NCBI RefSeq assembly: GCF_014647595.1
Contig: NZ_BMPM01000003.1
Span: 372,001 to 436,000 of the forward strand
Length of the DNA: 64,000 bases
Direction of reading: 5' to 3'
Origin: Paenarthrobacter histidinolovorans
GTDB lineage: Bacteria; Actinomycetota; Actinomycetes; Actinomycetales; Micrococcaceae
Shown in pieces: positions 1 to 64,000 of the stretch (positions within the stretch are counted from its first letter, which is position 1; every line of letters starts with the position of its first letter). The translations under genes were made by a program, and so were the position numbers. A model generated the notes under the pieces. That model had not been told where the DNA came from. It worked only from the letters and a program-made list of their open reading frames with translations, and made no database searches.

Positions 1-316
1 AGTGCGAAGTCCTCGGCCCGCTCCGTCACCAGGTCAAAGGCCCGGCGCAGGATTTCCGCGCGTTCCCGAGGCGCGCTGCGCGCCCAGGATGCTTGGACGG
101 CGGCTGCCGCGTCGAGCGCGCCGATGGCGTCCTCGCTTGTGGCCGAGGCCAAGGTGGAGAGCACTTCTCCCGTGGCTGGGTCGTGAACATCGAACGTGCC
201 GCCGTCGGACGCGTCCCGCCACTGACCCCCGATCAACAAACCGGTAGGGACAGAGGCGAGGAGATCGGCCTAACGCTCGCGTGAGAGACGGTCGGATCAA
301 CGAGGGCAGTAGTCAT
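1..316 (-). pseudogene. Succinate/glutarate-semialdehyde dehydrogenase, 5' end (damaged and partial)
   Basis: The reverse strand encodes the N-terminus typical of NAD(P)-dependent succinate-semialdehyde dehydrogenases (GabD/DavD type): a segment reading LLIGGQWRDASDGGTF, then DPATGEVLSTLASAT. The gene continues beyond base 1. A good start exists at 316 (ATG after TTTAGGAG), but that frame ends after 27 codons. The dehydrogenase frame only opens after a TAG at 272-270. Compared with the expected N-terminus there is a net 2-base insertion near 279-284 plus the nonsense codon, so the gene looks inactivated, or the sequence has errors here. It lies downstream of the esterase/monooxygenase/alcohol dehydrogenase operon on the same strand. 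That suits oxidation of a semialdehyde such as glutarate semialdehyde. An internal TTG start near 235 could give a shortened protein. Confidence 0.7.
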
Positions 317-339
317 GAGACTCCTAAAGAAGCGTGAGT

Positions 340-381
340 GACGGCGATAACCCGCCCTTAGGGTGGTGGGCTATTGCCGTC
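340..381 (-). terminator. Long imperfect hairpin between esterase and aldehyde dehydrogenase
   Basis: GACGGCGATA at the left pairs with TATTGCCGTC at the right around CCCGCCC/GGGTGGTGGG, giving about 18 mostly paired positions with a short loop. It sits 37 bases past the esterase stop and just before the dehydrogenase ribosome site. It could be a terminator or attenuator inside the operon. There is no clear U-tract, as is common in actinobacteria. Confidence 0.45.
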
Positions 382-418
382 CTTGATTAATCAGATGAAG
401 GGACATCTTCCAGCTCAG

Positions 419-1372
419 TCAGACAGTACGGTCCCTGATAAAGGCAGCGACCTGGTCTACTGTTTGTTCTCCACGGGGAATACGTCCCGATGAGGTGAAC
501 AGCCCGTGGGCGTACCCGGGAAGGTGCTGGTAAAGGACTTCGGTGCCTGCCCGGGCTAGTGCGGCAGCGTAGTTTGCGCCTTCATCAACCAGCGGATCGT
601 TGTCCACAGTGATCACATACGTCGGAGGCAGTCCTGCAGGGAGCTGAGCCATGACGGGGCTGATATCCGGTGCAGAGCGGTCGACGTTCTCTGGCAGATA
701 GTGGTCCGCAAACCAAGCAATGGTGTCCGCAACCAGGGGGAACCCATCGGTGACTCGTTGGTAGGACGGCGAGGACATGGTCAGGTCCACCATGGGGTAC
801 ATGAGGACCTGACCAACTATGGGCAGGGGCTCTGTCGTTGCGGCGTTCTCGTTGGCCAGGACTGCGGCCAGCTGCCCCCCAGCGCTGTCGCCGACGAGCA
901 CAGCCTCTGTCACATCCAAGCCATGCTCGTTGCCGGCTTCAAATAGCCACCGCATCGCGCTGCGGCTGTCGTCGATCGCGGCCGGGTAGGGGTACTCCGG
1001 GGCAAGCCTGTAGTCCACTGCTATGACGGGCAGGCTGGCGCGGGAGGCTAATCGACGGCACAACCCGTCATGAGTTGAGAGGCTACCCATAACCCATCCC
1101 CCGCCGTGGAAAAACAGAACGGCGGGGGTGGGGCCTCCGGTGTTGCGGGGGTCATAGACCCGAACATTGAAGACCGCCACGTTGTAATCAATGACCGACG
1201 GCAGCGGGTCACCGCTCAGCCCGTTTGCAGCGCAGCTGCTCTCGTAGAGCTCGCGCACTTGCTTGACAGGATAGGAGTGAAATGGACGGCCGCCGGACGC
1301 CCGGAATCGCTGCAGAACTTCTGCTGCGTCCGGTGATACGGGCCTCCCGCTAAACCGGTCGGTTTTTGTCAC
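419..1372 (-). CDS. Alpha/beta hydrolase, hormone-sensitive-lipase family (esterase/lactonase)
   Basis: A 317-residue cytoplasmic alpha/beta hydrolase. It carries the HSL-family oxyanion motif HGGGW (residues 89-93), the nucleophile elbow GDSAGG with Ser163, the acidic residue in DNDPL (about Asp259) and the catalytic His in GYAHG (about His289), so the triad is complete. The GTG start at 1372 overlaps the stop of the upstream flavin monooxygenase (GTGA), which shows translational coupling. In gene clusters for cyclic ketones, the enzyme next to the Baeyer-Villiger monooxygenase hydrolyses the lactone or ester formed (ChnC-like enzymes belong to this family). That role is inferred here from context; the natural substrate cannot be read from the sequence. 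Confidence 0.85.
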   Translation of the reverse strand: MTKTDRFSGRPVSPDAAEVLQRFRASGGRPFHSYPVKQVRELYESSCAANGLSGDPLPSVIDYNVAVFNVRVYDPRNTGGPTPAVLFFHGGGWVMGSLSTHDGLCRRLASRASLPVIAVDYRLAPEYPYPAAIDDSRSAMRWLFEAGNEHGLDVTEAVLVGDSAGGQLAAVLANENAATTEPLPIVGQVLMYPMVDLTMSSPSYQRVTDGFPLVADTIAWFADHYLPENVDRSAPDISPVMAQLPAGLPPTYVITVDNDPLVDEGANYAAALARAGTEVLYQHLPGYAHGLFTSSGRIPRGEQTVDQVAAFIRDRTV

Positions 1373-2856
1373 TTTGCGGGTCCGGAGTTGGCCAGTTGCA
1401 GGTAGTCGTCAAGCTGGAGGTCGTGGGTGTGGGCTCGATATTCTTCGACGGTTCCGGACCAGTTGTTGATGACGCGGCCGTCCTCGTTCTTGTACCAGGA
1501 GGAGCATTCTGAAGAGAACGCGGACTTCTGGAGTTCTTCCTGGACGTGTGCATTGAACTTCTCCACTACCGCCCGGTCTACTTCCAGGATTCGTGATTCG
1601 TCGGCCGCGATGTACTTGACAGCCTGGGCGATGTAACGGTGCTGGGCCTCCAACATCGAAACGACGGAGTTGTGGTTGAGGTTGGTGTTGGGGCCGTAAA
1701 CCAGGAATAGGTTGGGGAAGTTGTCGACGGTAATGCCCAGGTAGGCTTCCGGAGCGTTGCCCCACCGCTCGTGAAGGTCGATTCCGTCGCGTCCTGAGAC
1801 GCTCATTGATCCCATGAAAGCGTGGCTCTTAAACCCGGTGGCGTAGATGATGACGTCAAATTCATGCTCGATGCCGTCGGCGGTGCGGAGTCCACGGGGA
1901 GTGAATTCCGTGATTGCCTCTGTCACCAGTTCTACGTTCTCGCGGTTCAGCGCAGGGTAAAAGTCGTCGCTCCGCAGGATGCGCTTGCAACCGAAGTCGT
2001 AGTCGGGCGTGAGTTTGGTCCGCAGTTCAGGGTCGGAGACCTGGGTCTCGAGGTGCTGGCGGGCCAGTTCGACCCCTTCTTCGGAAGCTGCCGTATGGCG
2101 CCGGGTACGTTCGAATCCGGCTTCACGGAACTCGTGGATTTCCTGACGCAACTGGCGGTAGGTATCCGGGTTTTCTTGGAATCGGGCGCTCTCTTCCTCG
2201 GTGAAGATGTACTGGTCCCGGGGAAGGATGTAGTTTGCTGAGCGTTGGAAGACGGTCAGGTTGGATGCGATCTTGGCAACCTCGGGTACGTACTGAACGG
2301 CGGTTGCAGCGGAGCCGATGGAAGCGACGCGTTTGCCGGTCAGGTCGAGGTCATGCCGCCACTTGGAGGAGTGGAAGGCCACGCCTTCGAAGGTTTCAGT
2401 GCCGGGGGAGTTGGGGATGTTCGGTTCGTTCAGCTGGCCCCAGGCGGCCACCACTGAACGCGTCAGGAACTCCGAGCCATCGGCCGTGTGCACGGTCCAA
2501 AGACGACGGCTTTGGTCCCATTCAGTCGCGGTGATGTTCTGGCCGAAGTGGATGTGCTTGCCGAGCCCGAATTCCTCAACCATGGAGCGCAGGTAGCCCT
2601 GCAGTTCCTCCTGGCCGGCAAACATCCGGCTTACCTTGAGGTTCAGGAAGTAGCTGTAGCAGTAGACCGGGGCCTGCGTATCACATGCGGCACCGGGATA
2701 GGTATTTTCGCGCCAAACGCCTCCCACATCGTTGCCGCGCTCGAGGATCAGGAAGTCCTCGATGCCTTCCTGGGCGAACTGGGCTCCCTGGCCCAGGCCG
2801 CCGAAGCCGGCGCCGATGATGATTGTGCTGTAGATGTGGTCACTTGTGGAGGTCAT
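1369..2856 (-). CDS. Flavin-containing (Baeyer-Villiger type) monooxygenase
   Basis: A 495-residue FAD/NADPH monooxygenase. The FAD-binding Rossmann motif GAGFGG is at residues 15-20. The type I Baeyer-Villiger fingerprint F-x-G-x3-H-x3-W is intact at 156-166 (FEGVAFHSSKW). The second dinucleotide motif, near 180-186, reads IGSAATA, with Ala where the second Gly is usual. A C-terminal stretch FKSHAFMG and GPNTNLNHNS fits the family. It would insert oxygen next to a ketone to give an ester or lactone. The gene lies 32 bases after the alcohol dehydrogenase stop and overlaps the esterase start by four bases, so alcohol, ketone, ester and hydroxy acid steps are co-transcribed. The exact ketone is unknown. 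It is somewhat short for the family (often 520-550). Confidence 0.88.
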   Translation of the reverse strand: MTSTSDHIYSTIIIGAGFGGLGQGAQFAQEGIEDFLILERGNDVGGVWRENTYPGAACDTQAPVYCYSYFLNLKVSRMFAGQEELQGYLRSMVEEFGLGKHIHFGQNITATEWDQSRRLWTVHTADGSEFLTRSVVAAWGQLNEPNIPNSPGTETFEGVAFHSSKWRHDLDLTGKRVASIGSAATAVQYVPEVAKIASNLTVFQRSANYILPRDQYIFTEEESARFQENPDTYRQLRQEIHEFREAGFERTRRHTAASEEGVELARQHLETQVSDPELRTKLTPDYDFGCKRILRSDDFYPALNRENVELVTEAITEFTPRGLRTADGIEHEFDVIIYATGFKSHAFMGSMSVSGRDGIDLHERWGNAPEAYLGITVDNFPNLFLVYGPNTNLNHNSVVSMLEAQHRYIAQAVKYIAADESRILEVDRAVVEKFNAHVQEELQKSAFSSECSSWYKNEDGRVINNWSGTVEEYRAHTHDLQLDDYLQLANSGPAK

Positions 2857-2888
2857 GGTGTTCTCTCTTCGAGCTGGAATATGGGTGG

Positions 2889-4043
2889 TCAGGAAAAGGT
2901 GATGAGCTGGCGCAGCGCGTGGCCGCCATCGAGCGTGTCCATGGCGCGGTTGATTTCTTCGAGCGGGATAGTGTCTGAGACGAGTCCTTCAACGGCCAGT
3001 TGGCCGGATCGCCAAAGCTGTTCGTAGATCGGAATGTCGTGTTCCGGGATTGCGGAGCCGAGGTAGCTGCCCACGATCGACCGGGCCTCCGCTGTCAGGG
3101 TTAGAGGGTCGATGGAGACGGACTGGCCCGGCGCCGGCAATCCCACGGTGACAGTGATGCCGCCGGGTTTTGTCAATGTGATAGCAGCTTCCAAAGCACG
3201 CGGGTGTCCTGCGGCTTCGATGACGGCGTCAAACTTTTCACCGCGTTCCAGGGCATCAGCAGAGGTCATGGCGTCCGCTGCACCAAGCTTCCGGGCAGCT
3301 TCCAGTTTGGCTGGCAAGGTATCGACACCGACAACATGTTCAACCCCGGTAGCGATGGCCGTAATGAGCGCCGCCATGCCTACTCCGCCGAGACCGACGA
3401 TGGCTACCCGGGTGGAAGGTGCCGGCTTCGCGACATTGAGGATTGCTCCTCCGCCGGTGAGAAGGGCGCATCCGAGCAAAGCGGCGATGTGTGCAGGGAC
3501 GTCGGACCCGACCGGGACAACGGAACGGCGGGAGACCACGGCATGGGTGGCGAAAGCCGAGACCCCAAGGTGGTGTTGGACCGGTGTACCTTCACGGGAG
3601 AGTCTGCGGTTCCCGCCCAGCAGCGTTCCTGCAGTATTCGAAGCGCTGCCCTGCTCGCACGGCGTTTTGCCATTGGAGTTGCATCCGGAGCATTCACCGC
3701 AACGGGGGAGGAAGGTCATGACGACGCGCTGGCCCAAGGAGATGTCGTTTACGTCCTCGCCAAGTTCTTCAACGATGCCTGCCGCCTCGTGTCCGAGCAG
3801 CATTGGCACTGGTCGTGGCCGGTTTCCGTTGACGACGGAAAGGTCCGAGTGGCATATGCCGGCCGCCTCGATGCGGACCAGGATTTCGCCCTTGCCAGGG
3901 CCTTCGAGTTCGAGGTTCTCGACATGGATGGGACGGGTGTCCGCGTAGGGGCGCTCTGCCCCGATGGCCTCAAGTACGGCCCCGCGGATGGTCCTGGTGC
4001 CGGTGGCTGGCCTCGCGGTTGACTTCGTATCTTCGATCGTCAC
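2889..4043 (-). CDS. Zinc-dependent alcohol dehydrogenase (MDR superfamily)
   Basis: A medium-chain NAD(P)-dependent alcohol dehydrogenase of 384 residues with GTG start at 4043, chosen because GAGAGGA sits just upstream; a longer reading from 4121 has no ribosome site. It has catalytic zinc ligands in GICHSD and GHEAAG, the four-cysteine structural zinc lobe (CGECSGCNSNGKTPC) and the coenzyme motif VGLGGVGM. It resembles class III-like bacterial ADHs. It is the first gene of the leftward operon with the monooxygenase and esterase. It could oxidise a secondary or cyclic alcohol to the ketone, or an omega-hydroxy acid after ring opening (ChnA or ChnD roles). Which of the two cannot be decided from sequence. 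Confidence 0.88.
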   Translation of the reverse strand: MTIEDTKSTARPATGTRTIRGAVLEAIGAERPYADTRPIHVENLELEGPGKGEILVRIEAAGICHSDLSVVNGNRPRPVPMLLGHEAAGIVEELGEDVNDISLGQRVVMTFLPRCGECSGCNSNGKTPCEQGSASNTAGTLLGGNRRLSREGTPVQHHLGVSAFATHAVVSRRSVVPVGSDVPAHIAALLGCALLTGGGAILNVAKPAPSTRVAIVGLGGVGMAALITAIATGVEHVVGVDTLPAKLEAARKLGAADAMTSADALERGEKFDAVIEAAGHPRALEAAITLTKPGGITVTVGLPAPGQSVSIDPLTLTAEARSIVGSYLGSAIPEHDIPIYEQLWRSGQLAVEGLVSDTIPLEEINRAMDTLDGGHALRQLITFS

Positions 4044-4414
4044 GATGGTCCTCTCAGTGGTGCAGTAAAACTGTGCAGGGAAGTCGTTTCGGAAGGGACC
4101 GCGTGGGGCTATTAGCACCATGTGTGCTGCCTCGTGTGCTCATGGTTCCTCCTACGACGGTGTGCACATTCCCGAGGAGGGGTCCTTCCTCCGACGATGG
4201 ACTGTCCATTGAGATTAGGCAGCCGGGCGGGCTGCGTCACGATGCAGAAAGTCGAGATATGCGCTTTTCTTTGTACGAAGCGTCAAAGGGCGCGGGGCGC
4301 AGTTGTGTAGCCGCCTTTTGGGGACCGGCGCATGTGGCGCGGGATAGGACAACTTTTCATGGGCAGTTTAGTCCACTGGTCGTTTTTTCCGGCCAGTGGG
4401 GCTTGCGCTGCGGT
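4044..4414. other. Gap between pucR-type gene and alcohol dehydrogenase operon
   Basis: 371 bases without a supported gene, upstream of the leftward catabolic operon and therefore likely to hold its promoter. Bases 4117-4146 have outer arms ACCATG/CATGGT around a repeated GTGTGC, a possible regulator site. Bases 4373-4399 form a hairpin with 7-base arms (CCACTGG/CCAGTGG) just past the regulator stop, a possible terminator. Confidence 0.4.
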
Positions 4415-5854
4415 TTAGTCGTTTCGGGTTGCTTGGGGACGCCCTCTGAGGGCGAGCCAGAGCTGGGCGGCTACGTCGGGGTCATCGAGGTCGACCGCCA
4501 ACAGTTCCTTTGCTTGGGCAATTCGATAACGGACCGAGTTCCGGTGGACTCCCAGTTCTCGACCGGCCGCCTCGAATTGTCCGCGGTGGGCTAGGTAGGA
4601 GCGAACCGTTTCAAGTAACTGTCCGGGGTGGGCAGCCAATTCGTCCAGCCATTCATCTGTCGGCAGGTCGAGGCCGTGACCAACGCGTATGAGCTGACCG
4701 GCGGGCGCCAAGGCGGCTACCTCGGCCACTTGGGCTCCGATTTCGTGAAGCCTCCTTAGGGGCATCGGACCGCCCCATGCACCGCGCACACCTTTCGGCA
4801 ACGTCGGATAGGGGTTCGATGCTGCCTGAAGCACAAAGAGGACACCGAAACGTTGGAGTACCAGCCCGGACAGGGCGTGCTGGGTGGCCACCTGTTCGTT
4901 GTCTGGCAGGACGGCGACGAAAGCTGTTTCGGGCAGCGGGTCGGAACCCATCTGCTGTGCAAGGAGCCGGGCTGCATCGTCATGGCCTTCCAGGACCAGG
5001 GCTGCGAGCATTCCCTCAGCGCGTCGACGCTCCGCCGCGGCGTTGCGCTGTCCGGCTGCTCTAGCCGCCAGGAGCGTGGATGCGGTGAGGAACAAATGCC
5101 GCTCGGCAGCAGCCAGTTGCCCACTTCTGCCCAAGGCCAGGTAGCCAGAAGCTGTTGGACCGTCAGATACCGGGTAGAGGGACGCCACACCGGATGCCAG
5201 TTGAATGTTGCCGGTGGCTCCTCGGCGCGCATTTCGCAGCATGGCGGATTCCCGCGTGAGTTCACTCAGCAGGCCCGGCGGAAGTTCAGCACCATTGGCT
5301 GCCGAGGACGGGGCCCCGTCGCCTTCAGGAAGGTAAGCAACCCAGGTCCCCAGAGCTCTGGACAGTTCCCGAACGATCTCCGGTTCAGCGTCATCCTGCG
5401 CGGCGGCCCGAGTCAAAGCAACCTGAAGCCCTAGCAGAGCGGTGAGTTCGGCTTCGCCGCCCTGCCTGACAAGCTCCCAGTAGGCGCGCGATACCGCCAG
5501 GAACGGGGACTCGCGGGGAATGGTCAGAAGAGGGAGGCCGGCCTCCACGCAAGCTGCCCGCAGCTCGTCCGGCACCATGGCATGTCCTGAGCCCAGGCCG
5601 AGACCCAAAGCGGCCACGCCGCCGTCGACCAGACGTTGCACATACTTGTTCGCGGACTCTTGGCGCGCGTCTCTATCGAGGTCAGTGAGCTGCAGCCCGA
5701 CAGTGAGGAGGAGCTCGCCACCGTAGAGGAACATCGTGGGATCCTCCAGCTCCGAGACATGCACGCCGGTCAGTTCAACGCGGGGGAGCGGGACGGGCCA
5801 ATAGGGCGCCAGGTCGCGCTTTGCAGCCTCCACAAGCCTTGCGAGGGTGATCAT
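4415..5854 (-). CDS. PucR-family transcriptional regulator
   Basis: A 479-residue regulator. The N-terminal PucR-like purine-catabolism domain (ITLARLVEAAKRDLAPYW onward) is followed by a GGDEF-like/CdaR-type central part. The C-terminal PucR helix-turn-helix, around LAHRGQFEAAGRELGVHRNS and VRYRIAQAKELL, is preceded by LLETVRSYL. The ATG at 5854 is preferred because homologous N-termini begin there; codons before it look untranslated. It is divergent from the aminotransferase and upstream of the alcohol dehydrogenase operon, and is probably the local activator of both. PucR-type proteins usually sense a pathway intermediate, which is not identifiable here. Confidence 0.85.
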   Translation of the reverse strand: MITLARLVEAAKRDLAPYWPVPLPRVELTGVHVSELEDPTMFLYGGELLLTVGLQLTDLDRDARQESANKYVQRLVDGGVAALGLGLGSGHAMVPDELRAACVEAGLPLLTIPRESPFLAVSRAYWELVRQGGEAELTALLGLQVALTRAAAQDDAEPEIVRELSRALGTWVAYLPEGDGAPSSAANGAELPPGLLSELTRESAMLRNARRGATGNIQLASGVASLYPVSDGPTASGYLALGRSGQLAAAERHLFLTASTLLAARAAGQRNAAAERRRAEGMLAALVLEGHDDAARLLAQQMGSDPLPETAFVAVLPDNEQVATQHALSGLVLQRFGVLFVLQAASNPYPTLPKGVRGAWGGPMPLRRLHEIGAQVAEVAALAPAGQLIRVGHGLDLPTDEWLDELAAHPGQLLETVRSYLAHRGQFEAAGRELGVHRNSVRYRIAQAKELLAVDLDDPDVAAQLWLALRGRPQATRND

Positions 5855-5977
5855 GGCTAAATCATAGCGACCCCGTTTTGTACGTTGAGACGGATCCCTC
5901 ATTTTTTCTGGACAGAATGTACAACGACACGTGCCCGGACTGTCCCTATCGTGGATTTCACCACACGAGGAGGACCT
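5855..5977. promoter_or_regulatory. Divergent promoter region with inverted TTGTAC half-sites
   Basis: This 123-base region separates the PucR-type gene from the aminotransferase. TTGTAC at 5878-5883 and GTACAA at 5919-5924 are inverted half-sites, each in a wider similar context (CGTTnTGTAC). They are candidate binding sites for the adjacent regulator. An AT-rich stretch (CATTTTTTCTGG) lies between them. The aminotransferase ribosome site is GAGGAGGACC before the ATG at 5978. Confidence 0.35.
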
Positions 5978-7336
5978 ATGACTGCCACATCAGCACTCGC
6001 CGCAAACCATTCCAAAGATCCGGCCGCCGTCAGGGCCGCAGCACGCCGCCTACTCACCGAACTTCCAGGCCCACGTTCCCGCGAGCTTGAGGCCGAGCGC
6101 CGTCAGCACGTCACCGACGCATTTGGTGTCACTTTGCCGGTGTTCATCGATCACGCGCACGACGCGCTGCTCGTAGACGTTGACGGAAACCATCTTATTG
6201 ATTTCGCCTCAGGCATTGCCGTGACCAGCGTTGGCGCTGCGAACCCAAAGGTGGCCAAACGGGCCGCTGCCCAGCTTGAGCGCTTCACCCACACCTGCTT
6301 CATGGTGACTGAATACGAGTCCTTCGTTGAAGTCTGCCGGTGGCTCAACGAACACACCCCAGGGGACTTCGAGAAGCGGACCGCGCTGTTCACCACCGGC
6401 GCGGAGGCGGTAGAAAACGCTATTAAGGTCGCCCGTGCCGCCACCCGCCGCGCCAATATTCTCGTTTTTGACGAGGCTTACCACGGCCGAACACAGCTAA
6501 CGATGGCGATGACGGCCAAGGAGAACCCGTATCGGCTGAACTTCGGACCTCTGCCGGGCTCAGTTTTCCGGGCGCCGACGGCGCCCGCGCACACCTCTCC
6601 GGATGGACCGGCGAAGGCACTCGAAAAGATCGAGGCCATTTTGGCAGAACACGGCGCGGAAACGTTTGCCGCTATGGTAATTGAGCCGATTCAAGGCGAG
6701 GGTGGCTTCATTGTTCAGGCCCCCGGGTTCCTGAAAGGCATCCGTGAAATCGCGACCCGACACGGCATTGTGCTGGTCATTGATGAGATTCAGGCAGGCA
6801 TGGGCCGAACCGGCACGCTGTTCGCTTCAGAGCACGAAGGTATTGCCGGTGACATCACACTATCTGCGAAAGCTCTTGGTGGCGGGTTGCCTCTTTCGGC
6901 GGCTACTGGCCGCGCCGAACTCATGAACGCCGTCCATACCGGTGGTCTCGGCGGGACCTACGCAGGCAACCCCGTAGCCTGCGAAGCCGCTCTGGCTGTC
7001 TTCGAACTCCTCGAAGACGGCAAGCTCCTGAAGAACGCCACTTTTGTCGAAAACGCAGTCAGGCGCCGCCTGGAGCCGCTCGTAGAACTTGACGGTGTTG
7101 CAGACGTTCGCGGCAGGGGTGCCATGATGGCAATCGAATTCCGCGACGCCTCAGGGCCCCGTGGAGACCTCGCTGTCACGGCCGCGAAGGCAGCCAACGC
7201 TCATGGTGTCCTGACTCTTACCTGCGGGACCAACGGAAACATCATCCGGCTGCTGCCTCCGCTCGGGATCGAAGCGGACGTCCTCGACGAGGGACTTGCA
7301 GTGTTGGAGGCATCCATTCGGTCGGTATTGTCATGA
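5978..7336 (+). CDS. gabT: Class III PLP aminotransferase (4-aminobutyrate/5-aminovalerate type)
   Basis: A 452-residue fold-type I, PLP-dependent omega-aminotransferase of the GabT/DavT family. Visible motifs are TTGAEAVENAIKVARAAT (cofactor phosphate site), IDEIQAGMGRTG with the PLP-ring Asp, and SAKALGGGLPLSA with the Schiff-base Lys. The start at 5978 has a strong GAGGAGG ribosome site. It would convert 4-aminobutyrate or 5-aminovalerate and 2-oxoglutarate to the semialdehyde and glutamate. The gene downstream encodes glutaryl-CoA formation and oxidation, and a semialdehyde dehydrogenase remnant lies across the regulator. A C5 substrate (5-aminovalerate, giving glutarate) is therefore the better inference, although family members often take both. 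Confidence 0.87.
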   Translation: MTATSALAANHSKDPAAVRAAARRLLTELPGPRSRELEAERRQHVTDAFGVTLPVFIDHAHDALLVDVDGNHLIDFASGIAVTSVGAANPKVAKRAAAQLERFTHTCFMVTEYESFVEVCRWLNEHTPGDFEKRTALFTTGAEAVENAIKVARAATRRANILVFDEAYHGRTQLTMAMTAKENPYRLNFGPLPGSVFRAPTAPAHTSPDGPAKALEKIEAILAEHGAETFAAMVIEPIQGEGGFIVQAPGFLKGIREIATRHGIVLVIDEIQAGMGRTGTLFASEHEGIAGDITLSAKALGGGLPLSAATGRAELMNAVHTGGLGGTYAGNPVACEAALAVFELLEDGKLLKNATFVENAVRRRLEPLVELDGVADVRGRGAMMAIEFRDASGPRGDLAVTAAKAANAHGVLTLTCGTNGNIIRLLPPLGIEADVLDEGLAVLEASIRSVLS

Positions 7337-7370
7337 TTTTCCGGGGAAGGTGGACCCTGGGGGGTCAGCT

Positions 7371-9803
7371 ATGAGCTCCGGCGCACCATTGGAGGGGATC
7401 GTCGTCGCCGATTTCTCCCGCGTGCTCGCCGGTCCGCTCGCGACCATGACCCTGGCCGACCTCGGCGCACGGGTCATCAAGGTCGAGCGCCCCGGAACCG
7501 GAGATGACACCCGCCAGTGGGCACCACCTTCCTCAAAGACAGGTGCGACGTACTTCGAGAGCGTCAACCGAAATAAGGAATCCATCACCCTTGACCTGAC
7601 CGACCCCGAGGACCTCGAGCTTGCCCGGGAACTGGCACGCCGCGCCGACGTCTTGGTGGAGAACTTCAAACCAGGAGGACTCGCCAAACTAGGCCTCGGA
7701 TATGAGTCACTAGGCGAGGAGAACCCCGGTCTGGTGTACGCATCAATTTCGGGTTTTGGTTCGGAAGGAGGTCGTGATCTGCCCGGATACGACTTCATAG
7801 TGCAGGCTGTCGGCGGACTGATGAGCATTACCGGTGACCCGCGGGGCGACGCCTACAAAGTTGGCGTCGCCCTGGTCGATGTACTGACAGCGAAAGACGC
7901 CACGATTGGCATCCTCGCGGCCCTTTCCGAGCGTAGTTCCACGGGCCGAGGCAGGCGGATCGAGGTCAATCTTCTATCGAGCCTCCAGGGCGCCCTTGCC
8001 AACCAGGGCCAGGCGTACCTCGGCGCCGGTATCACTCCTGCGCGACTGGGCAATGACCACCCTTCCATCGTCCCTTATCAACTTCTTGCCACCGGTGATG
8101 ACCCGCTCGCCGTTGCCGTTGGTAACGACTCGCAGTTCGCCAAGCTCTGCAACGCCATCGGCAATCCAGAGCTTTCCGCTGATCCCCGGTTTATCACCAA
8201 CTCTGCACGGGTCAGGCATCGGCGGGAACTTGTCACGCTGTTGGAAGCCGGACTCACAGACGCTGGATCGAAGGAATGGCAGAACCGGCTGGTTTCTGTG
8301 GGAGTACCGGCCGGCCGCGTGGCCGGCATAGGTGAAGGCATCTCATACGCCGAATCCTTGGGTCTGGAGCCGACCATTCCCGTCCATGACGCCGACGGGA
8401 ACGTTACCGGCCGCCAGATCCGCCATCCAATCACCTGGACGCCGGCACTGCCGCCTCGGACCCAAGCTCCACCCGCCCTCGGTGAGCACACCGCAGACGT
8501 CGTGGACTGGCTACGGCAACACCACCAAAACAAGACGTCTACCCATGCCTCTCAAAATGCCACCCAGTCAGAAGTCGTTTATGCCAGGAGGGACCACATC
8601 ATGACTCTCGCCCCTAGTTCCGCCGACGTCGAGGCCGCTACCGCGCTCGAGCCCTCGGACCTGATCTCCTTCGATACCCTCCTCACAGACGAGGAAATCG
8701 CCCTGCGCGACCGCGTCCGCAATTATGTTCGCGAGGAAATCAAACCCAACATCGCCACCTGGTATGAAGAGGCCCGGTTCCCGCTGGAAATCGTCCCTGA
8801 TCTCGCTAAACTCGGCCTTCTCGGAATGCACTTGAAAGGCTACGGCTGCGCCGGTAAAAGCGCTGTGGACTACGGGTTGGCAGCTGCCGAACTCGAGGCC
8901 GGAGATTCAGGCATCCGCACATTCGTTTCAGTCCAAGGCTCTCTGGCCATGTCGGCAATCTCGAAGCACGGTTCCGATGAACAGAAAGAGGAATGGCTAC
9001 CCCAAATGGCCGCTGGCACCGCCATCGGATGCTTTGGCCTCACGGAACCCACTGCGGGTTCAGACCCCTCTGCCATGGCCACTTTTGCCCGCCGGGACGG
9101 CGCCGACTGGATATTGACCGGCTCCAAGCGGTGGATCGGACTAGCCAACATATCCCAGGTGGCAGTTATATGGGCCCAGACAGACACCGGCGTGCGCGGA
9201 TTCGTCGTACCAACCCAGACTCGTGGCTTTACCGCCACCCCAATTCAGCCGAAGCTATCAATGCGCGCTTCTGTCCAATGTGACATCACTCTGGATGACG
9301 TGCGTCTGACTGCCGACGCGGTCCTGCCGAACGTCATTGGCCTCCGAGGCCCTTTTACCTGCCTGAATGAGGCACGCTACGGCATTGCCTGGGGCACCAT
9401 GGGCGCCGCGCGCGACGCCTTCGAAGATGCCTTGGACTACTCCAAGAAGCGGCTCCAGTTCGAACGGCCCCTCGCCGGCTACCAGTTGACCCAGCAGAAA
9501 CTCGTGAACATGGCGCTGGAGATCAACAAAGGGTTCCTTCTCGCATTGCAGCTCGGACGGCTAAAAGACGCCGGCAAGCTGCAGAACCATCAGATCAGCG
9601 TAGGCAAGCTCAACAACTGCCGGGAAGCTATCGAAATCTGCCGCGAAGCACGCACAATCCTGGGCGGCAACGGGATAACCCTCCAACACTCGCCCCTTCG
9701 CCACGCGAACAACCTCGAGTCCGTTCGTACGTACGAAGGCACTGACGAGGTCCACACCCTCATCCTCGGCCAGAAGCTGACAGGTATTGGAGCCTTTCGG
9801 TGA
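7371..9803 (+). CDS. Fused class III CoA-transferase and glutaryl-CoA dehydrogenase
   Basis: A single 810-codon open frame with two enzymes. Residues 1 to about 385 are a CaiB/BaiF CoA-transferase (VVADFSRVLAGPLATMTLADLG, then RVIKVERPGTGDDTR; a catalytic Asp is expected in this family). From ATG 8601 (about residue 411) runs a full acyl-CoA dehydrogenase of the glutaryl-CoA dehydrogenase type, ending RTYEGTDEVHTLILGQ with the catalytic Glu. The pair would turn glutarate into glutaryl-CoA, then crotonyl-CoA plus CO2. The linker looks like an untranslated gap that happens to be open: a strong ribosome site (AGGAGGGACC) precedes ATG 8601, so the dehydrogenase may also be made alone (400 residues). 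The gene lies 34 bases after the aminotransferase in the same operon. GcdH and its CoA-transferase are usually separate genes. Confidence 0.85.
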   Translation: MSSGAPLEGIVVADFSRVLAGPLATMTLADLGARVIKVERPGTGDDTRQWAPPSSKTGATYFESVNRNKESITLDLTDPEDLELARELARRADVLVENFKPGGLAKLGLGYESLGEENPGLVYASISGFGSEGGRDLPGYDFIVQAVGGLMSITGDPRGDAYKVGVALVDVLTAKDATIGILAALSERSSTGRGRRIEVNLLSSLQGALANQGQAYLGAGITPARLGNDHPSIVPYQLLATGDDPLAVAVGNDSQFAKLCNAIGNPELSADPRFITNSARVRHRRELVTLLEAGLTDAGSKEWQNRLVSVGVPAGRVAGIGEGISYAESLGLEPTIPVHDADGNVTGRQIRHPITWTPALPPRTQAPPALGEHTADVVDWLRQHHQNKTSTHASQNATQSEVVYARRDHIMTLAPSSADVEAATALEPSDLISFDTLLTDEEIALRDRVRNYVREEIKPNIATWYEEARFPLEIVPDLAKLGLLGMHLKGYGCAGKSAVDYGLAAAELEAGDSGIRTFVSVQGSLAMSAISKHGSDEQKEEWLPQMAAGTAIGCFGLTEPTAGSDPSAMATFARRDGADWILTGSKRWIGLANISQVAVIWAQTDTGVRGFVVPTQTRGFTATPIQPKLSMRASVQCDITLDDVRLTADAVLPNVIGLRGPFTCLNEARYGIAWGTMGAARDAFEDALDYSKKRLQFERPLAGYQLTQQKLVNMALEINKGFLLALQLGRLKDAGKLQNHQISVGKLNNCREAIEICREARTILGGNGITLQHSPLRHANNLESVRTYEGTDEVHTLILGQKLTGIGAFR

Positions 9804-10530
9804 GTGCCGCCGTTGCCGGGCCCTGATCGACGGAGCCTGAGAACATATGATCCCGTCCTCGGCGGACAAAGTTACCGACGCCGGGGCGGCCTCCTCGAAG
9901 AACGCCGCGTGTGGCGGGGCTCAACCGGGACTCGAGCCGCACACACCCCCGCTGACGGGACCCTGCCCCGCCCTGAGACGTGGAACGCCCTTCCTTATCG
10001 CGTCAGCCCTTGGGCTTCATCGGGGACGTCACTCCATTCATTTCAAACGTCTGCAGACGGCTATCGCCGCTTCTGGGGAGAATGATGTAGTCGTTCTACA
10101 TGGGTTAGATCCTGGGCAGTGGCGCGCCAGGTGATTCTGGGGCGTCCAATGCGCGGGGCTGATGTATTAATCATGGCGTCCGAGCGTGGCCAGGCCGCCG
10201 GAACATCAACTATGACCGCAATCGCCAGCAGTCCTTGCCGCGATCAAACAGCCCTGGTGTTACTGCAGCCAGCGGGGGCCAGATCCAGCGACGTCCTCTG
10301 CTGCAATTTTGCCTGCCTTCTCACTATGTCGAGACGAACCAACAAAAGGCTTTTGCATTGGACGAAGAGGCTAATCGAGATACCGCAGTATTTGCTAGTT
10401 TGGAAGGATCGTAGCATCAGGGAACCGCCCCTGGCTCGGCACACCTGTGACCTCGAAACAGAAGAGTTATTGCCCATGAGGAAGGGAAGGAACCGATCAA
10501 GCCAGTTCCTTCCCTTCAAGTGATGTCAGA
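9804..10530. other. Gap after glutaryl-CoA dehydrogenase
   Basis: 727 bases without a gene I can recognise on either strand. Short open frames exist but lack ribosome sites and family motifs. The only clear structure is the hairpin at 10481-10517, listed separately. Confidence 0.5.
10481..10517. terminator. Perfect 13-bp hairpin, bidirectional terminator candidate
   Basis: GAAGGGAAGGAAC at 10481-10493 pairs exactly with GTTCCTTCCCTTC at 10505-10517 around an 11-base loop. It lies 13 bases past the stop of the leftward nitrilase gene. There is no T-run on either side, so this would be an intrinsic terminator of the U-less kind seen in actinobacteria. Confidence 0.6.
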
Positions 10531-11418
10531 TTAAACCTTTGCTCTCTCGTGTGTTCCATTGGCCAGGAGCAAGCCATCAAAGCCAGTTGGTGCCGTGAGG
10601 TCTTTGTACAGTTCTGGGCGGCGCTGCTCGAGGAGGGGAAACTGCCGGCGGGTGTTATCGATGAGTTCAAGATCTAACGTTGCTGACAGGACACCTTGAC
10701 GGTCCGAAGCTGTAGCGATGACTAGGCCCCATGGGTCGACGACCATGGATCGGCCGACAAACATCGTACCACTGGCTGGCTCCTGACCGAATTGCCCTGA
10801 TGCAATTACGAAGACCTGATTCTCTACGGCGCGGGCGCGTAGCAGGAATTCCCAGTGGTCCGAGCGAGGTGCGAGGAAGGCTGAACAGTTGATTAATATC
10901 CTCGCCCCGTTCAGGGCCAGCACCCGATAGGGCTCTGGAAAGCGGAGGTCAGCGCAAATGGTCACTCCTAGCTTTCCGAAGGGAGTGTCGAACGTGGGTA
11001 GTCGTGAGCCAGCTGTTACCTTGTCGGATTCGTTAGACGGATTCGTGATGTCGGTTCTATTTCCTGCGTCAAAGAGATGCGTTTTCTCGTACGTTCCGAC
11101 GGGCCCATCTGGCCCTGTGAGTACCGCTGCGTTGGTTGTCTTGCCGTCGCGTATGCGATAAGTCGAGCCGACGATGTAGCAGTTGTACTCCTCTGCTATT
11201 TCCTGAAGTTGTGCATCGACGGCGTCGTTCCGTTGCAAGATGTCCTCTGGTGTCCTGTGCGGACCTAGCCCAAGTCCCGTCCACAACTCAGGCAGCACGA
11301 TGACATCTGCCCGATTCATCGCCGCCTGACGGGTAAGCCGGATGCCAGTGGCGATGGTTCCTTCCGGGTCCAGGTCAGACGAGGTGGTTTGAATAATGGC
11401 GACGTTAAGAGAGGTCAT
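10531..11418 (-). CDS. Carbon-nitrogen hydrolase (nitrilase superfamily)
   Basis: A 295-residue amidase/nitrilase-fold enzyme. The catalytic Glu-Lys-Cys set is present: PELW (Glu), YEKTHLFDAG (Lys) and TICADLRFPE (Cys). Family members hydrolyse amides, N-carbamoyl compounds or nitriles. The presence of omega-amidase-like KTHLFD suggests a small amide acid substrate, but this is not certain. The ATG at 11418 overlaps the stop of the upstream transporter (ATGA), so the two are translationally coupled. The pairing suggests that the transporter imports the substrate. The LacI-type regulator across the divergent promoter probably controls both. Confidence 0.85.
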   Translation of the reverse strand: MTSLNVAIIQTTSSDLDPEGTIATGIRLTRQAAMNRADVIVLPELWTGLGLGPHRTPEDILQRNDAVDAQLQEIAEEYNCYIVGSTYRIRDGKTTNAAVLTGPDGPVGTYEKTHLFDAGNRTDITNPSNESDKVTAGSRLPTFDTPFGKLGVTICADLRFPEPYRVLALNGARILINCSAFLAPRSDHWEFLLRARAVENQVFVIASGQFGQEPASGTMFVGRSMVVDPWGLVIATASDRQGVLSATLDLELIDNTRRQFPLLEQRRPELYKDLTAPTGFDGLLLANGTHERAKV

Positions 11419-12743
11419 TTGGTATCCGCTTCCGTATAGGTGTCCAGCGTGCTCGCGTTCCGTGGCAGCAGGACGAGCGTCAGCGCAACGACCGCGGCGA
11501 GGGAGGAAGTATAGATGGCTGGTGCTAGCAAGTTTCCGGTGGCTGCTACGAGCCACGTCGCTACAAGTGGTGCAGTCCCGCCGAAGACGATGTAAGCCAG
11601 GTTGTAGCCTAATGCTGAACCACTGAACCGGACGGAAGCGGGAAAACGTTCAAGGTATGCGATGCCGACGGGGCCAAAGAATATTCCTAGGGCAAGCGCG
11701 AGAAGTGACTGGCCCATTACGGCACCGCCCAAAGTGCCGACGCCGGCAAGCATATAGGCAGGGATAGCAGCGACCGCGGAGAAGACGGCCCCAATTATGA
11801 GTACTTTATTCCGCCCCAACCTGTCTGACCAGGCTCCCGCAAGAGGAGTGGCCACCGCAGCGATCAGCAACGCGATGGAGTTGGAGAGGAGGGCTTCGTT
11901 GCCGGATAGTTTTACCGATGTTGTTAGGTAGCTGACGAAATAGCCTGTGAGCGTGTAAAACCCCAGTCCTGCCAAGGCCGCCACTACAAAGGTGAATAGC
12001 AGCGCTTTCCGGTGATACTTGAGAACGGATACGGCAGGTGCGGACTGGATGGAGTCCTTGACTGCTATTTCTTGGAATTCCGGTGACTCGTCGACCTGCC
12101 GTCGAATGTAAAGCCCAAAGAAGCTGATCAGTCCGCCGATTAGAAATGGGACGCGCCAACCCCACTCGCCGTAGGCTGCCATTCCCATGGTGTTTGTCAG
12201 ACCGAGGATCAGAAGCGCTGCAAAGATAGCTGGAAGGTTTGCGAACGTATAGCTCAGGCCTACGAAAAAGCCGCGTCGTTCACGGGGCGCATGTTCGGCA
12301 ACGAGCGCGTTCGAGCCCATGGCCTCGGCGCCAGCTGAGAGTCCCTGGACCAGTCGGCACACCACCAGGAGAATGGGTGCGGCGATGCCGATTGCCGCAT
12401 ACGTAGGAAGTAGACCGATGGTTACGGTCGCGAGTCCCATGATCAGAATGACCGCAGATAGAACATTGCGGCGTCCGCGTTTGTCTCCATGGTGGCCAAA
12501 CAGGATCCCTCCCACTGGTCGCATCACAAAGCCCACCGCATAAACGGCAAAAGCGGAGAGAAGACCAGCTACGGGGTCATCTGAGGGGAAAAAGAGTTTG
12601 GCCAGCACTACGGCTGAGTAGGCGTAAATTACAAAGTCGTACCATTCGACGAACTGACCTACCGCCGCCGATGCAACCACCCGGCGTAAGCCCCCCACTT
12701 GCGCACGAGTAGTCGTCTGAATCTTGCTGCTTGAAGTAGCCAT
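11415..12743 (-). CDS. MFS transporter, metabolite:H+ symporter (MHS) type
   Basis: A 442-residue inner-membrane protein with about 12 hydrophobic segments. The N-terminal ASAAVGQFVEWYDFVIYAYS and the loop GHHGDKRGRRNVL are hallmarks of the MHS group (ShiA, KgtP, ProP relatives), which carry organic acids or zwitterions with protons. A second copy of the loop motif (DRLGRNKVL) starts the C-terminal half, as expected. It is the first gene of a two-gene operon with the nitrilase-family hydrolase. Its promoter contains the palindromic site next to the LacI-type gene. The substrate is unknown; a small carboxylate or amide that the hydrolase acts on is the inference. Confidence 0.87.
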   Translation of the reverse strand: MATSSSKIQTTTRAQVGGLRRVVASAAVGQFVEWYDFVIYAYSAVVLAKLFFPSDDPVAGLLSAFAVYAVGFVMRPVGGILFGHHGDKRGRRNVLSAVILIMGLATVTIGLLPTYAAIGIAAPILLVVCRLVQGLSAGAEAMGSNALVAEHAPRERRGFFVGLSYTFANLPAIFAALLILGLTNTMGMAAYGEWGWRVPFLIGGLISFFGLYIRRQVDESPEFQEIAVKDSIQSAPAVSVLKYHRKALLFTFVVAALAGLGFYTLTGYFVSYLTTSVKLSGNEALLSNSIALLIAAVATPLAGAWSDRLGRNKVLIIGAVFSAVAAIPAYMLAGVGTLGGAVMGQSLLALALGIFFGPVGIAYLERFPASVRFSGSALGYNLAYIVFGGTAPLVATWLVAATGNLLAPAIYTSSLAAVVALTLVLLPRNASTLDTYTEADTK

Positions 12744-12774
12744 TTTGCCTCCAGTTGTCGTTTCAACGCCATCG

Positions 12775-12788
12775 TCAAAACGTTTTGA
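12775..12788. promoter_or_regulatory. LacI-type operator palindrome
   Basis: TCAAAACGTTTTGA is a perfect 14-base palindrome with central CG, the form typical of LacI-family operators. It lies 32 bases before the transporter start and 71 before the divergent regulator start, well placed for repression of the transporter/hydrolase operon by the adjacent gene product. Confidence 0.75.
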
Positions 12789-12858
12789 TGAGCATAGGCC
12801 GACACGATGAAGGCGTCAAGGGGGTAAAGTTGTCGGCCCCCTACGGCACAATTGGAGA

Positions 12859-13884
12859 GTGCCTCAGAAAATCGGACGACAGCCAACCATCAAGGATGTA
12901 GCAGCGGTTGCTGGCGTCTCAATCAGCACGGTGTCGCACGTATACAGCCGTGCCCGGCCTATCTCACCGGAGACCGCGGCGCGGGTAACGGCAGCAGCGG
13001 ACGAGCTTGGATACATTCCGAATCCTTCTGCCGCTTCACTGCGTGGCGGGCAGGTCGGAATTCTTGGACTTGTGCTGCGGCCACGGAATGCAATTCATGG
13101 GTCCCTGAGCGGCACCGAGACGTTCACGCGATTCTCTGGCGCCGCGGCCGCAGCCACCCTGGCCACAGGACGAGGTCTCCTTCACGTCCCGAACGTTCTT
13201 GCTAGCAGAGCCCGACGCGTGGCTATGGACGGCTGCATCGTCATGGGTCCCTACGAAGGCGACGAAGTGGTCATCGCCTTGGAGAAGAGACATGTCCCGG
13301 TCGTGTGCGCCGATATAGACCCGGCAAACCCAGACGACCCATGGGCTGTCCGCGTCGACTACGGCCCTGCCACCGAGAGTCTACTTTCAGCTGCCCTGGC
13401 ACTCGGCGCACGACGTGTCGCACTAATCGCCGGTAGTGAAGCCAACAACTGGACGCGATCCACGAAAACCCTTATTCAGCAGTGGTGCACAGAAGCTGGG
13501 GTTAGTCTCAGTGCGCACAACCTTTATGAAGGTGAGGGCTCCGTCGGAGCGGCGGGACTGGCTTATGAATTATTGACTTCTTCCGAGGCGCCTGACACGA
13601 TCATCGTCTCATCCACGAGATTCGCGAGTGGCGTACTTGCAGCCGCCAAAAGACTTGACCTGACGATTCCCGAAGACCTCCGCATTTGCGCACTGACTGA
13701 TAGTGCACTGACAAGGGAGGCATCGCCACCCATCACATCCCTGGATCTGCTTCTTGAAGATCAGGCCAAGGCCTGTGTGGACCTACTTATCCATAGGCTC
13801 TCAGGCTCTGCCCCAACTGCGCGGCCGGTAGTTGTGACGCCGTCGGTCCGGTGGAGAAGTTCATTAGCGCAGATCGAGAACTGA
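12859..13884 (+). CDS. LacI-family transcriptional regulator
   Basis: A 341-residue repressor. The N-terminal LacI helix-turn-helix is clear (PTIKDVAAVAGVSISTVSHV), followed by the hinge region (ELGYIPNPSAASLRGG) and a periplasmic-binding-protein-like effector domain. The GTG start has a GGAGA only two bases away, so initiation may be weakly Shine-Dalgarno dependent or leaderless. It is divergent from the MHS transporter/hydrolase operon, with an operator palindrome between, and so is almost certainly its regulator. The effector-domain residues do not allow the ligand to be named. Confidence 0.9.
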   Translation: MPQKIGRQPTIKDVAAVAGVSISTVSHVYSRARPISPETAARVTAAADELGYIPNPSAASLRGGQVGILGLVLRPRNAIHGSLSGTETFTRFSGAAAAATLATGRGLLHVPNVLASRARRVAMDGCIVMGPYEGDEVVIALEKRHVPVVCADIDPANPDDPWAVRVDYGPATESLLSAALALGARRVALIAGSEANNWTRSTKTLIQQWCTEAGVSLSAHNLYEGEGSVGAAGLAYELLTSSEAPDTIIVSSTRFASGVLAAAKRLDLTIPEDLRICALTDSALTREASPPITSLDLLLEDQAKACVDLLIHRLSGSAPTARPVVVTPSVRWRSSLAQIEN

Positions 13885-14116
13885 TTCAGAAACTTGGGAG
13901 TCTTGGGCACCTTGTCATTTGACGGCGGGGTGCAGCATATAGGGAAGTAGGGGGCCGCCTAGGGCTGAGTCGGTCTTGATCGGCTGAGACCACCATCCGC
14001 CCAGATGCCGTTGCCCAGTCTTTGCTGGCGGGATCGCAAACGCCCTTGGAACACAGGACATGGCGATGCATAGGAGGATAGCTGGTGACCATAGCAAAGT
14101 GCAGTCCTTGGCAAAG

Positions 14117-14455
14117 GCATGTCGAGCCGCATGTATTGGCGGCGCAAGGATCCTCGGCCCACCAGTCGATGCCCTTGAGGGTAGTGAGGATGGGTTCTGA
14201 GCGTTGCGGGCTGCTTTCTGGTGTAGGCGTAGATGAGGAATTGTTACACCCACTCGAACCTTGACCATTGGTGTGCGGTCTGGGTTTGGGCGAAGAAGAT
14301 GTATTGGGTGGATCGTCTATGCCGGGGCCCGGATGTGGAGGAATCGGAAGTTCGCGGAGAGGGTGGTGCAGCCCCCGGGGGTGGGGTCGTATTTACTGTC
14401 GAGCATGGGCGTCCAGAGGTGGGACTGTGGCGCGGCTTGATGGGCGGCGGGAGAA
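14117..14455 (-). pseudogene. DUF4192 gene remnant with internal deletion
   Basis: This stretch is recognisably a decayed copy of the intact DUF4192 gene at 16124-17155. The end GGCATGTCGAG matches the 3' end of that gene. It then jumps to the part around CATGTATTGG and GGATCCTCGGCCCACCA, and follows the intact gene through the segment encoding TETAPQWS to the part facing 16575. About 110 bases are missing inside, and several frameshifts are present. No complete gene is seen in the rest of 13885-14708. Confidence 0.75.
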
Positions 14456-14708
14456 TGCAAGGCTCAAGCAAGACGCCACGACGGCAATCCTCAGCAAGCT
14501 TGAGGGAGCGTTCATCACGGGTGCCAAGTTAGCTGGCTGGAGAGGTGTGGAATGAAGTTACGCCATATATCGACGCGTGAATCGGTTTCTAAGCGATCTC
14601 GGAGTGGAGCTCGAATTTTCCGTATGGCGAGTGAAATGATTTAGATGGTTCCAGTTTACAAACTTCACAGAGTACTTGAAGTTACAACTCAACAGACGGA
14701 TTCCGAAT

Positions 14709-15995
14709 ATGGGCACTATCCAAACCTCGTCCGGCCGACTTCACGTTGCTCAGTCGGGCAGCCTTCTTCATGCGCGGGGAGTCCCGTACGCAACAGCTGA
14801 CCGTTTTCGGGCCCCAGTTCCTATCCTGACACCCGCTGTCAACAGGGAAGCGTTATCCCGCGGCCCTGTCTGCCCCCAAGAACGTTCGCGACTCGATTCC
14901 GTTACAGGGCCAGTCGTAGACATGCTAGAACAGCGCGAGGATTGCCTGGTGCTGTCAATAACGGCGCCCAGCGATGCAGAGAACCTGCCGGTCATGGTTT
15001 GGTTCCATGGTGGTGCCTATCTGTCCGGCGGTGGGGAGGCCCCAAAGTATGGCGCCGATGATTTAGCACGGAACGGTGTCGTGGTCGTGAGCGTCACGTA
15101 TCGCCTCGGCGTCTTTGGATATTTGCCCCCGGGAGGGGAGGGTGTAGAAAACCTGGGTCTCCTTGATCAGATCGAAGCTCTTCGTTGGGTGGCAAAAAAT
15201 ATTGCGGCATTCGGCGGCGATCCTGCACAGGTGACCCTTTTCGGTCAGTCTGCCGGTGGTGATTCGATTATCGCGCTGATGCTGGCTGCCTCAGCACGGG
15301 GCCTGTTTCACCGAGCGATTGTCCAGAGCGCTCCCCTCGGTTTGAGGGTCAAAAGGGCGTCAATGGTTGCTGAGATGCGTCGTGTTCTGTCCAGACATCT
15401 CCCAGAGCCGGCCAGTTCGAGCACGATGGATGTGCTGGCGGCGCAGGGGCACGTTGTATCGGCTGCTAAGCGTTTCGGCCGTATAGGAGGACTGCCATTT
15501 GCGCCGACTATCGAGGAAGGACCCCTTCCAGCAGACTTTTATGATGCCCTTGGCTCCGCTACCGATATTGATCTTCTCATTGGCTCAAACCGCGCCGACG
15601 CTGCGCCCTTCGTCGCTATGAGTCCAATTTCAGCTCGTTTGGCACGCCTCGGCTGGTTAGGGTTGGCCTTGAAAGGGTTTCTAACCCTTGTGTTAACCAG
15701 GATGGTATTCGCTAATGCCGTAGACCGCATCGCTGCGATTTGGACCAAAGCAGGTGGGAGAGTGGCAACATATCGGTTCGACTGGTCGCCTAAAAATGGC
15801 GAACTAGGTGCTTGCCACTGCATAGAGCTTCCGTTCCTCTTCACCGGGGACTGGAGTGACGCACCTATGCTCGCTGACAACCCAATCCCGGAGGACCTCG
15901 CTCAAACCATGCGAGATGCTTGGACCGGCTTTGCCCGATCGGGCATATCTGCCCTGCCGGGCCGGTCAATTCGGTTCGGGGCCAACCAGCCGTAG
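14709..15995 (+). CDS. Type-B carboxylesterase
   Basis: A 428-residue carboxylesterase of the cholinesterase-like (type B) family. It has a PVMVWFHGGAYLSGG oxyanion region, the nucleophile motif TLFGQSAGGDS, and a C-terminal GACHCIELPFLF block that supplies the catalytic His. The ATG at 14709 aligns with family N-termini; a TTG 33 bases upstream is the alternative. At under 430 residues it is shorter than the usual 490-550, with the C-terminal part trimmed. It hydrolyses esters, substrate unknown, and stands alone between decayed and intact DUF4192 genes. Base composition looks slightly lower in GC than the catabolic region to the left. Confidence 0.82.
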   Translation: MGTIQTSSGRLHVAQSGSLLHARGVPYATADRFRAPVPILTPAVNREALSRGPVCPQERSRLDSVTGPVVDMLEQREDCLVLSITAPSDAENLPVMVWFHGGAYLSGGGEAPKYGADDLARNGVVVVSVTYRLGVFGYLPPGGEGVENLGLLDQIEALRWVAKNIAAFGGDPAQVTLFGQSAGGDSIIALMLAASARGLFHRAIVQSAPLGLRVKRASMVAEMRRVLSRHLPEPASSSTMDVLAAQGHVVSAAKRFGRIGGLPFAPTIEEGPLPADFYDALGSATDIDLLIGSNRADAAPFVAMSPISARLARLGWLGLALKGFLTLVLTRMVFANAVDRIAAIWTKAGGRVATYRFDWSPKNGELGACHCIELPFLFTGDWSDAPMLADNPIPEDLAQTMRDAWTGFARSGISALPGRSIRFGANQP

Positions 15996-16123
15996 TCCTC
16001 GGCGCCTTTGTCATTGGACGCCCTTCCTTCGGGTAGATGCATTCAACCCAAGACCGGGCCGAGCTTTGAACAAGTCTGCCGGAAGCCCACACACCGTTAA
16101 TCAAAAAATTCGCTATGAAGCTT

Positions 16124-17155
16124 CTATGGCATGTCGAGTCGGGTTTTGTAGGCGGTGTTTTTGTTGGTGTTCCAGCCGGCGATGATGCCGGCTCCGAGCA
16201 TTTGGTCGGTGAGGCGTGCGAAGCGGTAGCCGGGGTCGGTGTCGAGGGCGAGTTGCATGTATTGGTGTGCTTTGGATCCTCGGCCTTCCCACCAGTTGAT
16301 GTAGCCGATGGTGGTGAGAATGGGTGCTGCGTGTTGTGGGCTGGTTCTGGTGTAGGCGTGGATGAGGAGTTGTTGGGCCCATTCGATACGGGACCATTGA
16401 GGTGCAGTCTCTGTTTGGGCGAAGAGGATGTGTTGGGGTGGTTCGTTGATGCCGGGGATGTCGGCCATGAGCCGGTCGCGGATGTGCGGGAACTGGAAGT
16501 TCGCGACGAGCTGGGTGCAGTCCTCGTCGGTGGGGAAGTCATTGCTGTCGAGCATGCCCGTCCAGAGACGGCTGGCTTGTAGCGCCGCTTGATCGGGTGC
16601 CTGGGCGCGGATTGCGTGCATGCAGTTTTCGACGGCGATGGTGTGTTCTGCTTCGCCGGTCGGTTTGGGGAGGACTATGCGGTTGGTGGGTTCTATGGTG
16701 CTGCCGCGGTAGATGAACTCGGCGTTGACACGGCTGTATTCCGTGGTGCTGAGGGGCAGGCTGATGTCTTGTCCGGGTTCGCTGTCGTAGGGGGAGTAGG
16801 TGTCGTCGCCGACGAAGATCCCGTCGCGGATGGTGATGCCGTTCTCGGCGAGGACTGCCGTGAGCGCGGCGATGGTGGCCGCGTGAGGTTTGGGTTGGCC
16901 TGGTTCACAGTGGGCTGAGGTGTAGAGGGCGAAGACGATGCTCGTCGCACTGGTGTCGCTCGTGAGGTAACTGCTGACCGTCCGGGCGTAGGGGAGTTCT
17001 GTCCCAGGGTATCGGGGGAGGTCAATGCGGAGCGTGGCACCGACTTTGCCTTTGTCCAGGGTGATGCAGACGAGGCTCTCGTCGGGCCAGAAGCCGAGGG
17101 TATGCCCGATGAAGCTCAGCAGGTCTGCGGGGTCTTTGATGGTGAGCGCATTCAT
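16124..17155 (-). CDS. DUF4192 family protein
   Basis: A 343-residue protein of the actinobacterial DUF4192 family. It starts IKDPADLLSFIGHTLGFWPDESLVC, and DESLV is the hallmark of the family. The C-terminal half is alpha-helical (about 190-343), rich in Ala, Gln and Thr. The family has no assigned biochemical function. No signal peptide or membrane segment is seen. It is isolated. Two truncated copies of the same gene lie elsewhere in this window (14117-14455 and 56229-56430), so the family appears prone to duplication and decay here. Confidence 0.85.
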   Translation of the reverse strand: MNALTIKDPADLLSFIGHTLGFWPDESLVCITLDKGKVGATLRIDLPRYPGTELPYARTVSSYLTSDTSATSIVFALYTSAHCEPGQPKPHAATIAALTAVLAENGITIRDGIFVGDDTYSPYDSEPGQDISLPLSTTEYSRVNAEFIYRGSTIEPTNRIVLPKPTGEAEHTIAVENCMHAIRAQAPDQAALQASRLWTGMLDSNDFPTDEDCTQLVANFQFPHIRDRLMADIPGINEPPQHILFAQTETAPQWSRIEWAQQLLIHAYTRTSPQHAAPILTTIGYINWWEGRGSKAHQYMQLALDTDPGYRFARLTDQMLGAGIIAGWNTNKNTAYKTRLDMP

Positions 17156-17849
17156 TGTCCTTTTCCTTTGTGCGTGCGTTGTGTCTTTGGCCTTTGCGCC
17201 GTTCTGATAGGGGTCTTGTGCGCTGATACGGAGCTGGAACGCAACTAGGGTGCCCGGGGCAGGTCCACGGAAGGGGCCAAGTGGCGCGGGAGCACTGAGC
17301 CAATTTCCAGGGTTCGGAATCGGCGCGGTGACGCCATGGTTGCGCGGAGGCCCATCCAGCGATGATCGGGATATCAGAATGACAAACAGCGTTGTTGCTT
17401 CTGGCTATTCATGGGCAGGCCGCTGTGCAGCGTCATGACGTGAGCGGCCCTAGTATTCGGCATGAGGCATCGCTTGGCGGGATCGCTGCGCCGGATGAGC
17501 CGGGGCTGCTTCCAGTCCCGACATAGGCGCCGTTATCGGCATCTTTGTTTCGACATTCCCGAGGATCACTTAATCGGGTGGCACATGTGAGGGATGGAAC
17601 GACGGCAGGCTCCACAACATAGTGCAGCCAGGGCAGGGGTCGACTCTGGCCCGACTCCTAGCGACAAACGAAGGATCGGGTACCCGTTTGCCAGCCACGG
17701 TTCACTGCCACCCAGAAAGCCACACGTGTTTTGCGACACGCAGCGGAGCAACAATGACGTGCAAAATGATGTGCAGGCGCCCCAGCCGCAAAAGCGGACG
17801 GTCGTGGGAGCAGCCGTGGATGTCCATTGCCATCGATAAGATCGAACAT
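17156..17849. other. Gap upstream of DUF4192 gene
   Basis: About 690 bases with no gene that I can support. Short frames on both strands show no family motif or ribosome site. It marks the transition from chromosomal-looking sequence to the defence-type island. Confidence 0.4.
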
Positions 17850-17950
17850 ATGACTCACGCCAGAGACCTCGCCCTTCCCCACGGCTATACCGACCTTCTC
17901 GGTGACCTCAAGTCCCGGGGCCAGGCGGCCCGCCCACGGGCCGTGGCCAT
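17850..17950 (+). pseudogene. DUF1016 (YhcG-like) nuclease, 5' remnant
   Basis: Starting at ATG 17850 the frame reads MTHARDLALPHGYTDLLGDL then KSRGQAARPRAVAIV. This corresponds to the start of DUF1016/YhcG proteins, which begin with a LPxGYxxLLxDLKxRI segment and an RxRA motif. After about residue 34 the similarity stops, and the frame runs out at 18035. The rest of this PD-(D/E)XK nuclease gene is absent. It looks like the broken edge of an insertion site now occupied by the downstream operon. Confidence 0.6.
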
Positions 17951-18037
17951 CGTGATCACAGGCTCGAACGCGGCAGGCGTCATCGCACGACTTGAATGGG
18001 CCGATCGAGATGCCCACTTGAATGGGAAGGGCTAGAC

Positions 18038-19861
18038 GTGTCGAAGCAGTTGGGAGGCGTCGATTGGCAGTCGCGGGAGCCTCATTTTGCAGATGTTCTC
18101 CTTGGGGACTTTTATGACTTGGCTTGTGTTTGCCGCGAGCTCGCGGAGGCGCCACCTTATCCAGAGCGGGTTAGTGGAGCCACGTGGGATCTCGTTGCCG
18201 ACGTTTGTTCACTTGCGCTTGATGGGTCAAAGACCGTACGGCCGTTCTCGCCCGTTGTCACCAATGGGACGCGACGTTCGTTTGATGTTCAGGACTTATC
18301 TCAAGAGGACTTAGAGTTGCTGTCGGCGGCGGTACAACACCTGACTCGCCCAGATATCGCGGCTCGGATTCACGACGTTTTGTGGTTACGGCGACACGGT
18401 CCAGGAATTCAGCACGCTCTCTCGGCCTTAGACCTTTACTCCAATATTCCTATTGACAGTAACGGGTATCGACTGGGTCTCGTGCAGTCATGGGAACGAG
18501 CTGTGACGCTCGCGCGAAGTCTGGGTAAAACGACGTTCGAAACAGCCCAGGACCTGGAAGCCCAGCTGTCACACATGCTGAGTTCACTCACGGCGGAGGG
18601 AGACATCCTGGCCCTCATGCTCTCGAGAATGATGATGAGGCAACGGATTGCCCTGACAGAAGCCAGCGATTTCGCAGATCTCATGGCAGTGCGAGGTCAG
18701 TCAGAGCCAGCAAAGGGACCTGTAGGAGGTCTTCAATTTCTCGAATGTGCCCGGGACTGGTACCAAACGGCGGGGCTGTCAGACCGGGCAGACGACATGA
18801 GCATCGCTTTGGCCGAAGCAGCAGTTGCAGAAGGCATCGAAAGAGCGAGCGGGGCCAGCTCCAGTCACATGGTCGCAGCCCATCACCTTGAGAAGGCCAT
18901 TCAGCAGTACAGGCGTACCTCTCACGGCTACCGAAAAGAGCGGGCGTTGGAGTCACGTCTGGCAGACATTAGAACACTCCATCGTGACTACTCCCAGCGA
19001 GCGACAGAGGAATTTGAGCTCATAGAAGGTAGATCGTTTGACCTCACCGAAATCGCCGAAGCCGCCGAGGCTAGCGTCAAGGGAAAAGAAGCACTGCCGG
19101 CGCTCTTGAACTTCATAGCGGTCGCACCAATTCCTTCGGCGGAACAGCTGACAGAGATGCATAGAGAACGCCTAGCGCAAGGTTCGATAGCAGATCTTTT
19201 TGGCCGGTCGATCATCACAAACGGGGGGCGAGTAGCCTATAAGGTGCCTGCACTCGCAGAAGATTCGAAAGAACACGTGATTGCCTCCCACGTCGTGACT
19301 AGCCACCAAATGTATATCGGCGGACTAGTTCAGGGAGCGATTGCCCCGGCGCTGAGGGCACTAAGCCAAGAGCACAGCATCACCAAAGAAGTGCTGTACG
19401 AGCTTTGCACGCAGTCTCCGGCTGTGCCGCCAGGCAGGGAAACGATATTCGCAATGGGACTTGCCGCGGGTTTTGAGTGGGACTTCATCACAAGTAGCTA
19501 CCTAGTCATACCGCAGATCGAAAACTTCTTCCGTTTTCACCTTAAGTCTCAAGGGATTATTACCACGTCCCTTGACCAAGACGGCACGGAAACCGAGAAA
19601 ACGCTCTCCCCATTGCTCGACTTGGCCAAAGACTGTCAGCTGATTGACGCAGATATTGAACTTGCCTTTCGAGCCACCCTGGTCGACCCAAGGGGATCCA
19701 ACCTACGTAATGACCTTCTTCATGGTCTGTCTGAGCCCCATACGGCAAACGGGGCCGCGGGGATCTACATATGGTGGCTGGTTTTGTACATAGTCCTAGT
19801 ACCATTTTGGACCCGGTCTAGCGGTGAGATGGACGATTCCGCCTCCCGCCTCCGGCCTTAA
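18038..19861 (+). CDS. DUF4209-type protein with HEPN RNase motif
   Basis: A 607-residue protein. The GTG at 18038 is chosen because GGGAAGGG lies six bases upstream; an ATG at 17996 is the alternative. The N-terminal half is helical and resembles the domain that precedes DUF4209. The C-terminal part carries LRNDLLHGL, an R-N-x3-H motif (about Arg557 and His562) typical of HEPN ribonucleases and present in DUF4209 proteins. A hydrophobic stretch (IYIWWLVLYIVLVPF) follows near the end. It is the first gene of an operon with the nuclease/ATPase 11 bases downstream. A role as RNase effector in an anti-phage system is inferred from motif and neighbours, not demonstrated. Confidence 0.75.
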   Translation: MSKQLGGVDWQSREPHFADVLLGDFYDLACVCRELAEAPPYPERVSGATWDLVADVCSLALDGSKTVRPFSPVVTNGTRRSFDVQDLSQEDLELLSAAVQHLTRPDIAARIHDVLWLRRHGPGIQHALSALDLYSNIPIDSNGYRLGLVQSWERAVTLARSLGKTTFETAQDLEAQLSHMLSSLTAEGDILALMLSRMMMRQRIALTEASDFADLMAVRGQSEPAKGPVGGLQFLECARDWYQTAGLSDRADDMSIALAEAAVAEGIERASGASSSHMVAAHHLEKAIQQYRRTSHGYRKERALESRLADIRTLHRDYSQRATEEFELIEGRSFDLTEIAEAAEASVKGKEALPALLNFIAVAPIPSAEQLTEMHRERLAQGSIADLFGRSIITNGGRVAYKVPALAEDSKEHVIASHVVTSHQMYIGGLVQGAIAPALRALSQEHSITKEVLYELCTQSPAVPPGRETIFAMGLAAGFEWDFITSSYLVIPQIENFFRFHLKSQGIITTSLDQDGTETEKTLSPLLDLAKDCQLIDADIELAFRATLVDPRGSNLRNDLLHGLSEPHTANGAAGIYIWWLVLYIVLVPFWTRSSGEMDDSASRLRP

Positions 19862-19872
19862 TCCAAGATGCA

Positions 19873-22800
19873 GTGCGGTTTCAGCCTAACCAAGACGTTT
19901 CCTCGCCACGACAGAAAAGAGTTGACGTGCCGTTGCCCGACGCCACAGAAGAAGTGCCCTCAAGAGACGTCTGGAGTCGGCACGGTGCAACTGCCGGGCG
20001 AGGGTTCCATTACCAAGATGCGGTGGGCGCGTGGCTCGTAGCCAAATGTTTGATCCAACATCACGAGTCAAGACGCATCGTTCCTGAAGGTTTCGAAGAC
20101 ATACACGTCGAGGGGCCGGACCCCGTATTCGTCCAAGTCAAAAGCCGACAGGAACAGGTTGGCGATTTCACTGTGGGCAAGGTCGCCGCCTTCATCAGGG
20201 AAATGTGGGACAAACGGATTCGCCGCCTCCAAGAAGGAATATCAGACGGCCGGCTCTTACTCGTGTTGGAACGGGGTGTTGCCGGGCATCAATTCGGGAG
20301 TTGGCGTGAACCCTTAGCTGACCTTGATCCACATCATGCTTTACGTGTTTCGCTCTCGAGAATCTTCGAAGACGACGAGCTTCAGGAGGTGCTGAAAGTT
20401 TCGAGCATACTTGTGCTCCCATGGGAGGAAGCCAGCGACGGGGTAGCCGAAGCTGTTGTTGCCTCCTTCGACTCCATGCCGGCTGGAGCCCGGCTGGTCG
20501 AGCGTGAGCTTCGGTTAGCCGTCGCCAATGCAGCCGATAGGAACACGGCTGCAGATGGGCCGCAGACCGCAGCTGGTATCGACCCCTTGATGACGCATGC
20601 CCTCATCAGCCAAGTCTTGGAACTCGTTGACCGGGAGGCCCTCCAGGCGGCGTTGAGTGACGGTACCTGCGAGATAGTTGACTTCAGGATTACCGCTAAT
20701 GACGACGGTTACTTTGAGGGACTCGCCGCCCAACCGGGCCACATCGCAGCAGGCGTTCCTGCACCAAGGCCAATTCTTACCGGGCGGGTGATCCAGGCCC
20801 TGGCAGACCGGCAATCAGTGTTGCTGGCCGGCCCATCTGGTGTAGGAAAATCCACAGTGCTCTGGGCTGCCATCTACACGCGCCGCGACATGATCTGGTA
20901 CCGCGTAAACCGCCTAGATTCAACGTCGGTGACAAAGCTCGTGCGGCTTGCCCGAGCATCGCGTTCCAACGACCGTTCTCAAGTCGGATTCGTAGTGGAT
21001 GGAGTTGGGCTTGGTGAAGCGCAAGCATGGGATCAACTCAGTCGGGCGCTGGCACCGCAAAACGGAGTATTGCTCATTGGTTCAGTTCGGCGCGAAGATA
21101 TGTTCTCCCTGACCTCTTTGGCCGACTCCGCAATCATCGAAGTTTCCCTCGATGAAGAAGTAGCCCAGGCGATCTACAGCAAGTTGCGCCTGGACGGAGC
21201 TACACAAGCGAGGCATTGGAGGGAGCATTTCATGGCCGCTAATGGACTCACTATGGAATACACGTATCTATTGACGCATGGTGCACGTCTTGTCGACGTA
21301 CTAACTGCGCAAGTGCGCCGCCGAGTCCAAGAAGGCCGCGAGGTTGAGCTACGACTGCTGGCCATCGTCACCACAGCCCATCAATGGGGAGTTCAAGTTC
21401 CAGTGAGCGCCCTGACCGGGGCGGAGTTCGACGAGAGCGCGCTCCGTCCTGCACTGGCGCGGTTGCAGGACGAGCACTTATTGCTGAGCACAACCACGAT
21501 GGTTTCAGGGCTGCATGCGCTTCGATCGCGGACCCTGTCAACGGCTGTTCACTCGTTTCCCCCACCAACCATCGAATCGACCATCGTCCGTCTGATGCAA
21601 GTTGTACCCCCCAACTCAATCCCTGCCCTCGTAACTGGTGCCATCAGGGATTATCCCCATCTGCAGGACGAAATCGTTAGATCCCTAGTGAGAAGAACGG
21701 CCCACAGGGATGCGGAACAAACCGTGGTTGCTGTGGCACGGGCCTTGCGGTTCGTGGAGCTCGAAAAGCGCAGTCGCGAATGGGTCGCCATCATGGACAG
21801 GCTGGAAGTCCCGATACCGAGCCGACCTGTCACCCTCCAACTCGCATTGTTGGAGGATCCCCAGAAAGACAACACGCTGACTCATTTCCCTGAGGCTATT
21901 CAAAGCGCCGTTTCTGAGCTATCGCTCAACGCAAGACAACCGTTTCGGCTGCTCGACAGCTATGTACAAACGCTGGGTGTCCACGAGGTCTGTCTGGCCA
22001 TAACTCACTGCTCTGATCCCGCCATAGCGGCCAACCTCCTATCATCACTGACGGGGCTAGGCGAGGCCACGGTGGAGGCCATCTCATCTGGAATTAGAAC
22101 TCACTCCTCGTTGTCGTCACTGGAGACGCTCCTGCACAGAAGCGGCGCAGAGACAGCAGGAAAAATAATCCTCGCGGCAACGCGCCTAGGTCCACCCGTA
22201 GCAGACGCCCTCCTCGAATTGGCAGGTGGCACAGACGTCCTACTAACAAAGATCACAGATGAGTGTGCCTGGCTGACCGAAATACGCATCCAAGAAAACC
22301 ACGCGACATCGGTCGTGTGGGCAAGAACATTGCACATATCCGACGATCTTCAAGGAAATGCGGAAACCTACGTTCGAGAGTTGGCCCGCATAGCGCTTTC
22401 TTGTCTCCCGATGTGCGAGACTGCCGACATACAGGCACTGCTGCCCGGCGGAAATCCCATAGTCATGGGCGATTTCACCTTCGGAGTCTCAAAGCTAAAC
22501 CGTAGGAATCTGCATGATCCAGGCGAAATTGATCTGAATCGCCGCACGGCCGCCATCGCCTGCGCGGCCTTCCAGACAGGCACAAGCACTGACCGCATCG
22601 CCCAGGCCCTCGAACACCTACCGGCGGTCGACGAGTACCTCGAACGCCTTTCCCGAATCTGGATCCTGGGAAGATCTGCTTCGCGGGAGACGTCCAGGAC
22701 TGATGCCCTCCGCGAAGAATTGCGGCAATACGCGTCAACGATGATCAAAGTTTCCGGGACCGACGATTTTCTTAGGGATGACATCGAAGCAACAGGAAAC

Positions 22801-23898
22801 GACTACCTCCATACTCTCGTTTCTGGAATCGTCGACAACCTCAGCCCACGATTAGCCAGACCCGACGGGAACTTGGCCCCGCTCGCCTCGTACGTGGACG
22901 ACACTCTCCGCAAGGCTGTCCGCGAAGTCCAGCGCGAAGCATGGGATCTGCTTGACGCCGCAGTCCCGGCAGAGCTAACTTCCATCGACAAAAGACTCAC
23001 GGACCTACACGCTATCCTCTCCGAGATTGCCTTTGGCAACACACCAAGCAGACAGTTAGCCACAGCTGCCCGGTCAGGCTCCAGCTCAACCGCGGTGCAG
23101 AGAGCTGCAGACCTGGCCGCCAGGAACGCGCACCGCCGCCACGAACGCGAATGGAACCAACGAGCCCAACCGCTCAGAAGTCTCGGCCATGAAGTGACGC
23201 TCTACAGCAGACCGGTGCGAAACGGAGGAAGCCATCTATGGCCCCCCGTCGAGATTGCAGTCGGCGTAAACATTCCACGAGTCCTTGACTGGCCCGAGAC
23301 CTGCGCCCACATGGTTGCGGCTCTGACTCCGCCGGGCAACGTGCAGAGTTTCCAGCCGCCACTCGTGATCTTTCCGACGATCGACAGCCGCCGGGTTGAT
23401 GAGCTCGCCATCAAGGTCATTAGCTCGGTTCACCCATACCCAGGTCTACGAGGGGACTGGACGGAAGGGCTACCAGAGTCGGCTCATACCCACCTGGCTG
23501 AAGTGGTCACACGAGCCCACCAATCACTCCAAGTGCTATCCGGGCTTGCCGAGCTTGCTGGTCATCGCGATATCTCACGACTACAGGACCCGTATGACGA
23601 CGCCCTAAAGCAGTACTCTGAATCGATCAAAGAACTTCATTCAGGGCCGGATGACGAACTAACCGAAACCTTGGTCGAAATACTCAACAGCCACGCACAG
23701 GGAGTAGAGATCGAACTATCCCGCGCAGCTGAAAACCAAAGGATTGAAAACTCCCTGGCTCAATCAATAACATCCTTGTTAGGGCCTGAACCGTCACCGG
23801 AGGCGCTGGAATTGGCTGCAATCAGGTACTTTGCCCTCCAGGGGGACCTGAACCGCGCAGTTGCTCTGCAGGATCTCTCACAGCTCAAGGCGATGTAA
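19873..23898 (+). CDS. Cap4-like nuclease fused to P-loop (STAND-like) ATPase
   Basis: A 1341-residue protein. Residues 40-200 match the DUF4297/Cap4-type PD-(D/E)XK dsDNA nuclease: GRGFHYQDAVGAW, then EDIHVEG with Asp76, and VQVKSR with the Q-x-K pair (Gln88, Lys90). A P-loop ATPase follows, with Walker A GPSGVGKS (320-327) and Walker B VGFVVDG (Asp376). About 800 residues of helical repeat-like sequence form a likely sensor arm. This nuclease/NTPase/repeat order is that of Avs-like STAND defence proteins, where the C-terminus recognises a phage product. The start is uncertain: GTG 19873 has no good ribosome site, and GTG 19927 is another option, both upstream of the nuclease. It is tightly linked to the HEPN gene before it. 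Confidence 0.8.
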   Translation: MRFQPNQDVSSPRQKRVDVPLPDATEEVPSRDVWSRHGATAGRGFHYQDAVGAWLVAKCLIQHHESRRIVPEGFEDIHVEGPDPVFVQVKSRQEQVGDFTVGKVAAFIREMWDKRIRRLQEGISDGRLLLVLERGVAGHQFGSWREPLADLDPHHALRVSLSRIFEDDELQEVLKVSSILVLPWEEASDGVAEAVVASFDSMPAGARLVERELRLAVANAADRNTAADGPQTAAGIDPLMTHALISQVLELVDREALQAALSDGTCEIVDFRITANDDGYFEGLAAQPGHIAAGVPAPRPILTGRVIQALADRQSVLLAGPSGVGKSTVLWAAIYTRRDMIWYRVNRLDSTSVTKLVRLARASRSNDRSQVGFVVDGVGLGEAQAWDQLSRALAPQNGVLLIGSVRREDMFSLTSLADSAIIEVSLDEEVAQAIYSKLRLDGATQARHWREHFMAANGLTMEYTYLLTHGARLVDVLTAQVRRRVQEGREVELRLLAIVTTAHQWGVQVPVSALTGAEFDESALRPALARLQDEHLLLSTTTMVSGLHALRSRTLSTAVHSFPPPTIESTIVRLMQVVPPNSIPALVTGAIRDYPHLQDEIVRSLVRRTAHRDAEQTVVAVARALRFVELEKRSREWVAIMDRLEVPIPSRPVTLQLALLEDPQKDNTLTHFPEAIQSAVSELSLNARQPFRLLDSYVQTLGVHEVCLAITHCSDPAIAANLLSSLTGLGEATVEAISSGIRTHSSLSSLETLLHRSGAETAGKIILAATRLGPPVADALLELAGGTDVLLTKITDECAWLTEIRIQENHATSVVWARTLHISDDLQGNAETYVRELARIALSCLPMCETADIQALLPGGNPIVMGDFTFGVSKLNRRNLHDPGEIDLNRRTAAIACAAFQTGTSTDRIAQALEHLPAVDEYLERLSRIWILGRSASRETSRTDALREELRQYASTMIKVSGTDDFLRDDIEATGNDYLHTLVSGIVDNLSPRLARPDGNLAPLASYVDDTLRKAVREVQREAWDLLDAAVPAELTSIDKRLTDLHAILSEIAFGNTPSRQLATAARSGSSSTAVQRAADLAARNAHRRHEREWNQRAQPLRSLGHEVTLYSRPVRNGGSHLWPPVEIAVGVNIPRVLDWPETCAHMVAALTPPGNVQSFQPPLVIFPTIDSRRVDELAIKVISSVHPYPGLRGDWTEGLPESAHTHLAEVVTRAHQSLQVLSGLAELAGHRDISRLQDPYDDALKQYSESIKELHSGPDDELTETLVEILNSHAQGVEIELSRAAENQRIENSLAQSITSLLGPEPSPEALELAAIRYFALQGDLNRAVALQDLSQLKAM

Positions 23899-23963
23899 GA
23901 AAATGGGTCAGGGAAAATGAATCATGGGACTCTTAGTTCAACTGGCAGATGTGAGGTATAGGC
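23899..23963 (+). other. Leader upstream of reverse transcriptase, with tRNA 5'-like segment
   Basis: The 65 bases before the reverse transcriptase include GGGACTCTTAGTTCAACTGG at 23935-23954, which looks like a tRNA acceptor strand plus the conserved D-loop box (TAGTTCAACTGG). No matching D-stem partner, anticodon arm or T-arm follows, so it is not a tRNA gene. It may be chance, or part of an RNA used by the reverse transcriptase. A ribosome site (GTGAGG) lies seven to eight bases before ATG 23964. Confidence 0.3.
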
Positions 23964-25557
23964 ATGGCTAAATGGGGGGGATTGATCTGGAGTTGGGTGC
24001 GAAAGTGCTTAGCGGCGAGAAGTACGGAGACTGGTACAGAGATCCCTGGGGATGGCCTGAGTTCTCGGAGGCGTTTGTTAGATCTCTGGATGTTGAGAGC
24101 GACTTCGGGATCGTCAGAGGGAACGCCGGTGAGCCTTTCAGATTCTCTGATCCCCCTCACTTTCATCCGTTGGACGTTCCAAAGTCAAGACTGGGTACCC
24201 GTCCGGCGGTCGTTCAAGATCCTCGAAGCCGCCTTATCTATAGTGCAGCGTCGCGGGGATTGGTCGAAAGGCTTCATGCAGATTTACCTGACTGGGTGTA
24301 TGGATGGAGGGCGCGAGGAGGTGTAATTCCACCGTCGTCAGAGGAGTGGGCCGCATACGGGGTGAGCATAGACGCGGTTCCAGAAGATATGTTCTCTCTA
24401 CAGACCGACATCACGTCGTTCTTTGCGTCGATTGACGTGGAGAGCCTAATTGGGACTTTGAGTAGTTCTTTTGGAAGAAATGCCTCAGTGGGCCTTATCG
24501 CTGAGGTACTCCGCTCACACAATGGAATGATGTCGCGAAGCGGACTACCGCAGAGAAGTGCGGCTTCCGCCTACCTAGCACAGGTGTGCATCCTATTGAC
24601 GATGAGATATCGTCTGCATTAGCTAATGGTCTAGTTAGCTCAGCAAGACGCTGGATGGATGACCTCAGCATAGAAGGTCCAGAGGATGAACTATATGCGC
24701 TCAGCCAACGAATTCAGGCTAAGGCGCGGCATGTTGGACTAGAAATAAACACGGCAAAGACTCATTTGTCTACTCACACGGAAGGTCTGGATCGATTCCG
24801 GTTGGAAGCGATTCGCAGCATTCGCGTCCCGGAGGTTATCGCCTTGAGAGGATCCGAGTACACCGACGATGAGCCTGAGTTCGCGTTCGAAACGGACCCC
24901 GCGGACCTTCTCGCACTGGAACGCGAAATACTGGATTCACCGTTGAGTGTCCCCAGACCAGTGGGAAGGGCAGTGTTGCGGTCGCTGAGAGACAACTTTC
25001 TGTTCGAACAAGTGCCTGAGTGGATTACCCACGCCCATCACTTTCCTCACTTGGCCGATGCTCTGGGTCGGTACTTTGCGGGTGCTCGCGCTTATCCGGG
25101 CATCTCAACCGGTTTGGAGACCTGGTTTTCCAACTTCGAAGGATCGAAATGGGGTCATTCCGATTGGGTTACATCCCAGTATGCGCTTGCTTTCGCCGCG
25201 GATGATTTACCATCTTCGGTGGTAACGATACTTAGGAAATGGTTAGCGGAGAGCTTCAACGTTCAAAAAATAGCAGTATCTATTCAACGTCTTTCGGTTG
25301 TGGATGCAAATTATGTTAGAAGCACCGTTAGTGCGCGTGTCGATCACGTAGCAGATCCTCAATTACTCCGATTGTTTGCCCTGGGCATGGTGAGTGCTAA
25401 TGCTGAGCGCTCTACCGTTGAGAGCATTCTAAATCGGGATAGACGAAACCACTTAACCAACAAATATCTAGCCGAACAACGATGGAAGCTTCCAGCTACA
25501 CCCATCGATTTCGATCATGTTCAAAAGGAAGCCAATGACAGCGAAGACGTGGGCTGA
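23964..25557 (+). pseudogene. Reverse transcriptase, split by frameshifts
   Basis: Two overlapping frames (to 24622, and from about 24586) together give a reverse transcriptase of about 530 residues. Seen in order: RPAVVQDPRSRLIYSAASRG; the palm motif QTDITSFFASID; the GLPQRSAASAYLAQ box; RRWMDDLSIEG (the catalytic YxDD box, with Trp for Tyr and both Asp kept); and GLEINTAKTHLS. The frame change falls between the LPQ box and the catalytic box near 24590, so the full enzyme needs a net -1 shift. A second lesion is likely at the start. The ribosome site points to ATG 23964, which is out of frame because of a 7-G tract at 23974-23980; eight Gs would restore it. ATG 23972 is in frame without that correction. 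It follows the nuclease/ATPase gene in the same direction and is lower in GC. It resembles defence-type (Abi/DRT) enzymes rather than group II introns. I could not assign a class. Confidence 0.75.
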
Positions 25558-25860
25558 GAAGTAAATCCGTGCGCAAGATGACTCCCAAATGACACTGAAA
25601 ACAGTATCTGTATGCCGCCAATCCGGGCCAAGAGTGCATACTGGGCGGTGGCCCTGGTTACCCCTTACCAGCACGGCGTGCGCTGATGCGGAGTCGAAAG
25701 GCTGGTCAGGGTATTCCTGAGCACTCCATTCTTGCGACCCGAAAGATTAGAGAGCATCATGCGCTATCGTGACCATCGGCGCCGCCGATGCCGGTAGGTT
25801 CGTATTGCCTGTCACGGCTTGACTGCGGACGGGCGGGTTCAGGGGGGCATGGAGACAAAC
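25558..25860. other. Gap after reverse transcriptase
   Basis: 303 bases without a recognisable gene. An ATG-rich segment near 25849-25861 belongs to the start of the next gene. No clear terminator hairpin was found. Confidence 0.4.
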
Positions 25861-27702
25861 ATGAAAAACAACGTAGCGATGGCACAGACTGAAACCCAGC
25901 CTTGTTCGACGGACAGTTGCGGCAACTCGGCTGCCTTTAAAACTCGCAGTAGGCCGGCATGGTGCACTCAATGCATCGACGAGATACTGCGCGAAGGCGG
26001 CCTGAGGGCCGACGAGCCGTTCACCGGCCCCAAGGACCGGCGGCTGACGACCTGTCTGGACTGTGGTGTTCAGGCGCACTACAACTTCGAATACACCCTT
26101 GCCAAGAACGCCCAGCCGGAGAAAACCTGCAGAGCCTGCTACTGGACCGAATGGGCGAAACGCGACCGATTGATGTCGGGCGAGACGACGCCGCGGCGTA
26201 TCTACTCCCGTGAGGAAATCATTGAGCACCTCGACAGGCACGGCTACGACCTGGTCGCCACAACCGTTGACCTCAATGACGGCAACGACCCCATCATTAC
26301 GTGCTGCCGGGCCTGTAAGAAGCTCTCGGCCGAGCGAATGGGCGACATCAGTTGGGGATGCACTTGCACCCGCAACGTTCGCGCTAAGAATCCGATATCG
26401 AAGGCAGAGATGGCCGCTCCGGCCCGGAACATTCGTTCCGCGAACCCTGCAGCCGCAAAAACAACCAAGATGCTCCTGGCAGACTCCGACGATGCTGCCC
26501 TCGACTGGTGGGATCATGAACGCAACGAGGAGAAGTCGTTCCGCACCGTGACGCTCCGGGCCACACGGAGCTGCCACTGGATCTGTCCGGAATGTAGGCT
26601 CTCCTTCAGCGCCAAGGTCCTGGACATGACGGCAGGGCGAGCGTCTTGTCCGGATTGCAGCGAGCTCCGGAAAGCCGAATGGGAGATCGAGTACGAACGC
26701 TGGAAAAGCACCCCCGTTGCCGATGTACCCGAGTTGGCCGCGGCATGGGCGGACGAGGCCGACCCGCGGACCGTCATGGTCGCAGGACACTGGATGCTGC
26801 GGCGCTTCCGCTGCCCAGCGGGACACTACCCTCGTTTAAGCCCGTTGACCTTCCTGCAATCTGGGTGCCCGAGCTGCCGCGGAACCGAAACACGCAAGGC
26901 GCAGAAGAACTGGCTGGCCAACTTATTGCCCGAAATCGCATCCCAGTGGCACCCGACGCGCAACGGAAATCTCACCCCGCACAATGTAGTGTGGGACTCC
27001 CAGCGCACCGTATGGTGGCGGGCCGAGTGTTGCGGACACGAGTGGGAAGAGACCCCGCGTTCGAGGGACAAGTACGACCGGCTGCACTGCCCCCGGTGCA
27101 AGACTATTCTTGGGTCGCTGGCTTGGCAGGACCCGGGCTTGGCCGCCGAGTGGAGCCCGTTGAATCCTCTAACCGCATGGGATGTCCGGCCCCATGGGTC
27201 AACGCTTTTCGTGCCGCAATGGATCTGCTCCGCAAACACGGCGCATGTCTGGCGGAGTTCCCTTAGTGGACGGTCCAATGGGTCCGAATGCCCGGAATGC
27301 AAGGTGGCTGGAAAGTCGCAGGTCGAGCTTGCCCACCACGCTGCGGCGAAGGAAGTCTTCACGGGCGTCCGGTCAGGCGCCGTCTTGCGCGCAAGCGCTT
27401 TCATGACCCGCCGCTCCTGGACCGCTGACATCACCGCGGACGTCGACGGGCGCACCTTGGTTATCGAATACGACGGCGCCTACTGGCATTCTGCCCCGGC
27501 AAAAGTCCTCATTGACGAACGCAAGAGCGCCGACCTTTTGGCTGCCGGGTACCTCGTTGTCCGGCTCCGCGAGGATGATCTTCCGCTGTTGTCCGTCGGG
27601 AACCCACATTTCTTCGAGATCCGTGTGTACTCGTCAGTGCCACGGCCCGCGGCGGTCATGGAAGAGATCCGGATATGGTTGAGCACGAGATTCAAGGAGT
27701 AG
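25861..27702 (+). CDS. Multi-zinc-ribbon protein with Vsr-like endonuclease domain
   Basis: A 613-residue protein. The ATG at 25861 is preferred (GGAG six bases upstream); ATG 25849 would add four residues. At least five Cys-x2-Cys zinc-ribbon units are visible (CLDCG, CRAC, CPEC, CPDC, CPSC, CPRC, CPEC), several with a W-H pattern typical of the zinc-ribbon repeats now grouped as DUF4379-like. The C-terminus (about 510-600) is a very-short-patch-repair/DUF559-type PD-(D/E)XK fold: WTADITADVDG, VIEYDGAYWHS, DERKSADLLAAGY and VVRLRED. The nuclease Asp, Glu and Lys are in place. Such proteins are common in genomic islands, often near defence genes. A DNA-binding nuclease role is inferred; the target is unknown. 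Confidence 0.82.
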   Translation: MKNNVAMAQTETQPCSTDSCGNSAAFKTRSRPAWCTQCIDEILREGGLRADEPFTGPKDRRLTTCLDCGVQAHYNFEYTLAKNAQPEKTCRACYWTEWAKRDRLMSGETTPRRIYSREEIIEHLDRHGYDLVATTVDLNDGNDPIITCCRACKKLSAERMGDISWGCTCTRNVRAKNPISKAEMAAPARNIRSANPAAAKTTKMLLADSDDAALDWWDHERNEEKSFRTVTLRATRSCHWICPECRLSFSAKVLDMTAGRASCPDCSELRKAEWEIEYERWKSTPVADVPELAAAWADEADPRTVMVAGHWMLRRFRCPAGHYPRLSPLTFLQSGCPSCRGTETRKAQKNWLANLLPEIASQWHPTRNGNLTPHNVVWDSQRTVWWRAECCGHEWEETPRSRDKYDRLHCPRCKTILGSLAWQDPGLAAEWSPLNPLTAWDVRPHGSTLFVPQWICSANTAHVWRSSLSGRSNGSECPECKVAGKSQVELAHHAAAKEVFTGVRSGAVLRASAFMTRRSWTADITADVDGRTLVIEYDGAYWHSAPAKVLIDERKSADLLAAGYLVVRLREDDLPLLSVGNPHFFEIRVYSSVPRPAAVMEEIRIWLSTRFKE

Positions 27703-27915
27703 CGCGCAGAGGGGCTTTCAGTGGTTTGCAAGAGTCATGTTGTCGCCGGGCCGAGAGGCTATGAACGTGTGAAAGGAGGAAATCTGATGACTATGTCTGG
27801 GTCATCGCTGGTCGGCTCTAAAAGCAACCTACGGGTATTAGCCGCGTGCCGCGCCGTGCGTTCCGATTCCTCGAGCCTAGAAGTCGTTCTGTTGGCTAAC
27901 CGTCGGAGCAAAAAG
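27703..27915. other. Region before the direct repeat
   Basis: No gene is supported. A ribosome-site-like GAAAGGAGG precedes ATG 27787, but the frame from it (about 100 codons) runs straight into the repeat and tRNA-like segment and has no family match. Confidence 0.35.
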
Positions 27916-27938
27916 AAGTGTGGACAATGTCCACACTT
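27916..27938. repeat. 23-base palindrome, copy 1
   Basis: AAGTGTGGACA and TGTCCACACTT form 11-base perfect arms around a single central A. The same palindrome occurs in opposite orientation at 28395-28413, and a half-decayed version lies at the start of repeat copy B (about 57096-57111). It is a candidate recombinase or regulator site. Confidence 0.6.
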
Positions 27939-28055
27939 TCCGCCTCGGACTGGCCCGTACAGCCGCCGGACTGGCCCGGATTCCGCATTTTTCCGTCACA
28001 TCCCAGCATTCACAAGGCCGGGAATCGCGTTCGAGTCCCACCTCGGGCACGGCAT

Positions 28056-28079
28056 ACCCCCTCGTCAGAGGGGGTTTTT
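28056..28079 (+). terminator. Intrinsic terminator after tRNA-like end
   Basis: ACCCCCTC (28056-28063) pairs with GAGGGGGT (28068-28075) around a four-base loop, followed by TTTT. It is a textbook rho-independent terminator in the position expected right after a tRNA gene. The equivalent in copy B is 57229-57249 with a weaker T-run. Confidence 0.75.
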
Positions 28080-28394
28080 GCTTTAACGTGTGTACATTCT
28101 GGGTGGTCAGGTCCCTCTGACACTGGCCGCGGGGTGTGCCTGGCGCCGCGGGTCGCCTGTGAAGTTGTGGGGGAGCGGGCTCAGGGTCCTGGCTGGTTGG
28201 CCCTCTGCGTGCTGTTAGCTGCGGTTATAAATTCCTCTCTTGGTTCGCTCGGTAGGTCGTGGTTGTCATACACCTCTTCATGGGTAGGAGGACTGCGCGC
28301 AACATGACATTGGGAACTTGCAATAAATATCCTGACTTCGGTTCGTTTGGAGTGAGGAGACGTGGCTGGTGGTTGCTTTGTCAGGCCAAAGGGG

Positions 28395-28413
28395 GTGTGG
28401 ACATTGTCCACAC
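28395..28413. repeat. Palindrome, copy 2 (inverted)
   Basis: GTGTGGACATTGTCCACAC: 9-base arms around a central T. This is the reverse complement of the palindrome at 27916-27938. The pair brackets the tRNA-end repeat and about 480 bases. Confidence 0.55.
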
Positions 28414-28531
28414 TTAAATCTTCTTTATCGTGACTGCCTGCGGCCATTGGCTCTTCCCTCCTTGGGCCTTCATCTACTCATGCATGTGAGTGGCAGTGGC
28501 GACATGACGCGGATCCGGAAGCGCTCTACAT

Positions 28532-28780
28532 GTGCAGGTTCATTCCGAAGTGAAAGTTCGGCGGCCACGGTCGGCCGAGTGCTATCAAATGGGTCCTGGC
28601 CGTGTCATCGAAGCGCATTGCGAAATCAAGCCGGACGCGGGCCCGACGCAGGTGACAGCTCCCAGTGGTGCCTCCGGAACATTCTTCGATGACTTCAAGG
28701 GGCGAGGAATCAAGTTCCGTTCCCTAGGGGATGGAATTGCCACGGACCCGGCCAGCGAGGTCGGGGGAGCGATGGACCAA
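28532..28780 (+). pseudogene. Serine recombinase (resolvase) remnant
   Basis: One frame ends FFDDFKGRGIKFRSLGDGIA then TDP. This matches the segment of Tn3-type resolvases/invertases that follows the catalytic-core helix (LxxRGIxFRSLxExIDTxTP). The upstream frame (MQVHSEVKVRRPRS) shows no clear catalytic Ser motif, and the reading soon stops. It is a decayed fragment next to an attachment-like site, consistent with a former mobile element. Confidence 0.45.
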
Positions 28781-28783
28781 CGG

Positions 28784-28817
28784 AAACACCCGCCTGCGTT
28801 TCCCCGGGCGGGTGTTT
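28784..28817. terminator. Terminator downstream of glycerate kinase gene
   Basis: AAACACCCGCC and GGCGGGTGTTT form an 11-base perfect stem with a 12-base loop. It lies 26 bases beyond the glycerate kinase stop and can act in both directions. Confidence 0.7.
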
Positions 28818-28842
28818 CTGCTTCCGGCGGTATGTAGTTCGG

Positions 28843-30003
28843 CTAGAGGAGGCTTGTTCCGATGTCTTTGCCGATTTGTTGGAGCAGGGCGGCGGAGAGA
28901 TAGGGGTCTTTGGAGGAGTCTTGATCGGTGTATTCGGTCAGGGTGTAAACCCGGGTGAGAGCCATCTCGGACCATCGGTCCTGGGGGAGCAGTGACCGGC
29001 CGGCGACGGCGATGATGGGGCGGGTTCCTGAGCGTCGTGCAACGGCGGCGGGGAGTTTCCCGGCCAAGGTCTGTTCGTCGATGCTGCCTTCTCCGGTGAT
29101 CACCACATCGCAGTTGTCCTTGCGGGTGTTGAAGTCCAGCAGGTCTAGGAAGTAGTCCGCTCCGGAGACCTGTTTGGCCCCCAGGAGTAGGCAGGCGTAG
29201 CCGATTCCCCCGGCGCTTCCGGCGCCTTCATGTGCTGCCAGTGACTCGGCATCGGCCAATCCGGCTTCTGCCATCTTGGCCACAAAGTGCCCCAGACTCT
29301 CATCAAGGAATGCGACGTCCTCCCTCGTGGCACCCTTTTGTGGGCCGAAGACGGCAGGCGCGCCGGTGGGGCCACGGAGGGGGTTGTGGACATCGCTCGC
29401 CACGACAAGTTCGGTTTCGTGCAGTTCCGGGAGGGCTGTGCGGTGAACGGATTGAACCTGTCCCAACGCTGCTCCACCGCCATAGAGCTGGCGCTTTTCG
29501 GAATCCTGGAAACTGTAGCCCAGGGCGGTGAGCATACCCATTCCGCCATCGGTGCTCGCGCTCCCGCCCAATGCCAGGACGATCTTTGCTGGTTTAAGGC
29601 TGAGGGCGAACAGGACGGCTTCACCGAATCCACGGCTGGAGGAGTTCAGAGCTTCCAGTTTGCCGTCGGGTAGCAGTCCGAGTCCGCAGGTGTTGGCGAC
29701 CTCGACGACCGCGGTGGCGCCGTCGAATGCGATGCTGGTTTGGACGGGTTGACCGGTGGGGCCGGCCACGGTGTAGTTGTGGCGGGTGAATCCGGAGGTG
29801 ACGGCGGCATCGACGCTCCCGTCACCTCCGTCCGCCAGGGGAAGCAGTTCACAATGAACTGCTCCGGCCGTGCCTGGGACGTTCGCGGCGGAGCGAAGCC
29901 CTGTTGCCAGGGCCTGCGCTACTTCGCTGGCTGTGAGGCTGCCCTTGAACTTATCGGGTGCGATGAGGGTCCGCACGGTTTTGGGGCCGGTGGTTGTGTT
30001 CAT
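28843..30003 (-). CDS. Glycerate kinase
   Basis: A 386-residue type-2 glycerate kinase (GarK/GlxK family). It opens LIAPDKFKGSLTASEVAQAL, with family blocks LLPLADGGDGSVDAAV, LALGGSASTDGGMGML and ITGEGSIDEQTLAGK. It phosphorylates glycerate with ATP in the cytosol, usually giving 2-phosphoglycerate. It is the last gene of a leftward cluster with DctA (5-base gap) and the tartrate dehydrogenase-like gene. The set would import tartrate or another C4 dicarboxylate, oxidise and decarboxylate it to glycerate, and feed glycolysis. Confidence 0.9.
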   Translation of the reverse strand: MNTTTGPKTVRTLIAPDKFKGSLTASEVAQALATGLRSAANVPGTAGAVHCELLPLADGGDGSVDAAVTSGFTRHNYTVAGPTGQPVQTSIAFDGATAVVEVANTCGLGLLPDGKLEALNSSSRGFGEAVLFALSLKPAKIVLALGGSASTDGGMGMLTALGYSFQDSEKRQLYGGGAALGQVQSVHRTALPELHETELVVASDVHNPLRGPTGAPAVFGPQKGATREDVAFLDESLGHFVAKMAEAGLADAESLAAHEGAGSAGGIGYACLLLGAKQVSGADYFLDLLDFNTRKDNCDVVITGEGSIDEQTLAGKLPAAVARRSGTRPIIAVAGRSLLPQDRWSEMALTRVYTLTEYTDQDSSKDPYLSAALLQQIGKDIGTSLL

Positions 30004-30008
30004 GTCAG

Positions 30009-31487
30009 TTAGACAGTCTCCGAGCGGGTAGGGCGAGTCCCTGCCGGGGCAAGCCCGGCCACTGTACCTGCCTGCTTGGAAACACTTTCCTTGGATCCGT
30101 GGTGACCGTATTCGGTGAGATCTTCGTCGATGTCGGTGACCTCATCAACGTGGATGGGGTCCTCCGACGGCATGGGCTCCACAATTTCGCCGGCGAAGAC
30201 GCGGCGAACGCGGTCTGCGTCCAGGGTACGGTCCCACCAGGCGATGAAGAGGGTGGCTACGGCGTTACCGGTGAAGTTCACCAGCGCTCGGCATTCGGAC
30301 ATGAACTTATCGATGCCGAATATGAGCATGATGCCGGCTGCCGGGATCGTGCCGATGGTGGTCAGCGTTGCGGTCAGGGCAATAAACCCGCCGCCGGCAA
30401 CTCCTGCCGCGCCTTTGGAGGTCAGCAGCATGACCGCGAGCAGGCCCAGTTGCTGGCCGATGGTGAGGTCCGTGTTGGTGGCCTGAGCGATGTAGAGGGC
30501 AGCGAGGGAGAGATAGATCGCGGCCCCGTCGAGATTGAAGCTGTATCCGGTGGGAACAACCAGACCGACAGTTTCCTTCTTCACGCCGGCGTGCTCCAGC
30601 TTGCGAATCAGGCCGGGCAGGGCAGGTTCAGCGGTGGAGGTGCCCAGGATGAGCATGTACTCCTCCTTCAGGTGGCGGATCATCGTAAAGATGTTCAGCT
30701 TCAGGAAAGCCATCACGGAACCGAGAACAACGACGACGAAGAGGATCGAAGTGACGTAGAACAGGGCAATCAGTCCGCCCATGCTGGTCAACGACGAGAC
30801 ACCGTATTTGCCCACAGCGAAGGCCATCGCGCCGAAGGCACCGATGGGGGCGGCCTTCATGATGAAGCTCAGGATCTTGAACATGACACTGGTGAGGCGC
30901 TGCACGCCGTCCAGTACAGGGGCGCCGACCTTGCCCATGGCGTTCAGGGCGATGCCGAAGACCACGCTGATGAAGATGATCTGGAGGATGTCGCCCTCGA
31001 CGAAGGGGCCAACAATGCTGTTCGGGATGATGTGCGTGAGGAACTGCCACCATTCCTGGTGCGCGCCTGCGTCGATCAGCTTTGCCGCGGAATCGGAGGT
31101 CTTGATGGTGCTGGCATCGGCGTTGACGCCGTCGCCCAGACGGAAGATATTGATGGCCACGAGGCCGAAGATCATTGCGAAAATGGTGCCGACTTGAAAG
31201 TAAGTGAGGGCCTTCAGGCCGGTCATGCCGACCTTTTTCAGGTCGGCGACGCTGGCGATTCCGCCAACGATGGTGAGGAACACGATGGGGCCGATGAGCA
31301 TCTTCATCGAGTTCACGAACGTAGTGCCGATGGGCTCCATGGCGATACCGGCGGCCGGCGCCAGCCAGCCGACCAGGATGCCGATAACAATGGCTGTCAG
31401 TACCCAGAAGTAAAGCTGCCGGTACCAGCGGGTTTTCGGCGCCTTCGTGGCTGCCGCTGTTCCGCCGGCGGTGTTGATGTGATCCAT
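30009..31487 (-). CDS. dctA: C4-dicarboxylate transporter DctA
   Basis: A 492-residue sodium/proton:dicarboxylate symporter (DAACS family). It has multiple membrane segments, the Ser-rich hairpin region (LGTSTAEPALPGLI) and the conserved VVPTGYSFNLDGAAIY motif followed by FIALTATLTTIGTIP. It imports succinate, fumarate, malate or related acids. Placed between a tartrate dehydrogenase-like gene and glycerate kinase, it probably imports tartrate here. The C-terminus has a polar tail of about 60 residues beyond the core. It is co-directional, with a 147-base gap after the dehydrogenase, which may hold a further promoter. Confidence 0.92.
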   Translation of the reverse strand: MDHINTAGGTAAATKAPKTRWYRQLYFWVLTAIVIGILVGWLAPAAGIAMEPIGTTFVNSMKMLIGPIVFLTIVGGIASVADLKKVGMTGLKALTYFQVGTIFAMIFGLVAINIFRLGDGVNADASTIKTSDSAAKLIDAGAHQEWWQFLTHIIPNSIVGPFVEGDILQIIFISVVFGIALNAMGKVGAPVLDGVQRLTSVMFKILSFIMKAAPIGAFGAMAFAVGKYGVSSLTSMGGLIALFYVTSILFVVVVLGSVMAFLKLNIFTMIRHLKEEYMLILGTSTAEPALPGLIRKLEHAGVKKETVGLVVPTGYSFNLDGAAIYLSLAALYIAQATNTDLTIGQQLGLLAVMLLTSKGAAGVAGGGFIALTATLTTIGTIPAAGIMLIFGIDKFMSECRALVNFTGNAVATLFIAWWDRTLDADRVRRVFAGEIVEPMPSEDPIHVDEVTDIDEDLTEYGHHGSKESVSKQAGTVAGLAPAGTRPTRSETV

Positions 31488-31634
31488 GATTCCTACCTCG
31501 TTGTGGAATAGCTGGAGAGTCTTTTATGAATGTGGCCGACGGAAATGGACGGCGGCGGTATGCTGCACCGCCGCCCATTCCGGGCTGTGTACTGAGCGCC
31601 AGGGCTGGTCGGCCCCGGCGGCCGGAGTTTCTGG

Positions 31635-32732
31635 TTAGACGGTCGCTGGTGCGAGGGTCAGTGCCTTGACGATTGCCTCGGTGACATCGTCAGTGTTGGC
31701 GTTTCCGCCGACGTCGCGGGTCAGGTGACCGGTGCCGGTAGCGGTCTCGATGGCGGCTTCAACCTTGCGTGCTTCCTCGTGCAGACCGAAGTGGTCCAGC
31801 ATCAGGGCGGCGGAGGCGATCGCGCCGATCGGGTTGCTGATGCCCTGGCCGGCGATGTCCGGGGCCGAACCGTGGACCGGTTCGAACATGGACGGGAAGC
31901 GGCGCTCCGGGTTCAGGTTCGCGCTGGCAGCCAGACCCAGGCTGCCGGCAAGCGCCGATCCGAGGTCGGAGAGGATGTCGGCGTTCAGGTTGGACGCCAC
32001 GACGACGGACAGGTCTTCGGGCTTGAGGATGAACTTGGCGCTCATCGCATCAACAAGTACGCTCTCGGTCTGCACGTCCGGGTAGTCCAAGGCAACGCGG
32101 TTGAAGACTTCGTCCCAGAGGACCATGCCGTACTGCTGGGCGTTGGACTTGGTGACCGAGGAAACCTTCTTCACGGTGCGGGTCCGGGCCAGGTCGAAGG
32201 CGAAGCGCATGATCCGTTCGCAGCCCTTCTCAGTGAAGAGCGCGGTCTGCAGGGCTACCTCGTTGCCGGGGCCGCGGCCGCTCAGGTTCCGTCCGCCAAG
32301 GCCGGCGTATTCGCCTTCGCTGTTCTCGCGGACTACAACCCAGTCCAGCTCGGTGTTGTCGGCCTTGCGCAACGGGGACTGGACGCCGGGGAGGAACTTC
32401 ACCGGGCGGATGTTGGCCCACTGGTCAAAGTTCTGGGTGATGTTCAGGCGCAGGCCCCAGAGGCTGATGTGATCCGGGACGTTCTCCCAGCCGACGGCGC
32501 CGAAGTAGATCGCGTCGAAGTCCTTCAGCGTCTCCAGGCCATCGTCGGCCATCATCTTGCCGGTCTCCGCGTAGTAGCCGCAGCCCCAGGGGAATTCGGT
32601 CCAGTCGAAGGCGAACTTGCCGTTGGAGTTCTCAGCCAGGGCGTCCAGGACGCGGCGGCCGGCGGAAACAACTTCCTTGCCGACACCGTCGGCGGGGATG
32701 GATGCGATGCGGAAATTCTGGGTGGCGCTCAT
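31635..32732 (-). CDS. ttuC: Tartrate dehydrogenase/decarboxylase-like isocitrate-dehydrogenase family enzyme
   Basis: A 365-residue NAD-dependent beta-hydroxyacid oxidative decarboxylase. ATG 32732 is preceded by GAGGAGG seven bases away; a longer frame to 32801 has no such signal. Family motifs are IPADGVGKEVV, WVVVRENSEGEYAGLGG, DALSAKFILKPEDL-type metal-binding blocks and FEPVHGSAPDIAGQGISNP. The VVRENSEGEY pattern and the neighbours point to the tartrate dehydrogenase (TtuC) branch rather than LeuB. It would turn tartrate into glycerate and CO2. It is the first gene of the tartrate module and has a LysR-type operator upstream. Confidence 0.87.
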   Translation of the reverse strand: MSATQNFRIASIPADGVGKEVVSAGRRVLDALAENSNGKFAFDWTEFPWGCGYYAETGKMMADDGLETLKDFDAIYFGAVGWENVPDHISLWGLRLNITQNFDQWANIRPVKFLPGVQSPLRKADNTELDWVVVRENSEGEYAGLGGRNLSGRGPGNEVALQTALFTEKGCERIMRFAFDLARTRTVKKVSSVTKSNAQQYGMVLWDEVFNRVALDYPDVQTESVLVDAMSAKFILKPEDLSVVVASNLNADILSDLGSALAGSLGLAASANLNPERRFPSMFEPVHGSAPDIAGQGISNPIGAIASAALMLDHFGLHEEARKVEAAIETATGTGHLTRDVGGNANTDDVTEAIVKALTLAPATV

Positions 32733-32823
32733 GTGCCAGCCTCCTCGTTGAGTGTTTAGCAGTGAGCCTGTTAGCGGGGTCACACTGTTCTTCCTCTTCA
32801 AGTAGACGGCTTGCTCTTATGCG

Positions 32824-32868
32824 GCGTCCAAGACCAAGAATCGATACGGCTGATAGGAGATGCCTATC
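32824..32868 (-). promoter_or_regulatory. LysR-type operator and promoter module of the tartrate cluster
   Basis: Read on the minus strand: GATAGG-N5-CCTATC (32852-32868), then 16 bases, then GGTCTTGGACGC. The same layout with the same spacing recurs at 33855-33899 on the plus strand. ATAGG-N5-CCTAT fits a LysR-type T-N11-A box. TTGGAC may be the -35 element, with TCTA 19 bases on. It lies about 90-135 bases upstream of the tartrate dehydrogenase start. Confidence 0.65.
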
Positions 32869-32886
32869 GATGGGGGTGGTGGCTGC

Positions 32887-33780
32887 TCAGGGTCCAGGGG
32901 AGGCATGGAGTTCTGCCACGGCCAGGAAGGCTAGGGCGGCGGGTGTCAGATCTTCCTTCCGGCTCAAGATCGCAACGTCCAGATGGGAGACGGGTTCGAT
33001 GAGCCGGGTTCTGAGTCCTGACTTGTGGGCCAGGGGCGCCCAGGATGAAGGCATGACCGCGTGCCCGACGCCGGCGAGCACGAGGGGGAGGATGGAGGTC
33101 CGGTGGGCGACTTCGACAATGATTTCGGTGTCGACACCGTGGGCCAGCGCGTCATCGACCAGCCAGCGCATCAGGGAACCCCGCTGACTTGCGATCAGCC
33201 GGTGACCGCCCAAATCTTCTCGTTGTATCGCGGTTCCGGGGTTAAAGGTGTCCGCATGCGGGTTGACGATGAGAATCAGAGGTTGGCGCTCCAACTCAAG
33301 GACCTGGACTCCCGGCACCTTGATCGGCGTGGGAGAGCCGGCGAGCCCGATCTCGGTGCTGCCGGTCCGGACGGACTCTATGACTTCTTCGGGAGTGAAG
33401 GCGGCGCTGACGTTGAGCCGTACAGAAGGATGCAGCCGGGTGAAGCCGGCGATCATGGATGTCAGCGGTTCGATGCCCGGGGAGGGCATGGTGATGATAT
33501 CCAACCGACCACTCCGGACGCCGCGCAGTGCCTGTACGGCCGAGGCCGCAGCATCAAGGTCCCGCATAACCAGCCTGGCGGGTCCGACGAGTTCCTTTCC
33601 CGCTTCGCTGAGGACGGCGCGGCGGCCAATGCGATGAAACAGCGGCACGCCTAAGTCCTTTTCCAGACTTGCGATGGTCTGCGAGAGCGAGGGCTGGGCG
33701 ATCAGCAAATGTTCTGCCGCTCGGTTGAAGCCGTCGTGATCAACCACGGCCAGAAAGTACTTCAGCTTTCGCGTATCCAA
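32887..33780 (-). CDS. LysR-family transcriptional regulator
   Basis: A 297-residue LysR-type regulator. The N-terminal winged helix is clear (DTRKLKYFLAVVDHDGFNRA, PSLSQTIASLEKDLGVPLF), followed by a type 2 periplasmic-binding-like effector domain from about residue 90. It sits upstream of the tartrate module on the same strand. A twin operator/promoter module flanks the gene on both sides, so it probably activates the dehydrogenase-DctA-kinase genes and once controlled something to its right. Tartrate as co-inducer is inferred from the neighbours. Confidence 0.9.
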   Translation of the reverse strand: MDTRKLKYFLAVVDHDGFNRAAEHLLIAQPSLSQTIASLEKDLGVPLFHRIGRRAVLSEAGKELVGPARLVMRDLDAAASAVQALRGVRSGRLDIITMPSPGIEPLTSMIAGFTRLHPSVRLNVSAAFTPEEVIESVRTGSTEIGLAGSPTPIKVPGVQVLELERQPLILIVNPHADTFNPGTAIQREDLGGHRLIASQRGSLMRWLVDDALAHGVDTEIIVEVAHRTSILPLVLAGVGHAVMPSSWAPLAHKSGLRTRLIEPVSHLDVAILSRKEDLTPAALAFLAVAELHASPGP

Positions 33781-33854
33781 GTCAGCTTCCCTAGGTTTCA
33801 GTCATTACGGTTGCAGGCAATTCTGCCCTGCTGCGCGTTGGCGAGGCGCCCTTT

Positions 33855-33899
33855 GATAGGTTGCGCCTATCGAGTGTATTGCTTCTAGGTCTTGGACGC
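33855..33899 (+). promoter_or_regulatory. Second LysR-type operator/promoter module, facing right
   Basis: GATAGG-N5-CCTATC at 33855-33871, then 16 bases, then GGTCTTGGACGC: the same order and spacing as the module at 32824-32868, in inverted orientation. It is divergent from the LysR start at 33780 and would drive transcription to the right, where no matching metabolic gene remains. Confidence 0.6.
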
Positions 33900-34098
33900 T
33901 GCCGCAGAGGAGTGGCTCTAATGGGAACGATAGAGCAACCTGCTTGGAAGCGATGTTTGCGTGAATCAGACGTCTCCACTGGCATCCTACGAAGGTCATC
34001 ATATGTACATCTCGAATCAACGGGCCTCCCTTGCTGTGCCCAGCTCACTTCGCTTGGAAGTGACGACCTGGCACTAGCTGAACGCCGGCGACACGATC

Positions 34099-34287
34099 GT
34101 GCTGTTGACCTCAGAAAAACTCAATCCACGGTTCGCGGGACGCATCGATGATGTCTCCCCGGATGGTCGCTACTTATGGCTGATCCAGAGCAATGGTGCC
34201 GGGCGCCGTCTATTCCACCGCGCCGAGGGGGTTACGACCCTTCTGGACTCAGTAGCGCCTAGGAATACGGATGCCGATATAAGGTAA
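34099..34287 (+). CDS. Small conserved-looking hypothetical protein (possibly 5'-truncated)
   Basis: A 62-residue frame beginning at GTG 34099. It contains RFAGRIDDVSPDGRYLWLIQ and SNGAGRRLFH, which reads like a compact beta-barrel (SH3/Tudor-like) protein of the kind found in this genus. Upstream codons are open to a TAG at 34074-34076, and lack a start with a ribosome site, so the 5' end may be lost. Function is unknown. The remaining sequence of 33900-34098 shows no supported gene. Confidence 0.4.
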   Translation: MLLTSEKLNPRFAGRIDDVSPDGRYLWLIQSNGAGRRLFHRAEGVTTLLDSVAPRNTDADIR

Positions 34288-34340
34288 TTCGAAGCCGCGC
34301 GGGGCCTCCGCTTTAGCGGTTTTATGGGCAGAATGGGCTC

Positions 34341-34463
34341 ATGTGCGGCAGATACGTGATGTCCAAAGCAACAAGCGACCTTCTGAGCCACTTCGATGCC
34401 AAGGAAGTTGAAGGCAACCCGCCGGGGCCGAGCTGGAACGTCGCCCCCACCCAGAACGTGCCC
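34341..34463 (+). pseudogene. SRAP (YedK/HMCES-like) protein, N-terminal fragment
   Basis: ATG 34341 starts MCGRYVMSKATSDLLSHFDA and continues to SWNVAPTQNVP. This is the unmistakable start of SOS-response-associated peptidase-like proteins: Cys2 is the residue that crosslinks abasic DNA, and WNVAPTQ is conserved. After about 40 residues the similarity ends, and the remaining three quarters of the protein, with the active-site Glu and His, is missing. It is a truncated gene. Confidence 0.75.
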
Positions 34464-34903
34464 CACCGCTCGAGGATCTGCCGGGGAGACTCGGAGAGCG
34501 TTGAAGGATTTGGATGGTCCAATTCTGTGAAGGGGCCTTGTATTTTGCCCACACGACGCTGGGGGAGCAGGCTATGGGAGCAGTGACCGTACTAGCTGTA
34601 TTGGCCATGCTCGGCCCGTTGCGTCCTTCCAGGTCCAACGGCTTTCCGGTGCTTCATTCGCTGTTGCCCCGTTTGAAGTGCCTGCTGAGCAAGACAACAG
34701 TGCCGAAACGGAGTCCTTGGTGGCTCCCTTTTTAACCGTTCTCGTGAATCCCCAAGTCTCCTGGCCATGCATGCCGGTCTGGTGCTCCGATGGAGCCGTC
34801 ATGCAGCCGGCGGTTTCCACCGTGGAGGGTCCCCGGCCGGGCGGCGATAGCCCGCCCTTAGCGGTTGCTGGGCTTCCTTGAAAATTATTGGCGGACAACC
34901 TCC
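34464..34903. other. Unassigned stretch between two gene fragments
   Basis: 440 bases joining the SRAP fragment to the HPP fragment. Short frames only; none has a ribosome site and a recognisable family together. It probably consists of rearranged debris. Confidence 0.35.
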
Positions 34904-35249
34904 CGTCAGTTGAGCGCGCTGATCGGCCACGGCGTGGGTCTACTCGCCGGGATCGCCTGCCTGTACGCCTTCGGCCTCCAGAACGTTCCCGCAGGCGCCC
35001 GTCGGTGGCCTCACACCCCTCCACGTTGTCGCCGGTGCCCTGTCCGTGGCAGTGACCACCCTCATCCTGACCTGGCCGAAGAAACCCCACCCGCCAGCGG
35101 GCGCGACGACACTCATCGTCAGCCTCGGCACTCTCAGCCAAGCCCTGGAACTGCTGACCATGGCATGTGCCATCATTTGCGTGACCGCTCTCGGCTGGGG
35201 GCTCAACCTCTCGCTCGGGGCCGATCCAGCACCCAAGAACAACCCCTGA
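34904..35249 (+). pseudogene. HPP-family membrane protein remnant
   Basis: Two frames together match the intact HPP protein at 55455-55994. The first gives SALIGHGVGLLAGIACLYAF. After a frameshift near 35000, the second gives PKKPHPPAGATTLIVSLGTL followed by GWGLNLSLGADPAP and a stop at 35249. The first 65 or so residues are absent. It is a decayed paralogue. Confidence 0.8.
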
Positions 35250-35391
35250 GCGGGCCTCAGCCGACGAATGAGGGGCCGGTTTCAATGGTGCGACCCTGCT
35301 GCGGTAGACCTCTAAATCGAGCGATGCCCAATAGTTCAGCGTCACCCAGGGGAACGGGGGCGGCCGGTCCGTATTCGCTGTAGGTTGGGGA

Positions 35392-35772
35392 TCAAGGGTG
35401 CGGCTGGTGCAATAACTTCCATCTCGGAGGTAGCTGCCGGCTATGTGGCGTCGTGCCCCAAGGATGGGCCAGGGTTGCCGGGGGAAGGTTCTTCGTCGTC
35501 TTTGTAAGGGGCGCGCGGCCGGGCCGGAGGTCGTCAATGATTTCGTTCGCCGCGTGGGCCAATAAGTCCCGCTGCAGCGGGGGCAGAGACAGCAGGGATT
35601 CGAGATAGGCGTCTACTTCGTATTCACCGACCAGTCCGCCGATGCCGAAGTAGTGCAGCCACAGTTCTTCAGCGTCGATGCCGGCGCTGTCCATGGCCCG
35701 GCGAAGCCCGCCAAGTTGTGTTTGTTCATCCCGGCCCAAGCCCTCCGGATGGTTCCTCTCAGGTTCTGTCAT
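35392..35772 (-). CDS. Conserved hypothetical protein coupled to a GAF-ANTAR gene
   Basis: A 126-residue protein whose ATG (35772) lies inside the end of the upstream GAF-ANTAR gene (14-base overlap), so the two are co-translated. The middle (GIDAEELWLHYFGIGGLVGE, YEVDAYLESLLSLPPLQRDL) is helical and matches the small protein at 39551-39787 (DDLWSAFYRLGGKAGKIELE, AYIYGLIPVSSTDKQLLA). The two define a small family. The C-terminal 40 residues are Pro-rich and probably disordered. Function is unknown; a link to the ANTAR regulator is likely from the overlap. Confidence 0.6.
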   Translation of the reverse strand: MTEPERNHPEGLGRDEQTQLGGLRRAMDSAGIDAEELWLHYFGIGGLVGEYEVDAYLESLLSLPPLQRDLLAHAANEIIDDLRPGRAPLTKTTKNLPPATLAHPWGTTPHSRQLPPRWKLLHQPHP

Positions 35773-36508
35773 GGGTGGTGTTCCTCGTTCCGCTGAGGAT
35801 TTCGCTGCTGACACTGGCCAAGGACTGCCTGCTGGTCCGGGACAGGTGGAGGAGTTCCTCAAAGGCTTCGTCCGGGCCCAGGCCGAGCTGGCTCATGAGA
35901 TATCCCTGGGCGCGGTTGATGGTGTCCCTGTGGGTCAGGGTGTCGATCAGGATACGGCTGAATCGGTGAGGCTTTTCGGAGATTTGGATGTTGTCAAGCA
36001 AGGTGGCTGCTGTAGCAGCGAGCTTCTCCAGAGGCCGCGCCGTGGCCGCGTTGTAGGCTTTCGCTTCGGTGGAGTACAACTTCAGCGCACCGATACAGGT
36101 GGTACCCGCTGTCATGGGAACACTGATGGCAGAGGCTATGGCCAGGCCTTTCGCGGTCGGGGTCCATAACGGCCAACGGTCCTCCACGCCCGTGTCGTAG
36201 AGGATCACGGTGCGCTCTGTCGCCCACGCGGTCAGGCAAGGGCCTTCGTCCAGCTCGTACTGGGCCTGGTCGGCTTGAATGACCAGCGGGCCAGTGGCCC
36301 CGGCGCTGGTTCTGCGGCCGCGCTCGTCCAGCAGCGAAACTCCCGCCCCTGCGCTTTCGGGAAAGGCGTCCCGGATGCCTTCGGCCAGCAACTGAACAGC
36401 CCTGTCGACTTTCTCCTCGGTCAGGAGCAGGCCCTTCACGCGGGCCAGTGTCAGGGTCAATTCGGCCAGGGGAAGGGCATCAGGGTTGATTGGGAGTTGT
36501 TCAGGCAT
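35759..36508 (-). CDS. GAF and ANTAR domain transcription antiterminator
   Basis: A 249-residue regulator. A GAF sensor domain covers about 30-170 (AGAGVSLLDERGRRTSAGAT, YELDEGPCLTAW). It is followed by a C-terminal ANTAR RNA-binding domain (IDTLTHRDTINRAQGYLMSQ, LGLGPDEAFEELLHLSRTS). ANTAR proteins bind tandem RNA hairpins to prevent termination. ATG 36508 fits the start of family members; an earlier in-frame ATG would add an unrelated basic tail. It is divergent from a second GAF-ANTAR gene 211 bases away and overlaps the small gene after it. The signal sensed is unknown. Confidence 0.88.
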   Translation of the reverse strand: MPEQLPINPDALPLAELTLTLARVKGLLLTEEKVDRAVQLLAEGIRDAFPESAGAGVSLLDERGRRTSAGATGPLVIQADQAQYELDEGPCLTAWATERTVILYDTGVEDRWPLWTPTAKGLAIASAISVPMTAGTTCIGALKLYSTEAKAYNAATARPLEKLAATAATLLDNIQISEKPHRFSRILIDTLTHRDTINRAQGYLMSQLGLGPDEAFEELLHLSRTSRQSLASVSSEILSGTRNTTHDRT

Positions 36509-36719
36509 GGACGCGGGCCTTCTGGTCGAGGACAGGACGATGTCCTGTTGCCGAGGCCTTCTGCTAAACCCACTACCGGGAAAAGACCGGTACATTCCAA
36601 GCCTACGAGACATCGCCCGTGATCCGGAAGGCCCCCTTGCGCCCGGCGCGCCTGCACCGTACGTTCAAAGGTGAACCCGGTAGCGGTGACGTACGCGGGG
36701 GAGGAAGGACACGTCGACC

Positions 36720-37451
36720 ATGCGAGAGACAGAACCGGGCTCCGTTGCCGGACAACTGGAAGAACTCATCCTTGACAGCACTGATGTCCGGGACTTCCTC
36801 CAAGAACTGACAGAGTTCACCGCAAAGGAGCTTTCCAACACCATCCCTGGCATCCACGCCGCCATCACCTTGCGTAGACGCAAACGAAGCACCACCGCTG
36901 CGGCCAGCTCCCCCGAAGCCCATCTCCTCGACGAGATCCAACAATCCCACGGACAAGGTCCCTGCATCGCGGCCATGAACACCGCCCACACCATCGTCGT
37001 GGCTGATACCCGGGCCGAGCCCAGATGGCCCGGGTACTGCCAGGCTGTGGCGCATCGAGGCTACCGATGCATCCTTGGGGTGCCACTGACACTTGATGAG
37101 GGTGCCACGGCCGCACTGAATCTCTTTGCCCCCGAACCGGACAGTTTCCACGGAAGGACCGTAGAGATTTGTGAGAGCTACTCTTGCCAGGCCGGAAGGG
37201 CGCTGCGGCTCGCCGTACGGATCAGCAGCAAACAACTCCTCGCGGATGACCTCAAAGCTGCCATGGAAACCCGCACCGCGATCGACACCGCGGTGGGCAT
37301 GATCATGGCCCAAAACCGGTGCACCAATGAAGAAGCCTTCAACATGCTCAGGCGGGCATCAGCCAACCGCAACCGGAAGATCCACGACCTCGCCGAAGAC
37401 CTCATCAACACCGTCTCCCCAGGCCGGGCCACCACCCACTTCGAGGCATAG
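36720..37451 (+). CDS. GAF and ANTAR domain transcription antiterminator
   Basis: A 243-residue GAF-ANTAR protein of a different subtype from its divergent neighbour. GAF blocks are ITLRRRKRSTTAAASSPEAH, QSHGQGPCIAAM and LGVPLTLDEGATAALNLFAP. The ANTAR domain is ETRTAIDTAVGMIMAQNRCT followed by NEEAFNMLRRASANRNRKIH. It is clearly paralogous to the gene at 48970-49716 (same LRRRKR, GQGPC and MIMAQNRCT). A purine-rich GGGGAGGAAGGA precedes the ATG. RNA targets are not visible in this window. Confidence 0.88.
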   Translation: MRETEPGSVAGQLEELILDSTDVRDFLQELTEFTAKELSNTIPGIHAAITLRRRKRSTTAAASSPEAHLLDEIQQSHGQGPCIAAMNTAHTIVVADTRAEPRWPGYCQAVAHRGYRCILGVPLTLDEGATAALNLFAPEPDSFHGRTVEICESYSCQAGRALRLAVRISSKQLLADDLKAAMETRTAIDTAVGMIMAQNRCTNEEAFNMLRRASANRNRKIHDLAEDLINTVSPGRATTHFEA

Positions 37452-37489
37452 AACCGCCTGGACCTGCGCCGGACAGGCGCCCCGCAAGT

Positions 37490-37677
37490 TGAGCGATGTT
37501 GACGCGGCGAAGGGTTTCGGTTTCATCGTCCCGGACGACGGGTCCGTCGAGGTGTTTGTCCACTACACGGCCATCCTCAGCGGAAGCTACTGGACCCTAC
37601 AGCGGAACCAGAGAGTGCGGTTCAACCCCGTCGGCGGCGAGAAAGGACCGCAGGCAGAGAGCGTCCAACCCCTGTAG
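37490..37677 (+). pseudogene. Cold-shock protein lacking its first strand
   Basis: The frame reads AKGFGFIVPDDGSVEVFVHY and then GEKGPQAESVQPL to a stop at 37677. This is the cold-shock domain with RNP1 (KGFGFI) and RNP2 (VFVHY). The expected start of about nine residues (M-x-x-G-T-V-K-W-F) is missing and replaced by KLSDVDA. Only a TTG at 37490 could initiate. The fold would lack a core strand, so it is probably nonfunctional. Confidence 0.7.
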
Positions 37678-37949
37678 CGGCCGCCAGGGCGCGGATGGAG
37701 TTCGAGCCGGCAAGGAGCCCGGACCGGCGTTCATGGCCTGGGTGCTGCTCGACGAGCCCGTCATGATACGGAGACTGTTCCAGCGTTCTTATCAAGGGGG
37801 TCCCCTGCAGCATGCCCCCTAACCAACCCAATAGCGAACCGGACCCGCTGGTCGGGCAGGCGGTTGCGAACGCGACCGGCAACTGAGGACCAGCAAAGCG
37901 TCCCAGAGATGCGGTCTGCATAGTCTTGGGCTGCCACCCGGTTGCTGGG

Positions 37950-38612
37950 TCAGGCGCCTGTCTCGTAGTGAGGTTCGGCGACGGGCTTGGACTCGGCCGA
38001 GCGCCGTTCGCGCAGGTAAATGGACGCCCCGACGATAACTGCTACGGCAAGGAACTCGCTTTGCCAGTTTTGGAATGATTCGAACCAGAACTGCGAGGTC
38101 CCGATGTATTCGAGAACGGTGACCGGTGGTTGGCCGTGGGTGATTTGTTCCTCGCTGTAGGCGGTGGCGCCGCCGATAGCGTGCAGAAAGATGGACGCGG
38201 CGAACAGCAGGAAGAAAAGGCCGGACAGTGAGTGTTCGTAGATTTTCAGGATCCAACCGCCCCGCCGGACGGGCCAGGGAGTGCTCGGACCGTGCGTGGC
38301 CTTGCGCGGGTCCTCGTCCTGGGGCGCTGCTTTGCCCACTGGTTTGGACTCGGAGGATCCTTTCTGGAAAAGGTAGGCCGTAAGGACTACGTACATTCCC
38401 ATCTGAAGAAACTCCGACTCCCAGTTCTCAAAGGTCGCTTCGACGAACGCGCCCGTGGCCAAATATTCACCGATGCCCACCGCGGCTTGGCCATGGGCCT
38501 GCTGGTCCTCGCTGTAGGAAGCAGCGCCGGTGATGACCATCCCCACGAAGAAGATGAGAAAAAGGGCGATATTGGCCAGCAACAACCCGTGGTTCCGTAT
38601 CCAGTCGCGCAT
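37950..38612 (-). CDS. DUF6766-type membrane protein
   Basis: A 220-residue membrane protein with an internal repeat. Each half has a hydrophobic helix with a G-x-A-x-YSE-E/D-Q motif (MVITGAASYSEDQQAHGQ; IGGATAYSEEQITHGQ) followed by an amphipathic helix with F-E-N/S-W-Q/E-SEFL and another membrane helix. This layout is that of the DUF6766 family, whose function is unknown. ATG 38612 has GGGAG about nine bases upstream. A charged linker (about 105-140) joins the halves. It stands alone, downstream of nothing obvious. Confidence 0.75.
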   Translation of the reverse strand: MRDWIRNHGLLLANIALFLIFFVGMVITGAASYSEDQQAHGQAAVGIGEYLATGAFVEATFENWESEFLQMGMYVVLTAYLFQKGSSESKPVGKAAPQDEDPRKATHGPSTPWPVRRGGWILKIYEHSLSGLFFLLFAASIFLHAIGGATAYSEEQITHGQPPVTVLEYIGTSQFWFESFQNWQSEFLAVAVIVGASIYLRERRSAESKPVAEPHYETGA

Positions 38613-39005
38613 CAGAGCACACTCCCTTCCGTTGCGGCAGCCTTTGCCCCGGCAGGGTTCCGGTTGTCGCTGCCATGTCCTTCTGATCGTTCCCATCTAA
38701 CCAGCACTGACCCCCGATCCAAGCAGTGCCGGGCACTTGCCGCCGCACAAGCGAGGCTACACGTGTTCAGTACGCACGACCCACGAGAAGGCATTCAAGA
38801 AGATTCAGCCACACCTCGAATTTGGTCGTCCCGGGTTTTGTCGCTTTGAGACAATCTTGAGCTTTCCTTGAGGGGCTTCCGCCATTTTTGGAATGTCTGA
38901 CGGAAGTGTAGGCGTCCCGTGTGGTCGGGTCTTGCAGTGGGCCGGTCGCGCAGTTTTCCCTTCCTGCTGGCTATGCTCTCAGTGAAAAGGGCCGGGAGGT
39001 TTAAG
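38613..39005. other. Gap upstream of DUF6766 gene
   Basis: About 390 bases with no recognisable gene. Presumed promoter of the membrane protein gene. Confidence 0.4.
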
Positions 39006-39246
39006 GTAGGCCAGGTTGATTTGAGTGACTGTTCGGTGCACCTGGAGGGCGGCGACGTTCATCAGTTGCGAAGCACGCACAGTGTTCGCCCAGTCCTCCT
39101 CCGCTTCCCGGATCGCTCTGCTCGGTGCCGACCCACCGGACCGAATGATGGTCGACTAGCAACTCAGCACGGGACAAGTCCCCTGCCCCACCCGGTTCTT
39201 CACCTCACACCCAGCTGCGCTGGCATGGCTTAGGGAACAAGAATAG
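39006..39246 (+). pseudogene. STAS-like (DUF7793-type) protein, decayed copy 1
   Basis: The start reads GQVDLSDCSVHLEGGDVHQL, matching the start of the copy at 49811 (GQIELSDCAIRLEGGSILHL). The initiator is now GTA, and the middle is deleted and out of frame. The end LLGADPPDRMMVD, a stop, then STGQVPCPTRFFTSHPAALA restores the C-terminal family signature to a TAG at 39246. It is clearly dead. Confidence 0.75.
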
Positions 39247-39550
39247 GCATCCGACGAGGCCCTTCCAGCCGGCCTCTGAGCGCGGCGAATCCCATGCCAC
39301 TGCCCCGCGACCGGCGGACCTCTCATTGGGAAACTTGCGATGGTCAGCGATCGCTAGAGTTCCTTGCTAAATTATTTGGCAGACCCTGCTCCTGACTCGA
39401 GGAGCTCCGTGGAAACGTGCGCCCGTCAAGTGCCGTCAAGGGTGTTTGGGCTTTGGCAGCAAGGCTCCTCGAATGGTAATACCTTGGTACGCATCTTACG
39501 CCGTAGGCGTTCGCCAGTGAGTGGGTATAGCTGTGAGCCGGGAAGAGTGT
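39247..39550. other. Gap between STAS-like remnant and small protein gene
   Basis: 304 bases with no gene or structure that I can support. Confidence 0.4.
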
Positions 39551-39787
39551 CTACCAGGGTGCGCCATCTGTTGCCCGGTGGGCCCGGGTGATGATCGTCA
39601 GGGCCGGGGCAAGGAGTTGCTTATCGGTACTGCTAACCGGGATCAGCCCATAGATGTAGGCCTCAAGTTCGATCTTTCCGGCTTTTCCGCCTAGACGGTA
39701 GAAAGCGGACCACAAATCGTCCATGGTCATTCTCTCTGTGCGTACGAGTTCCCAGGCGGCCCGCCGCACATTTTCCATAGACCTCAT
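39551..39787 (-). CDS. Small conserved hypothetical protein
   Basis: A 78-residue, mostly helical protein. The central block DDLWSAFYRLGGKAGKIELE and AYIYGLIPVSSTDKQLLAPA matches the middle of the ANTAR-coupled protein at 35392-35772. The start is uncertain: ATG 39787 or 39778, with no strong ribosome site. It is shorter at both ends than its relative and lacks the Pro-rich tail. It has no operon partner. Function is unknown. Confidence 0.5.
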   Translation of the reverse strand: MRSMENVRRAAWELVRTERMTMDDLWSAFYRLGGKAGKIELEAYIYGLIPVSSTDKQLLAPALTIITRAHRATDGAPW

Positions 39788-40540
39788 GATAGCCCTGTAC
39801 CGCAAGTCATTGTCCCAGTCAACCAGCTGGGGGAGTTGGTAGAAGTAGTTGTATATGCTGCCGGGTCAAGGCCGGCAGGCCCTTCCCTGGGAGTTGACTG
39901 GCTGGCACGGCGCACTCGGCCCGGGAAGCGACCTAGGCCTGGCTTGAGTGCAGAACCAGGTGCAGACATGTGAAAGCCCCTCGGGGCGCTTTCACGATGA
40001 ACAGGAATGGGTGCTTGGATTGGTCAGCGGTGATGCGCCTCTCCTCTCCGGACTTTTGGCCCATGTCGGTTTCAGCTCCGGTTCTGTAATAAGAGTTCTC
40101 CAACCCGGGGAGCGTGGAAGGTCACTCTGATGCGCGTCGTGCGCACGCGCCGGTTTCCCTTGAGGCGGCCTACCCCCGGGAGGTCGCATAGCAAGGCTAG
40201 TTGCCGGGTGTGCACCGATGGTTTCTGGTTGAGGTACTTTGCCGCCGGCCAGGGCGGGAGGGTGGATCCGCTCAGCCTGGACAGGCAGAGCTGCCCGCTG
40301 TTTCCGGCTCCGGCAAGTAGACGCCGCTCCACTGGCGGAAAAATTGAGTACCAATTACCCGTGCACAGTCATGGTCGGGGGTTTTTACTGATTCCAGGGA
40401 TCCACGTTCTGGCGAAGATTCCCTCTGGTGGCGGGGCTGGGTAGGGTGCGTTGGAAGAGGGTTCAAGATCCTGCCGGGCCGGGCGTTCGGCCTGCGTTTT
40501 GTGTTTCTCGGTGAGATCAGGAGATATCGGAGGTGCAAGG
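39788..40540. other. Long gap before intact STAS-like gene
   Basis: About 750 bases in which I see no supported gene on either strand; open frames are GC-rich artefacts without motifs. The last 15 bases carry the GGAGG ribosome site of the next gene. Confidence 0.4.
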
Positions 40541-40942
40541 ATGGAACCGATTGATCTGGGCGACTGTTTTCTGCGTCTTGAGGGTGGTCGCTTCCTGCAT
40601 CTGGTCTGGCGTCGTGGTGTGCGTATTGACGCGCCCAACGCGCGCGCTGCCATGGACGCCGTGAACAAAGCAGCCAATGGTCTGAGGTATCCATTGTTGG
40701 TGGAGATGGCTGGGACCGGTTTCGTCAGCCGCAGCGCACGGGAGGTCTTCGCGGAACCCTCGGCTGCGTCCCGGCTTGCTCTACTCGGGGCGAGCCCGGT
40801 AGACCGCGCACTGGTCGAATATCAACTCCAGACGAGCGAAGTCCCTTGCCCGACCAGGTTTTTCACGGCAGTGGCAGAGGCGTTGGCCTGGCTTGAGGAA
40901 GCCGACACGGCCGAGGACGTATCCGTTCCTGCCACGTCCTGA
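40541..40942 (+). CDS. STAS-like small protein (DUF7793-type), intact
   Basis: A 133-residue protein; ATG 40541 has GGAGG seven bases upstream. It reads as a SpoIIAA/STAS-like fold: beta strand (IDLGDCFLRLEGGRFLHLVW), RGVRIDAPNARAAMDAVNKA, then PLLVEMAGTGFVSRSARE and the family signature VPCPTRFFTAVAEALAWL. This appears to be the group catalogued as DUF7793, frequent in Arthrobacter-like genomes. Function is unknown; anti-anti-sigma or ligand-binding roles are possible by fold only. Four relatives in this window are broken or divergent (39006, 42081, 42840, 49811). This is one of two intact members. Confidence 0.7.
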   Translation: MEPIDLGDCFLRLEGGRFLHLVWRRGVRIDAPNARAAMDAVNKAANGLRYPLLVEMAGTGFVSRSAREVFAEPSAASRLALLGASPVDRALVEYQLQTSEVPCPTRFFTAVAEALAWLEEADTAEDVSVPATS

Positions 40943-41538
40943 TCCGCACGACAAATCCGGATCAACGAATGCCCGAGCAATGTGAAAGCGCCGGCTAGCA
41001 TCCCCCAGGTCGCCGGGGCAACAAACCGGTTCATGTGACCAGAATTCCCGGCTTTCGCGTCGTGAATCGAACCTCAGACGCACCATACAACCAGAGAGAT
41101 ATCGGCGAGGTAGTCAGTCTCGGCGGCGGGCCCATCCCGTAAAGGATGCGAGGGCTTTGAGCCAGATAGTGATTTGTTCCGGTGCTGAAACGGGCGCTCA
41201 TCGGGAGAAAGCTGTGGCCATGACCCAAAGCGTGCCACTGTCTCCCACCGCTCCGCCGCAGTCCGCGGCCCGCAGCGAGCCGCGCGGAAATCTGCGGCTA
41301 TCCCGGTCACAACCCCGTAACCGGGCAGATGCTTGCGTGGGCAAACGCCCCGAAACGGCCGAATCCCAGCTTCAACACCGACTCCGGGACAGGCGCCCCT
41401 CCGAAAAATAGCCCGCTGTCCCAAACCCCCGGGTCGCCTGGACAAGCACCGCCGTGGTGTTGGTTGTCCCGTCATCTTGGTATCACTGATCCCGCCGGCA
41501 ATGGCGCATGCAGTGGCCAAGAGGCGCATAGTTGGAAG
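40943..41538. other. Gap after intact STAS-like gene
   Basis: About 600 bases without a recognisable gene. A minus-strand open frame of 190 codons covers much of it but has no family motif or ribosome site. Confidence 0.4.
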
Positions 41539-42042
41539 ATGACAAGCCCTTATCTGCGCGGCGGTTCCATCAGTAGCCGGGCTTCCCGTGAACATATTGA
41601 ACGTGCCCTGACGGACTACGGGGCGACTGATGTCCTTTTCAGTCACCAGGGAACCCGGACTGCCATCGCGTTTCGCGGTGGAGCGAGACAGTTCCGTATC
41701 GTCGTTTCACCGCCACGACCGGATGGAACCCTGAAGGTATGGGCGGACTCAGCCGAAGGTCCCATCAGCGAAGCTAGGGCAAAAGACCTCGAACGGGCCA
41801 CCCGAAGGTTTTGGTATGCCCTGGCGTTAGCGATAGATGCCAAACTGGGTGCGGCAGCAGCCGGCGTGGCCACCCTAGAATCGGAATTCCTCGCCCATCT
41901 CGTTCTCCCCGGGAACCGAACTGTACTGGTCGAACTCGAACCCATCATCGAATCCGCCTATCACTCGGGCAGAAACCCTCACATCGAGGTCCCGGCCCTG
42001 CCAACGGTGGACCCGCAACCGGCCCGGCCCCTAAAACCCTGA
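41539..42042 (+). CDS. Hypothetical protein
   Basis: A 167-residue protein starting at ATG 41539, with GGAAG immediately upstream. The N-terminal half has a strand-rich section (REHIERALTDYGATDVLFSH, TAIAFRGGARQFRIVVSPP), then a long helix (EARAKDLERATRRFWYALAL). The C-terminus (TVLVELEPIIESAYHSGRNP) is followed by a Pro-rich tail. This is the pattern of small proteins from phage or mobile elements in this genus, but I do not recognise a named family. No membrane segment or signal peptide. Function is unknown. Confidence 0.6.
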   Translation: MTSPYLRGGSISSRASREHIERALTDYGATDVLFSHQGTRTAIAFRGGARQFRIVVSPPRPDGTLKVWADSAEGPISEARAKDLERATRRFWYALALAIDAKLGAAAAGVATLESEFLAHLVLPGNRTVLVELEPIIESAYHSGRNPHIEVPALPTVDPQPARPLKP

Positions 42043-42080
42043 GACAGGGGGACAGCGTATACCCGGAACCACCGAGGCAG

Positions 42081-42530
42081 TCACCGTGTTGGTTTGCGTT
42101 TCCTGGAGATCCGGGCCGGGACCTCACGCTCCTGAAGCAGGAGCCACTTCATGGCTTCAGGCCGGGACGTAAAAAAGCGGGTCGGGCAGGGCGTGTCGTG
42201 CAGTCTGGGAGACCACATGGCCAGAACCCGGTCCACGGGGCCATCGCCGAGCAGCGCTATCCGCGACGCTGCGCACGGCGACGCGAAAGCCGCGCGCGCC
42301 TGACGGCTCAGCGAAACTATTCTTGCCATGTCAACCAGCATCGGATGGGATTTGTTCGCGCTGATTCCATTGACGGTTTCCATCGCAGCGACGGCATCGC
42401 GCGCCTCAATCCGGGACCCGGCCTTCCATAGAAGGTAGAAGACGTCGTCATCGCCCAGCTCTACCGATCCCTTGCCGCCTTCGAATGTTACTGGTTCCAC
42501 CGGGCTTGCTCCCGAGTTCCGTCGCTCCAT
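42081..42530 (-). CDS. STAS-like small protein (DUF7793-type), diverged intact member
   Basis: A 149-residue relative of the 40541 gene on the opposite strand. Matching blocks are GDDDVFYLLWKAGSRIEARD, AVAAMETVNGISANKSHPML, VDMARIVSLSRQARAAF, ALLGDGPVDRVLAMW and TPCPTRFFTSRPEAMKWLL. It adds about 20 residues at the N-terminus and a basic tail (RISRKRKPTR). ATG 42530 is the likely start, with a weak ribosome site. It is the only minus-strand member. Function is unknown. Confidence 0.65.
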   Translation of the reverse strand: MERRNSGASPVEPVTFEGGKGSVELGDDDVFYLLWKAGSRIEARDAVAAMETVNGISANKSHPMLVDMARIVSLSRQARAAFASPCAASRIALLGDGPVDRVLAMWSPRLHDTPCPTRFFTSRPEAMKWLLLQEREVPARISRKRKPTR

Positions 42531-42839
42531 GCCCGTCGACACGAATAATTGCGGCCCGACGACGGCATTAGGGACCCTGTCGGGCAAAGAAGGTCCGGCC
42601 GGAATCTGAGGGACTATTCCTCACCTTAGCCACCCCGTGCCACATTCGGCAGGGGCCGGTCCATACTGGTTCACTTGGGACCCACCCAGGATCGAGGGCT
42701 TCTCGCCGTTATTCCAGGCCCGCCCTCCGGGGCGGAAAACCCAAGGGCATCCTGCGGGGCCCATCAGACCCGGAGCCGGTGTTCGGTGCCGGTTCTATGC
42801 CTCGAAGTGGGTGGTGGCAGGGCCTGGGGGGCGGTGTTG

Positions 42840-43215
42840 ATGGAGGTCTTCGGCGAGGTCGTGGATTTCCAGGATGGTCGTCTTCTGCATCTGGTCTGGA
42901 AACGCGGTGTGCGCATCGACGCAGGAAACGCCCGCGCGGCCACGGAAGCTGCTTGATAGGGTCGCGAATGGTCGGAGTCGCCCGTTATTGGTGGACAGGG
43001 CGTCCGCAACGTTTCTCAGTCGCCACGCCGGGAGATCTTTGGTGAACCGCGGGCCGCGTCCAGGATCGCGTTGCTCGGAGAGAGGCCGGTCGACCGCGCA
43101 ACTGGTCGACTATCAACTCCGCACGGCCCGGTCCCGTGCCCAACAAGATTCGTCACTTCACGGCCCGAGGCACTGGCGTGGCTGCCTAAACGGGCCCGCT
43201 GGAGGAGTCCCCGGT
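42840..43215 (+). pseudogene. STAS-like (DUF7793-type) protein, decayed copy 2
   Basis: ATG 42840 starts MEVFGEVVDFQDGRLLHLVW and KRGVRIDAGNARAATEAA, but stops at 42954-42956. The rest of the family sequence continues in other frames: RVANGRSRPLLVDRASATFL, then PVPCPTRFVTSRPEALAWLP. At least two frameshifts. Its closest relative in the window is the intact gene at 40541. Confidence 0.8.
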
Positions 43216-43295
43216 CCAGGCTGCTTCCTGATCGGAAGACAGCCCACGGGCGGGGACCCAGGTGGGCTACGAAAGAGACCGTATTGCCGGCGACT

Positions 43296-43640
43296 TTAGA
43301 ATGGGCTGGCCAACGTTCTGAGCCCCCTATTCGGCTTTATTCCATCAACAACGGATCCAAGAGGAGCTATTTTGGGGGCGTCTTCTCCGTGCGGCACCAT
43401 GGCGGCCACGTTCTCCGCAGCATTGGTTGGTGCGTATATGACTGCGGTTTGGTGGTCCCTGTTCGTGCGGTCGAGACCAACCAGCATTGACATGATGACT
43501 CCCACCCACAGCACAGCCGTCAGCAGGACGATACCCATCAGGACAAGGGGCATGTTGGAAGTGTAACGGGCAAGCAACGTCCGAACGAGCCCTCTGGATT
43601 CTGTGCGCGCTATCGGTGCCAACGTGACTGGCACCTTCAT
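43296..43640 (-). CDS. Possible small membrane protein
   Basis: A 114-residue frame with one clear membrane helix (MPLVLMGIVLLTAVLWVGVI) preceded by a basic stretch (ARTESRGLVRTLLARYTSN) and followed by a polar tail. ATG 43640 or 43553 could start it; neither has a strong ribosome site. No family recognised. The gap to 43917 holds nothing else I can support. Confidence 0.4.
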   Translation of the reverse strand: MKVPVTLAPIARTESRGLVRTLLARYTSNMPLVLMGIVLLTAVLWVGVIMSMLVGLDRTNRDHQTAVIYAPTNAAENVAAMVPHGEDAPKIAPLGSVVDGIKPNRGLRTLASPF

Positions 43641-43917
43641 TCCAGGAATGCAAAGTGGGTAGCGGGGTCCGGACGGGGAAGGGCCCACCGAAATCACTCG
43701 TGTTTGAACGCCGTGCACGGTCAGGAAGTCCTTAGTTCTTTGAGCTCCCGCAGTATTGCGAGATGCTCCCGGGTTGATGGTGATCAGGAGTTTGATTTCT
43801 TCTTTTGCCTTGGAAAGGCTCCCTGATTTTTCCCGGAAACGATCTCATAATTCAAGAGGGCCGCGCGGGCGACTGTTTGTGAACCCGCTGCAAGATGCAA
43901 GCTGGGCCGGCGTCGGA

Positions 43918-45402
43918 TTACTGGTCGCGTTGGTGTGCCACCACCCTGATGGTCTTCACTGTTGGGTCTGCCGGGTCCGGGAGGACCATTCCTGCCGTGG
44001 CCCCGGTTCGGAGGTAGTCGACCACGGCTGCGTTGATTCTTTCGCCGGGGAGGATGGCAGGTACCCCTGGAGGGTAGGGCGTGATTTGTTCGGCGGCGAT
44101 GCGGCCGACGGCTTCTTCGGCAGGCACGTTTTCCACGGGGCCGAAGAAGGCATCCCGGGGGAGTAGTACGGTTTCCATTTCCAGGTCTTCCGGTTCCGGG
44201 AGCTGGACCTTTGGCGGCTTTGGCATCTCCGGAGCGGCTTCGATGAGCTCTTGCAGGCCGGTGAGCAGGCGTTCGGTGGTTTGGTCGTCGTCGGACTGGG
44301 AAAGGGTTGCCTCGATGCGGCGGTGGTCATTGAGCCCGAGATCGATCCGGCAGTTGGCGCGCAGCCAGTCTATTGCTTGATAGCCGCTGATGCCCAGCTC
44401 TGCGACGTCGATCAGGACGTGGAGGGGATCAAAATCGTGGGACGCTTCGGCCCGGATCAGTTCGGGTCCCAGAACGTGGAGTCCGTCCATTGCGTCGATG
44501 TCGGTCCTGACGCTGTCGGCAAGGTGCAGTGCCTTTTCCAGCAGGCTTTGCCCTTCTTGAACCATTTGCCGGCGCCAGCCATCGATCGCGGCGTAGATCA
44601 TGACGTTGGCGCTGGTGGTGGAGAGCAGGTCCGCGCACTGGCTGAGTCGTACTGGGTCCACCAGGTTTCCCTGGAGGTGGTAAATGGATCCTTGTTCGAA
44701 GCCCATACCCATCTTGTGAACACTGACCACGCAAATATCTGCTCCGGCGTCCATCGCCCACGTGGGGAGCCGGTCGTGGAACGGCAAGTGCGCACCCCAG
44801 GCCTCATCGATGATCAAAGGCTTGCCACGGGAGTGGCAGATTTCGGCGATCTTTTCTATGTCGGCGCATGTCCCATAAGGAGTGGGGCTGGTGATGAGCG
44901 CAGCAGCGGCGTCCGGGTACCTCTGCCACATCTTCTCCACCTCTTCCGGGGACGGCGGATGAGCGATATGCAGGTCCCGGTCCCACAGCGGGCGGATCCA
45001 ACGGGGCTGCAGGCCGGAGAGGATGATTCCGGCCACCACCGACTTGTGCGCGTCCCGACCAATCAACAGATCCCCGCTGCCCTTTGTCACGGCGAGGATG
45101 GAGGCTTTGACCGAGAGGGAACTGCCGCAGGTGGAAAAGAACGCCTTGTCAGCACCCACCGCTTCGGCCATGAGTTCCTCAGCTTTGCTGAGGAATTCGC
45201 CGGACGATTTGCGGTCGTCGACACCTGCCGTTGAAAGAACATCGTCGCGGAACGGATCGGAGCCCATGATCTCCAAGGTCCGGGGATCAGCACCCCGTCC
45301 CTGGCGATGACCGGGTGGCGTAAAGCCATAACGGTCCAATCGGTGGTAGTCGGCCAAGGCCTCGAGCAACGGCGCTTTATTCTGGTCCACGGTATCCTCC
45401 AT
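43918..45402 (-). CDS. Orn/Lys/Arg decarboxylase-family PLP enzyme
   Basis: A 494-residue fold-type I PLP decarboxylase of the short Orn/Lys/Arg group (SpeA/Cad-like in Gram-positives). Visible: YGFTPPGHRQGRGAD, FFSTCGSSLSVKASI, LIIDEAWGAHLPFHDRLP with the PLP-contacting Asp, SVHKMGMGFEQGS with the Schiff-base Lys, and the C-terminal PYPPGVPAILPGE. It removes CO2 from ornithine, lysine or arginine to give a polyamine precursor; the substrate cannot be chosen from sequence. ATG 45402 is preferred. It is divergent from the M20 dipeptidase, with 85 bases between the starts. Confidence 0.88.
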   Translation of the reverse strand: MEDTVDQNKAPLLEALADYHRLDRYGFTPPGHRQGRGADPRTLEIMGSDPFRDDVLSTAGVDDRKSSGEFLSKAEELMAEAVGADKAFFSTCGSSLSVKASILAVTKGSGDLLIGRDAHKSVVAGIILSGLQPRWIRPLWDRDLHIAHPPSPEEVEKMWQRYPDAAAALITSPTPYGTCADIEKIAEICHSRGKPLIIDEAWGAHLPFHDRLPTWAMDAGADICVVSVHKMGMGFEQGSIYHLQGNLVDPVRLSQCADLLSTTSANVMIYAAIDGWRRQMVQEGQSLLEKALHLADSVRTDIDAMDGLHVLGPELIRAEASHDFDPLHVLIDVAELGISGYQAIDWLRANCRIDLGLNDHRRIEATLSQSDDDQTTERLLTGLQELIEAAPEMPKPPKVQLPEPEDLEMETVLLPRDAFFGPVENVPAEEAVGRIAAEQITPYPPGVPAILPGERINAAVVDYLRTGATAGMVLPDPADPTVKTIRVVAHQRDQ

Positions 45403-45487
45403 CCCTTGCGGCAAGGACAAATAAGTAAACTGACAATTTATCCAGTTCTCCTTCTTCGTACCCCTCAAGGCGCAAGGTGAATCAGCA

Positions 45488-46903
45488 ATGATGCTGCAAC
45501 AGCAACTACCCATGGACACGGTCGCAGCTATCGCGGCGGCCGTGGACTCGACCATGGCCGTTCACTGTGAGGTTCTCAAGAGCTTGGTCAAGATACCGGG
45601 CGTGGCACGGCCAGGCTTCGACCCTGCATTGTTGGAGGTCAGTGCGGCTCGTGTTCGTGAACTGTTCCAAGCCGCGGGTTTCCCTGATGCGCGGATCGTT
45701 CGTGGCCTCGGCGGAACAGGGAAACCCGGGGCGCCTGCCGTGCTGGCCCGGCGAGCCGCAGCACCCGGATTTCCCACGGTATTGCTCTACGCCCACCACG
45801 ACGTCCAACCTGCCGGACCAAGCGAAGCCTGGACTACTCCGCCCTTTGAACCAGGTGAACGCGACGGCCGGCTCTTCGGACGGGGCGTGGCCGATGACAA
45901 GGCGGGCATCGTCATGCATCTCGCGGCCGTCCAGGCGATGGAGTCGGTGCTCGGACCCGGCCACGGTCTCGGACTCAGTATCTTCATTGAAGGGGAGGAA
46001 GAAGCGGGTTCTCCCACGCTCGAGGGCATCTTCGCGGAATACGGAAAGGACCTCCAGGCGGAGACCGCCATCGTGGCAGATTCGGGAAGCTGGAAAATCG
46101 GGACGCCAGCCCTCACGGCCAGCCTGAGGGGAATGGTGGACGGCATTATCACGGTTCGCGTCCTTGACCATGCCCTGCACTCCGGAACCTACGGTGGCCC
46201 GGTCCTTGATGCGCTCACGGTTCTTGCCCGGCTCATGGCCAGTTTCCATCACGACGACGGGTCCGTCGCGGTGGAGGGGTTGTTGTCGAGTTCCGCGCTA
46301 GGGCCGGATATGGAGGAGGGCGTGTTCCGTAAGGACGCCGGCGTTCTCGCCGGGGTGGAACTTGCCGGCCGCGGTTCGCTCACGTCCCGGCTCTGGAACA
46401 AGCCCGCACTATCATTCGTGGGTCTGGATACCGAACCTATTGCCACGGCTGGCAACATCCTGTTGCCCGAAGCGTCAGTGAAATTCAGTCTTCGGATTCC
46501 TCCGGGGAACGATCCCGGGCAGGCGATGGAAGCCATCCGGCAGCACGCAGCAAAGCACACCCCCTTCGGAGCGGAACTGACCTTCATCCCGGGGTCATGG
46601 AGCAAACCCTTCACCGTGGCTGCCGACGATCCGGCCGTTCAAGCAACCCTATGGTCCCTGGAAACGGCCTGGGGCTCCAGCGCCGTCATGATGGGCGTTG
46701 GCGGGTCCATCCCCTTCGCCGCGGCACTGGCGGAAGAGCAACCTGGGTGCTCCATCCTCATCACCGGGGCCGAAGACCCTGATACGCGTGCCCACGGCAC
46801 CGATGAATCAGTCCATCTGGAAGAACTGAGGAACGCGATCCTGGCCGAAGCACTATATCTGGCGCACTTACAGTTCACATCCGACCTCGCGGTCGGACGG
46901 TGA
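45488..46903 (+). CDS. M20-family dipeptidase
   Basis: A 471-residue metallopeptidase of the M20/M25/M40 group. Metal and catalytic residues are visible in YAHHDVQP (His and Asp), GRGVADDKAGIVMHL (bridging Asp) and EGEEEAGS (catalytic Glu and metal Glu). A dimerisation domain covers about 190-340. It hydrolyses dipeptides or acylated amino acids in the cytosol. The ATG at 45488 has AGGTGA seven bases upstream. It shares a promoter region with the decarboxylase, so the two may act in amino-acid turnover, but this is only inferred. Confidence 0.88.
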   Translation: MMLQQQLPMDTVAAIAAAVDSTMAVHCEVLKSLVKIPGVARPGFDPALLEVSAARVRELFQAAGFPDARIVRGLGGTGKPGAPAVLARRAAAPGFPTVLLYAHHDVQPAGPSEAWTTPPFEPGERDGRLFGRGVADDKAGIVMHLAAVQAMESVLGPGHGLGLSIFIEGEEEAGSPTLEGIFAEYGKDLQAETAIVADSGSWKIGTPALTASLRGMVDGIITVRVLDHALHSGTYGGPVLDALTVLARLMASFHHDDGSVAVEGLLSSSALGPDMEEGVFRKDAGVLAGVELAGRGSLTSRLWNKPALSFVGLDTEPIATAGNILLPEASVKFSLRIPPGNDPGQAMEAIRQHAAKHTPFGAELTFIPGSWSKPFTVAADDPAVQATLWSLETAWGSSAVMMGVGGSIPFAAALAEEQPGCSILITGAEDPDTRAHGTDESVHLEELRNAILAEALYLAHLQFTSDLAVGR

Positions 46904-46921
46904 ACCGGAGGGAGAAGGGGT

Positions 46922-47239
46922 TCAGGTCCCCGGTAGGTGATCATCGGCCTGAAGGCTGCCTGGTTCGCTAAGAAGAAATTCAGTCTGCTCAACGAGCTGG
47001 GCCAGGAGGGCGCCGGCTAATACCAGGACCAGCTGACGGCCGGAGAAGCGGACGGGGCCTTCGCTGAAGGAGACCAGCGCCCATTCCTTCGCATGGTCCG
47101 GACTCTGATCGAGCCAGAGCTCCGGGCGAAATATGTCAGCTTCTGTAAGCAGCCGGCTATCCCTGTAAAAGAGCGGCGCGAAACGAGCACCGCATTTGCC
47201 GGGCACCCTCCCGTGCGGCCACTGAACCCCTTCAAACAT
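46922..47239 (-). pseudogene. Cytochrome P450 C-terminal remnant
   Basis: A 105-codon frame matches the last quarter of a P450: FYRDSRLLTEADIFRPELWL (the post-ERR segment), then WALVSFSEGPVRFSGRQLVL (the haem-binding loop) and a helix LAGALLAQL. The loop should read FxxGxxxCxGR; here the haem-ligating Cys position holds Phe (VRFSG), and the upstream three quarters are absent. It cannot be a working P450. Confidence 0.65.
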
Positions 47240-47311
47240 GTCGCCAACCTCCCGGTTCGGAAAATGACTCAGAGTCCAGGCAGCGCTCCGCCGAACACTG
47301 TACGGCGAGCG

Positions 47312-47578
47312 TCATGTTGACGACCGGTCTGGCCCGAGACTCCCGCCTTGAGCTTCGCGGGCTGTGATGGTCCCGGCAGCCTCGGCCTTGTGGCGAACGA
47401 AGTCCCTGTCCTCGCGGGTGAGTATCAATTGACCGTGGCGGTCGAGGTCAACAGGTTCTTCGGCCTGCTCGATGATCCTCGCGGCCAGGGCAGCAGGAAT
47501 GATTGCGCATCCGTAGTTGTGCAGAATCCAGTTCTTTGTCTCTTCGTCGAGCCGAGCCCACACATCCTCGAGTCTCAT
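47312..47578 (-). CDS. Hypothetical protein
   Basis: An 88-residue soluble protein. ATG 47578 has AGGAG six bases upstream, so it is probably expressed. It is acidic/helical (RLEDVWARLDEETKNWILHN, GCAIIPAALAARIIEQAEEP) with a polar tail. I do not recognise the family. It stands alone between the P450 remnant and the isochorismatase-like gene. Confidence 0.55.
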   Translation of the reverse strand: MRLEDVWARLDEETKNWILHNYGCAIIPAALAARIIEQAEEPVDLDRHGQLILTREDRDFVRHKAEAAGTITAREAQGGSLGPDRSST

Positions 47579-47688
47579 CGCACGCTCCTGTCGGTCACAT
47601 CCACGGGAGGGCTGCGTTATGGATGTCCGATAAGGCTACCCGCGCCGCGCAGTGGACGTGCATGTTCGCGCCGGCTCTTTTGGATCGT

Positions 47689-48279
47689 CTATGTGGGGAA
47701 CTTCGACTTCCAAAGGTCTGAGGGAATGGGGGTGCCCAGGATCTCGGTGACGACCGTCAGAGGGAGTACCTGCTGGCGGTACTCACGGGAAAGAATGCCC
47801 TGAACGGCTGTTGCGGCTTCGTCGTCTTCCGAAGCGGTGGCGTCGGAGGCATGGACGATCCGGATATTGTGTCCGAACGCGTCGGCGGCCGTTTGCGCGA
47901 TGCAGTTGTGGGTTGACACGCCAGCGAGCACAACTATGTCCGCGTCCCAGTTCCGCAAGCGCTGCAGCAGATCTGTGCCGAAGAAGGCGCTGTCCCTGGT
48001 CTTCACAAGTTGCGGCAGCCCCTCGGTTCTCAGACCGGGTAAGAAGGCAGCTTGGTCCGAGCCGCGGAAGATAAAGCCTTGGTCATCGTCTAGCATGTTC
48101 AGCGTCCATGTGGACTTATCCCTCTCATGCTCCGTTTTCACAAGGAGGACTGGCGCGTCGTTCTGCTTCGCTGCGGCTATCAGCGAATTGCACGCTTGAA
48201 CGATTGCTTCCTGCCGGCGTCCCAGGGCCGGGTCCTCGAAGAATGCGTTCTGCATGTCAATGACGAGCACTGCAATCAC
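47689..48279 (-). CDS. Isochorismatase-family cysteine hydrolase
   Basis: A 196-residue hydrolase. The GTG at 48279 is chosen because GAGAGGACC lies just upstream (same signal as the alcohol dehydrogenase start); an ATG 30 bases before lacks it. The catalytic Asp is in VLVIDMQNAFFED, the Lys in VKTRDSAFFGTDL, and the Cys in AGVSTHNCIAQTA. Family members cleave isochorismate, nicotinamide or N-carbamoyl compounds; the substrate is not clear here. Single-gene unit. Confidence 0.87.
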   Translation of the reverse strand: MIAVLVIDMQNAFFEDPALGRRQEAIVQACNSLIAAAKQNDAPVLLVKTEHERDKSTWTLNMLDDDQGFIFRGSDQAAFLPGLRTEGLPQLVKTRDSAFFGTDLLQRLRNWDADIVVLAGVSTHNCIAQTAADAFGHNIRIVHASDATASEDDEAATAVQGILSREYRQQVLPLTVVTEILGTPIPSDLWKSKFPT

Positions 48280-48493
48280 GGTGGTCCTCTCAGATGTTCG
48301 GGCGTGCATGTCTCAGGCCCAGCCATACTGGCAGAGGCGCCGACTTCGTGCCAATCATGCACAACCCGTGATGGTCCTCTGGAGTTCGATCCGGGCTGGC
48401 GGTGGCATGAGGGCCTGCAAACAGTCACGGTGCCGGTTTGCCTGGCTAACATCTGCCTGTCGCCTGGCCTCCGGCACCGCGGGCCTAGCTGGA

Positions 48494-48646
48494 CTATTTC
48501 GCGTCCTTGGGCGCTTCATCGTCCTCCGGTGCGGCGCCGGGCACCAGCTCCGGATCAACAACAGGGGAGAAAACATCTGCGGGAATCTCTTTCCCGCCCG
48601 GCTTCTCCGCGGGATCGGCCGGATTAGCGTTGGGAAACTCACTCAT
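48494..48646 (-). CDS. Small acidic Pro-rich hypothetical protein
   Basis: A 50-residue frame from ATG 48646: MSEFPNANPADPAEKPGGKE then DVFSPVVDPELVPGAAPEDD. Strongly acidic, Pro/Ala-rich, almost certainly unstructured. Short proteins of this type are common in the genus. No function can be assigned. Confidence 0.45.
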   Translation of the reverse strand: MSEFPNANPADPAEKPGGKEIPADVFSPVVDPELVPGAAPEDDEAPKDAK

Positions 48647-48969
48647 ATGAACACCGTAGAACCACTCTGTAGCAGAGTCCATGGGATGCCGGCACGCTTG
48701 CCCAGTCGGCACGTTTCATGCGTGGCGTCCAGCGCCTACTTGATCACAGCAAGTGGGAACGGAGAGGGCCCAGGACGAGGCATGGCGTTGGAGATGGATC
48801 TTGGATTATTGGTGCTCCGGTCGCCCGGACGTGGGAAGCAGTTGGAGTCCTTCGAATCCGGTGTGCACCGGCTCCGCAGTCCAGGTAGGCCCCGACGACC
48901 TCGAGAAGACTGGTCGCCCTGGTCGCTCGCGCAATCGTGGCAGTAGGAATCGACGGGACCGGCCCTGCG

Positions 48970-49716
48970 ATGGTCCTTAAGGAACCCCCAGTACACGCCG
49001 AACACTTCCTCAGCCTGCATGAGCTGGTGACCGGCAGCACCGACATCACGAGCATCCTGCGGGGAGTAACCGGGTTTGCCTCTACCGCGATGACCCAGGC
49101 CGCTGGGGCGCCGATTGACTGTGCGCCGACTTTGCGGAGGCGTAAGCGAACGGCCACGGTCGCAGGCAGCAGCGATAAGGCTGTGCTTCTGGACCACATT
49201 GAGCAAAAAATTGGGCAGGGCCCTTGCTTGGATGCCTTGAATGTGGGGCATCCCGTGCTGTTGGCTGACGTGTCCGCGGATACTTCATGGCCGGAGTACA
49301 GCCGAGTTCTGACAAAGGAGGGATGCCGTAGCGCCCTGGGTGTTCCGATGGACTTGGGCGAGACCTCCGAAGCCGTGCTGAATTTCTTCGCACCCGAGGC
49401 TGGGTTGTTCACCCCGGAAGTAATCGGCGAGGCTACGGCCTTCGCCGATGTTGCTGGGAGCACTCTGCGCCTGGCCATCCGCATCGAAACTGCTGACCAG
49501 CTGAACGCTGACCTGAAAAGCGCCATGGGCACCAGGACTGTCATCGATCTCGCCTGTGGGGTGATCATGGCCCAGAACCGCTGTACCCAGGACCAGGCCT
49601 TCAAAATGTTAAACAACGCCTCCAGCCATAGAAACGAAAAGGTCCACACTGTAGCCGCGGACATCGTCGCCCACCTAGGCGGCAACGCAGACGTGTCAGC
49701 ACACTTCGAGGACTAA
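48970..49716 (+). CDS. GAF and ANTAR domain transcription antiterminator
   Basis: A 248-residue GAF-ANTAR regulator; ATG 48970 is preferred to GTG 48937. GAF blocks are PTLRRRKRTATVAGSSDKAV, EQKIGQGPCLDAL and AVLNFFAPEAGLF. The ANTAR domain is GTRTVIDLACGVIMAQNRCT followed by QDQAFKMLNNASSHRNEKVH. It is the close paralogue of the gene at 36720-37451. Ninety-four bases downstream lies a broken STAS-like gene, as other STAS-like copies lie near ANTAR genes in this window. The regulated transcripts are not identifiable. Confidence 0.87.
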   Translation: MVLKEPPVHAEHFLSLHELVTGSTDITSILRGVTGFASTAMTQAAGAPIDCAPTLRRRKRTATVAGSSDKAVLLDHIEQKIGQGPCLDALNVGHPVLLADVSADTSWPEYSRVLTKEGCRSALGVPMDLGETSEAVLNFFAPEAGLFTPEVIGEATAFADVAGSTLRLAIRIETADQLNADLKSAMGTRTVIDLACGVIMAQNRCTQDQAFKMLNNASSHRNEKVHTVAADIVAHLGGNADVSAHFED

Positions 49717-49810
49717 CCACGAGGACGGAGGGTTCGCCGCGAAGTGGATCATCGCCGGATTCCACTCGCCGGTTGGTTATGTTTCGCCATACGAATCGGA
49801 GAGGCAGGCG

Positions 49811-50202
49811 ATGGGCCAGATTGAGTTGAGCGATTGTGCTATCCGGTTGGAGGGCGGGAGCATCCTGCACCTGCTCTGGAACGTCGGCACGCGGATTGAA
49901 GCGGAGAACGCTCGAGCTGCCATGGAGTCGGTCAATGCTTTGGCCGAGGGAAAAGTATCCACTGTTGGTGGAAATGGCCGAAGTGAGCTTCCTCAGTCGT
50001 GAAGGACGCGCTATTTTTCGCCGGGCCCTGTGCTGCTTCAAGGATCGCTTTGTTAGGTGAGGGCCCTGTGGACCGCGTGGTCGGTGACTATCAGCTCAAG
50101 TCGGCGCCGGTACCATGTCCCACCAGATTCTTCACCACAAGGGCAGAGGCCCTGGCTTGGCTCAGCGCGGAAGCGGACAGCCGGGGCACCCTTGCATTTT
50201 GA
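49811..50202 (+). pseudogene. STAS-like (DUF7793-type) protein, frameshifted copy 3
   Basis: ATG 49811 starts MGQIELSDCAIRLEGGSILH and NALAEGK, then shifts frame. The family sequence continues in a second frame (EMAEVSFLSREGRAIF) and a third (CAASRIALLGEGPVDRV, SAPVPCPTRFFTTRAEALAW). Two single-base indels would restore a 130-residue protein, so it is a recently dead gene or contains sequence errors. Confidence 0.8.
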
Positions 50203-50247
50203 GGAATAACGCGGCCGTTCAGGAGCGCCCTGCTGCCGGCCAATTGG

Positions 50248-50427
50248 TTAGTCCCAGATGGCCCAGACCACCATTTCCGCATCTGCGGCGAGGTGCCTGC
50301 CGGTGTGTCCTTTGTCGAGAACGCAGGACGCATCGATTCCGAGGTGACCGGCTAGTGCTGTGCACTCAGCCGCGGTGAAGCTCAGGACATCCAGTGGGAT
50401 GACGTCACCTATCTTGAAGTCGTTCAT
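50248..50427 (-). CDS. Small hypothetical protein
   Basis: A 59-residue frame: MNDFKIGDVIPLDVLSFTAA, ECTALAGHLGIDASCVLDKG, ending in a Trp-rich strand (MVVWAIWD). ATG 50427 has GGAGAG nine bases upstream. Lies just downstream of the three-helix-bundle protein gene on the same strand (19-base gap), so likely in one operon. No family recognised; the hydrophobic ending suggests a small folded domain. Confidence 0.5.
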   Translation of the reverse strand: MNDFKIGDVIPLDVLSFTAAECTALAGHLGIDASCVLDKGHTGRHLAADAEMVVWAIWD

Positions 50428-50446
50428 CGCTGCGCTCTCCGGGCTG

Positions 50447-50638
50447 CTAGCTGCCGAGACGGATCGTCGCTGCGCGTTCGATCAGGACGGGAACGTAGTC
50501 CCGGATCGGGCCGTCATTAAGGGCGGAATATTCCTCGCTCACGATCTCCTCAACCTCGGTTCGTGGAGTGTCCGAAGAGCTCCTGATCAGTCTGTTGATA
50601 ACGGCTGCTACAGCCTGCGCTTTGTCCTGCTTAGCCAT
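50447..50638 (-). CDS. Three-helix bundle dimerization domain protein
   Basis: A 63-residue helical protein starting at ATG 50638: KAQAVAAVINRLIRSSSDTP, TEVEEIVSEEYSALNDGPIR, DYVPVLIERAATIRL. The spacing V-I-N-x-L, V-x-E-I-V, Y-V-P-V-L-I-E-R-A matches the small actinobacterial proteins annotated as three-helix bundle dimerization domain. No catalytic residues. It is upstream of, and probably co-transcribed with, the 59-residue gene. Function is unknown. Confidence 0.6.
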   Translation of the reverse strand: MAKQDKAQAVAAVINRLIRSSSDTPRTEVEEIVSEEYSALNDGPIRDYVPVLIERAATIRLGS

Positions 50639-50759
50639 GAGCCCAGTGTCAGCGCAGAACGATAACCCCGTCAATGCTGTTCCGGTTCCAAAGAAATGGG
50701 ACCCTCATAAGAGCCGTTGGTGGTTCCCGGGTTCAGATCGTTGCTCAGCTCCGGTGAGA

Positions 50760-51338
50760 CTATTGGGCGAGCATAAAGTCGACCACGAGGTCTTGTACGG
50801 CTTTGACCATGTCGTTGCCGTTGGCAGTGTTGCAGCCGGCAGCTTGTGCTGCAGCGATGAGCGGTGTGGTGCCGTGTCCGGCGATGACGTCGCCGACGAA
50901 CATGTCAGAGCGAAGGAGCGTGGGACCCACGGGGATCGGGTCTCCGTCTTCCATGCCCATGGGGCGGCGTTGAATACGAGATCGAAGCCGGTCGGCTCTG
51001 ATGGACCAACGCCGACATTTGCTTTGCGGTGGTCTCTAGGAGGTCTTGAAGCACCTGGGCTGTGCTTGGTCGGCGTCGTGGATGACGAGTTCTTGCACTC
51101 TGCTCTCCAAGAGTGCGAGGGCGATGGCACTTCCCGCGCTACCCGCGCCGATAAGCAGCGCCGGGGTTCCTTCGATTTTGGCGCCGTGGTCTTGCTGTGC
51201 TTTAACGAAGGCAAGCCCATCGAGCATGTCCCCGTGCCAGGTGCCATCAGTATTGCGGCGGATCATGGAGGCGACGCCGAGGGTCCGCGCTCGCTCGGAG
51301 CTGGTGGCCCACTGCCAGCGGGGGTGAGGCCGCGTCAA
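50760..51338 (-). pseudogene. Shikimate/quinate dehydrogenase (AroE-like) remnant
   Basis: Read leftward: MIRRNTDGTWHGDMLDGLAF and PALLIGAGSAGSAIALALLE (the NADP-binding Rossmann motif) in one frame, GFDLVFNAAP in a second, and MGMEDGDPIPVGPTLLRSDM then VGDVIAGHGTTPLIAAAQAA to the stop in a third. This is the C-terminal two thirds of an AroE-type dehydrogenase; the N-terminal substrate domain is missing and at least two frameshifts are present. Confidence 0.8.
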
Positions 51339-52368
51339 TGATGTTGCGGTTCTAAGGAAGTGGGCGCGCCTTCGCAGGCGAAACGAGTCACAGGGGAGCC
51401 GAGAACGAGCGCGGGCTTCGTCCTCCTGTCTGGAGGAGCTCTAAGGTGTCTGGGGGGCGTTCGCGTAAGGGGCGTGGCAGTTGTGCTCCCTGCCCGCCGG
51501 TTCCCAAAGGGGCCGCTGCCTTCACATCCTGGAGCTCAGGGCCAGACGGGACCATCCCAGCGATCAACTCCGTGGTCTCGCAGGGATCATCACACGTGAG
51601 CCACGCTCGTGGTCATTAGCTCGTGGTCATCAACCGGCAGGAGGGTGCCGCCCACGCCGGACCACACCCTCCTGTCATTGTCTGAAGCGTCCAATTTGTA
51701 GGGTTCCGGTTTATGGAGTGCGCTTTCTAAGGAGCGGATCCGGAGGCGCTGGGAGCCGGTGTGTGGTGCTGCTTCCACCGGAATCGTCCGCGTCTCCATC
51801 ATTGCCTCCCGGCTCATGTCCGCCTCGGTCGCCAGGTCCTCCGTGGTCGCCGCGGTCGAAGCCACGCCGATTTAAGGTAGAGCTGATGGGAACGTGCACA
51901 TCTTCAGGAGAGCGACCTCCTATGCGTGGGAGCCGTGCTTCACCTAGTTGCCACGCGTCGGCTCGGGGGAGCACAAGCGAGGCTTCGATGTCCTGTTGGT
52001 CGTTATCCGTCGTCTGCTTTATGGACGTGGTGTACCAAGTTTCAGGGCCCGGAGTGCCACACCCTCACATATTCGACAGCCCACTCAGCTGATGCTGATT
52101 CAATTCAAGACCTGCTGCCGTTTCCGTGCACGGGTAGACGGTACCCATTTTTTCGTCACAGCACATTACCGCTACTTGGAACCGTGGACGTTGGCACGGG
52201 CGGCTGGCCACAACAGAATTTCCCCCTGGTGACGTTATGGACGGCGCCGTGTGGGTAGGTCTAGTTTGACATCAGTGGTGGTAGCCCGCGGCAACCACTT
52301 ACCCGGGGTTGGCTCACTCCTGCAGCCGGAACGCTGTGGCTTGGGCCTTTGCGCGATGGAGGATGGTC
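51339..52368. other. Long gap upstream of the molybdopterin oxidoreductase
   Basis: About 1030 bases in which I cannot support a gene. A minus-strand frame between 51417 and 51603 (ELIAGMVPSGPELQDVKAAA) has coding-like residues without a start, and may be another decayed fragment. The end carries the GGAGG site of the next gene at 52358-52362. Confidence 0.4.
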
Positions 52369-54858
52369 ATGGTTGATCGTATAGCCCAGATTTGGGGAAC
52401 CCGGACGCCGTTTGGGCGGGGTGAGCGGTGGCCGGTTCGGGTGGACCAGGTTCTGGCACAGGGTGTCGCGGAATCGGACGTGCAGCGGTGGGTTCAGTCC
52501 GCGTGTGTGCTGTGCAGCAACGGGTGCGGCATCGACATCGGGGTCAGGGACGGGATAATGGTCGGGGTCCGCGGCCGCGCGGGGGACATCGTCAATCACG
52601 GCCGGCTCGGGCCTAAGGGGCTTTTCGCGAGCTGGCAGGGAGTGCAGAACAAGGACCGGCTGACCCGTCCTCTGGTGCGGGAGAACGGTGAGCTGGTCGA
52701 GACCGACTGGGACACCGCCATGGAACGCATTGTCTCCCGGAGTCGGAGCCTCTTGGACACGAAGGGGCCTTTGTCGCACGGGTTTTACACCAGTGGACAG
52801 TTGTTCCTTGAGGAGTATTACGCCCAGGCGATCGTGGGCAAGGCCGGTATCGGCACTCCCCACATGGACGGGAACACTCGTCTGTGTACGGCGACGGCGG
52901 CAGCGGCGATGAAGGAGTCTTTCGGCTCGGATGGCCAGCCCGGCAGTTACGTGGATATTGACGAGTGCGATGCGATGTTCTTGTTCGGGCACAACATGGC
53001 CGAAACCCAAACGGTTCTTTGGTCGCGGGTGCTGGACCGGATCGACGGTCCGGACCGGCCGAGAATCGTGTGCGTTGACCCGCGGGAGACCGAGGTTGCC
53101 CGGCACGCGGAAGTGCATTTAGCGGTCCGGCCCGGGACCAACCTGGCCCTGATGCACGGCCTGGTCCGAGAGTTGTTCGTCAATGGCTGGATTGATCAGG
53201 ACTACATTCATCGGCACACAATGAATGTTGATGAGCTGAGGTCCACTGTCGAGCCGTGGACCCCGGAAGCGGTGGCGGACACCTGCGGCGTGGAAGCGGA
53301 GGATGTGCGTCGCGCCGCGGAAATCTTCGGAACCTCGGAGCGGGTTCTCTCAACGGTGCTGCAAGGGTTCTACCAGTCGTCCCAGGCAACGGCGGCATCA
53401 TGCGCAGTCAACAACCTGCACCTGCTCCGCGGCATGATCGGCAAAGCAGGATGCGGCATCCTGCAGATGAACGGGCAACCGACAGCCCAGAACAACCGAG
53501 AATGCGGTGCCGACGGCGATTTGTCCGGCTTCCGGAACTGGGAAAACCCCGACCACGTCCAGGAACTCGCGGAGCTGTGGAACGTGGACCCGGCCATCAT
53601 CCCGCATTGGGCCCCGCCCACCCACGCGATGCAGATCTTCCGATACGTCGAACAGGGATCCATCGAATTCCTATGGATCTCTGCCACGAACCCCGCCGTG
53701 TCGATGCCACAACTACCCCGGATCCGCGACATTCTGGCCAGTGACTCCCTGTTCCTGGTAGTTCAGGACCTGTACCTGACAGAGACGGCCCAGTTCGCCG
53801 ACGTCGTCCTGCCCGCCGCGGCGTGGGGAGAAAAAACCGGCACGTTCACCAACGTGAACCGCACCGTCCACCTGTCAGAAAAGGCCGTTGAACCGCCCGG
53901 GGAAGCCCGCAGCGACCTGCACACCTTCCTGGACTACTCCGCGCGGATGGGCTTCCAACAACTCGACGGATCACCCCTGCTGGACTGGAACCAACCCGAA
54001 GACGCATTCAACGCATGGAAGGAATGCACCCGTGGGCGACCCTGTGATTACACGGGACTCACCTACGACAAGCTCCGCGGCGGCAGCGGCGTTCCCTGGC
54101 CATGCAACGAGAACCACCCCGACGGTACGGTGCGCCTCTACCATGACGGCGTGTTCCCCACAGACCCCGAGTATTGCGAAACCTACGGCCACGACCTGCT
54201 CACCGGGGCAACGGTAGGACCCGAAGCCTACAAAGCAATGAACCCGGCAGGACGCGCCATTTTCAAAACCGCCCCGTACCATCCCGCCCATGAAACACCG
54301 GATGAAGAATTCCCCCTCCGGTACACGACCGGGCGCACCGTCTATCATTTCCACACCCGCACCAAGACCGGCAGGTCCCCCCAACTCAACGATGCAGCAC
54401 CAGATGCATGGGTCGAAATGTCAGTGAACGACGCCGAAACCTACGGTGTGACCGAAGGCAACATCGTGCGCGTGGAGTCCCGGCGAGGACACATCACAGC
54501 ACCGGTACGGGTCAGCGACATCCGCGACGGCACCATTTTCGCCCCCTTCCACTACGGGTACTGGGACCAAAGCGGGACACCAGACACCAGACACCGCGCA
54601 GCGAACGAACTCACCATCACCGAATGGGACCCGGTCTCCAAACAACCCGTGCTGAAGAACGCAGCAGTCCGGGTCACGAAAATCGCCGAAGGTACCGGCC
54701 CCTCACCGGCACCCACCACGACAGCCTCCCGCCCCGCCACACGCGGAAAGGCACGCAGACACCTGCTCCCCACAGCCGGCGGACCGGCAGCACAGGCCAC
54801 CGAAAGCATCGCCCCTGTCACGGCGCCCACAGTAGCCACAAAGGAGGAACAGCCATGA
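52369..54858 (+). CDS. Molybdopterin oxidoreductase (formate dehydrogenase/nitrate reductase-like)
   Basis: An 829-residue Mo/W-bisPGD enzyme of the DMSO-reductase superfamily. ATG 52369 follows GGAGG by six bases. The Fe-S site has C-x2-C-x3-C (Cys46, 49, 53), but the fourth ligand position is Gly81 (GRLGPKG where C-x-KG is usual). RLCTATA carries a likely Mo-ligating Cys. Later blocks include ISATNPAVSMPQLPRIRDIL, VVLPAAAWGEKTGTFTNVNR and a C-terminal molybdopterin-binding domain (TGRTVYHFHTRTKTGRS). The last about 60 residues are a Thr/Pro/Ala-rich tail. Its stop overlaps the next gene by four bases. It may act on formate, nitrate or another small substrate; context gives no electron partner beyond the small downstream protein. 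Confidence 0.85.
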   Translation: MVDRIAQIWGTRTPFGRGERWPVRVDQVLAQGVAESDVQRWVQSACVLCSNGCGIDIGVRDGIMVGVRGRAGDIVNHGRLGPKGLFASWQGVQNKDRLTRPLVRENGELVETDWDTAMERIVSRSRSLLDTKGPLSHGFYTSGQLFLEEYYAQAIVGKAGIGTPHMDGNTRLCTATAAAAMKESFGSDGQPGSYVDIDECDAMFLFGHNMAETQTVLWSRVLDRIDGPDRPRIVCVDPRETEVARHAEVHLAVRPGTNLALMHGLVRELFVNGWIDQDYIHRHTMNVDELRSTVEPWTPEAVADTCGVEAEDVRRAAEIFGTSERVLSTVLQGFYQSSQATAASCAVNNLHLLRGMIGKAGCGILQMNGQPTAQNNRECGADGDLSGFRNWENPDHVQELAELWNVDPAIIPHWAPPTHAMQIFRYVEQGSIEFLWISATNPAVSMPQLPRIRDILASDSLFLVVQDLYLTETAQFADVVLPAAAWGEKTGTFTNVNRTVHLSEKAVEPPGEARSDLHTFLDYSARMGFQQLDGSPLLDWNQPEDAFNAWKECTRGRPCDYTGLTYDKLRGGSGVPWPCNENHPDGTVRLYHDGVFPTDPEYCETYGHDLLTGATVGPEAYKAMNPAGRAIFKTAPYHPAHETPDEEFPLRYTTGRTVYHFHTRTKTGRSPQLNDAAPDAWVEMSVNDAETYGVTEGNIVRVESRRGHITAPVRVSDIRDGTIFAPFHYGYWDQSGTPDTRHRAANELTITEWDPVSKQPVLKNAAVRVTKIAEGTGPSPAPTTTASRPATRGKARRHLLPTAGGPAAQATESIAPVTAPTVATKEEQP

Positions 54859-55316
54859 AACTCCCGGTCTATCTCGGCCTGCTGCACAAAGCCGAAGGCA
54901 CCCTCGCCCAATCATTCCGCCAGGTCGCCGAAGGCCACGGCCATGAACCCGACGTTCACTTCCTCTGCCAGGCCCTCGCGGACCAATGCCAAGAACACCA
55001 ACAAGCACTCCAGCCCATCATCGACCGGTACGGAGAAGTCGACCACGACGACGAGCCCGAAAGGCTCCAGGCTGACGGTCTACAAAACACCCGCTCAGGC
55101 CCAGTAGGTCTCCTGCGCGACCTGCAGGACCTCTACCTCCTCGCAAGCCTGGTCGACATCACCTGGACAATGATCAAACAAGCAGCCCAAGGACTACGGG
55201 ACAAAGAACTTCTCAGTATCGTCAACGACTGCGACGGCCAAACCAGCACCCAACTCAAATGGCTGCAAACACGAATGAAACAAGCAGCCCCACAAGCCCT
55301 CATCGCCGCAAAATGA
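54855..55316 (+). CDS. Small helical (ferritin-like) partner protein
   Basis: A 153-residue, all-helical protein whose ATG overlaps the stop of the molybdopterin enzyme (ATGA), so the two are made together. Helices are visible in GTLAQSFRQVAEGHGHEPDV, ADQCQEHQQALQPIIDRYGE, LLRDLQDLYLLASLVDITWT and QLKWLQTRMKQAA. His and Glu residues sit in the H-x-x-x-H/E-x-x-H style of ferritin-like bundles (CQEHQQAL). Metal binding or assembly help for the enzyme is a reasonable inference but not shown. A standard electron carrier is not present. Confidence 0.6.
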   Translation: MKLPVYLGLLHKAEGTLAQSFRQVAEGHGHEPDVHFLCQALADQCQEHQQALQPIIDRYGEVDHDDEPERLQADGLQNTRSGPVGLLRDLQDLYLLASLVDITWTMIKQAAQGLRDKELLSIVNDCDGQTSTQLKWLQTRMKQAAPQALIAAK

Positions 55317-55454
55317 AGTCCTTGATCGCCCTGGACCGTCGTGCAGGTCATCAATCGCCAGCAGCCATGAAGCCTAACGTCCCCGGGACTATACCGAGCA
55401 CGGTCGGTTCCTTGCCTGCACCCAACAGGACTCTGACGATCGGCAGGAGACCTT

Positions 55455-55994
55455 ATGTCGAAGCAATCGATCCACACCCGACTGACAGAATCGGGCAGGC
55501 GCCCAGGTCCAGCCCTGTACGCAGCAACACTGTCACTGATTGTTCTCTCAGCCAGCGGCGCCATCGGGCTGGCTCTACACAGCCCGTGGCTCTTCCCCAG
55601 CCTGGGTCCAACGGTCATGTTGTTCTTCGAATCCCCACAAGAGGAATCGTCCCGACCATCCAACGCCCTGATAGGGCACGGAGCCGGACTTCTGGCCGGC
55701 ATCGCGTGCCTCTACGGCTTCGGGTTGCAGGACGACCCATCGGTTCCCGCCGGAGGCCTGACCACACCACACCTCCTGGCCGGGGCGCTCTCGTTGGCCT
55801 TGACCACCCTTGTTTTGACGTGGGCCCGGAAGCCCCATCCACCGGCCGGCGCCACAACGCTTATCGTCAGCCTCGGCATACTGACGAGCCCAGCCCAGCT
55901 GCTGTCCATAGCTGCAGCCATCATCTTCACCACCATCCTCGGCTGGGGACTTAACGCACTTCTGGGAACAAAACCCGCACCCATGCGAGGGTAA
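55455..55994 (+). CDS. HPP-family membrane protein
   Basis: A 179-residue membrane protein with four to five hydrophobic helices. The family signature KPHPPAGATTLIVSLG is intact, as are SPWLFPSLGPTVMLFF and LIGHGAGLLAGIACLYGF. HPP proteins are linked to nitrite or other anion transport in some lineages; which ion is carried here is unknown. GGAGACC precedes the ATG by six bases. No C-terminal CBS domains. A decayed copy lies at 34904-35249. It lies 138 bases after the molybdopterin operon and may be functionally linked to it. Confidence 0.82.
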   Translation: MSKQSIHTRLTESGRRPGPALYAATLSLIVLSASGAIGLALHSPWLFPSLGPTVMLFFESPQEESSRPSNALIGHGAGLLAGIACLYGFGLQDDPSVPAGGLTTPHLLAGALSLALTTLVLTWARKPHPPAGATTLIVSLGILTSPAQLLSIAAAIIFTTILGWGLNALLGTKPAPMRG

Positions 55995-56228
55995 GAGTAA
56001 CCGGGCAACCGTGACTGGGTGGCCGGTCGGTGACCCGGACGATTTTCCGCAACATTACGGGCCGCAAGGCTGTCACTGAGGTTGTTAAGCGCCTGCTCGA
56101 AAGGATCCCCCTGAGTCGCTCCCCAGAGGGTTTCTCACACGGCGATAGGGAGTGTTTGGTCAAGCTAATATTGCTGTTCGATCGAGACATGCGTCCAGGC
56201 ATCGGCACAAGTTGAGGGGCTAAGACAA

Positions 56229-56430
56229 GCGCGTCAGGGCATGTCGAGGTTGGTTTTGTAGGCGGTGGTTTTGTTGGTGTTCCCGCCTGCGAAGATGCCG
56301 CCTCCGAGCATGTGGTCGGTGAGGCGTGCGAAGCGGTATCCGGGTCGGTGTTTAGAGCGAGTTGGAGGTATTGGTGTGCTTTGGCTCCTCTGCCTTCCCA
56401 CCAGGTGATCTAGGCGATGGTGGTGTTGCC
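56229..56430 (-). pseudogene. DUF4192 gene, 3' remnant
   Basis: This stretch follows the last 190 bases of the intact DUF4192 gene at 16124-17155, including the GGCATGTCGAG end and the segments encoding YRFARLTDHMLGGG and NKTTAYKTNLDMP. The upstream portion is gone, and the copy breaks at about 56430, just before the toxin-antitoxin genes. The rest of 55995-56486 has no supported gene. Confidence 0.8.
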
Positions 56431-56476
56431 GTGCCAGTCTTGAGTTGGTCACGGAGAGGTGGGTACCGTTTTGGTA

Positions 56477-56490
56477 CCATGGATCCATGG
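56477..56490. promoter_or_regulatory. Palindrome overlapping the antitoxin start
   Basis: CCATGGATCCATGG is a perfect 14-base palindrome that includes the antitoxin ATG at 56487. GGTACC repeats lie just before it (56462-56478). Ribbon-helix-helix antitoxins usually repress their own operon through such sites. Confidence 0.55.
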
Positions 56491-56693
56491 CTATGAATCT
56501 TCGTGTCCCGGAAGACCTTGATCGTCGTTTGGAGAAGCTGGCGGCCGAGGAGCACACGTCCAAGTCCGCGCTGTTGTTGCAGGGGGCGGAACTGGTATTG
56601 CAGAGGAACGCCCGGCGGCGGGAGATTAGTGAGGGCTTGGACTTTGTGATGAGTCATGACGCTGAACTGCTGACCCGCCTTGAGGACGCGTGA
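56487..56693 (+). CDS. Ribbon-helix-helix antitoxin
   Basis: A 68-residue protein: MAMNLRVPEDLDRRLEKLAA then EEHTSKSALLLQGAELVLQR, a ribbon-helix-helix (Arc/CopG-type) DNA-binding fold, followed by a short C-terminal segment (LDFVMSHDAELLTRLEDA) of the kind that docks on the toxin. The stop overlaps the toxin GTG start (GTGA). It would neutralise the Doc toxin and autoregulate through the palindrome at its start. Confidence 0.85.
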   Translation: MAMNLRVPEDLDRRLEKLAAEEHTSKSALLLQGAELVLQRNARRREISEGLDFVMSHDAELLTRLEDA

Positions 56694-57058
56694 CCGCGTA
56701 TCTGGATATAGAGGATGCTCTCCAGGTTGTTGACCGGTACGGCTTCCATATCCGTGACGTTGGGCTGCTGGCTTCGGCTCTGGCCAGGCCCGCGACAACC
56801 GTCATGGGGGTCGAGGCTTACGGTGATCTGGCCACCAAGGCGGGTGCATTATTGGAGTCGGTGGCCCGCTTTCATCCATTGATCGATGGCAACAAGCGCA
56901 CGGCGTGGACGTTAATGGTGTTGTTGTTGTGGATCAATGGCTACCGTCACGATTTCACGACGCATGAGGGGTTCGAATTGGTTGTGGGCGTCGCTGCCGG
57001 GCGGATTGATTTGACTAGCTCTGCCGCGGAAATCTCCAAGCACCTGCTTTCTCGCTAG
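56690..57058 (+). CDS. doc: Doc/Fic-family toxin
   Basis: A 122-residue Doc-type Fic protein with GTG start overlapping the antitoxin stop. The active motif is HPLIDGNKRTAW (His62 to Arg70), the H-P-F/L-x-D-G-N-K-R pattern. An N-terminal YLDIEDALQVVDRYGFHIRD fits Doc. Doc toxins phosphorylate elongation factor Tu and stop translation. The usual Phd antitoxin is replaced here by a ribbon-helix-helix protein. It directly precedes the tRNA-end repeat (34 bases), in keeping with a mobile-island boundary. Confidence 0.88.
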   Translation: MTAYLDIEDALQVVDRYGFHIRDVGLLASALARPATTVMGVEAYGDLATKAGALLESVARFHPLIDGNKRTAWTLMVLLLWINGYRHDFTTHEGFELVVGVAAGRIDLTSSAAEISKHLLSR

Positions 57059-57092
57059 TTCCGCCGGTCGGAGCTGGAAAAGGAAAAGGCGC

Positions 57093-57460
57093 GTGAACAT
57101 TGTCCACATTTCCAGCCCAGGACTGGGCCGCACAAGCGCCGGACTGGCTCGAATTGGCTATGTTTTCTGGAGTTCCCCCTGCTAACAAGCCCAAGAAACC
57201 CGTTCGAGTCCCACCTCGGGCACGGCATACCCCCTCCTCAGAGGGGGTTTCTGCTTTAAAGTGTGTACATTCTGCTTGGTCAGGTCCCTCTGACACTGGC
57301 CGCGGGGTGTGCCTGACGCTGCGGGTCGCCTGTTTGGTTGTGGGGGAGCGGGTTCAGGGTCGTGGCTGACCGGCCCTCCGCTTGCTCTGAGCTGGCTTAT
57401 GGGTTCCAGTCTTTCGTCCGATAGGTCGTCGTTGTCCTACACCTCTTCATGGGTAGGGTC
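57093..57460. repeat. Direct repeat copy B with tRNA-Leu-like 3' end
   Basis: The second copy of the repeat at 27916-28290, same orientation. The 36-base identical core (57201-57236) again holds the T-arm and 3' acceptor strand of a tRNA-Leu-like sequence and the terminator that follows it (57229-57249). The upstream palindrome is only half kept (GTGAACATTGTCCAC). Confidence 0.7.
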
Positions 57461-57514
57461 GTTGGTCACGACGTGACGAGTAGATCTTCTTGCGGATTTG
57501 CTTCTGGGATCGTC

Positions 57515-57785
57515 CGCGAGAGGAACAGATGTTGTGGCCCGGGAGTCGCAGGGCACGATCCCGGCGAGCATGAGCAGCTTGGGTGTCGATTGCTCCTGTT
57601 GAGACGATCACTTCGCGGGCTGCGCGGAAGGTGCCTTGTCATTTTCGATACCGACGGCGCGTCCGTCCTCGACGAGGATCCGGTGTGACGGGGTTTCGGG
57701 CTGTAGCGTCAGGTTGGAGGGCAGCTCCGATGTTGGGAAGAGACCGGCGACGGCGGTTGAGACCCGTGCGCCGTCCTGCTCCTTC
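57515..57785 (-). pseudogene. GMC oxidoreductase remnant
   Basis: Read leftward: NLTLQPETPSHRILVEDGRA then VGIE, followed by FRAAREVIVSTGAIDT in one frame and PKLLMLAGIVP in the next. This is the conserved middle of glucose-methanol-choline oxidoreductases (RxIVxxDGRAxGVE and REVIxSxGAIxTPxLLMLSGIGP). The FAD-binding start and the C-terminal His-containing part are missing, and frameshifts are present. Confidence 0.6.
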
Positions 57786-58122
57786 AGGGAGGCTCGTCGT
57801 GCTCATTCGGCAACCCAAGAGTCACAAGAGGGTCCTCAGCCGTGAGGGGGACGGAGAAGTCCTCGATGGTCTTCCTTGCTCCGGTGGCGTCCGTCTTCCC
57901 GCTTCCTTCAGGTCTTTTTGCGGCTCTCCTCGAAGGTGGTTGACTCCGCACCGCGGTTCACCATGTTAACCAGCGCATCAGGGTCGCTGGCGCCGAGCAT
58001 CCCACTGAGGCCGGAATTCCGTGGCAGACCGGGGAGTGGCCGGCGAAAACATCTGGTAACGCGTTAGCCCTTTGACTCTGTAGGAGATGACGGGTTCGCC
58101 CGACGGCGGCTGGTTGGTTGCA
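57786..58122. other. Unassigned stretch with coding-like debris
   Basis: Minus-strand frames here read like fragments of genes (KTIEDFSVPLTAEDPLVTLG; LGASDPDALVNMVNRGAEST), but have no start, no ribosome site and no family I recognise. Probably further remains of the GMC gene neighbourhood. Confidence 0.35.
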
Positions 58123-58392
58123 CTACCGGTCCTCACCGAGCACAGTGAGGTACTCGCGGTACTGCTCTGCTGTGAGCTCCCCTTTGGCAAAGCGCTCGTC
58201 GAGAATCTCTCGGGCCCTGCTACCTTTCGTCGGTGGCAGGTCGTTTGGCTCCTGTGGGCCCGTCGGCACGTAACCCCCACGGCCCTCGCCCGTGACCCTT
58301 ACTGCCAGGAGTACAAGCAACGCGACGCCAACCAGTAGCAGAGGAACCCAAAGCCACATCCACACCATGCCTTGTCCATAACCCCACATCAT
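58123..58392 (-). CDS. SHOCT-domain membrane protein
   Basis: An 89-residue protein. One N-terminal membrane helix (MVWMWLWVPLLLVGVALLVL), a short Pro/Gly linker, and a C-terminal SHOCT domain (AREILDERFAKGELTAEQYR). ATG 58392 has GGTGGAGGG nine bases upstream. Proteins of this build are frequent in actinobacteria, often beside heavy-metal genes; function is unknown. No partner gene adjacent. Confidence 0.8.
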   Translation of the reverse strand: MMWGYGQGMVWMWLWVPLLLVGVALLVLLAVRVTGEGRGGYVPTGPQEPNDLPPTKGSRAREILDERFAKGELTAEQYREYLTVLGEDR

Positions 58393-58794
58393 GATCAGTA
58401 CCCTCCACCTCTAAGATTTACTCCCAGTCTCAACCCTGAATCGGTGCTGCCAACAGAGTCCGAGGTCCCGGTTCATCACCCGTGCCGCCAGTGGGGTCAG
58501 CGCCCCAAGATCGTCCGTTCCCACCGGAAAGCACGGAACGATGCCTCAAGGTGTGTCCGCGTAGGTCGTGGTGGTCCTACACTTTTTCCTGAGGAGGCGG
58601 ATCATCTGTTGGATCCGGGTTGGCGCTTGGGCTGCATGTAGGGGCGCGACGAGATTGGCCGTTTACCGGTACGTCATGTTGTTGTTTCCGTCGTTGGGAC
58701 TGCCACAAATCCAGGGAATGGTTCCGCTGACAGTATCCGGAAACGAGCTTGCTCCTGTATGCATCGCAGTGGAACTTAGGGAGGCTGTAAACAC
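58393..58794. other. Gap between SHOCT and thioredoxin genes
   Basis: 400 bases without a supported gene. Bases 58559-58597 hold a third short copy of a motif seen in both long repeats (GTAGGTCGTGGTGGTCCTAC), able to fold into a small GTAGG/CCTAC hairpin. Confidence 0.45.
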
Positions 58795-59223
58795 ATGAAC
58801 AGAGCCGTCATTAGATGTCCTCAGTGCGGCAAGTCGAACCGTGTGCCGGCTGTGGCCGACGGCCGGCCACGCTGCGGGAACTGCCACCGGGATCTTCCTT
58901 GGGTGGTTGAGGCGGGCGACGCCGACTTCAGTGCGATCGCCGAACGGCCCGGCGTTCCGGTATTGGTGGACTTTTGGGCGGTGTGGTGCGGCCCGTGCCG
59001 GATGGTGAGCCCTGTGTTGGACAAGTTGGCCCATGAACGCGCTGGGCATATCAAACTCGTGAAGGTCGATGTGGACCAGACGCCGCAGCTTTCCGCCAGA
59101 TTCGACATAAAGGCCGTGCCAACGTTGATGGTGATAGTTGACGGCAAGGTCGTCGCGAGGCGGGCCGGGGCGGCTCCCGCGCCGGTGTTGAGGAATTGGT
59201 TGGAGGTAGCACTCACGAAGTAG
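58795..59223 (+). CDS. trxC: Thioredoxin with N-terminal zinc finger (Trx2/TrxC-like)
   Basis: A 142-residue thioredoxin. The N-terminal zinc site C-x2-C ... C-x2-C (Cys8, 11, 27, 30) precedes a complete thioredoxin domain with the active site WCGPC (64-68), the cis-Pro in VPTLMV and the C-terminal helix. It reduces protein disulfides in the cytosol. Thioredoxin 2-type proteins are linked to oxidative stress. GGGAGG lies 10 bases before the ATG. It appears to be a single-gene unit. Confidence 0.9.
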   Translation: MNRAVIRCPQCGKSNRVPAVADGRPRCGNCHRDLPWVVEAGDADFSAIAERPGVPVLVDFWAVWCGPCRMVSPVLDKLAHERAGHIKLVKVDVDQTPQLSARFDIKAVPTLMVIVDGKVVARRAGAAPAPVLRNWLEVALTK

Positions 59224-59656
59224 CCGGGATCAAGGGACGACGGCGGCAGGTGCGGTGTCCCACCCCGCTGTCGTGACCAGGAAGGCCTGTCCCGGGGGCG
59301 GCAGATTTCAGCGGCAGCGGCCATTGGCGTCCCGAATGGTTCCCTCGGCATTGCTGCTACATTGCGGCCGAATCCCACGGCGTCGACACTCCGCGGGGCG
59401 ACTACCCGGTTGCTACGGTCGGCTACGTGGTGAACTACGAAGCAGACGCGTCACGGGCTGACCAAGGCTGACACATCATGAGATGGGGGTCTTGCCTTGT
59501 GCAGGGACTTTTGGCCCTGTTACAGGTTCTGTGCCGGACACCATCCTGATCTCATTGAGGCCATTCCGGTCCTGCTTGTACCATGCCCCAACATTGTTCA
59601 AACAAGGCAGGGGTGGGCCGGGGACCAATATCCACGTCTACAACGAGGAGACTCCA
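59224..59656. other. Gap before the SDR gene
   Basis: About 430 bases with no recognised gene. A short plus-strand frame (GDYPVATVGYVVNYEADASR then a stop at 59470-59472) looks like a coding fragment but lacks a start. A GAGGAG ribosome site ends the gap. Confidence 0.35.
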
Positions 59657-60427
59657 ATGAGCGCCTGGCAGGAAAACATTACGCCCCGAAGGTTCGACGG
59701 ACAGACCGTTATCGTGACTGGGGCGGCCTCCGGCATAGGGCTGGCCACTGCGCTGCGAGTAGCACGTGAGGGTGGCAGGGTAGTGGCCAGCGACCGCAGC
59801 GAAGAGGGCCTCAGCAAGCTGATGACCGAGCATGCGGAACTTGGCCTAATACCGGTGGCGGGTGACATCAGCACTGAGGAGGCCGTGCAGCGTGTGGTGG
59901 CCGCCGCGGGCGAACGGATTGACGCACTGGCTAATGTGGCGGGAATCATGGATAGTTTCCAGCCGGTGCATGAGCTCGATGACGATACTTGGGCGCACGT
60001 TCTGGACGTCAACCTAACATCGATGATGCGCCTGATGAGGGCGGTGGTGCCGGCCATGTTGGCAGCGGGCAATGGTTCCATCGTGAATGTCTCGTCCGAA
60101 GCAGGCCTGAGGGGCTCAGCGGCCGGTGCTGCGTATACGGTCTCAAAGCATGCTGTCATCGGCCTGACACGCAATTCAGCCATCATGTACGGACGCCGCG
60201 GCATACGTGTCAACGCAGTGGCTCCTGGCGGCACCAGAACGAACATCCATGCCGAGTTCAAGTCCCAGCTTGCAGCTGAGGTGCTTGGTCCCTTGATGCA
60301 GGTCAATGTACCGCCCGTTGCTGAGGCCAGCGAGCTCGCCGCAGGGATCACCTTCCTCTTGAGTCGGGACGGTTCCAACATCAATGGTGTGGTTCTTGCC
60401 TCGGACAACGGGTGGAACGCAATTTGA
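59657..60427 (+). CDS. SDR-family oxidoreductase
   Basis: A 256-residue classical short-chain dehydrogenase. Cofactor motif TGAASGIG, then NVAG, catalytic Ser in IVNVSSEAG, and the YTVSKHA motif with catalytic Tyr and Lys. After it comes VNAVAPGGTRTNI. Asp after the Gly-rich motif (VVASDRSEEG) favours NAD over NADP. The ATG at 59657 follows GAGGAG by six bases. The substrate is an alcohol or ketone that cannot be specified. No adjacent pathway genes. Confidence 0.88.
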   Translation: MSAWQENITPRRFDGQTVIVTGAASGIGLATALRVAREGGRVVASDRSEEGLSKLMTEHAELGLIPVAGDISTEEAVQRVVAAAGERIDALANVAGIMDSFQPVHELDDDTWAHVLDVNLTSMMRLMRAVVPAMLAAGNGSIVNVSSEAGLRGSAAGAAYTVSKHAVIGLTRNSAIMYGRRGIRVNAVAPGGTRTNIHAEFKSQLAAEVLGPLMQVNVPPVAEASELAAGITFLLSRDGSNINGVVLASDNGWNAI

Positions 60428-60583
60428 GGGTTCAGTGAACATGGTCAGAGCACTAGGGAGACTGGGTTCCATGAGCCGACCAAGGCTGTGGTGTACAGCC
60501 ATAACGGCGGGCCGCGGAGCTCATCAACCAGCCGTGGTTCCTGTCTGACGCATTCCAGGTCGCTGTCTGGGCTTCACTTGTGG

Positions 60584-61453
60584 CTAAGGCTGCTCCGAAG
60601 CGTGCTCTGGTGGAATGACGATGGTTGGGCAAGCTATATGCGTCAAGACACCGTGCGCGGTGGAGCCCAAAAGCAGTCGCGAAAATCCACCCCGCCCCCG
60701 ACTACCCAGAACAAGCAGCCTTGCGTTTACTGAGGCTTCCACCAAGGCCCGGACCGGCTCCTTATGGGGCTCCGAAACCTTCTTCACAGGCAGATCGGGA
60801 TACGAGACGCTCAGTCCGGCAATAGTCTCCGCCAGGATGAGGCGCTCTTGGTCGTTGATAAGCCGCCTGAGTTCGGCTGGTGCCAACCCGGCGTCGGTGG
60901 ACGGCTGGGGCGCATTGTACGCATGGAGTACCGTGAGTTCCTGCCCGTCCCGATCTGCCTCTGCGGCGGCGAAAGCCACGGCGTTGAGTGAATGCTCGGA
61001 ACCATCCACACCGACAATGACTCCCTGCCTGTCCTGATAATCGGCTGTCCCTCCAACAACGGCTACAGGTCCTTTCGAAGCGCTTGCTATCTGAAGGGCG
61101 CGGTCCGTCAAGGTGCCGCCAAGGTGGGGACTACCCGAAGCGACGACCATAAGCGAGGTGTTCCGGGCGTACTGCCCCAAAGATGCGGCCACACTCCCGA
61201 CCAACAGTTCGGTGGTGACTTCGATCTGGAATAGCTCGCCGATTCGGGCAGATGCAGCCTCCAACAGCTTCTCGCCGGAACGCTTGAATGAATCCCTCCA
61301 CGATGAAGGTTCAATCAGCCACCTGTCATCAACCACATGCACTATGGTCAGCGGCACCCGAAGTTGCTCGGCCCGACGTCCAGCCCACATCAGAGCTGCT
61401 TCGCTCTGGGTGGAGTCCTTGATGCCCACGGCTATGACGTTGTCAGCGCTCAT
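60584..61453 (-). CDS. Tandem universal stress protein (UspA)
   Basis: A 289-residue protein with two UspA domains (about 5-140 and 148-285). The second carries the ATP-binding pattern GSRGRGGFSRLLLGSTAHGV; in the first the equivalent region is ASGSPHLGGTLTDRALQIAS, which is less complete. ATG 61453 is the preferred start. Tandem UspA proteins in actinobacteria respond to starvation, hypoxia or oxidative stress. It lies 20 bases after the GyrI-like gene on the same strand, so they may be co-transcribed. Confidence 0.88.
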   Translation of the reverse strand: MSADNVIAVGIKDSTQSEAALMWAGRRAEQLRVPLTIVHVVDDRWLIEPSSWRDSFKRSGEKLLEAASARIGELFQIEVTTELLVGSVAASLGQYARNTSLMVVASGSPHLGGTLTDRALQIASASKGPVAVVGGTADYQDRQGVIVGVDGSEHSLNAVAFAAAEADRDGQELTVLHAYNAPQPSTDAGLAPAELRRLINDQERLILAETIAGLSVSYPDLPVKKVSEPHKEPVRALVEASVNARLLVLGSRGRGGFSRLLLGSTAHGVLTHIACPTIVIPPEHASEQP

Positions 61454-61472
61454 GATGCTGCCTGCTCTCTGC

Positions 61473-61943
61473 TCAGATGATGGGCCAAACAACCCGGGTC
61501 TGCCATTTGGCCGGATCCGGCTCTTGTCCGGGATCGCTCAAATAGAACTCCCACATGGTCTCTGAAGGTGTCATTCCTTCTGCGCTCATACGCTCCAGGA
61601 TGAGCGCGTAGGTCCGCTCCAGGGTGTCGTAAGGTCCCTTGTGCACGGCTTCGATGGCGTCCGACGCCGGCAGCAGGCCACTGATAACCTCGCCCGTCGC
61701 GGAGAAATCAGGGCTCACGGCGAAGCCCGCTTCAACTTCCACCGTGTCGGTTGGCATCCCGTGGTACATGGCGAACGGCGGTCCGGTGGGGCTGGTGTTC
61801 TGGGCCTGAGCGGCGGCCATGACTGCCCCAAACGCACGGCCGAAGAATTCCCTTAGATTTGCCATGGGGACGCGCTCGCGGACCACTGCGGTGGGCTGGT
61901 CGGTGGTTCGAATCAGGGCGGGTTGCTGGTCGAGAATGCTCAT
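61473..61943 (-). CDS. GyrI-like small-molecule-binding protein
   Basis: A 156-residue protein with the GyrI-like/AraC effector-binding fold: PTAVVRERVPMANLREFFGR, FAMYHGMPTDTVEVEAGFAV, LLPASDAIEAVHKGPYDTLE and MWEFYLSDP. The central EAVHKGPYDTL is the hallmark. It stands without a DNA-binding domain, so it is a stand-alone binding or hydrolase-type member. Upstream of the universal stress protein gene. Ligand unknown. Confidence 0.87.
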   Translation of the reverse strand: MSILDQQPALIRTTDQPTAVVRERVPMANLREFFGRAFGAVMAAAQAQNTSPTGPPFAMYHGMPTDTVEVEAGFAVSPDFSATGEVISGLLPASDAIEAVHKGPYDTLERTYALILERMSAEGMTPSETMWEFYLSDPGQEPDPAKWQTRVVWPII

Positions 61944-62032
61944 AGTTCAAGATTTCCCCCAGTGGGCTGGCAGCAGTAGGGTCAAACGACTCTAAAGAGG
62001 CGGCGCTCAGGTTGGCACCTGCGGCAATTCAC

Positions 62033-62401
62033 CTATGCGGCCTCAAAGGCCTGCGTGATCCATTGCCGCACTTCGGCATCAACCATGGTGTGATCGTCAA
62101 GTTCCACGTGATGCATCCACACGGAAGGAGCGGGGTGAACGATTTCTTTGAACCTGGGGGAGTCGAGTTCGAAAGGCAAAGCCAATGACAACACGGCCGG
62201 CACCCTCGAATGAACATACTGTCCCGGCCGCCACAAGTAGGCGAAGCCACGGTGCCGCCGTAGGGCGATCTGGCTCTTCGAGACGCGGATGTGTACGTCG
62301 CCGAGGCCACTGGCGATGGCAAGGACCGCCTCGCAAATGGCAAGACCTTGAGGAGATCCAGCAAAGAAGGAAACCACGTCCGGCGGTAAATCTGTGCTCA
62401 T
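62033..62401 (-). CDS. DUF5655-type protein
   Basis: A 122-residue protein starting at ATG 62401, which overlaps the stop of the ABC permease gene by four bases (ATGA), so it is translationally coupled to it. Blocks DVHIRVSKSQIALRRHRGFA, YLWRPGQYV and the C-terminal WMHHVELDDHTMVDAEVRQW match the DUF5655 family, which has a small alpha/beta fold without known enzymatic function. It may help the transporter, but this rests only on the gene overlap. Confidence 0.75.
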   Translation of the reverse strand: MSTDLPPDVVSFFAGSPQGLAICEAVLAIASGLGDVHIRVSKSQIALRRHRGFAYLWRPGQYVHSRVPAVLSLALPFELDSPRFKEIVHPAPSVWMHHVELDDHTMVDAEVRQWITQAFEAA

Positions 62402-63564
62402 AGGGCCCTTTGGAGGCTGCGCCGCAGGAGCCACGCCCCGCATAAAAGGAGAAACGCGGCCATCACTGCAAGGACACCCAAAGAAGGCAGAATGTCAGTG
62501 AAGGCAGCATCCCGACGTTGGATGGCCGCCAAAGCGTCATAGGCCCAGCGATGGGGAGTGAGCCACGAAAATGACTGCAGCGGTTCGGCGAAGAACTCCG
62601 GTGGCACCATACAGCCTCCCAACCCAGCCAAAACGAGACCTGAGCCTATTCCGATACCTGTTGCCGCGCCGTCGTGATCCAAGAGCGAGCCGATAATCAT
62701 GGCGCCTGCTGCGGCCACGGCGCTGAAGGCCACCAAGACCAGTGCGGTGAGCCATAAGTTGCCCCAATCGACGCCGAAGAGCAAGGCAGTGCCAACCAGG
62801 ATGTACGCACCTTGCACCGATGCGATCCCAAACCTTCCCACTGCCTGGCCGGCGATCGTTTGACGGCTGGATACGGGTGCTGCCAAGGTGCGCGAGATGA
62901 CACCGAAGCGGCGGGCCTGGATCAGCGTGGCGGATCCAGTCAAGGAGCTGAGGAAGATGAAAAGCAGCAGCTGCTGCACCGCTCCAAGATCGAAAACCCC
63001 AAGTCCACGGAATTCTTTTGCGGTGTTGTCGGTGTCAAGAATGTCTACCCGGGGTGCCTGGACAGCTTCCCGTGCGTGCGTCAAGGCGGACTTTGCGGCC
63101 TCTGCTGCCAGTCCGCCCTGTTCCAAGGCCGCGAGCTGGCTGTGTCGCATGCTGATGGCCTGCAGGGAACCCCTGACTTGCTGCAGGGCGGCTTGTGCGG
63201 ACGCCTGCGACGCTGTCAGAATCTCCAGCTCCGTCCGGCGTTCGTCGTTGAATGCGGTGGCGGCTTCGTTGCTGATAATGAGCCCGACGTCGGCCCTTCC
63301 GCGCCCCAGCTGTTCGCGCACCACTTGAGCGGTGCCGGACTCCACCTGCATGCCGTCGGCTTCCAATTGTTCTGTCAGAGCGGTTAGTAGCGCTGTTCCG
63401 GACCCTCCCGCCAAGGCCACCCGGGTTTCTGCGCTGCTGGAGCCGAACTGGGTGCCCAGCAACAGGATCAACAGGAGCGGGAAGATGAAGGCGAAGAAGA
63501 TATTGGAGCGGTCGCGCAGGAAACGCCGCACCTCGACGCCGGCGATGGCCAGGATCGCTTTCAC
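62398..63564 (-). CDS. ABC-2 type transporter permease
   Basis: A 388-residue membrane protein. The GTG at 63564 overlaps the stop of the upstream permease gene (GTGA). One N-terminal membrane helix (FAFIFPLLLILLLGTQFG) precedes a large extracytoplasmic domain (about 45-195), and five or six helices follow, the build of the ABC2_membrane_3/YhgE-like group. Two permeases in tandem suggest a heterodimeric exporter; the ATPase is presumably further upstream, outside the window. Drug or lipid export is a usual role, but the substrate is unknown. Confidence 0.82.
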   Translation of the reverse strand: MKAILAIAGVEVRRFLRDRSNIFFAFIFPLLLILLLGTQFGSSSAETRVALAGGSGTALLTALTEQLEADGMQVESGTAQVVREQLGRGRADVGLIISNEAATAFNDERRTELEILTASQASAQAALQQVRGSLQAISMRHSQLAALEQGGLAAEAAKSALTHAREAVQAPRVDILDTDNTAKEFRGLGVFDLGAVQQLLLFIFLSSLTGSATLIQARRFGVISRTLAAPVSSRQTIAGQAVGRFGIASVQGAYILVGTALLFGVDWGNLWLTALVLVAFSAVAAAGAMIIGSLLDHDGAATGIGIGSGLVLAGLGGCMVPPEFFAEPLQSFSWLTPHRWAYDALAAIQRRDAAFTDILPSLGVLAVMAAFLLLCGAWLLRRSLQRAL

Positions 63565-64000
63565 GACCTGGCTCCCCGGTCCGGCAGGAAACGGGAGACA
63601 AGGACGCACACAACCGCGAATCCCCACATTGTTATCAGGGGCATGGCGATTTCTGCGATGCCGCCGCCACCGGCCGAGATTCCCAGGCCACGGATGAACG
63701 CTCCCACAGGGTTAAGGTCCATCAGCACGGCCATGAAACCTGACGCCTGGATGGGAAAGAAGGCACCTCCCGCTATACCCAACACCATGGCAACAATGGA
63801 TTGCGCCACATTGGCTTGTTCGGCTGTCCGAACCACCTTGGCCACAATAAAGGTCAAGCTGGTCGCCGCCGCCGCTGCCCCGAGGACCAACAAACCCACA
63901 ACGGACGGGGAACCGAAGTTAACGCCGAAGAGGAGCGTGCCGCTGGCAAGCAGCACCGCACTTGCGGCGACTCCCAAAGAAAAACCAACAGCCGCTTTGG
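63561..64000 (-). CDS. ABC-2 type transporter permease, C-terminal part (runs off window)
   Basis: The visible 146 codons are the end of an ABC-2 permease: several membrane helices (SAVLLASGTLLFGVNF, VGLLVLGAAAAATSLTFIVA, SIVAMVLGIAGGAFFPIQAS) and the motif DLNPVGAFIRGL. The frame is open to base 64000. Its stop overlaps the GTG of the second permease. The two are probably halves of one exporter. Confidence 0.8.
   Translation of the reverse strand, partial: KAAVGFSLGVAASAVLLASGTLLFGVNFGSPSVVGLLVLGAAAAATSLTFIVAKVVRTAEQANVAQSIVAMVLGIAGGAFFPIQASGFMAVLMDLNPVGAFIRGLGISAGGGGIAEIAMPLITMWGFAVVCVLVSRFLPDRGARS

Follow-up and report, generated by a model that had tools for sequence, protein, structure and literature searches.

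The window (the whole 64,000-nucleotide stretch of Paenarthrobacter histidinolovorans DNA that was analysed) may hold the core of a hub that handles C5 omega-amino acids. In the reading that we tentatively favor, this hub is fed by a cyclic amine and has a branch in which a Baeyer-Villiger monooxygenase acts on a semialdehyde; we infer these substrates and reactions from sequence. The model is based on family-level gene identities, conservation, linkage, tree placements, and the absence of glutaryl-CoA dehydrogenase and CsiD in some carriers. The growth substrate is likely to be a cyclic C5 amine, and piperidine is most likely the cyclic secondary amine that feeds the hub in this genome. The genes are:

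1-316, minus strand: start of an aldehyde dehydrogenase of the succinate-semialdehyde type, which continues to the left of the window (C3, about 370813-372316) and has two out-of-frame places.
419-1372, minus strand: HSL-type esterase (alpha/beta hydrolase); LipP1-like with 278 bits, below the cut-off of 350; Abhydrolase_3 with 220 bits; HGGGW and GDSAG motifs.
1369-2856, minus strand: type I-like Baeyer-Villiger monooxygenase, class B, 495 amino acids; both fingerprints and similarity to solved members.
2889-4121 (start probably 4034), minus strand: zinc-type alcohol dehydrogenase; NDMA-dependent alcohol dehydrogenase family with 253 bits, below the cut-off of 440; GICHSD and GHEAAG motifs.
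4415-5902 (start probably 5854), minus strand: PucR-type regulator; PucR with 67 bits and HTH_30 with 72 bits.
5978-7336, plus strand: omega-amino-acid aminotransferase, class III, GABA-type; 453 bits to GabT 3q8n; YHGRT motif; tree clade beside GabT.
7371-8600 (end approximate, as the frame runs into the next gene), plus strand: family III CoA-transferase; best match to succinate-glutarate CoA-transferase.
8601-9803, plus strand: glutaryl-CoA dehydrogenase with its own ribosome site; 520 bits to 3sf6; DSGIRT and YEGT motifs.

Open frames and family scans confirm the gene inventory of the first-pass annotation, with three corrections: the edge of the aldehyde dehydrogenase, a fused frame, and the extent of the cluster. 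Reading the genome past the left edge of the window, we found that the cluster continues there, with a P450/ligase module about 2-13 kb further left.

The genes to the right of the regulator had been annotated as a 5-aminovalerate set leading toward crotonyl-CoA. The family matches of the aminotransferase, the CoA-transferase, and the glutaryl-CoA dehydrogenase support reading this unit as a set that would convert 5-aminovalerate to glutaryl-CoA and crotonyl-CoA. The aminotransferase scores 564 bits against PRK06058 (cut-off 639) and 457 bits against TIGR00700 (cut-off 507), and in a tree it falls in a clade beside GabT. It carries the YHGRT motif, whose arginine binds the carboxylate of the substrate in GabT. 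Because the enzyme keeps this arginine, we set aside cyclopentylamine as its substrate. For the CoA-transferase half of the protein, NF052585 is the best-scoring family, at 340 bits, even though this is under the curated 750. Glutaryl-CoA dehydrogenases have a catalytic Glu in a YEG motif and the Arg of DSGxR. The glutaryl-CoA dehydrogenase of this cluster contains YEGT and DSGIRT and is closest to known enzymes of this type (520 bits to 3sf6), and it reaches no curated NCBIfam cut-off.

In this assembly, a single open frame of 835 codons spans the CoA-transferase and the glutaryl-CoA dehydrogenase. We ruled out a conserved fusion because a stop lies between the two genes in 12 of 12 relatives examined and because a separate ribosome site (AGGAGG, with an ATG at 8601) precedes the second gene. 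Both promoters beside the regulator are conserved within Arthrobacter. We rejected a 9-mer from both promoters as a shared operator: with up to one mismatch allowed, none of A. ruber, Kocuria, and Rothia has it in both of these promoters. The window contains 14 copies of it at the same tolerance.

To the left of the window lie a permease, a PipA/MorA-related P450 with its ferredoxin and reductase, a glutamine-synthetase-like ligase, two C26-type hydrolases, and a solute-binding-like protein with no obvious signal peptide. The permease/P450/ligase/hydrolase set is predicted to be a module for cyclic secondary amines. P450s with over 40% identity belong to one family by the usual rule; the family of PipA/MorA is CYP151. 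The P450 is 59-65% identical to the P450s of two Gulosibacter and three Leucobacter genomes (64-65% for Gulosibacter), and its link to PipA/MorA runs through the Gulosibacter P450s. An excerpt of PMC9477822 puts PipA and BioI of Gulosibacter molinativorax, a further strain of that genus, at about 52-53% identity to M. smegmatis PipA and HE5 MorA. In this genome, G051, G075, and A. ruber, the core has the PipA-like P450/ligase module next to it; in A. mobilis and two Gulosibacter genomes, the module lies next to CoA-transferase/glutaryl-CoA dehydrogenase genes. The first-pass annotation had suggested a cyclic amine or ketone with five carbons as the substrate. The module beside the core favors the amine; the ketone is weakened, not refuted.

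According to our model, the permease would take up the cyclic amine, the glutamine-synthetase-like ligase would convert it to a gamma-glutamyl amide, and the PipA/MorA-like P450, with ferredoxin and reductase, would open the ring to give an aldehyde. An aldehyde dehydrogenase and the two C26-type hydrolases would then release 5-aminovalerate, and the aminotransferase would convert this to glutarate semialdehyde. In the first of two branches, glutarate semialdehyde would be oxidized to glutarate, which the CoA-transferase and glutaryl-CoA dehydrogenase would take to crotonyl-CoA. In the second branch, which is a new proposal, the substrate of the monooxygenase would be the semialdehyde instead of a ring ketone, and the product would be 4-formyloxybutyrate. 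The esterase would split 4-formyloxybutyrate into 4-hydroxybutyrate and formate, the alcohol dehydrogenase would convert 4-hydroxybutyrate to succinate semialdehyde, and the left, SSADH-type aldehyde dehydrogenase would form succinate. We noticed no formate gene in the gene lists, and we found no precedent in the literature searched for a natural omega-oxo-acid monooxygenase or for such a branch.

Type I Baeyer-Villiger monooxygenases have the fingerprints FxGxxxHxxxW and GGxWxxxxYPGxxxD. Both are present in this monooxygenase (FEGVAFHSSKWR at 156 and GGVWRENTYPGAACD at 45). The residue after the fingerprint W is R, where P or D is usual. Among solved members, it matches cyclohexanone monooxygenase 7v8o (253 bits) and phenylacetone monooxygenase (233 bits), and a profile search agrees. 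From these matches, it is classified as a type I-like Baeyer-Villiger enzyme.

We searched 198 genomes of the genus and found the monooxygenase, at 84% identity or above, in 14 of them. The full core (esterase, monooxygenase, and alcohol dehydrogenase; PucR; aminotransferase, CoA-transferase, and glutaryl-CoA dehydrogenase) is present in 13 of these 14, although the last gene is only partial in G061. A close aminotransferase was found in 13 of the 198 genomes, all of which have the monooxygenase; these genomes are related and so are not independent. More broadly, an aminotransferase (at least 45% identity) lies near the monooxygenase at 31 of 34 loci in one clade of the monooxygenase tree and at 0 of 50 loci outside it. 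This clade was marked by hand on a tree built with a quick method (SH-aLRT 97), and it has one long-branched member, from C. otitidis (L102), with no aminotransferase in the stretch around the monooxygenase. This tree and tally exclude monooxygenases with no more than 43% identity (L133, L135-L137). Duplicates were dropped from all trees and tallies (L059-L061, L063-L065, and L129) or from the monooxygenase tree and tally (L091 and L096 as well), and aminotransferase-like proteins under 45% (L104, L123, and G016b) were left out of the aminotransferase tree. In the latter tree, the partner aminotransferases come from two lineages: those in Micrococcaceae are of one lineage, and those in Corynebacterium belong to the GabT lineage. 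The set of aminotransferase, monooxygenase, esterase, and alcohol dehydrogenase occurs in Corynebacterium (including C. tuberculostearicum and C. striatum), Rothia, Kocuria, and Arthrobacter, and we found no described role for it in the literature searched. The grouping of these genes is not due to chance.

Fourteen positions mark the aminotransferase-linked monooxygenases. For instance, Arg234 is present in 33 of 33, versus Glu in 35 of the 51 others. This arginine is suggestive of an acidic substrate, but we do not use it as evidence.

Could the monooxygenase unit serve an unrelated ketone, such as a small aliphatic one, and merely be located beside an amino-acid cluster? Monooxygenase-esterase pairs without the aminotransferase are common outside the clade: 50 of the 84 tree rows lie outside, and none of these has an aminotransferase of at least 45% identity in its stretch. 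On plasmid pGD02.2.1, the unit is beside unrelated acyl-CoA genes, and G016 keeps the unit without a close aminotransferase. But the unit stays linked to an aminotransferase, of one or the other of two lineages, in Arthrobacter, Kocuria, Rothia, and Corynebacterium, and in C. tuberculostearicum the aminotransferase, monooxygenase, and esterase follow one another with 55 and 24 bases between them. We consider mere co-location to be rather improbable.

Besides glutaryl-CoA dehydrogenase, there is another glutarate route, whose enzyme is CsiD. Among 18 genomes tested that have the aminotransferase and the monooxygenase, nine lack a glutaryl-CoA dehydrogenase-like match (at least 50% identity) and the other nine have one. 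Those that lack it are all three of the Rothia and 6 of 11 Corynebacterium, including a complete chromosome of C. tuberculostearicum. CsiD was found in none of the 14 genomes searched, including all nine without glutaryl-CoA dehydrogenase, and the E. coli control was positive. A CoA-transferase of at least 48% identity was present in only 3 of 15.

These distributions weaken the first-pass annotation's view of the monooxygenase unit as a cyclopentanone pathway that meets the right unit at glutarate. In that view, two catabolic units under one regulator converge: cyclopentanol or cyclopentanone would be converted via delta-valerolactone and 5-hydroxyvalerate to glutarate semialdehyde and glutarate, which the right unit would reach from 5-aminovalerate. 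All of the enzyme types of the cyclopentanol route are indeed present, and an excerpt of PMC7542165 describes the same enzyme order in an engineered cascade from cycloalkanols to dicarboxylates. In A. ruber, one strand carries the genes for alcohol dehydrogenase, monooxygenase, esterase, and glutamate dehydrogenase, followed by the CoA-transferase gene. In G016, an Arthrobacter with no close aminotransferase in its genome, genes for the CoA-transferase and glutaryl-CoA dehydrogenase lie no more than about 10 kb from the unit, and the Cryobacterium loci L097 and L099 have glutaryl-CoA dehydrogenase (70-71%) about 8 kb from the unit and no aminotransferase. However, the monooxygenase goes together with an aminotransferase, for which cyclopentanone breakdown has no use, and the 9 of 18 carriers that lack both glutaryl-CoA dehydrogenase and CsiD would probably have no outlet for glutarate. 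Also, the recognized neighbor modules are of the amine or lactam type, and none of the cycloalkane type was noticed in the gene lists. Finally, the left aldehyde dehydrogenase fits best as a C4 succinate-semialdehyde type, while the right one of some relatives fits best as a C5 type. We regard the two-unit view as quite unlikely. Instead, the monooxygenase, esterase, and alcohol dehydrogenase seem to belong to the amino-acid route. It is possible, if doubtful, that Actinobacteria, including skin corynebacteria without glutaryl-CoA dehydrogenase, use Baeyer-Villiger chain-shortening of an aldehyde to bring C5 amines, lactams, and 5-aminovalerate into the TCA cycle as succinate without glutaryl-CoA.

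Some observations run against the monooxygenase branch. It would be redundant in Arthrobacter, because glutaryl-CoA dehydrogenase is already in the cluster of all 13 full-core genomes of the genus. The monooxygenase unit occurs without a close aminotransferase in G016, L102, two Cryobacterium loci, and Leucobacter. More distantly related monooxygenase-esterase pairs adjoin iron alcohol dehydrogenases (scanned in Ralstonia L087 and Microbacterium L128, and by eye in others), with no close aminotransferase. Only 9 of 14 genus genomes have the left SSADH-type enzyme next to the unit. Also, because the Corynebacterium aminotransferases belong to the GabT lineage, their substrate may be GABA.

Relatives are predicted to carry alternative entry modules around the core, for cyclic amines or of the lactamase-like or amine oxidase type. 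The 34 clade loci include 10 with lactamase-like HyuA/HyuB, 3 with a cyclic-amine P450, 2 with an amine oxidase, and 19 with none of these; no two modules occur together. At the two loci that we scanned, HyuA/HyuB best match CapA (517 and 544 bits) and CapB (336 and 329 bits). According to an excerpt of PMC9477822, expressed hyuA/hyuB of Gulosibacter did not degrade caprolactam, so the lactamase-like genes should not be read too literally. A transporter-like gene beside HyuA/HyuB in G366 matches nothing in Pfam or NCBIfam, so we dropped the name NCS1 permease for it. In Rothia L069, the stretch includes a GABA-permease-like gene. Six genomes of the genus encode a sister aminotransferase with a CoA-transferase, glutaryl-CoA dehydrogenase, and aldehyde dehydrogenase, and no monooxygenase in the stretch; a flavin amine oxidase is in the stretch in five of the six (three of the five were judged by eye).

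These modules bear on the main rival to the proposed branch, in which the monooxygenase would act on a nitrogen-bearing ketone and the esterase would release GABA or 5-aminovalerate for the aminotransferase. The ketone could come from an opened 2-substituted piperidine or pyrrolidine, or it could be a ring ketone formed by P450 hydroxylation and the alcohol dehydrogenase. The alcohol dehydrogenase, monooxygenase, and esterase would suit a ring alcohol, and two lineages have the P450/ligase module next to the unit: Arthrobacter, in this genome, G051, G075, and A. ruber, and Leucobacter, where cx-42 and L. salsicius have both without an aminotransferase. Yet the four-gene set (aminotransferase, monooxygenase, esterase, and alcohol dehydrogenase) is kept in L066, L069, L076, and L078 (Kocuria, Rothia, and two Corynebacterium), whose genomes have no match to this P450 at E of 1e-60 or better. 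Furthermore, the lactamase-like and amine oxidase neighbors would yield simple omega-amino acids or aldehydes and no ketones. We think that this rival is unlikely.

The final step of the proposed monooxygenase branch would depend on the left aldehyde dehydrogenase. The first-pass annotation was correct that it is present, but it starts at about 316, runs off the edge of the window, and loses its reading frame twice in this assembly (we read the remainder from the genome beyond the window). Relatives have intact copies at the same spot, and the intact ortholog from G121 scores best as SSADH (TIGR01780, 557 bits; cut-off 646). The aldehyde dehydrogenase that some relatives have in the right unit gets its best score as a C5-semialdehyde type. 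Enzymes of the SSADH type may accept glutarate semialdehyde as well. The left enzyme adjoins the core in 9 of 14 genus genomes, counting the broken copy, and homologs of 69-71% adjoin GabT in Rothia and Kocuria. In this genome, the right-unit enzyme is missing from the next 5.2 kb. With the left enzyme broken and the right one missing, the pathway either needs paralogs, such as the one on C2 (74%), or is decaying.

We propose that the cluster is a known hub and that the monooxygenase branch is its new part. If so, in this branch a Baeyer-Villiger enzyme would naturally act on an omega-oxo acid. The branch would then give 5-aminovalerate a second degradation route, for which formate would serve as a marker product, and it could be tested in strains without glutaryl-CoA dehydrogenase. 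The model would also place piperidine, lactam, and cadaverine breakdown in one frame.

The known route from 5-aminovalerate via glutarate to crotonyl-CoA uses an aminotransferase, a semialdehyde dehydrogenase, a glutarate CoA-transferase, and glutaryl-CoA dehydrogenase. All of these parts are together in G075, G121, G077, G051, G548, and A. ruber, where a hydroxyacyl-CoA dehydrogenase follows, as does a thiolase in several with a long enough stretch. Our cluster differs in its PucR control, its family III CoA-transferase, and the monooxygenase-esterase-alcohol dehydrogenase unit across the regulator. Lactamase-like genes resembling the ATP-dependent caprolactamase CapAB or OplAB type were seen beside the core in relatives and not in this cluster, and the HyuA/HyuB of relatives score well below the NCBIfam cut-offs of 1000. 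As in the PipA/MorA systems of Mycobacterium (for piperidine, pyrrolidine, and morpholine), the P450 adjoins a ferredoxin, a reductase, and a ligase, and the Gordonia plasmid pGKT2 has a P450 (62%) and a ligase (60%) in the same order. Unlike those systems, the module here would feed a downstream cluster, and it includes a solute-binding-like protein, two C26-type hydrolases, and a permease. The cyclopentanol pathway of Comamonas is encoded by cpnABCDE, and our cluster shares its types of alcohol dehydrogenase, Baeyer-Villiger monooxygenase, ester or lactone hydrolase, and aldehyde dehydrogenase. In contrast to cpnABCDE, the monooxygenase of our cluster has 495 amino acids, is clustered with an aminotransferase, and is kept in genomes without glutaryl-CoA dehydrogenase.

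The core cluster lies at the left end of the window (C3:372001-436000 in a genome of 4.65 Mb), whose closest relatives in our collection of named genomes are mostly Arthrobacter. The genes are as follows, with positions in the window:

419-1372, -, esterase
1369-2856, -, Baeyer-Villiger monooxygenase (intact; 4-base overlap with the esterase)
2889-4121, -, alcohol dehydrogenase
4415-5902, -, PucR regulator
5978-7336, +, class III aminotransferase
from 7371, +, family III CoA-transferase
8601-9803, +, glutaryl-CoA dehydrogenase

The left unit (esterase, monooxygenase, alcohol dehydrogenase) is followed by an SSADH-type aldehyde dehydrogenase, which starts near 316 and extends about 1.2 kb past the left window edge. 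Its frame is broken at two sites in the source assembly; relatives have unbroken copies at the equivalent position. Only in the source assembly does the reading frame of the CoA-transferase continue into the glutaryl-CoA dehydrogenase; a stop separates the two genes in 12 of 12 relatives. G075, from the same genus, is collinear with the source genome over 23 kb at ~90% identity, and the collinearity ends just past the glutaryl-CoA dehydrogenase. Among 13 core-bearing genomes of the genus, five (G085, G075, G121, G077, and G051) have a second (right) aldehyde dehydrogenase after the glutaryl-CoA dehydrogenase, and these five and G141 have a hydroxyacyl-CoA dehydrogenase after the core. In the source genome, the 5.2 kb past the core show no trace of the right aldehyde dehydrogenase, the hydroxyacyl-CoA dehydrogenase, or a thiolase. 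Given the frame breaks and the absent right-end genes, the source copy is perhaps trimmed and maybe decaying, or else the assembly contains errors.

Directly after the cluster, a carbon-nitrogen hydrolase gene overlaps the end of an MFS transporter gene (10534-12743, -), beside a LacI-like regulator that was judged by eye (12859-13884, +). Further along is a candidate defence island. One of its putative members resembles PDC-S39 (512 bits, DUF7380/DUF4209). Another, of 1341 codons, weakly resembles LmuA at its N-terminus and also weakly matches nSTAND NTPases. Both lie within 17996-23898 (+), and the island would continue directly into a reverse transcriptase of PADLOC class RT_UG33 (DRT; 23972-25557, +). 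The reverse transcriptase is in two overlapping frames of 216 and 323 codons, which cover model positions 5-199 and 200-489, so the gene is apparently split by a frame change.

To the left of the window, on the same strand as the SSADH-type dehydrogenase, is a P450 module: an amino acid permease, cytochrome P450, ferredoxin, ferredoxin reductase, glutamine-synthetase-like ligase, solute-binding-like protein, two Peptidase_C26-type hydrolases, and an SSADH-like aldehyde dehydrogenase. The opposite strand carries genes for a GntR regulator and a cache-domain protein. The Gordonia plasmid pGKT2 has GntR, cache, P450 (62% identity), and ligase (60%) genes in the same order; its P450 has been named CYP151C. 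Two genomes of Gulosibacter and three of Leucobacter encode P450s with 59-65% identity to the source P450. In a published account (PMC9477822), PipA and BioI of Gulosibacter molinativorax are ~52-53% identical to the piperidine-induced PipA of M. smegmatis and the morpholine-oxidising MorA of Mycobacterium HE5, and a glutamine synthetase has locus numbers adjoining both P450s. Within the genus, the source-type P450 is present in 5 of 198 genomes, three of which have the monooxygenase cluster (3/14 genomes with the cluster vs. 2/184 others; Fisher p 0.003, ignoring kinship). G151 has the P450 module and lacks the monooxygenase. In the collinear relative G075, the P450 gene is split over two frames (L032, C2:109734-110928); this gene is intact in other genomes.

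Because its N-terminus reads MSARLTLACID, the module's solute-binding-like protein has no evident signal peptide. The gene of this solute-binding-family-3 protein (L006:8481-9257, -) overlaps that of the ligase, and Arthrobacter, Gulosibacter, and Leucobacter all retain it between the ligase and a hydrolase gene. It would be unusual for gamma-glutamyl-amine metabolism to use such a fold in the cytoplasm.

The first-pass annotation had assigned the right unit to 5-aminovalerate, and gene neighborhoods in relatives back this. Six other genomes of the genus encode a 65-67% identical aminotransferase with PucR, CoA-transferase, glutaryl-CoA dehydrogenase, and aldehyde dehydrogenase; the monooxygenase was not found in the surrounding stretches of any of the six. 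Four of these right units adjoin a permease, an extra aldehyde dehydrogenase, and a flavin amine oxidase; the fifth has a different flavin amine oxidase, and L170 has none. (Two of the five amine oxidases were identified by scan and three by eye.) We read the units with amine oxidases as putative routes from cadaverine via 5-aminovalerate to glutaryl-CoA. In A. mobilis, G. chungangensis, and G. macacae, the P450 module adjoins CoA-transferase and glutaryl-CoA dehydrogenase. A. ruber has the full complement, P450 module included, within ~30 kb: SSADH-type dehydrogenase, alcohol dehydrogenase, monooxygenase, esterase, glutamate dehydrogenase, CoA-transferase, and PucR, then aminotransferase, glutaryl-CoA dehydrogenase, aldehyde dehydrogenase, hydroxyacyl-CoA dehydrogenase, thiolase, and the P450 module. 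Together, these right units, P450 modules, and the A. ruber locus are good circumstantial evidence that a C5 cyclic amine would be broken down via 5-aminovalerate and glutarate. The likely order is from the amine to a gamma-glutamyl amide, a ring-opened aldehyde, an acid, and 5-aminovalerate, and then through glutarate semialdehyde, glutarate, and glutaryl-CoA to crotonyl-CoA.

The monooxygenase is tied to an aminotransferase across several genera. It is present at 84% identity or above in 14 of 198 genomes of the genus, and a close aminotransferase (at least 86%) is found in 13, all among those 14. Family-wide, at 55% or above, the monooxygenase is in 15 of 395 genomes and 6 of 32 genera. Our scan of named genomes took the best 80 of 288 loci. 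In the monooxygenase tree, the aminotransferase-linked members form a single clade (34 rows, support 97) that spans Arthrobacter, Kocuria, Rothia, Corynebacterium, and one Propionibacteriaceae MAG. An aminotransferase (at least 45%) is in the locus stretch for 31 of 34 clade rows vs. 0 of 50 outside the clade. At the clade locus L062, an aminotransferase lies farther away, in a longer stretch of its genome (G366), and none was found in the examined stretches of G016 and C. otitidis (L102).

The linked aminotransferases form two lineages, with a fully supported fork in their tree: the Micrococcaceae lineage includes the monooxygenase-free right units, and the Corynebacterium members belong to the GabT lineage. 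The partner would thus have been either recruited twice or swapped in place, which speaks for a functional need. Against this need, G016 lacks the close aminotransferase and has the unit, CoA-transferase, and glutaryl-CoA dehydrogenase within ~10 kb, and two Cryobacterium loci (L097 and L099) have glutaryl-CoA dehydrogenase near a unit without aminotransferase.

Outside the clade, the neighborhoods of the monooxygenase loci L097, L099, and L085 include a gene like that for glutaryl-CoA dehydrogenase or CoA-transferase, or else a second monooxygenase gene. The Rhodococcus rhodochrous plasmid pGD02.2.1 (L196) carries the three-gene unit (alcohol dehydrogenase 71%, monooxygenase 61%, esterase 61%) in a different context, beside CoA ester lyase, PrpD-like, CaiB-like, MaoC, and acyl-CoA dehydrogenase genes.

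Entry modules vary among the 34 clade loci: lactamase-like HyuA/HyuB in 10, cyclic-amine P450 in 3, and amine oxidase in 2. No stretch has two, and 19 have none; these 19 include A. ruber, whose P450 is just past the examined stretch. At two loci, HyuA/HyuB best match the caprolactamase CapA/CapB, but with scores that are roughly one half (CapA) and one third (CapB) of the curated values. A GABA-permease-like gene adjoins the unit in Rothia (L069). These neighbors point to omega-amino acids as the probable common intermediate. The C. tuberculostearicum unit (L076:12557-16724, +) includes two genes that by eye resemble membrane transporters, the first of which separates the esterase from the alcohol dehydrogenase, while the second follows the alcohol dehydrogenase. 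Neither matched any NCBIfam model at 1e-40; they might reveal the pathway's substrate.

Some of the carriers appear to lack an outlet for glutarate. Among 18 genomes with both aminotransferase and monooxygenase, nine (three from Rothia and six from Corynebacterium, one of these being the complete C. tuberculostearicum chromosome) have no match to glutaryl-CoA dehydrogenase at 50% identity or above. The other nine, which do, are Arthrobacter 260 (G366), G548, A. ruber, Kocuria, and five Corynebacterium; in the genome of L077 the gene is in two pieces. In each of the 13 full-core genomes of the genus, a set separate from these 18, the gene is part of the cluster. CoA-transferase (at least 48%) was found in 3 of 15 genomes. 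CsiD, the first enzyme of the other known glutarate route, was not found in any of the 14 genomes searched, including all nine without glutaryl-CoA dehydrogenase (the E. coli control was positive). With both enzymes absent, any pathway that stops at glutarate would be blocked in these nine genomes, unless there is a third way. An SSADH-type homolog (at least 68%) is in 10 of 12 genomes.

Of the readings considered, shortening of the semialdehyde chain is the likeliest role for the left unit. Aminotransferase, monooxygenase, esterase, alcohol dehydrogenase, and SSADH-type dehydrogenase would act in series, each used once, taking glutarate semialdehyde through 4-formyloxybutyrate, 4-hydroxybutyrate (plus formate), and succinate semialdehyde. 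This branch would end in succinate and so would not need glutaryl-CoA dehydrogenase. The proposed shortening would also explain why G085, G075, G121, G077, G548, and A. ruber have two aldehyde dehydrogenases of unlike type in one cluster: the left one is most similar to SSADH (557 bits) and the right one to a C5 oxo-acid semialdehyde dehydrogenase (460 bits), with neither score reaching the curated cut-off. It fits with the five Corynebacterium loci (L073, L074, L077, L078, and L081) whose unit is near a second GabT. The proposal has three weak points: the branch would be redundant in Arthrobacter; some loci carry the unit without an aminotransferase, so that there it may act on an amino-aldehyde, amino-ketone, or plain ketone; and our literature searches found no precedent for it.

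The cluster had been read as combining cyclopentanone and 5-aminovalerate degradation. The second part stands: the source cluster would work like the 5-aminovalerate/glutarate route, with a PipA/MorA-type entry. The first part, which would make it a cpn-type cyclopentanol cluster, is weakened: no glutarate sink was found in 9 of 18 carriers of the monooxygenase set (the 13 genomes of the genus apart). The route itself is known; its combination with the monooxygenase unit appears to be new, and the monooxygenase branch, if real, would be new as well.
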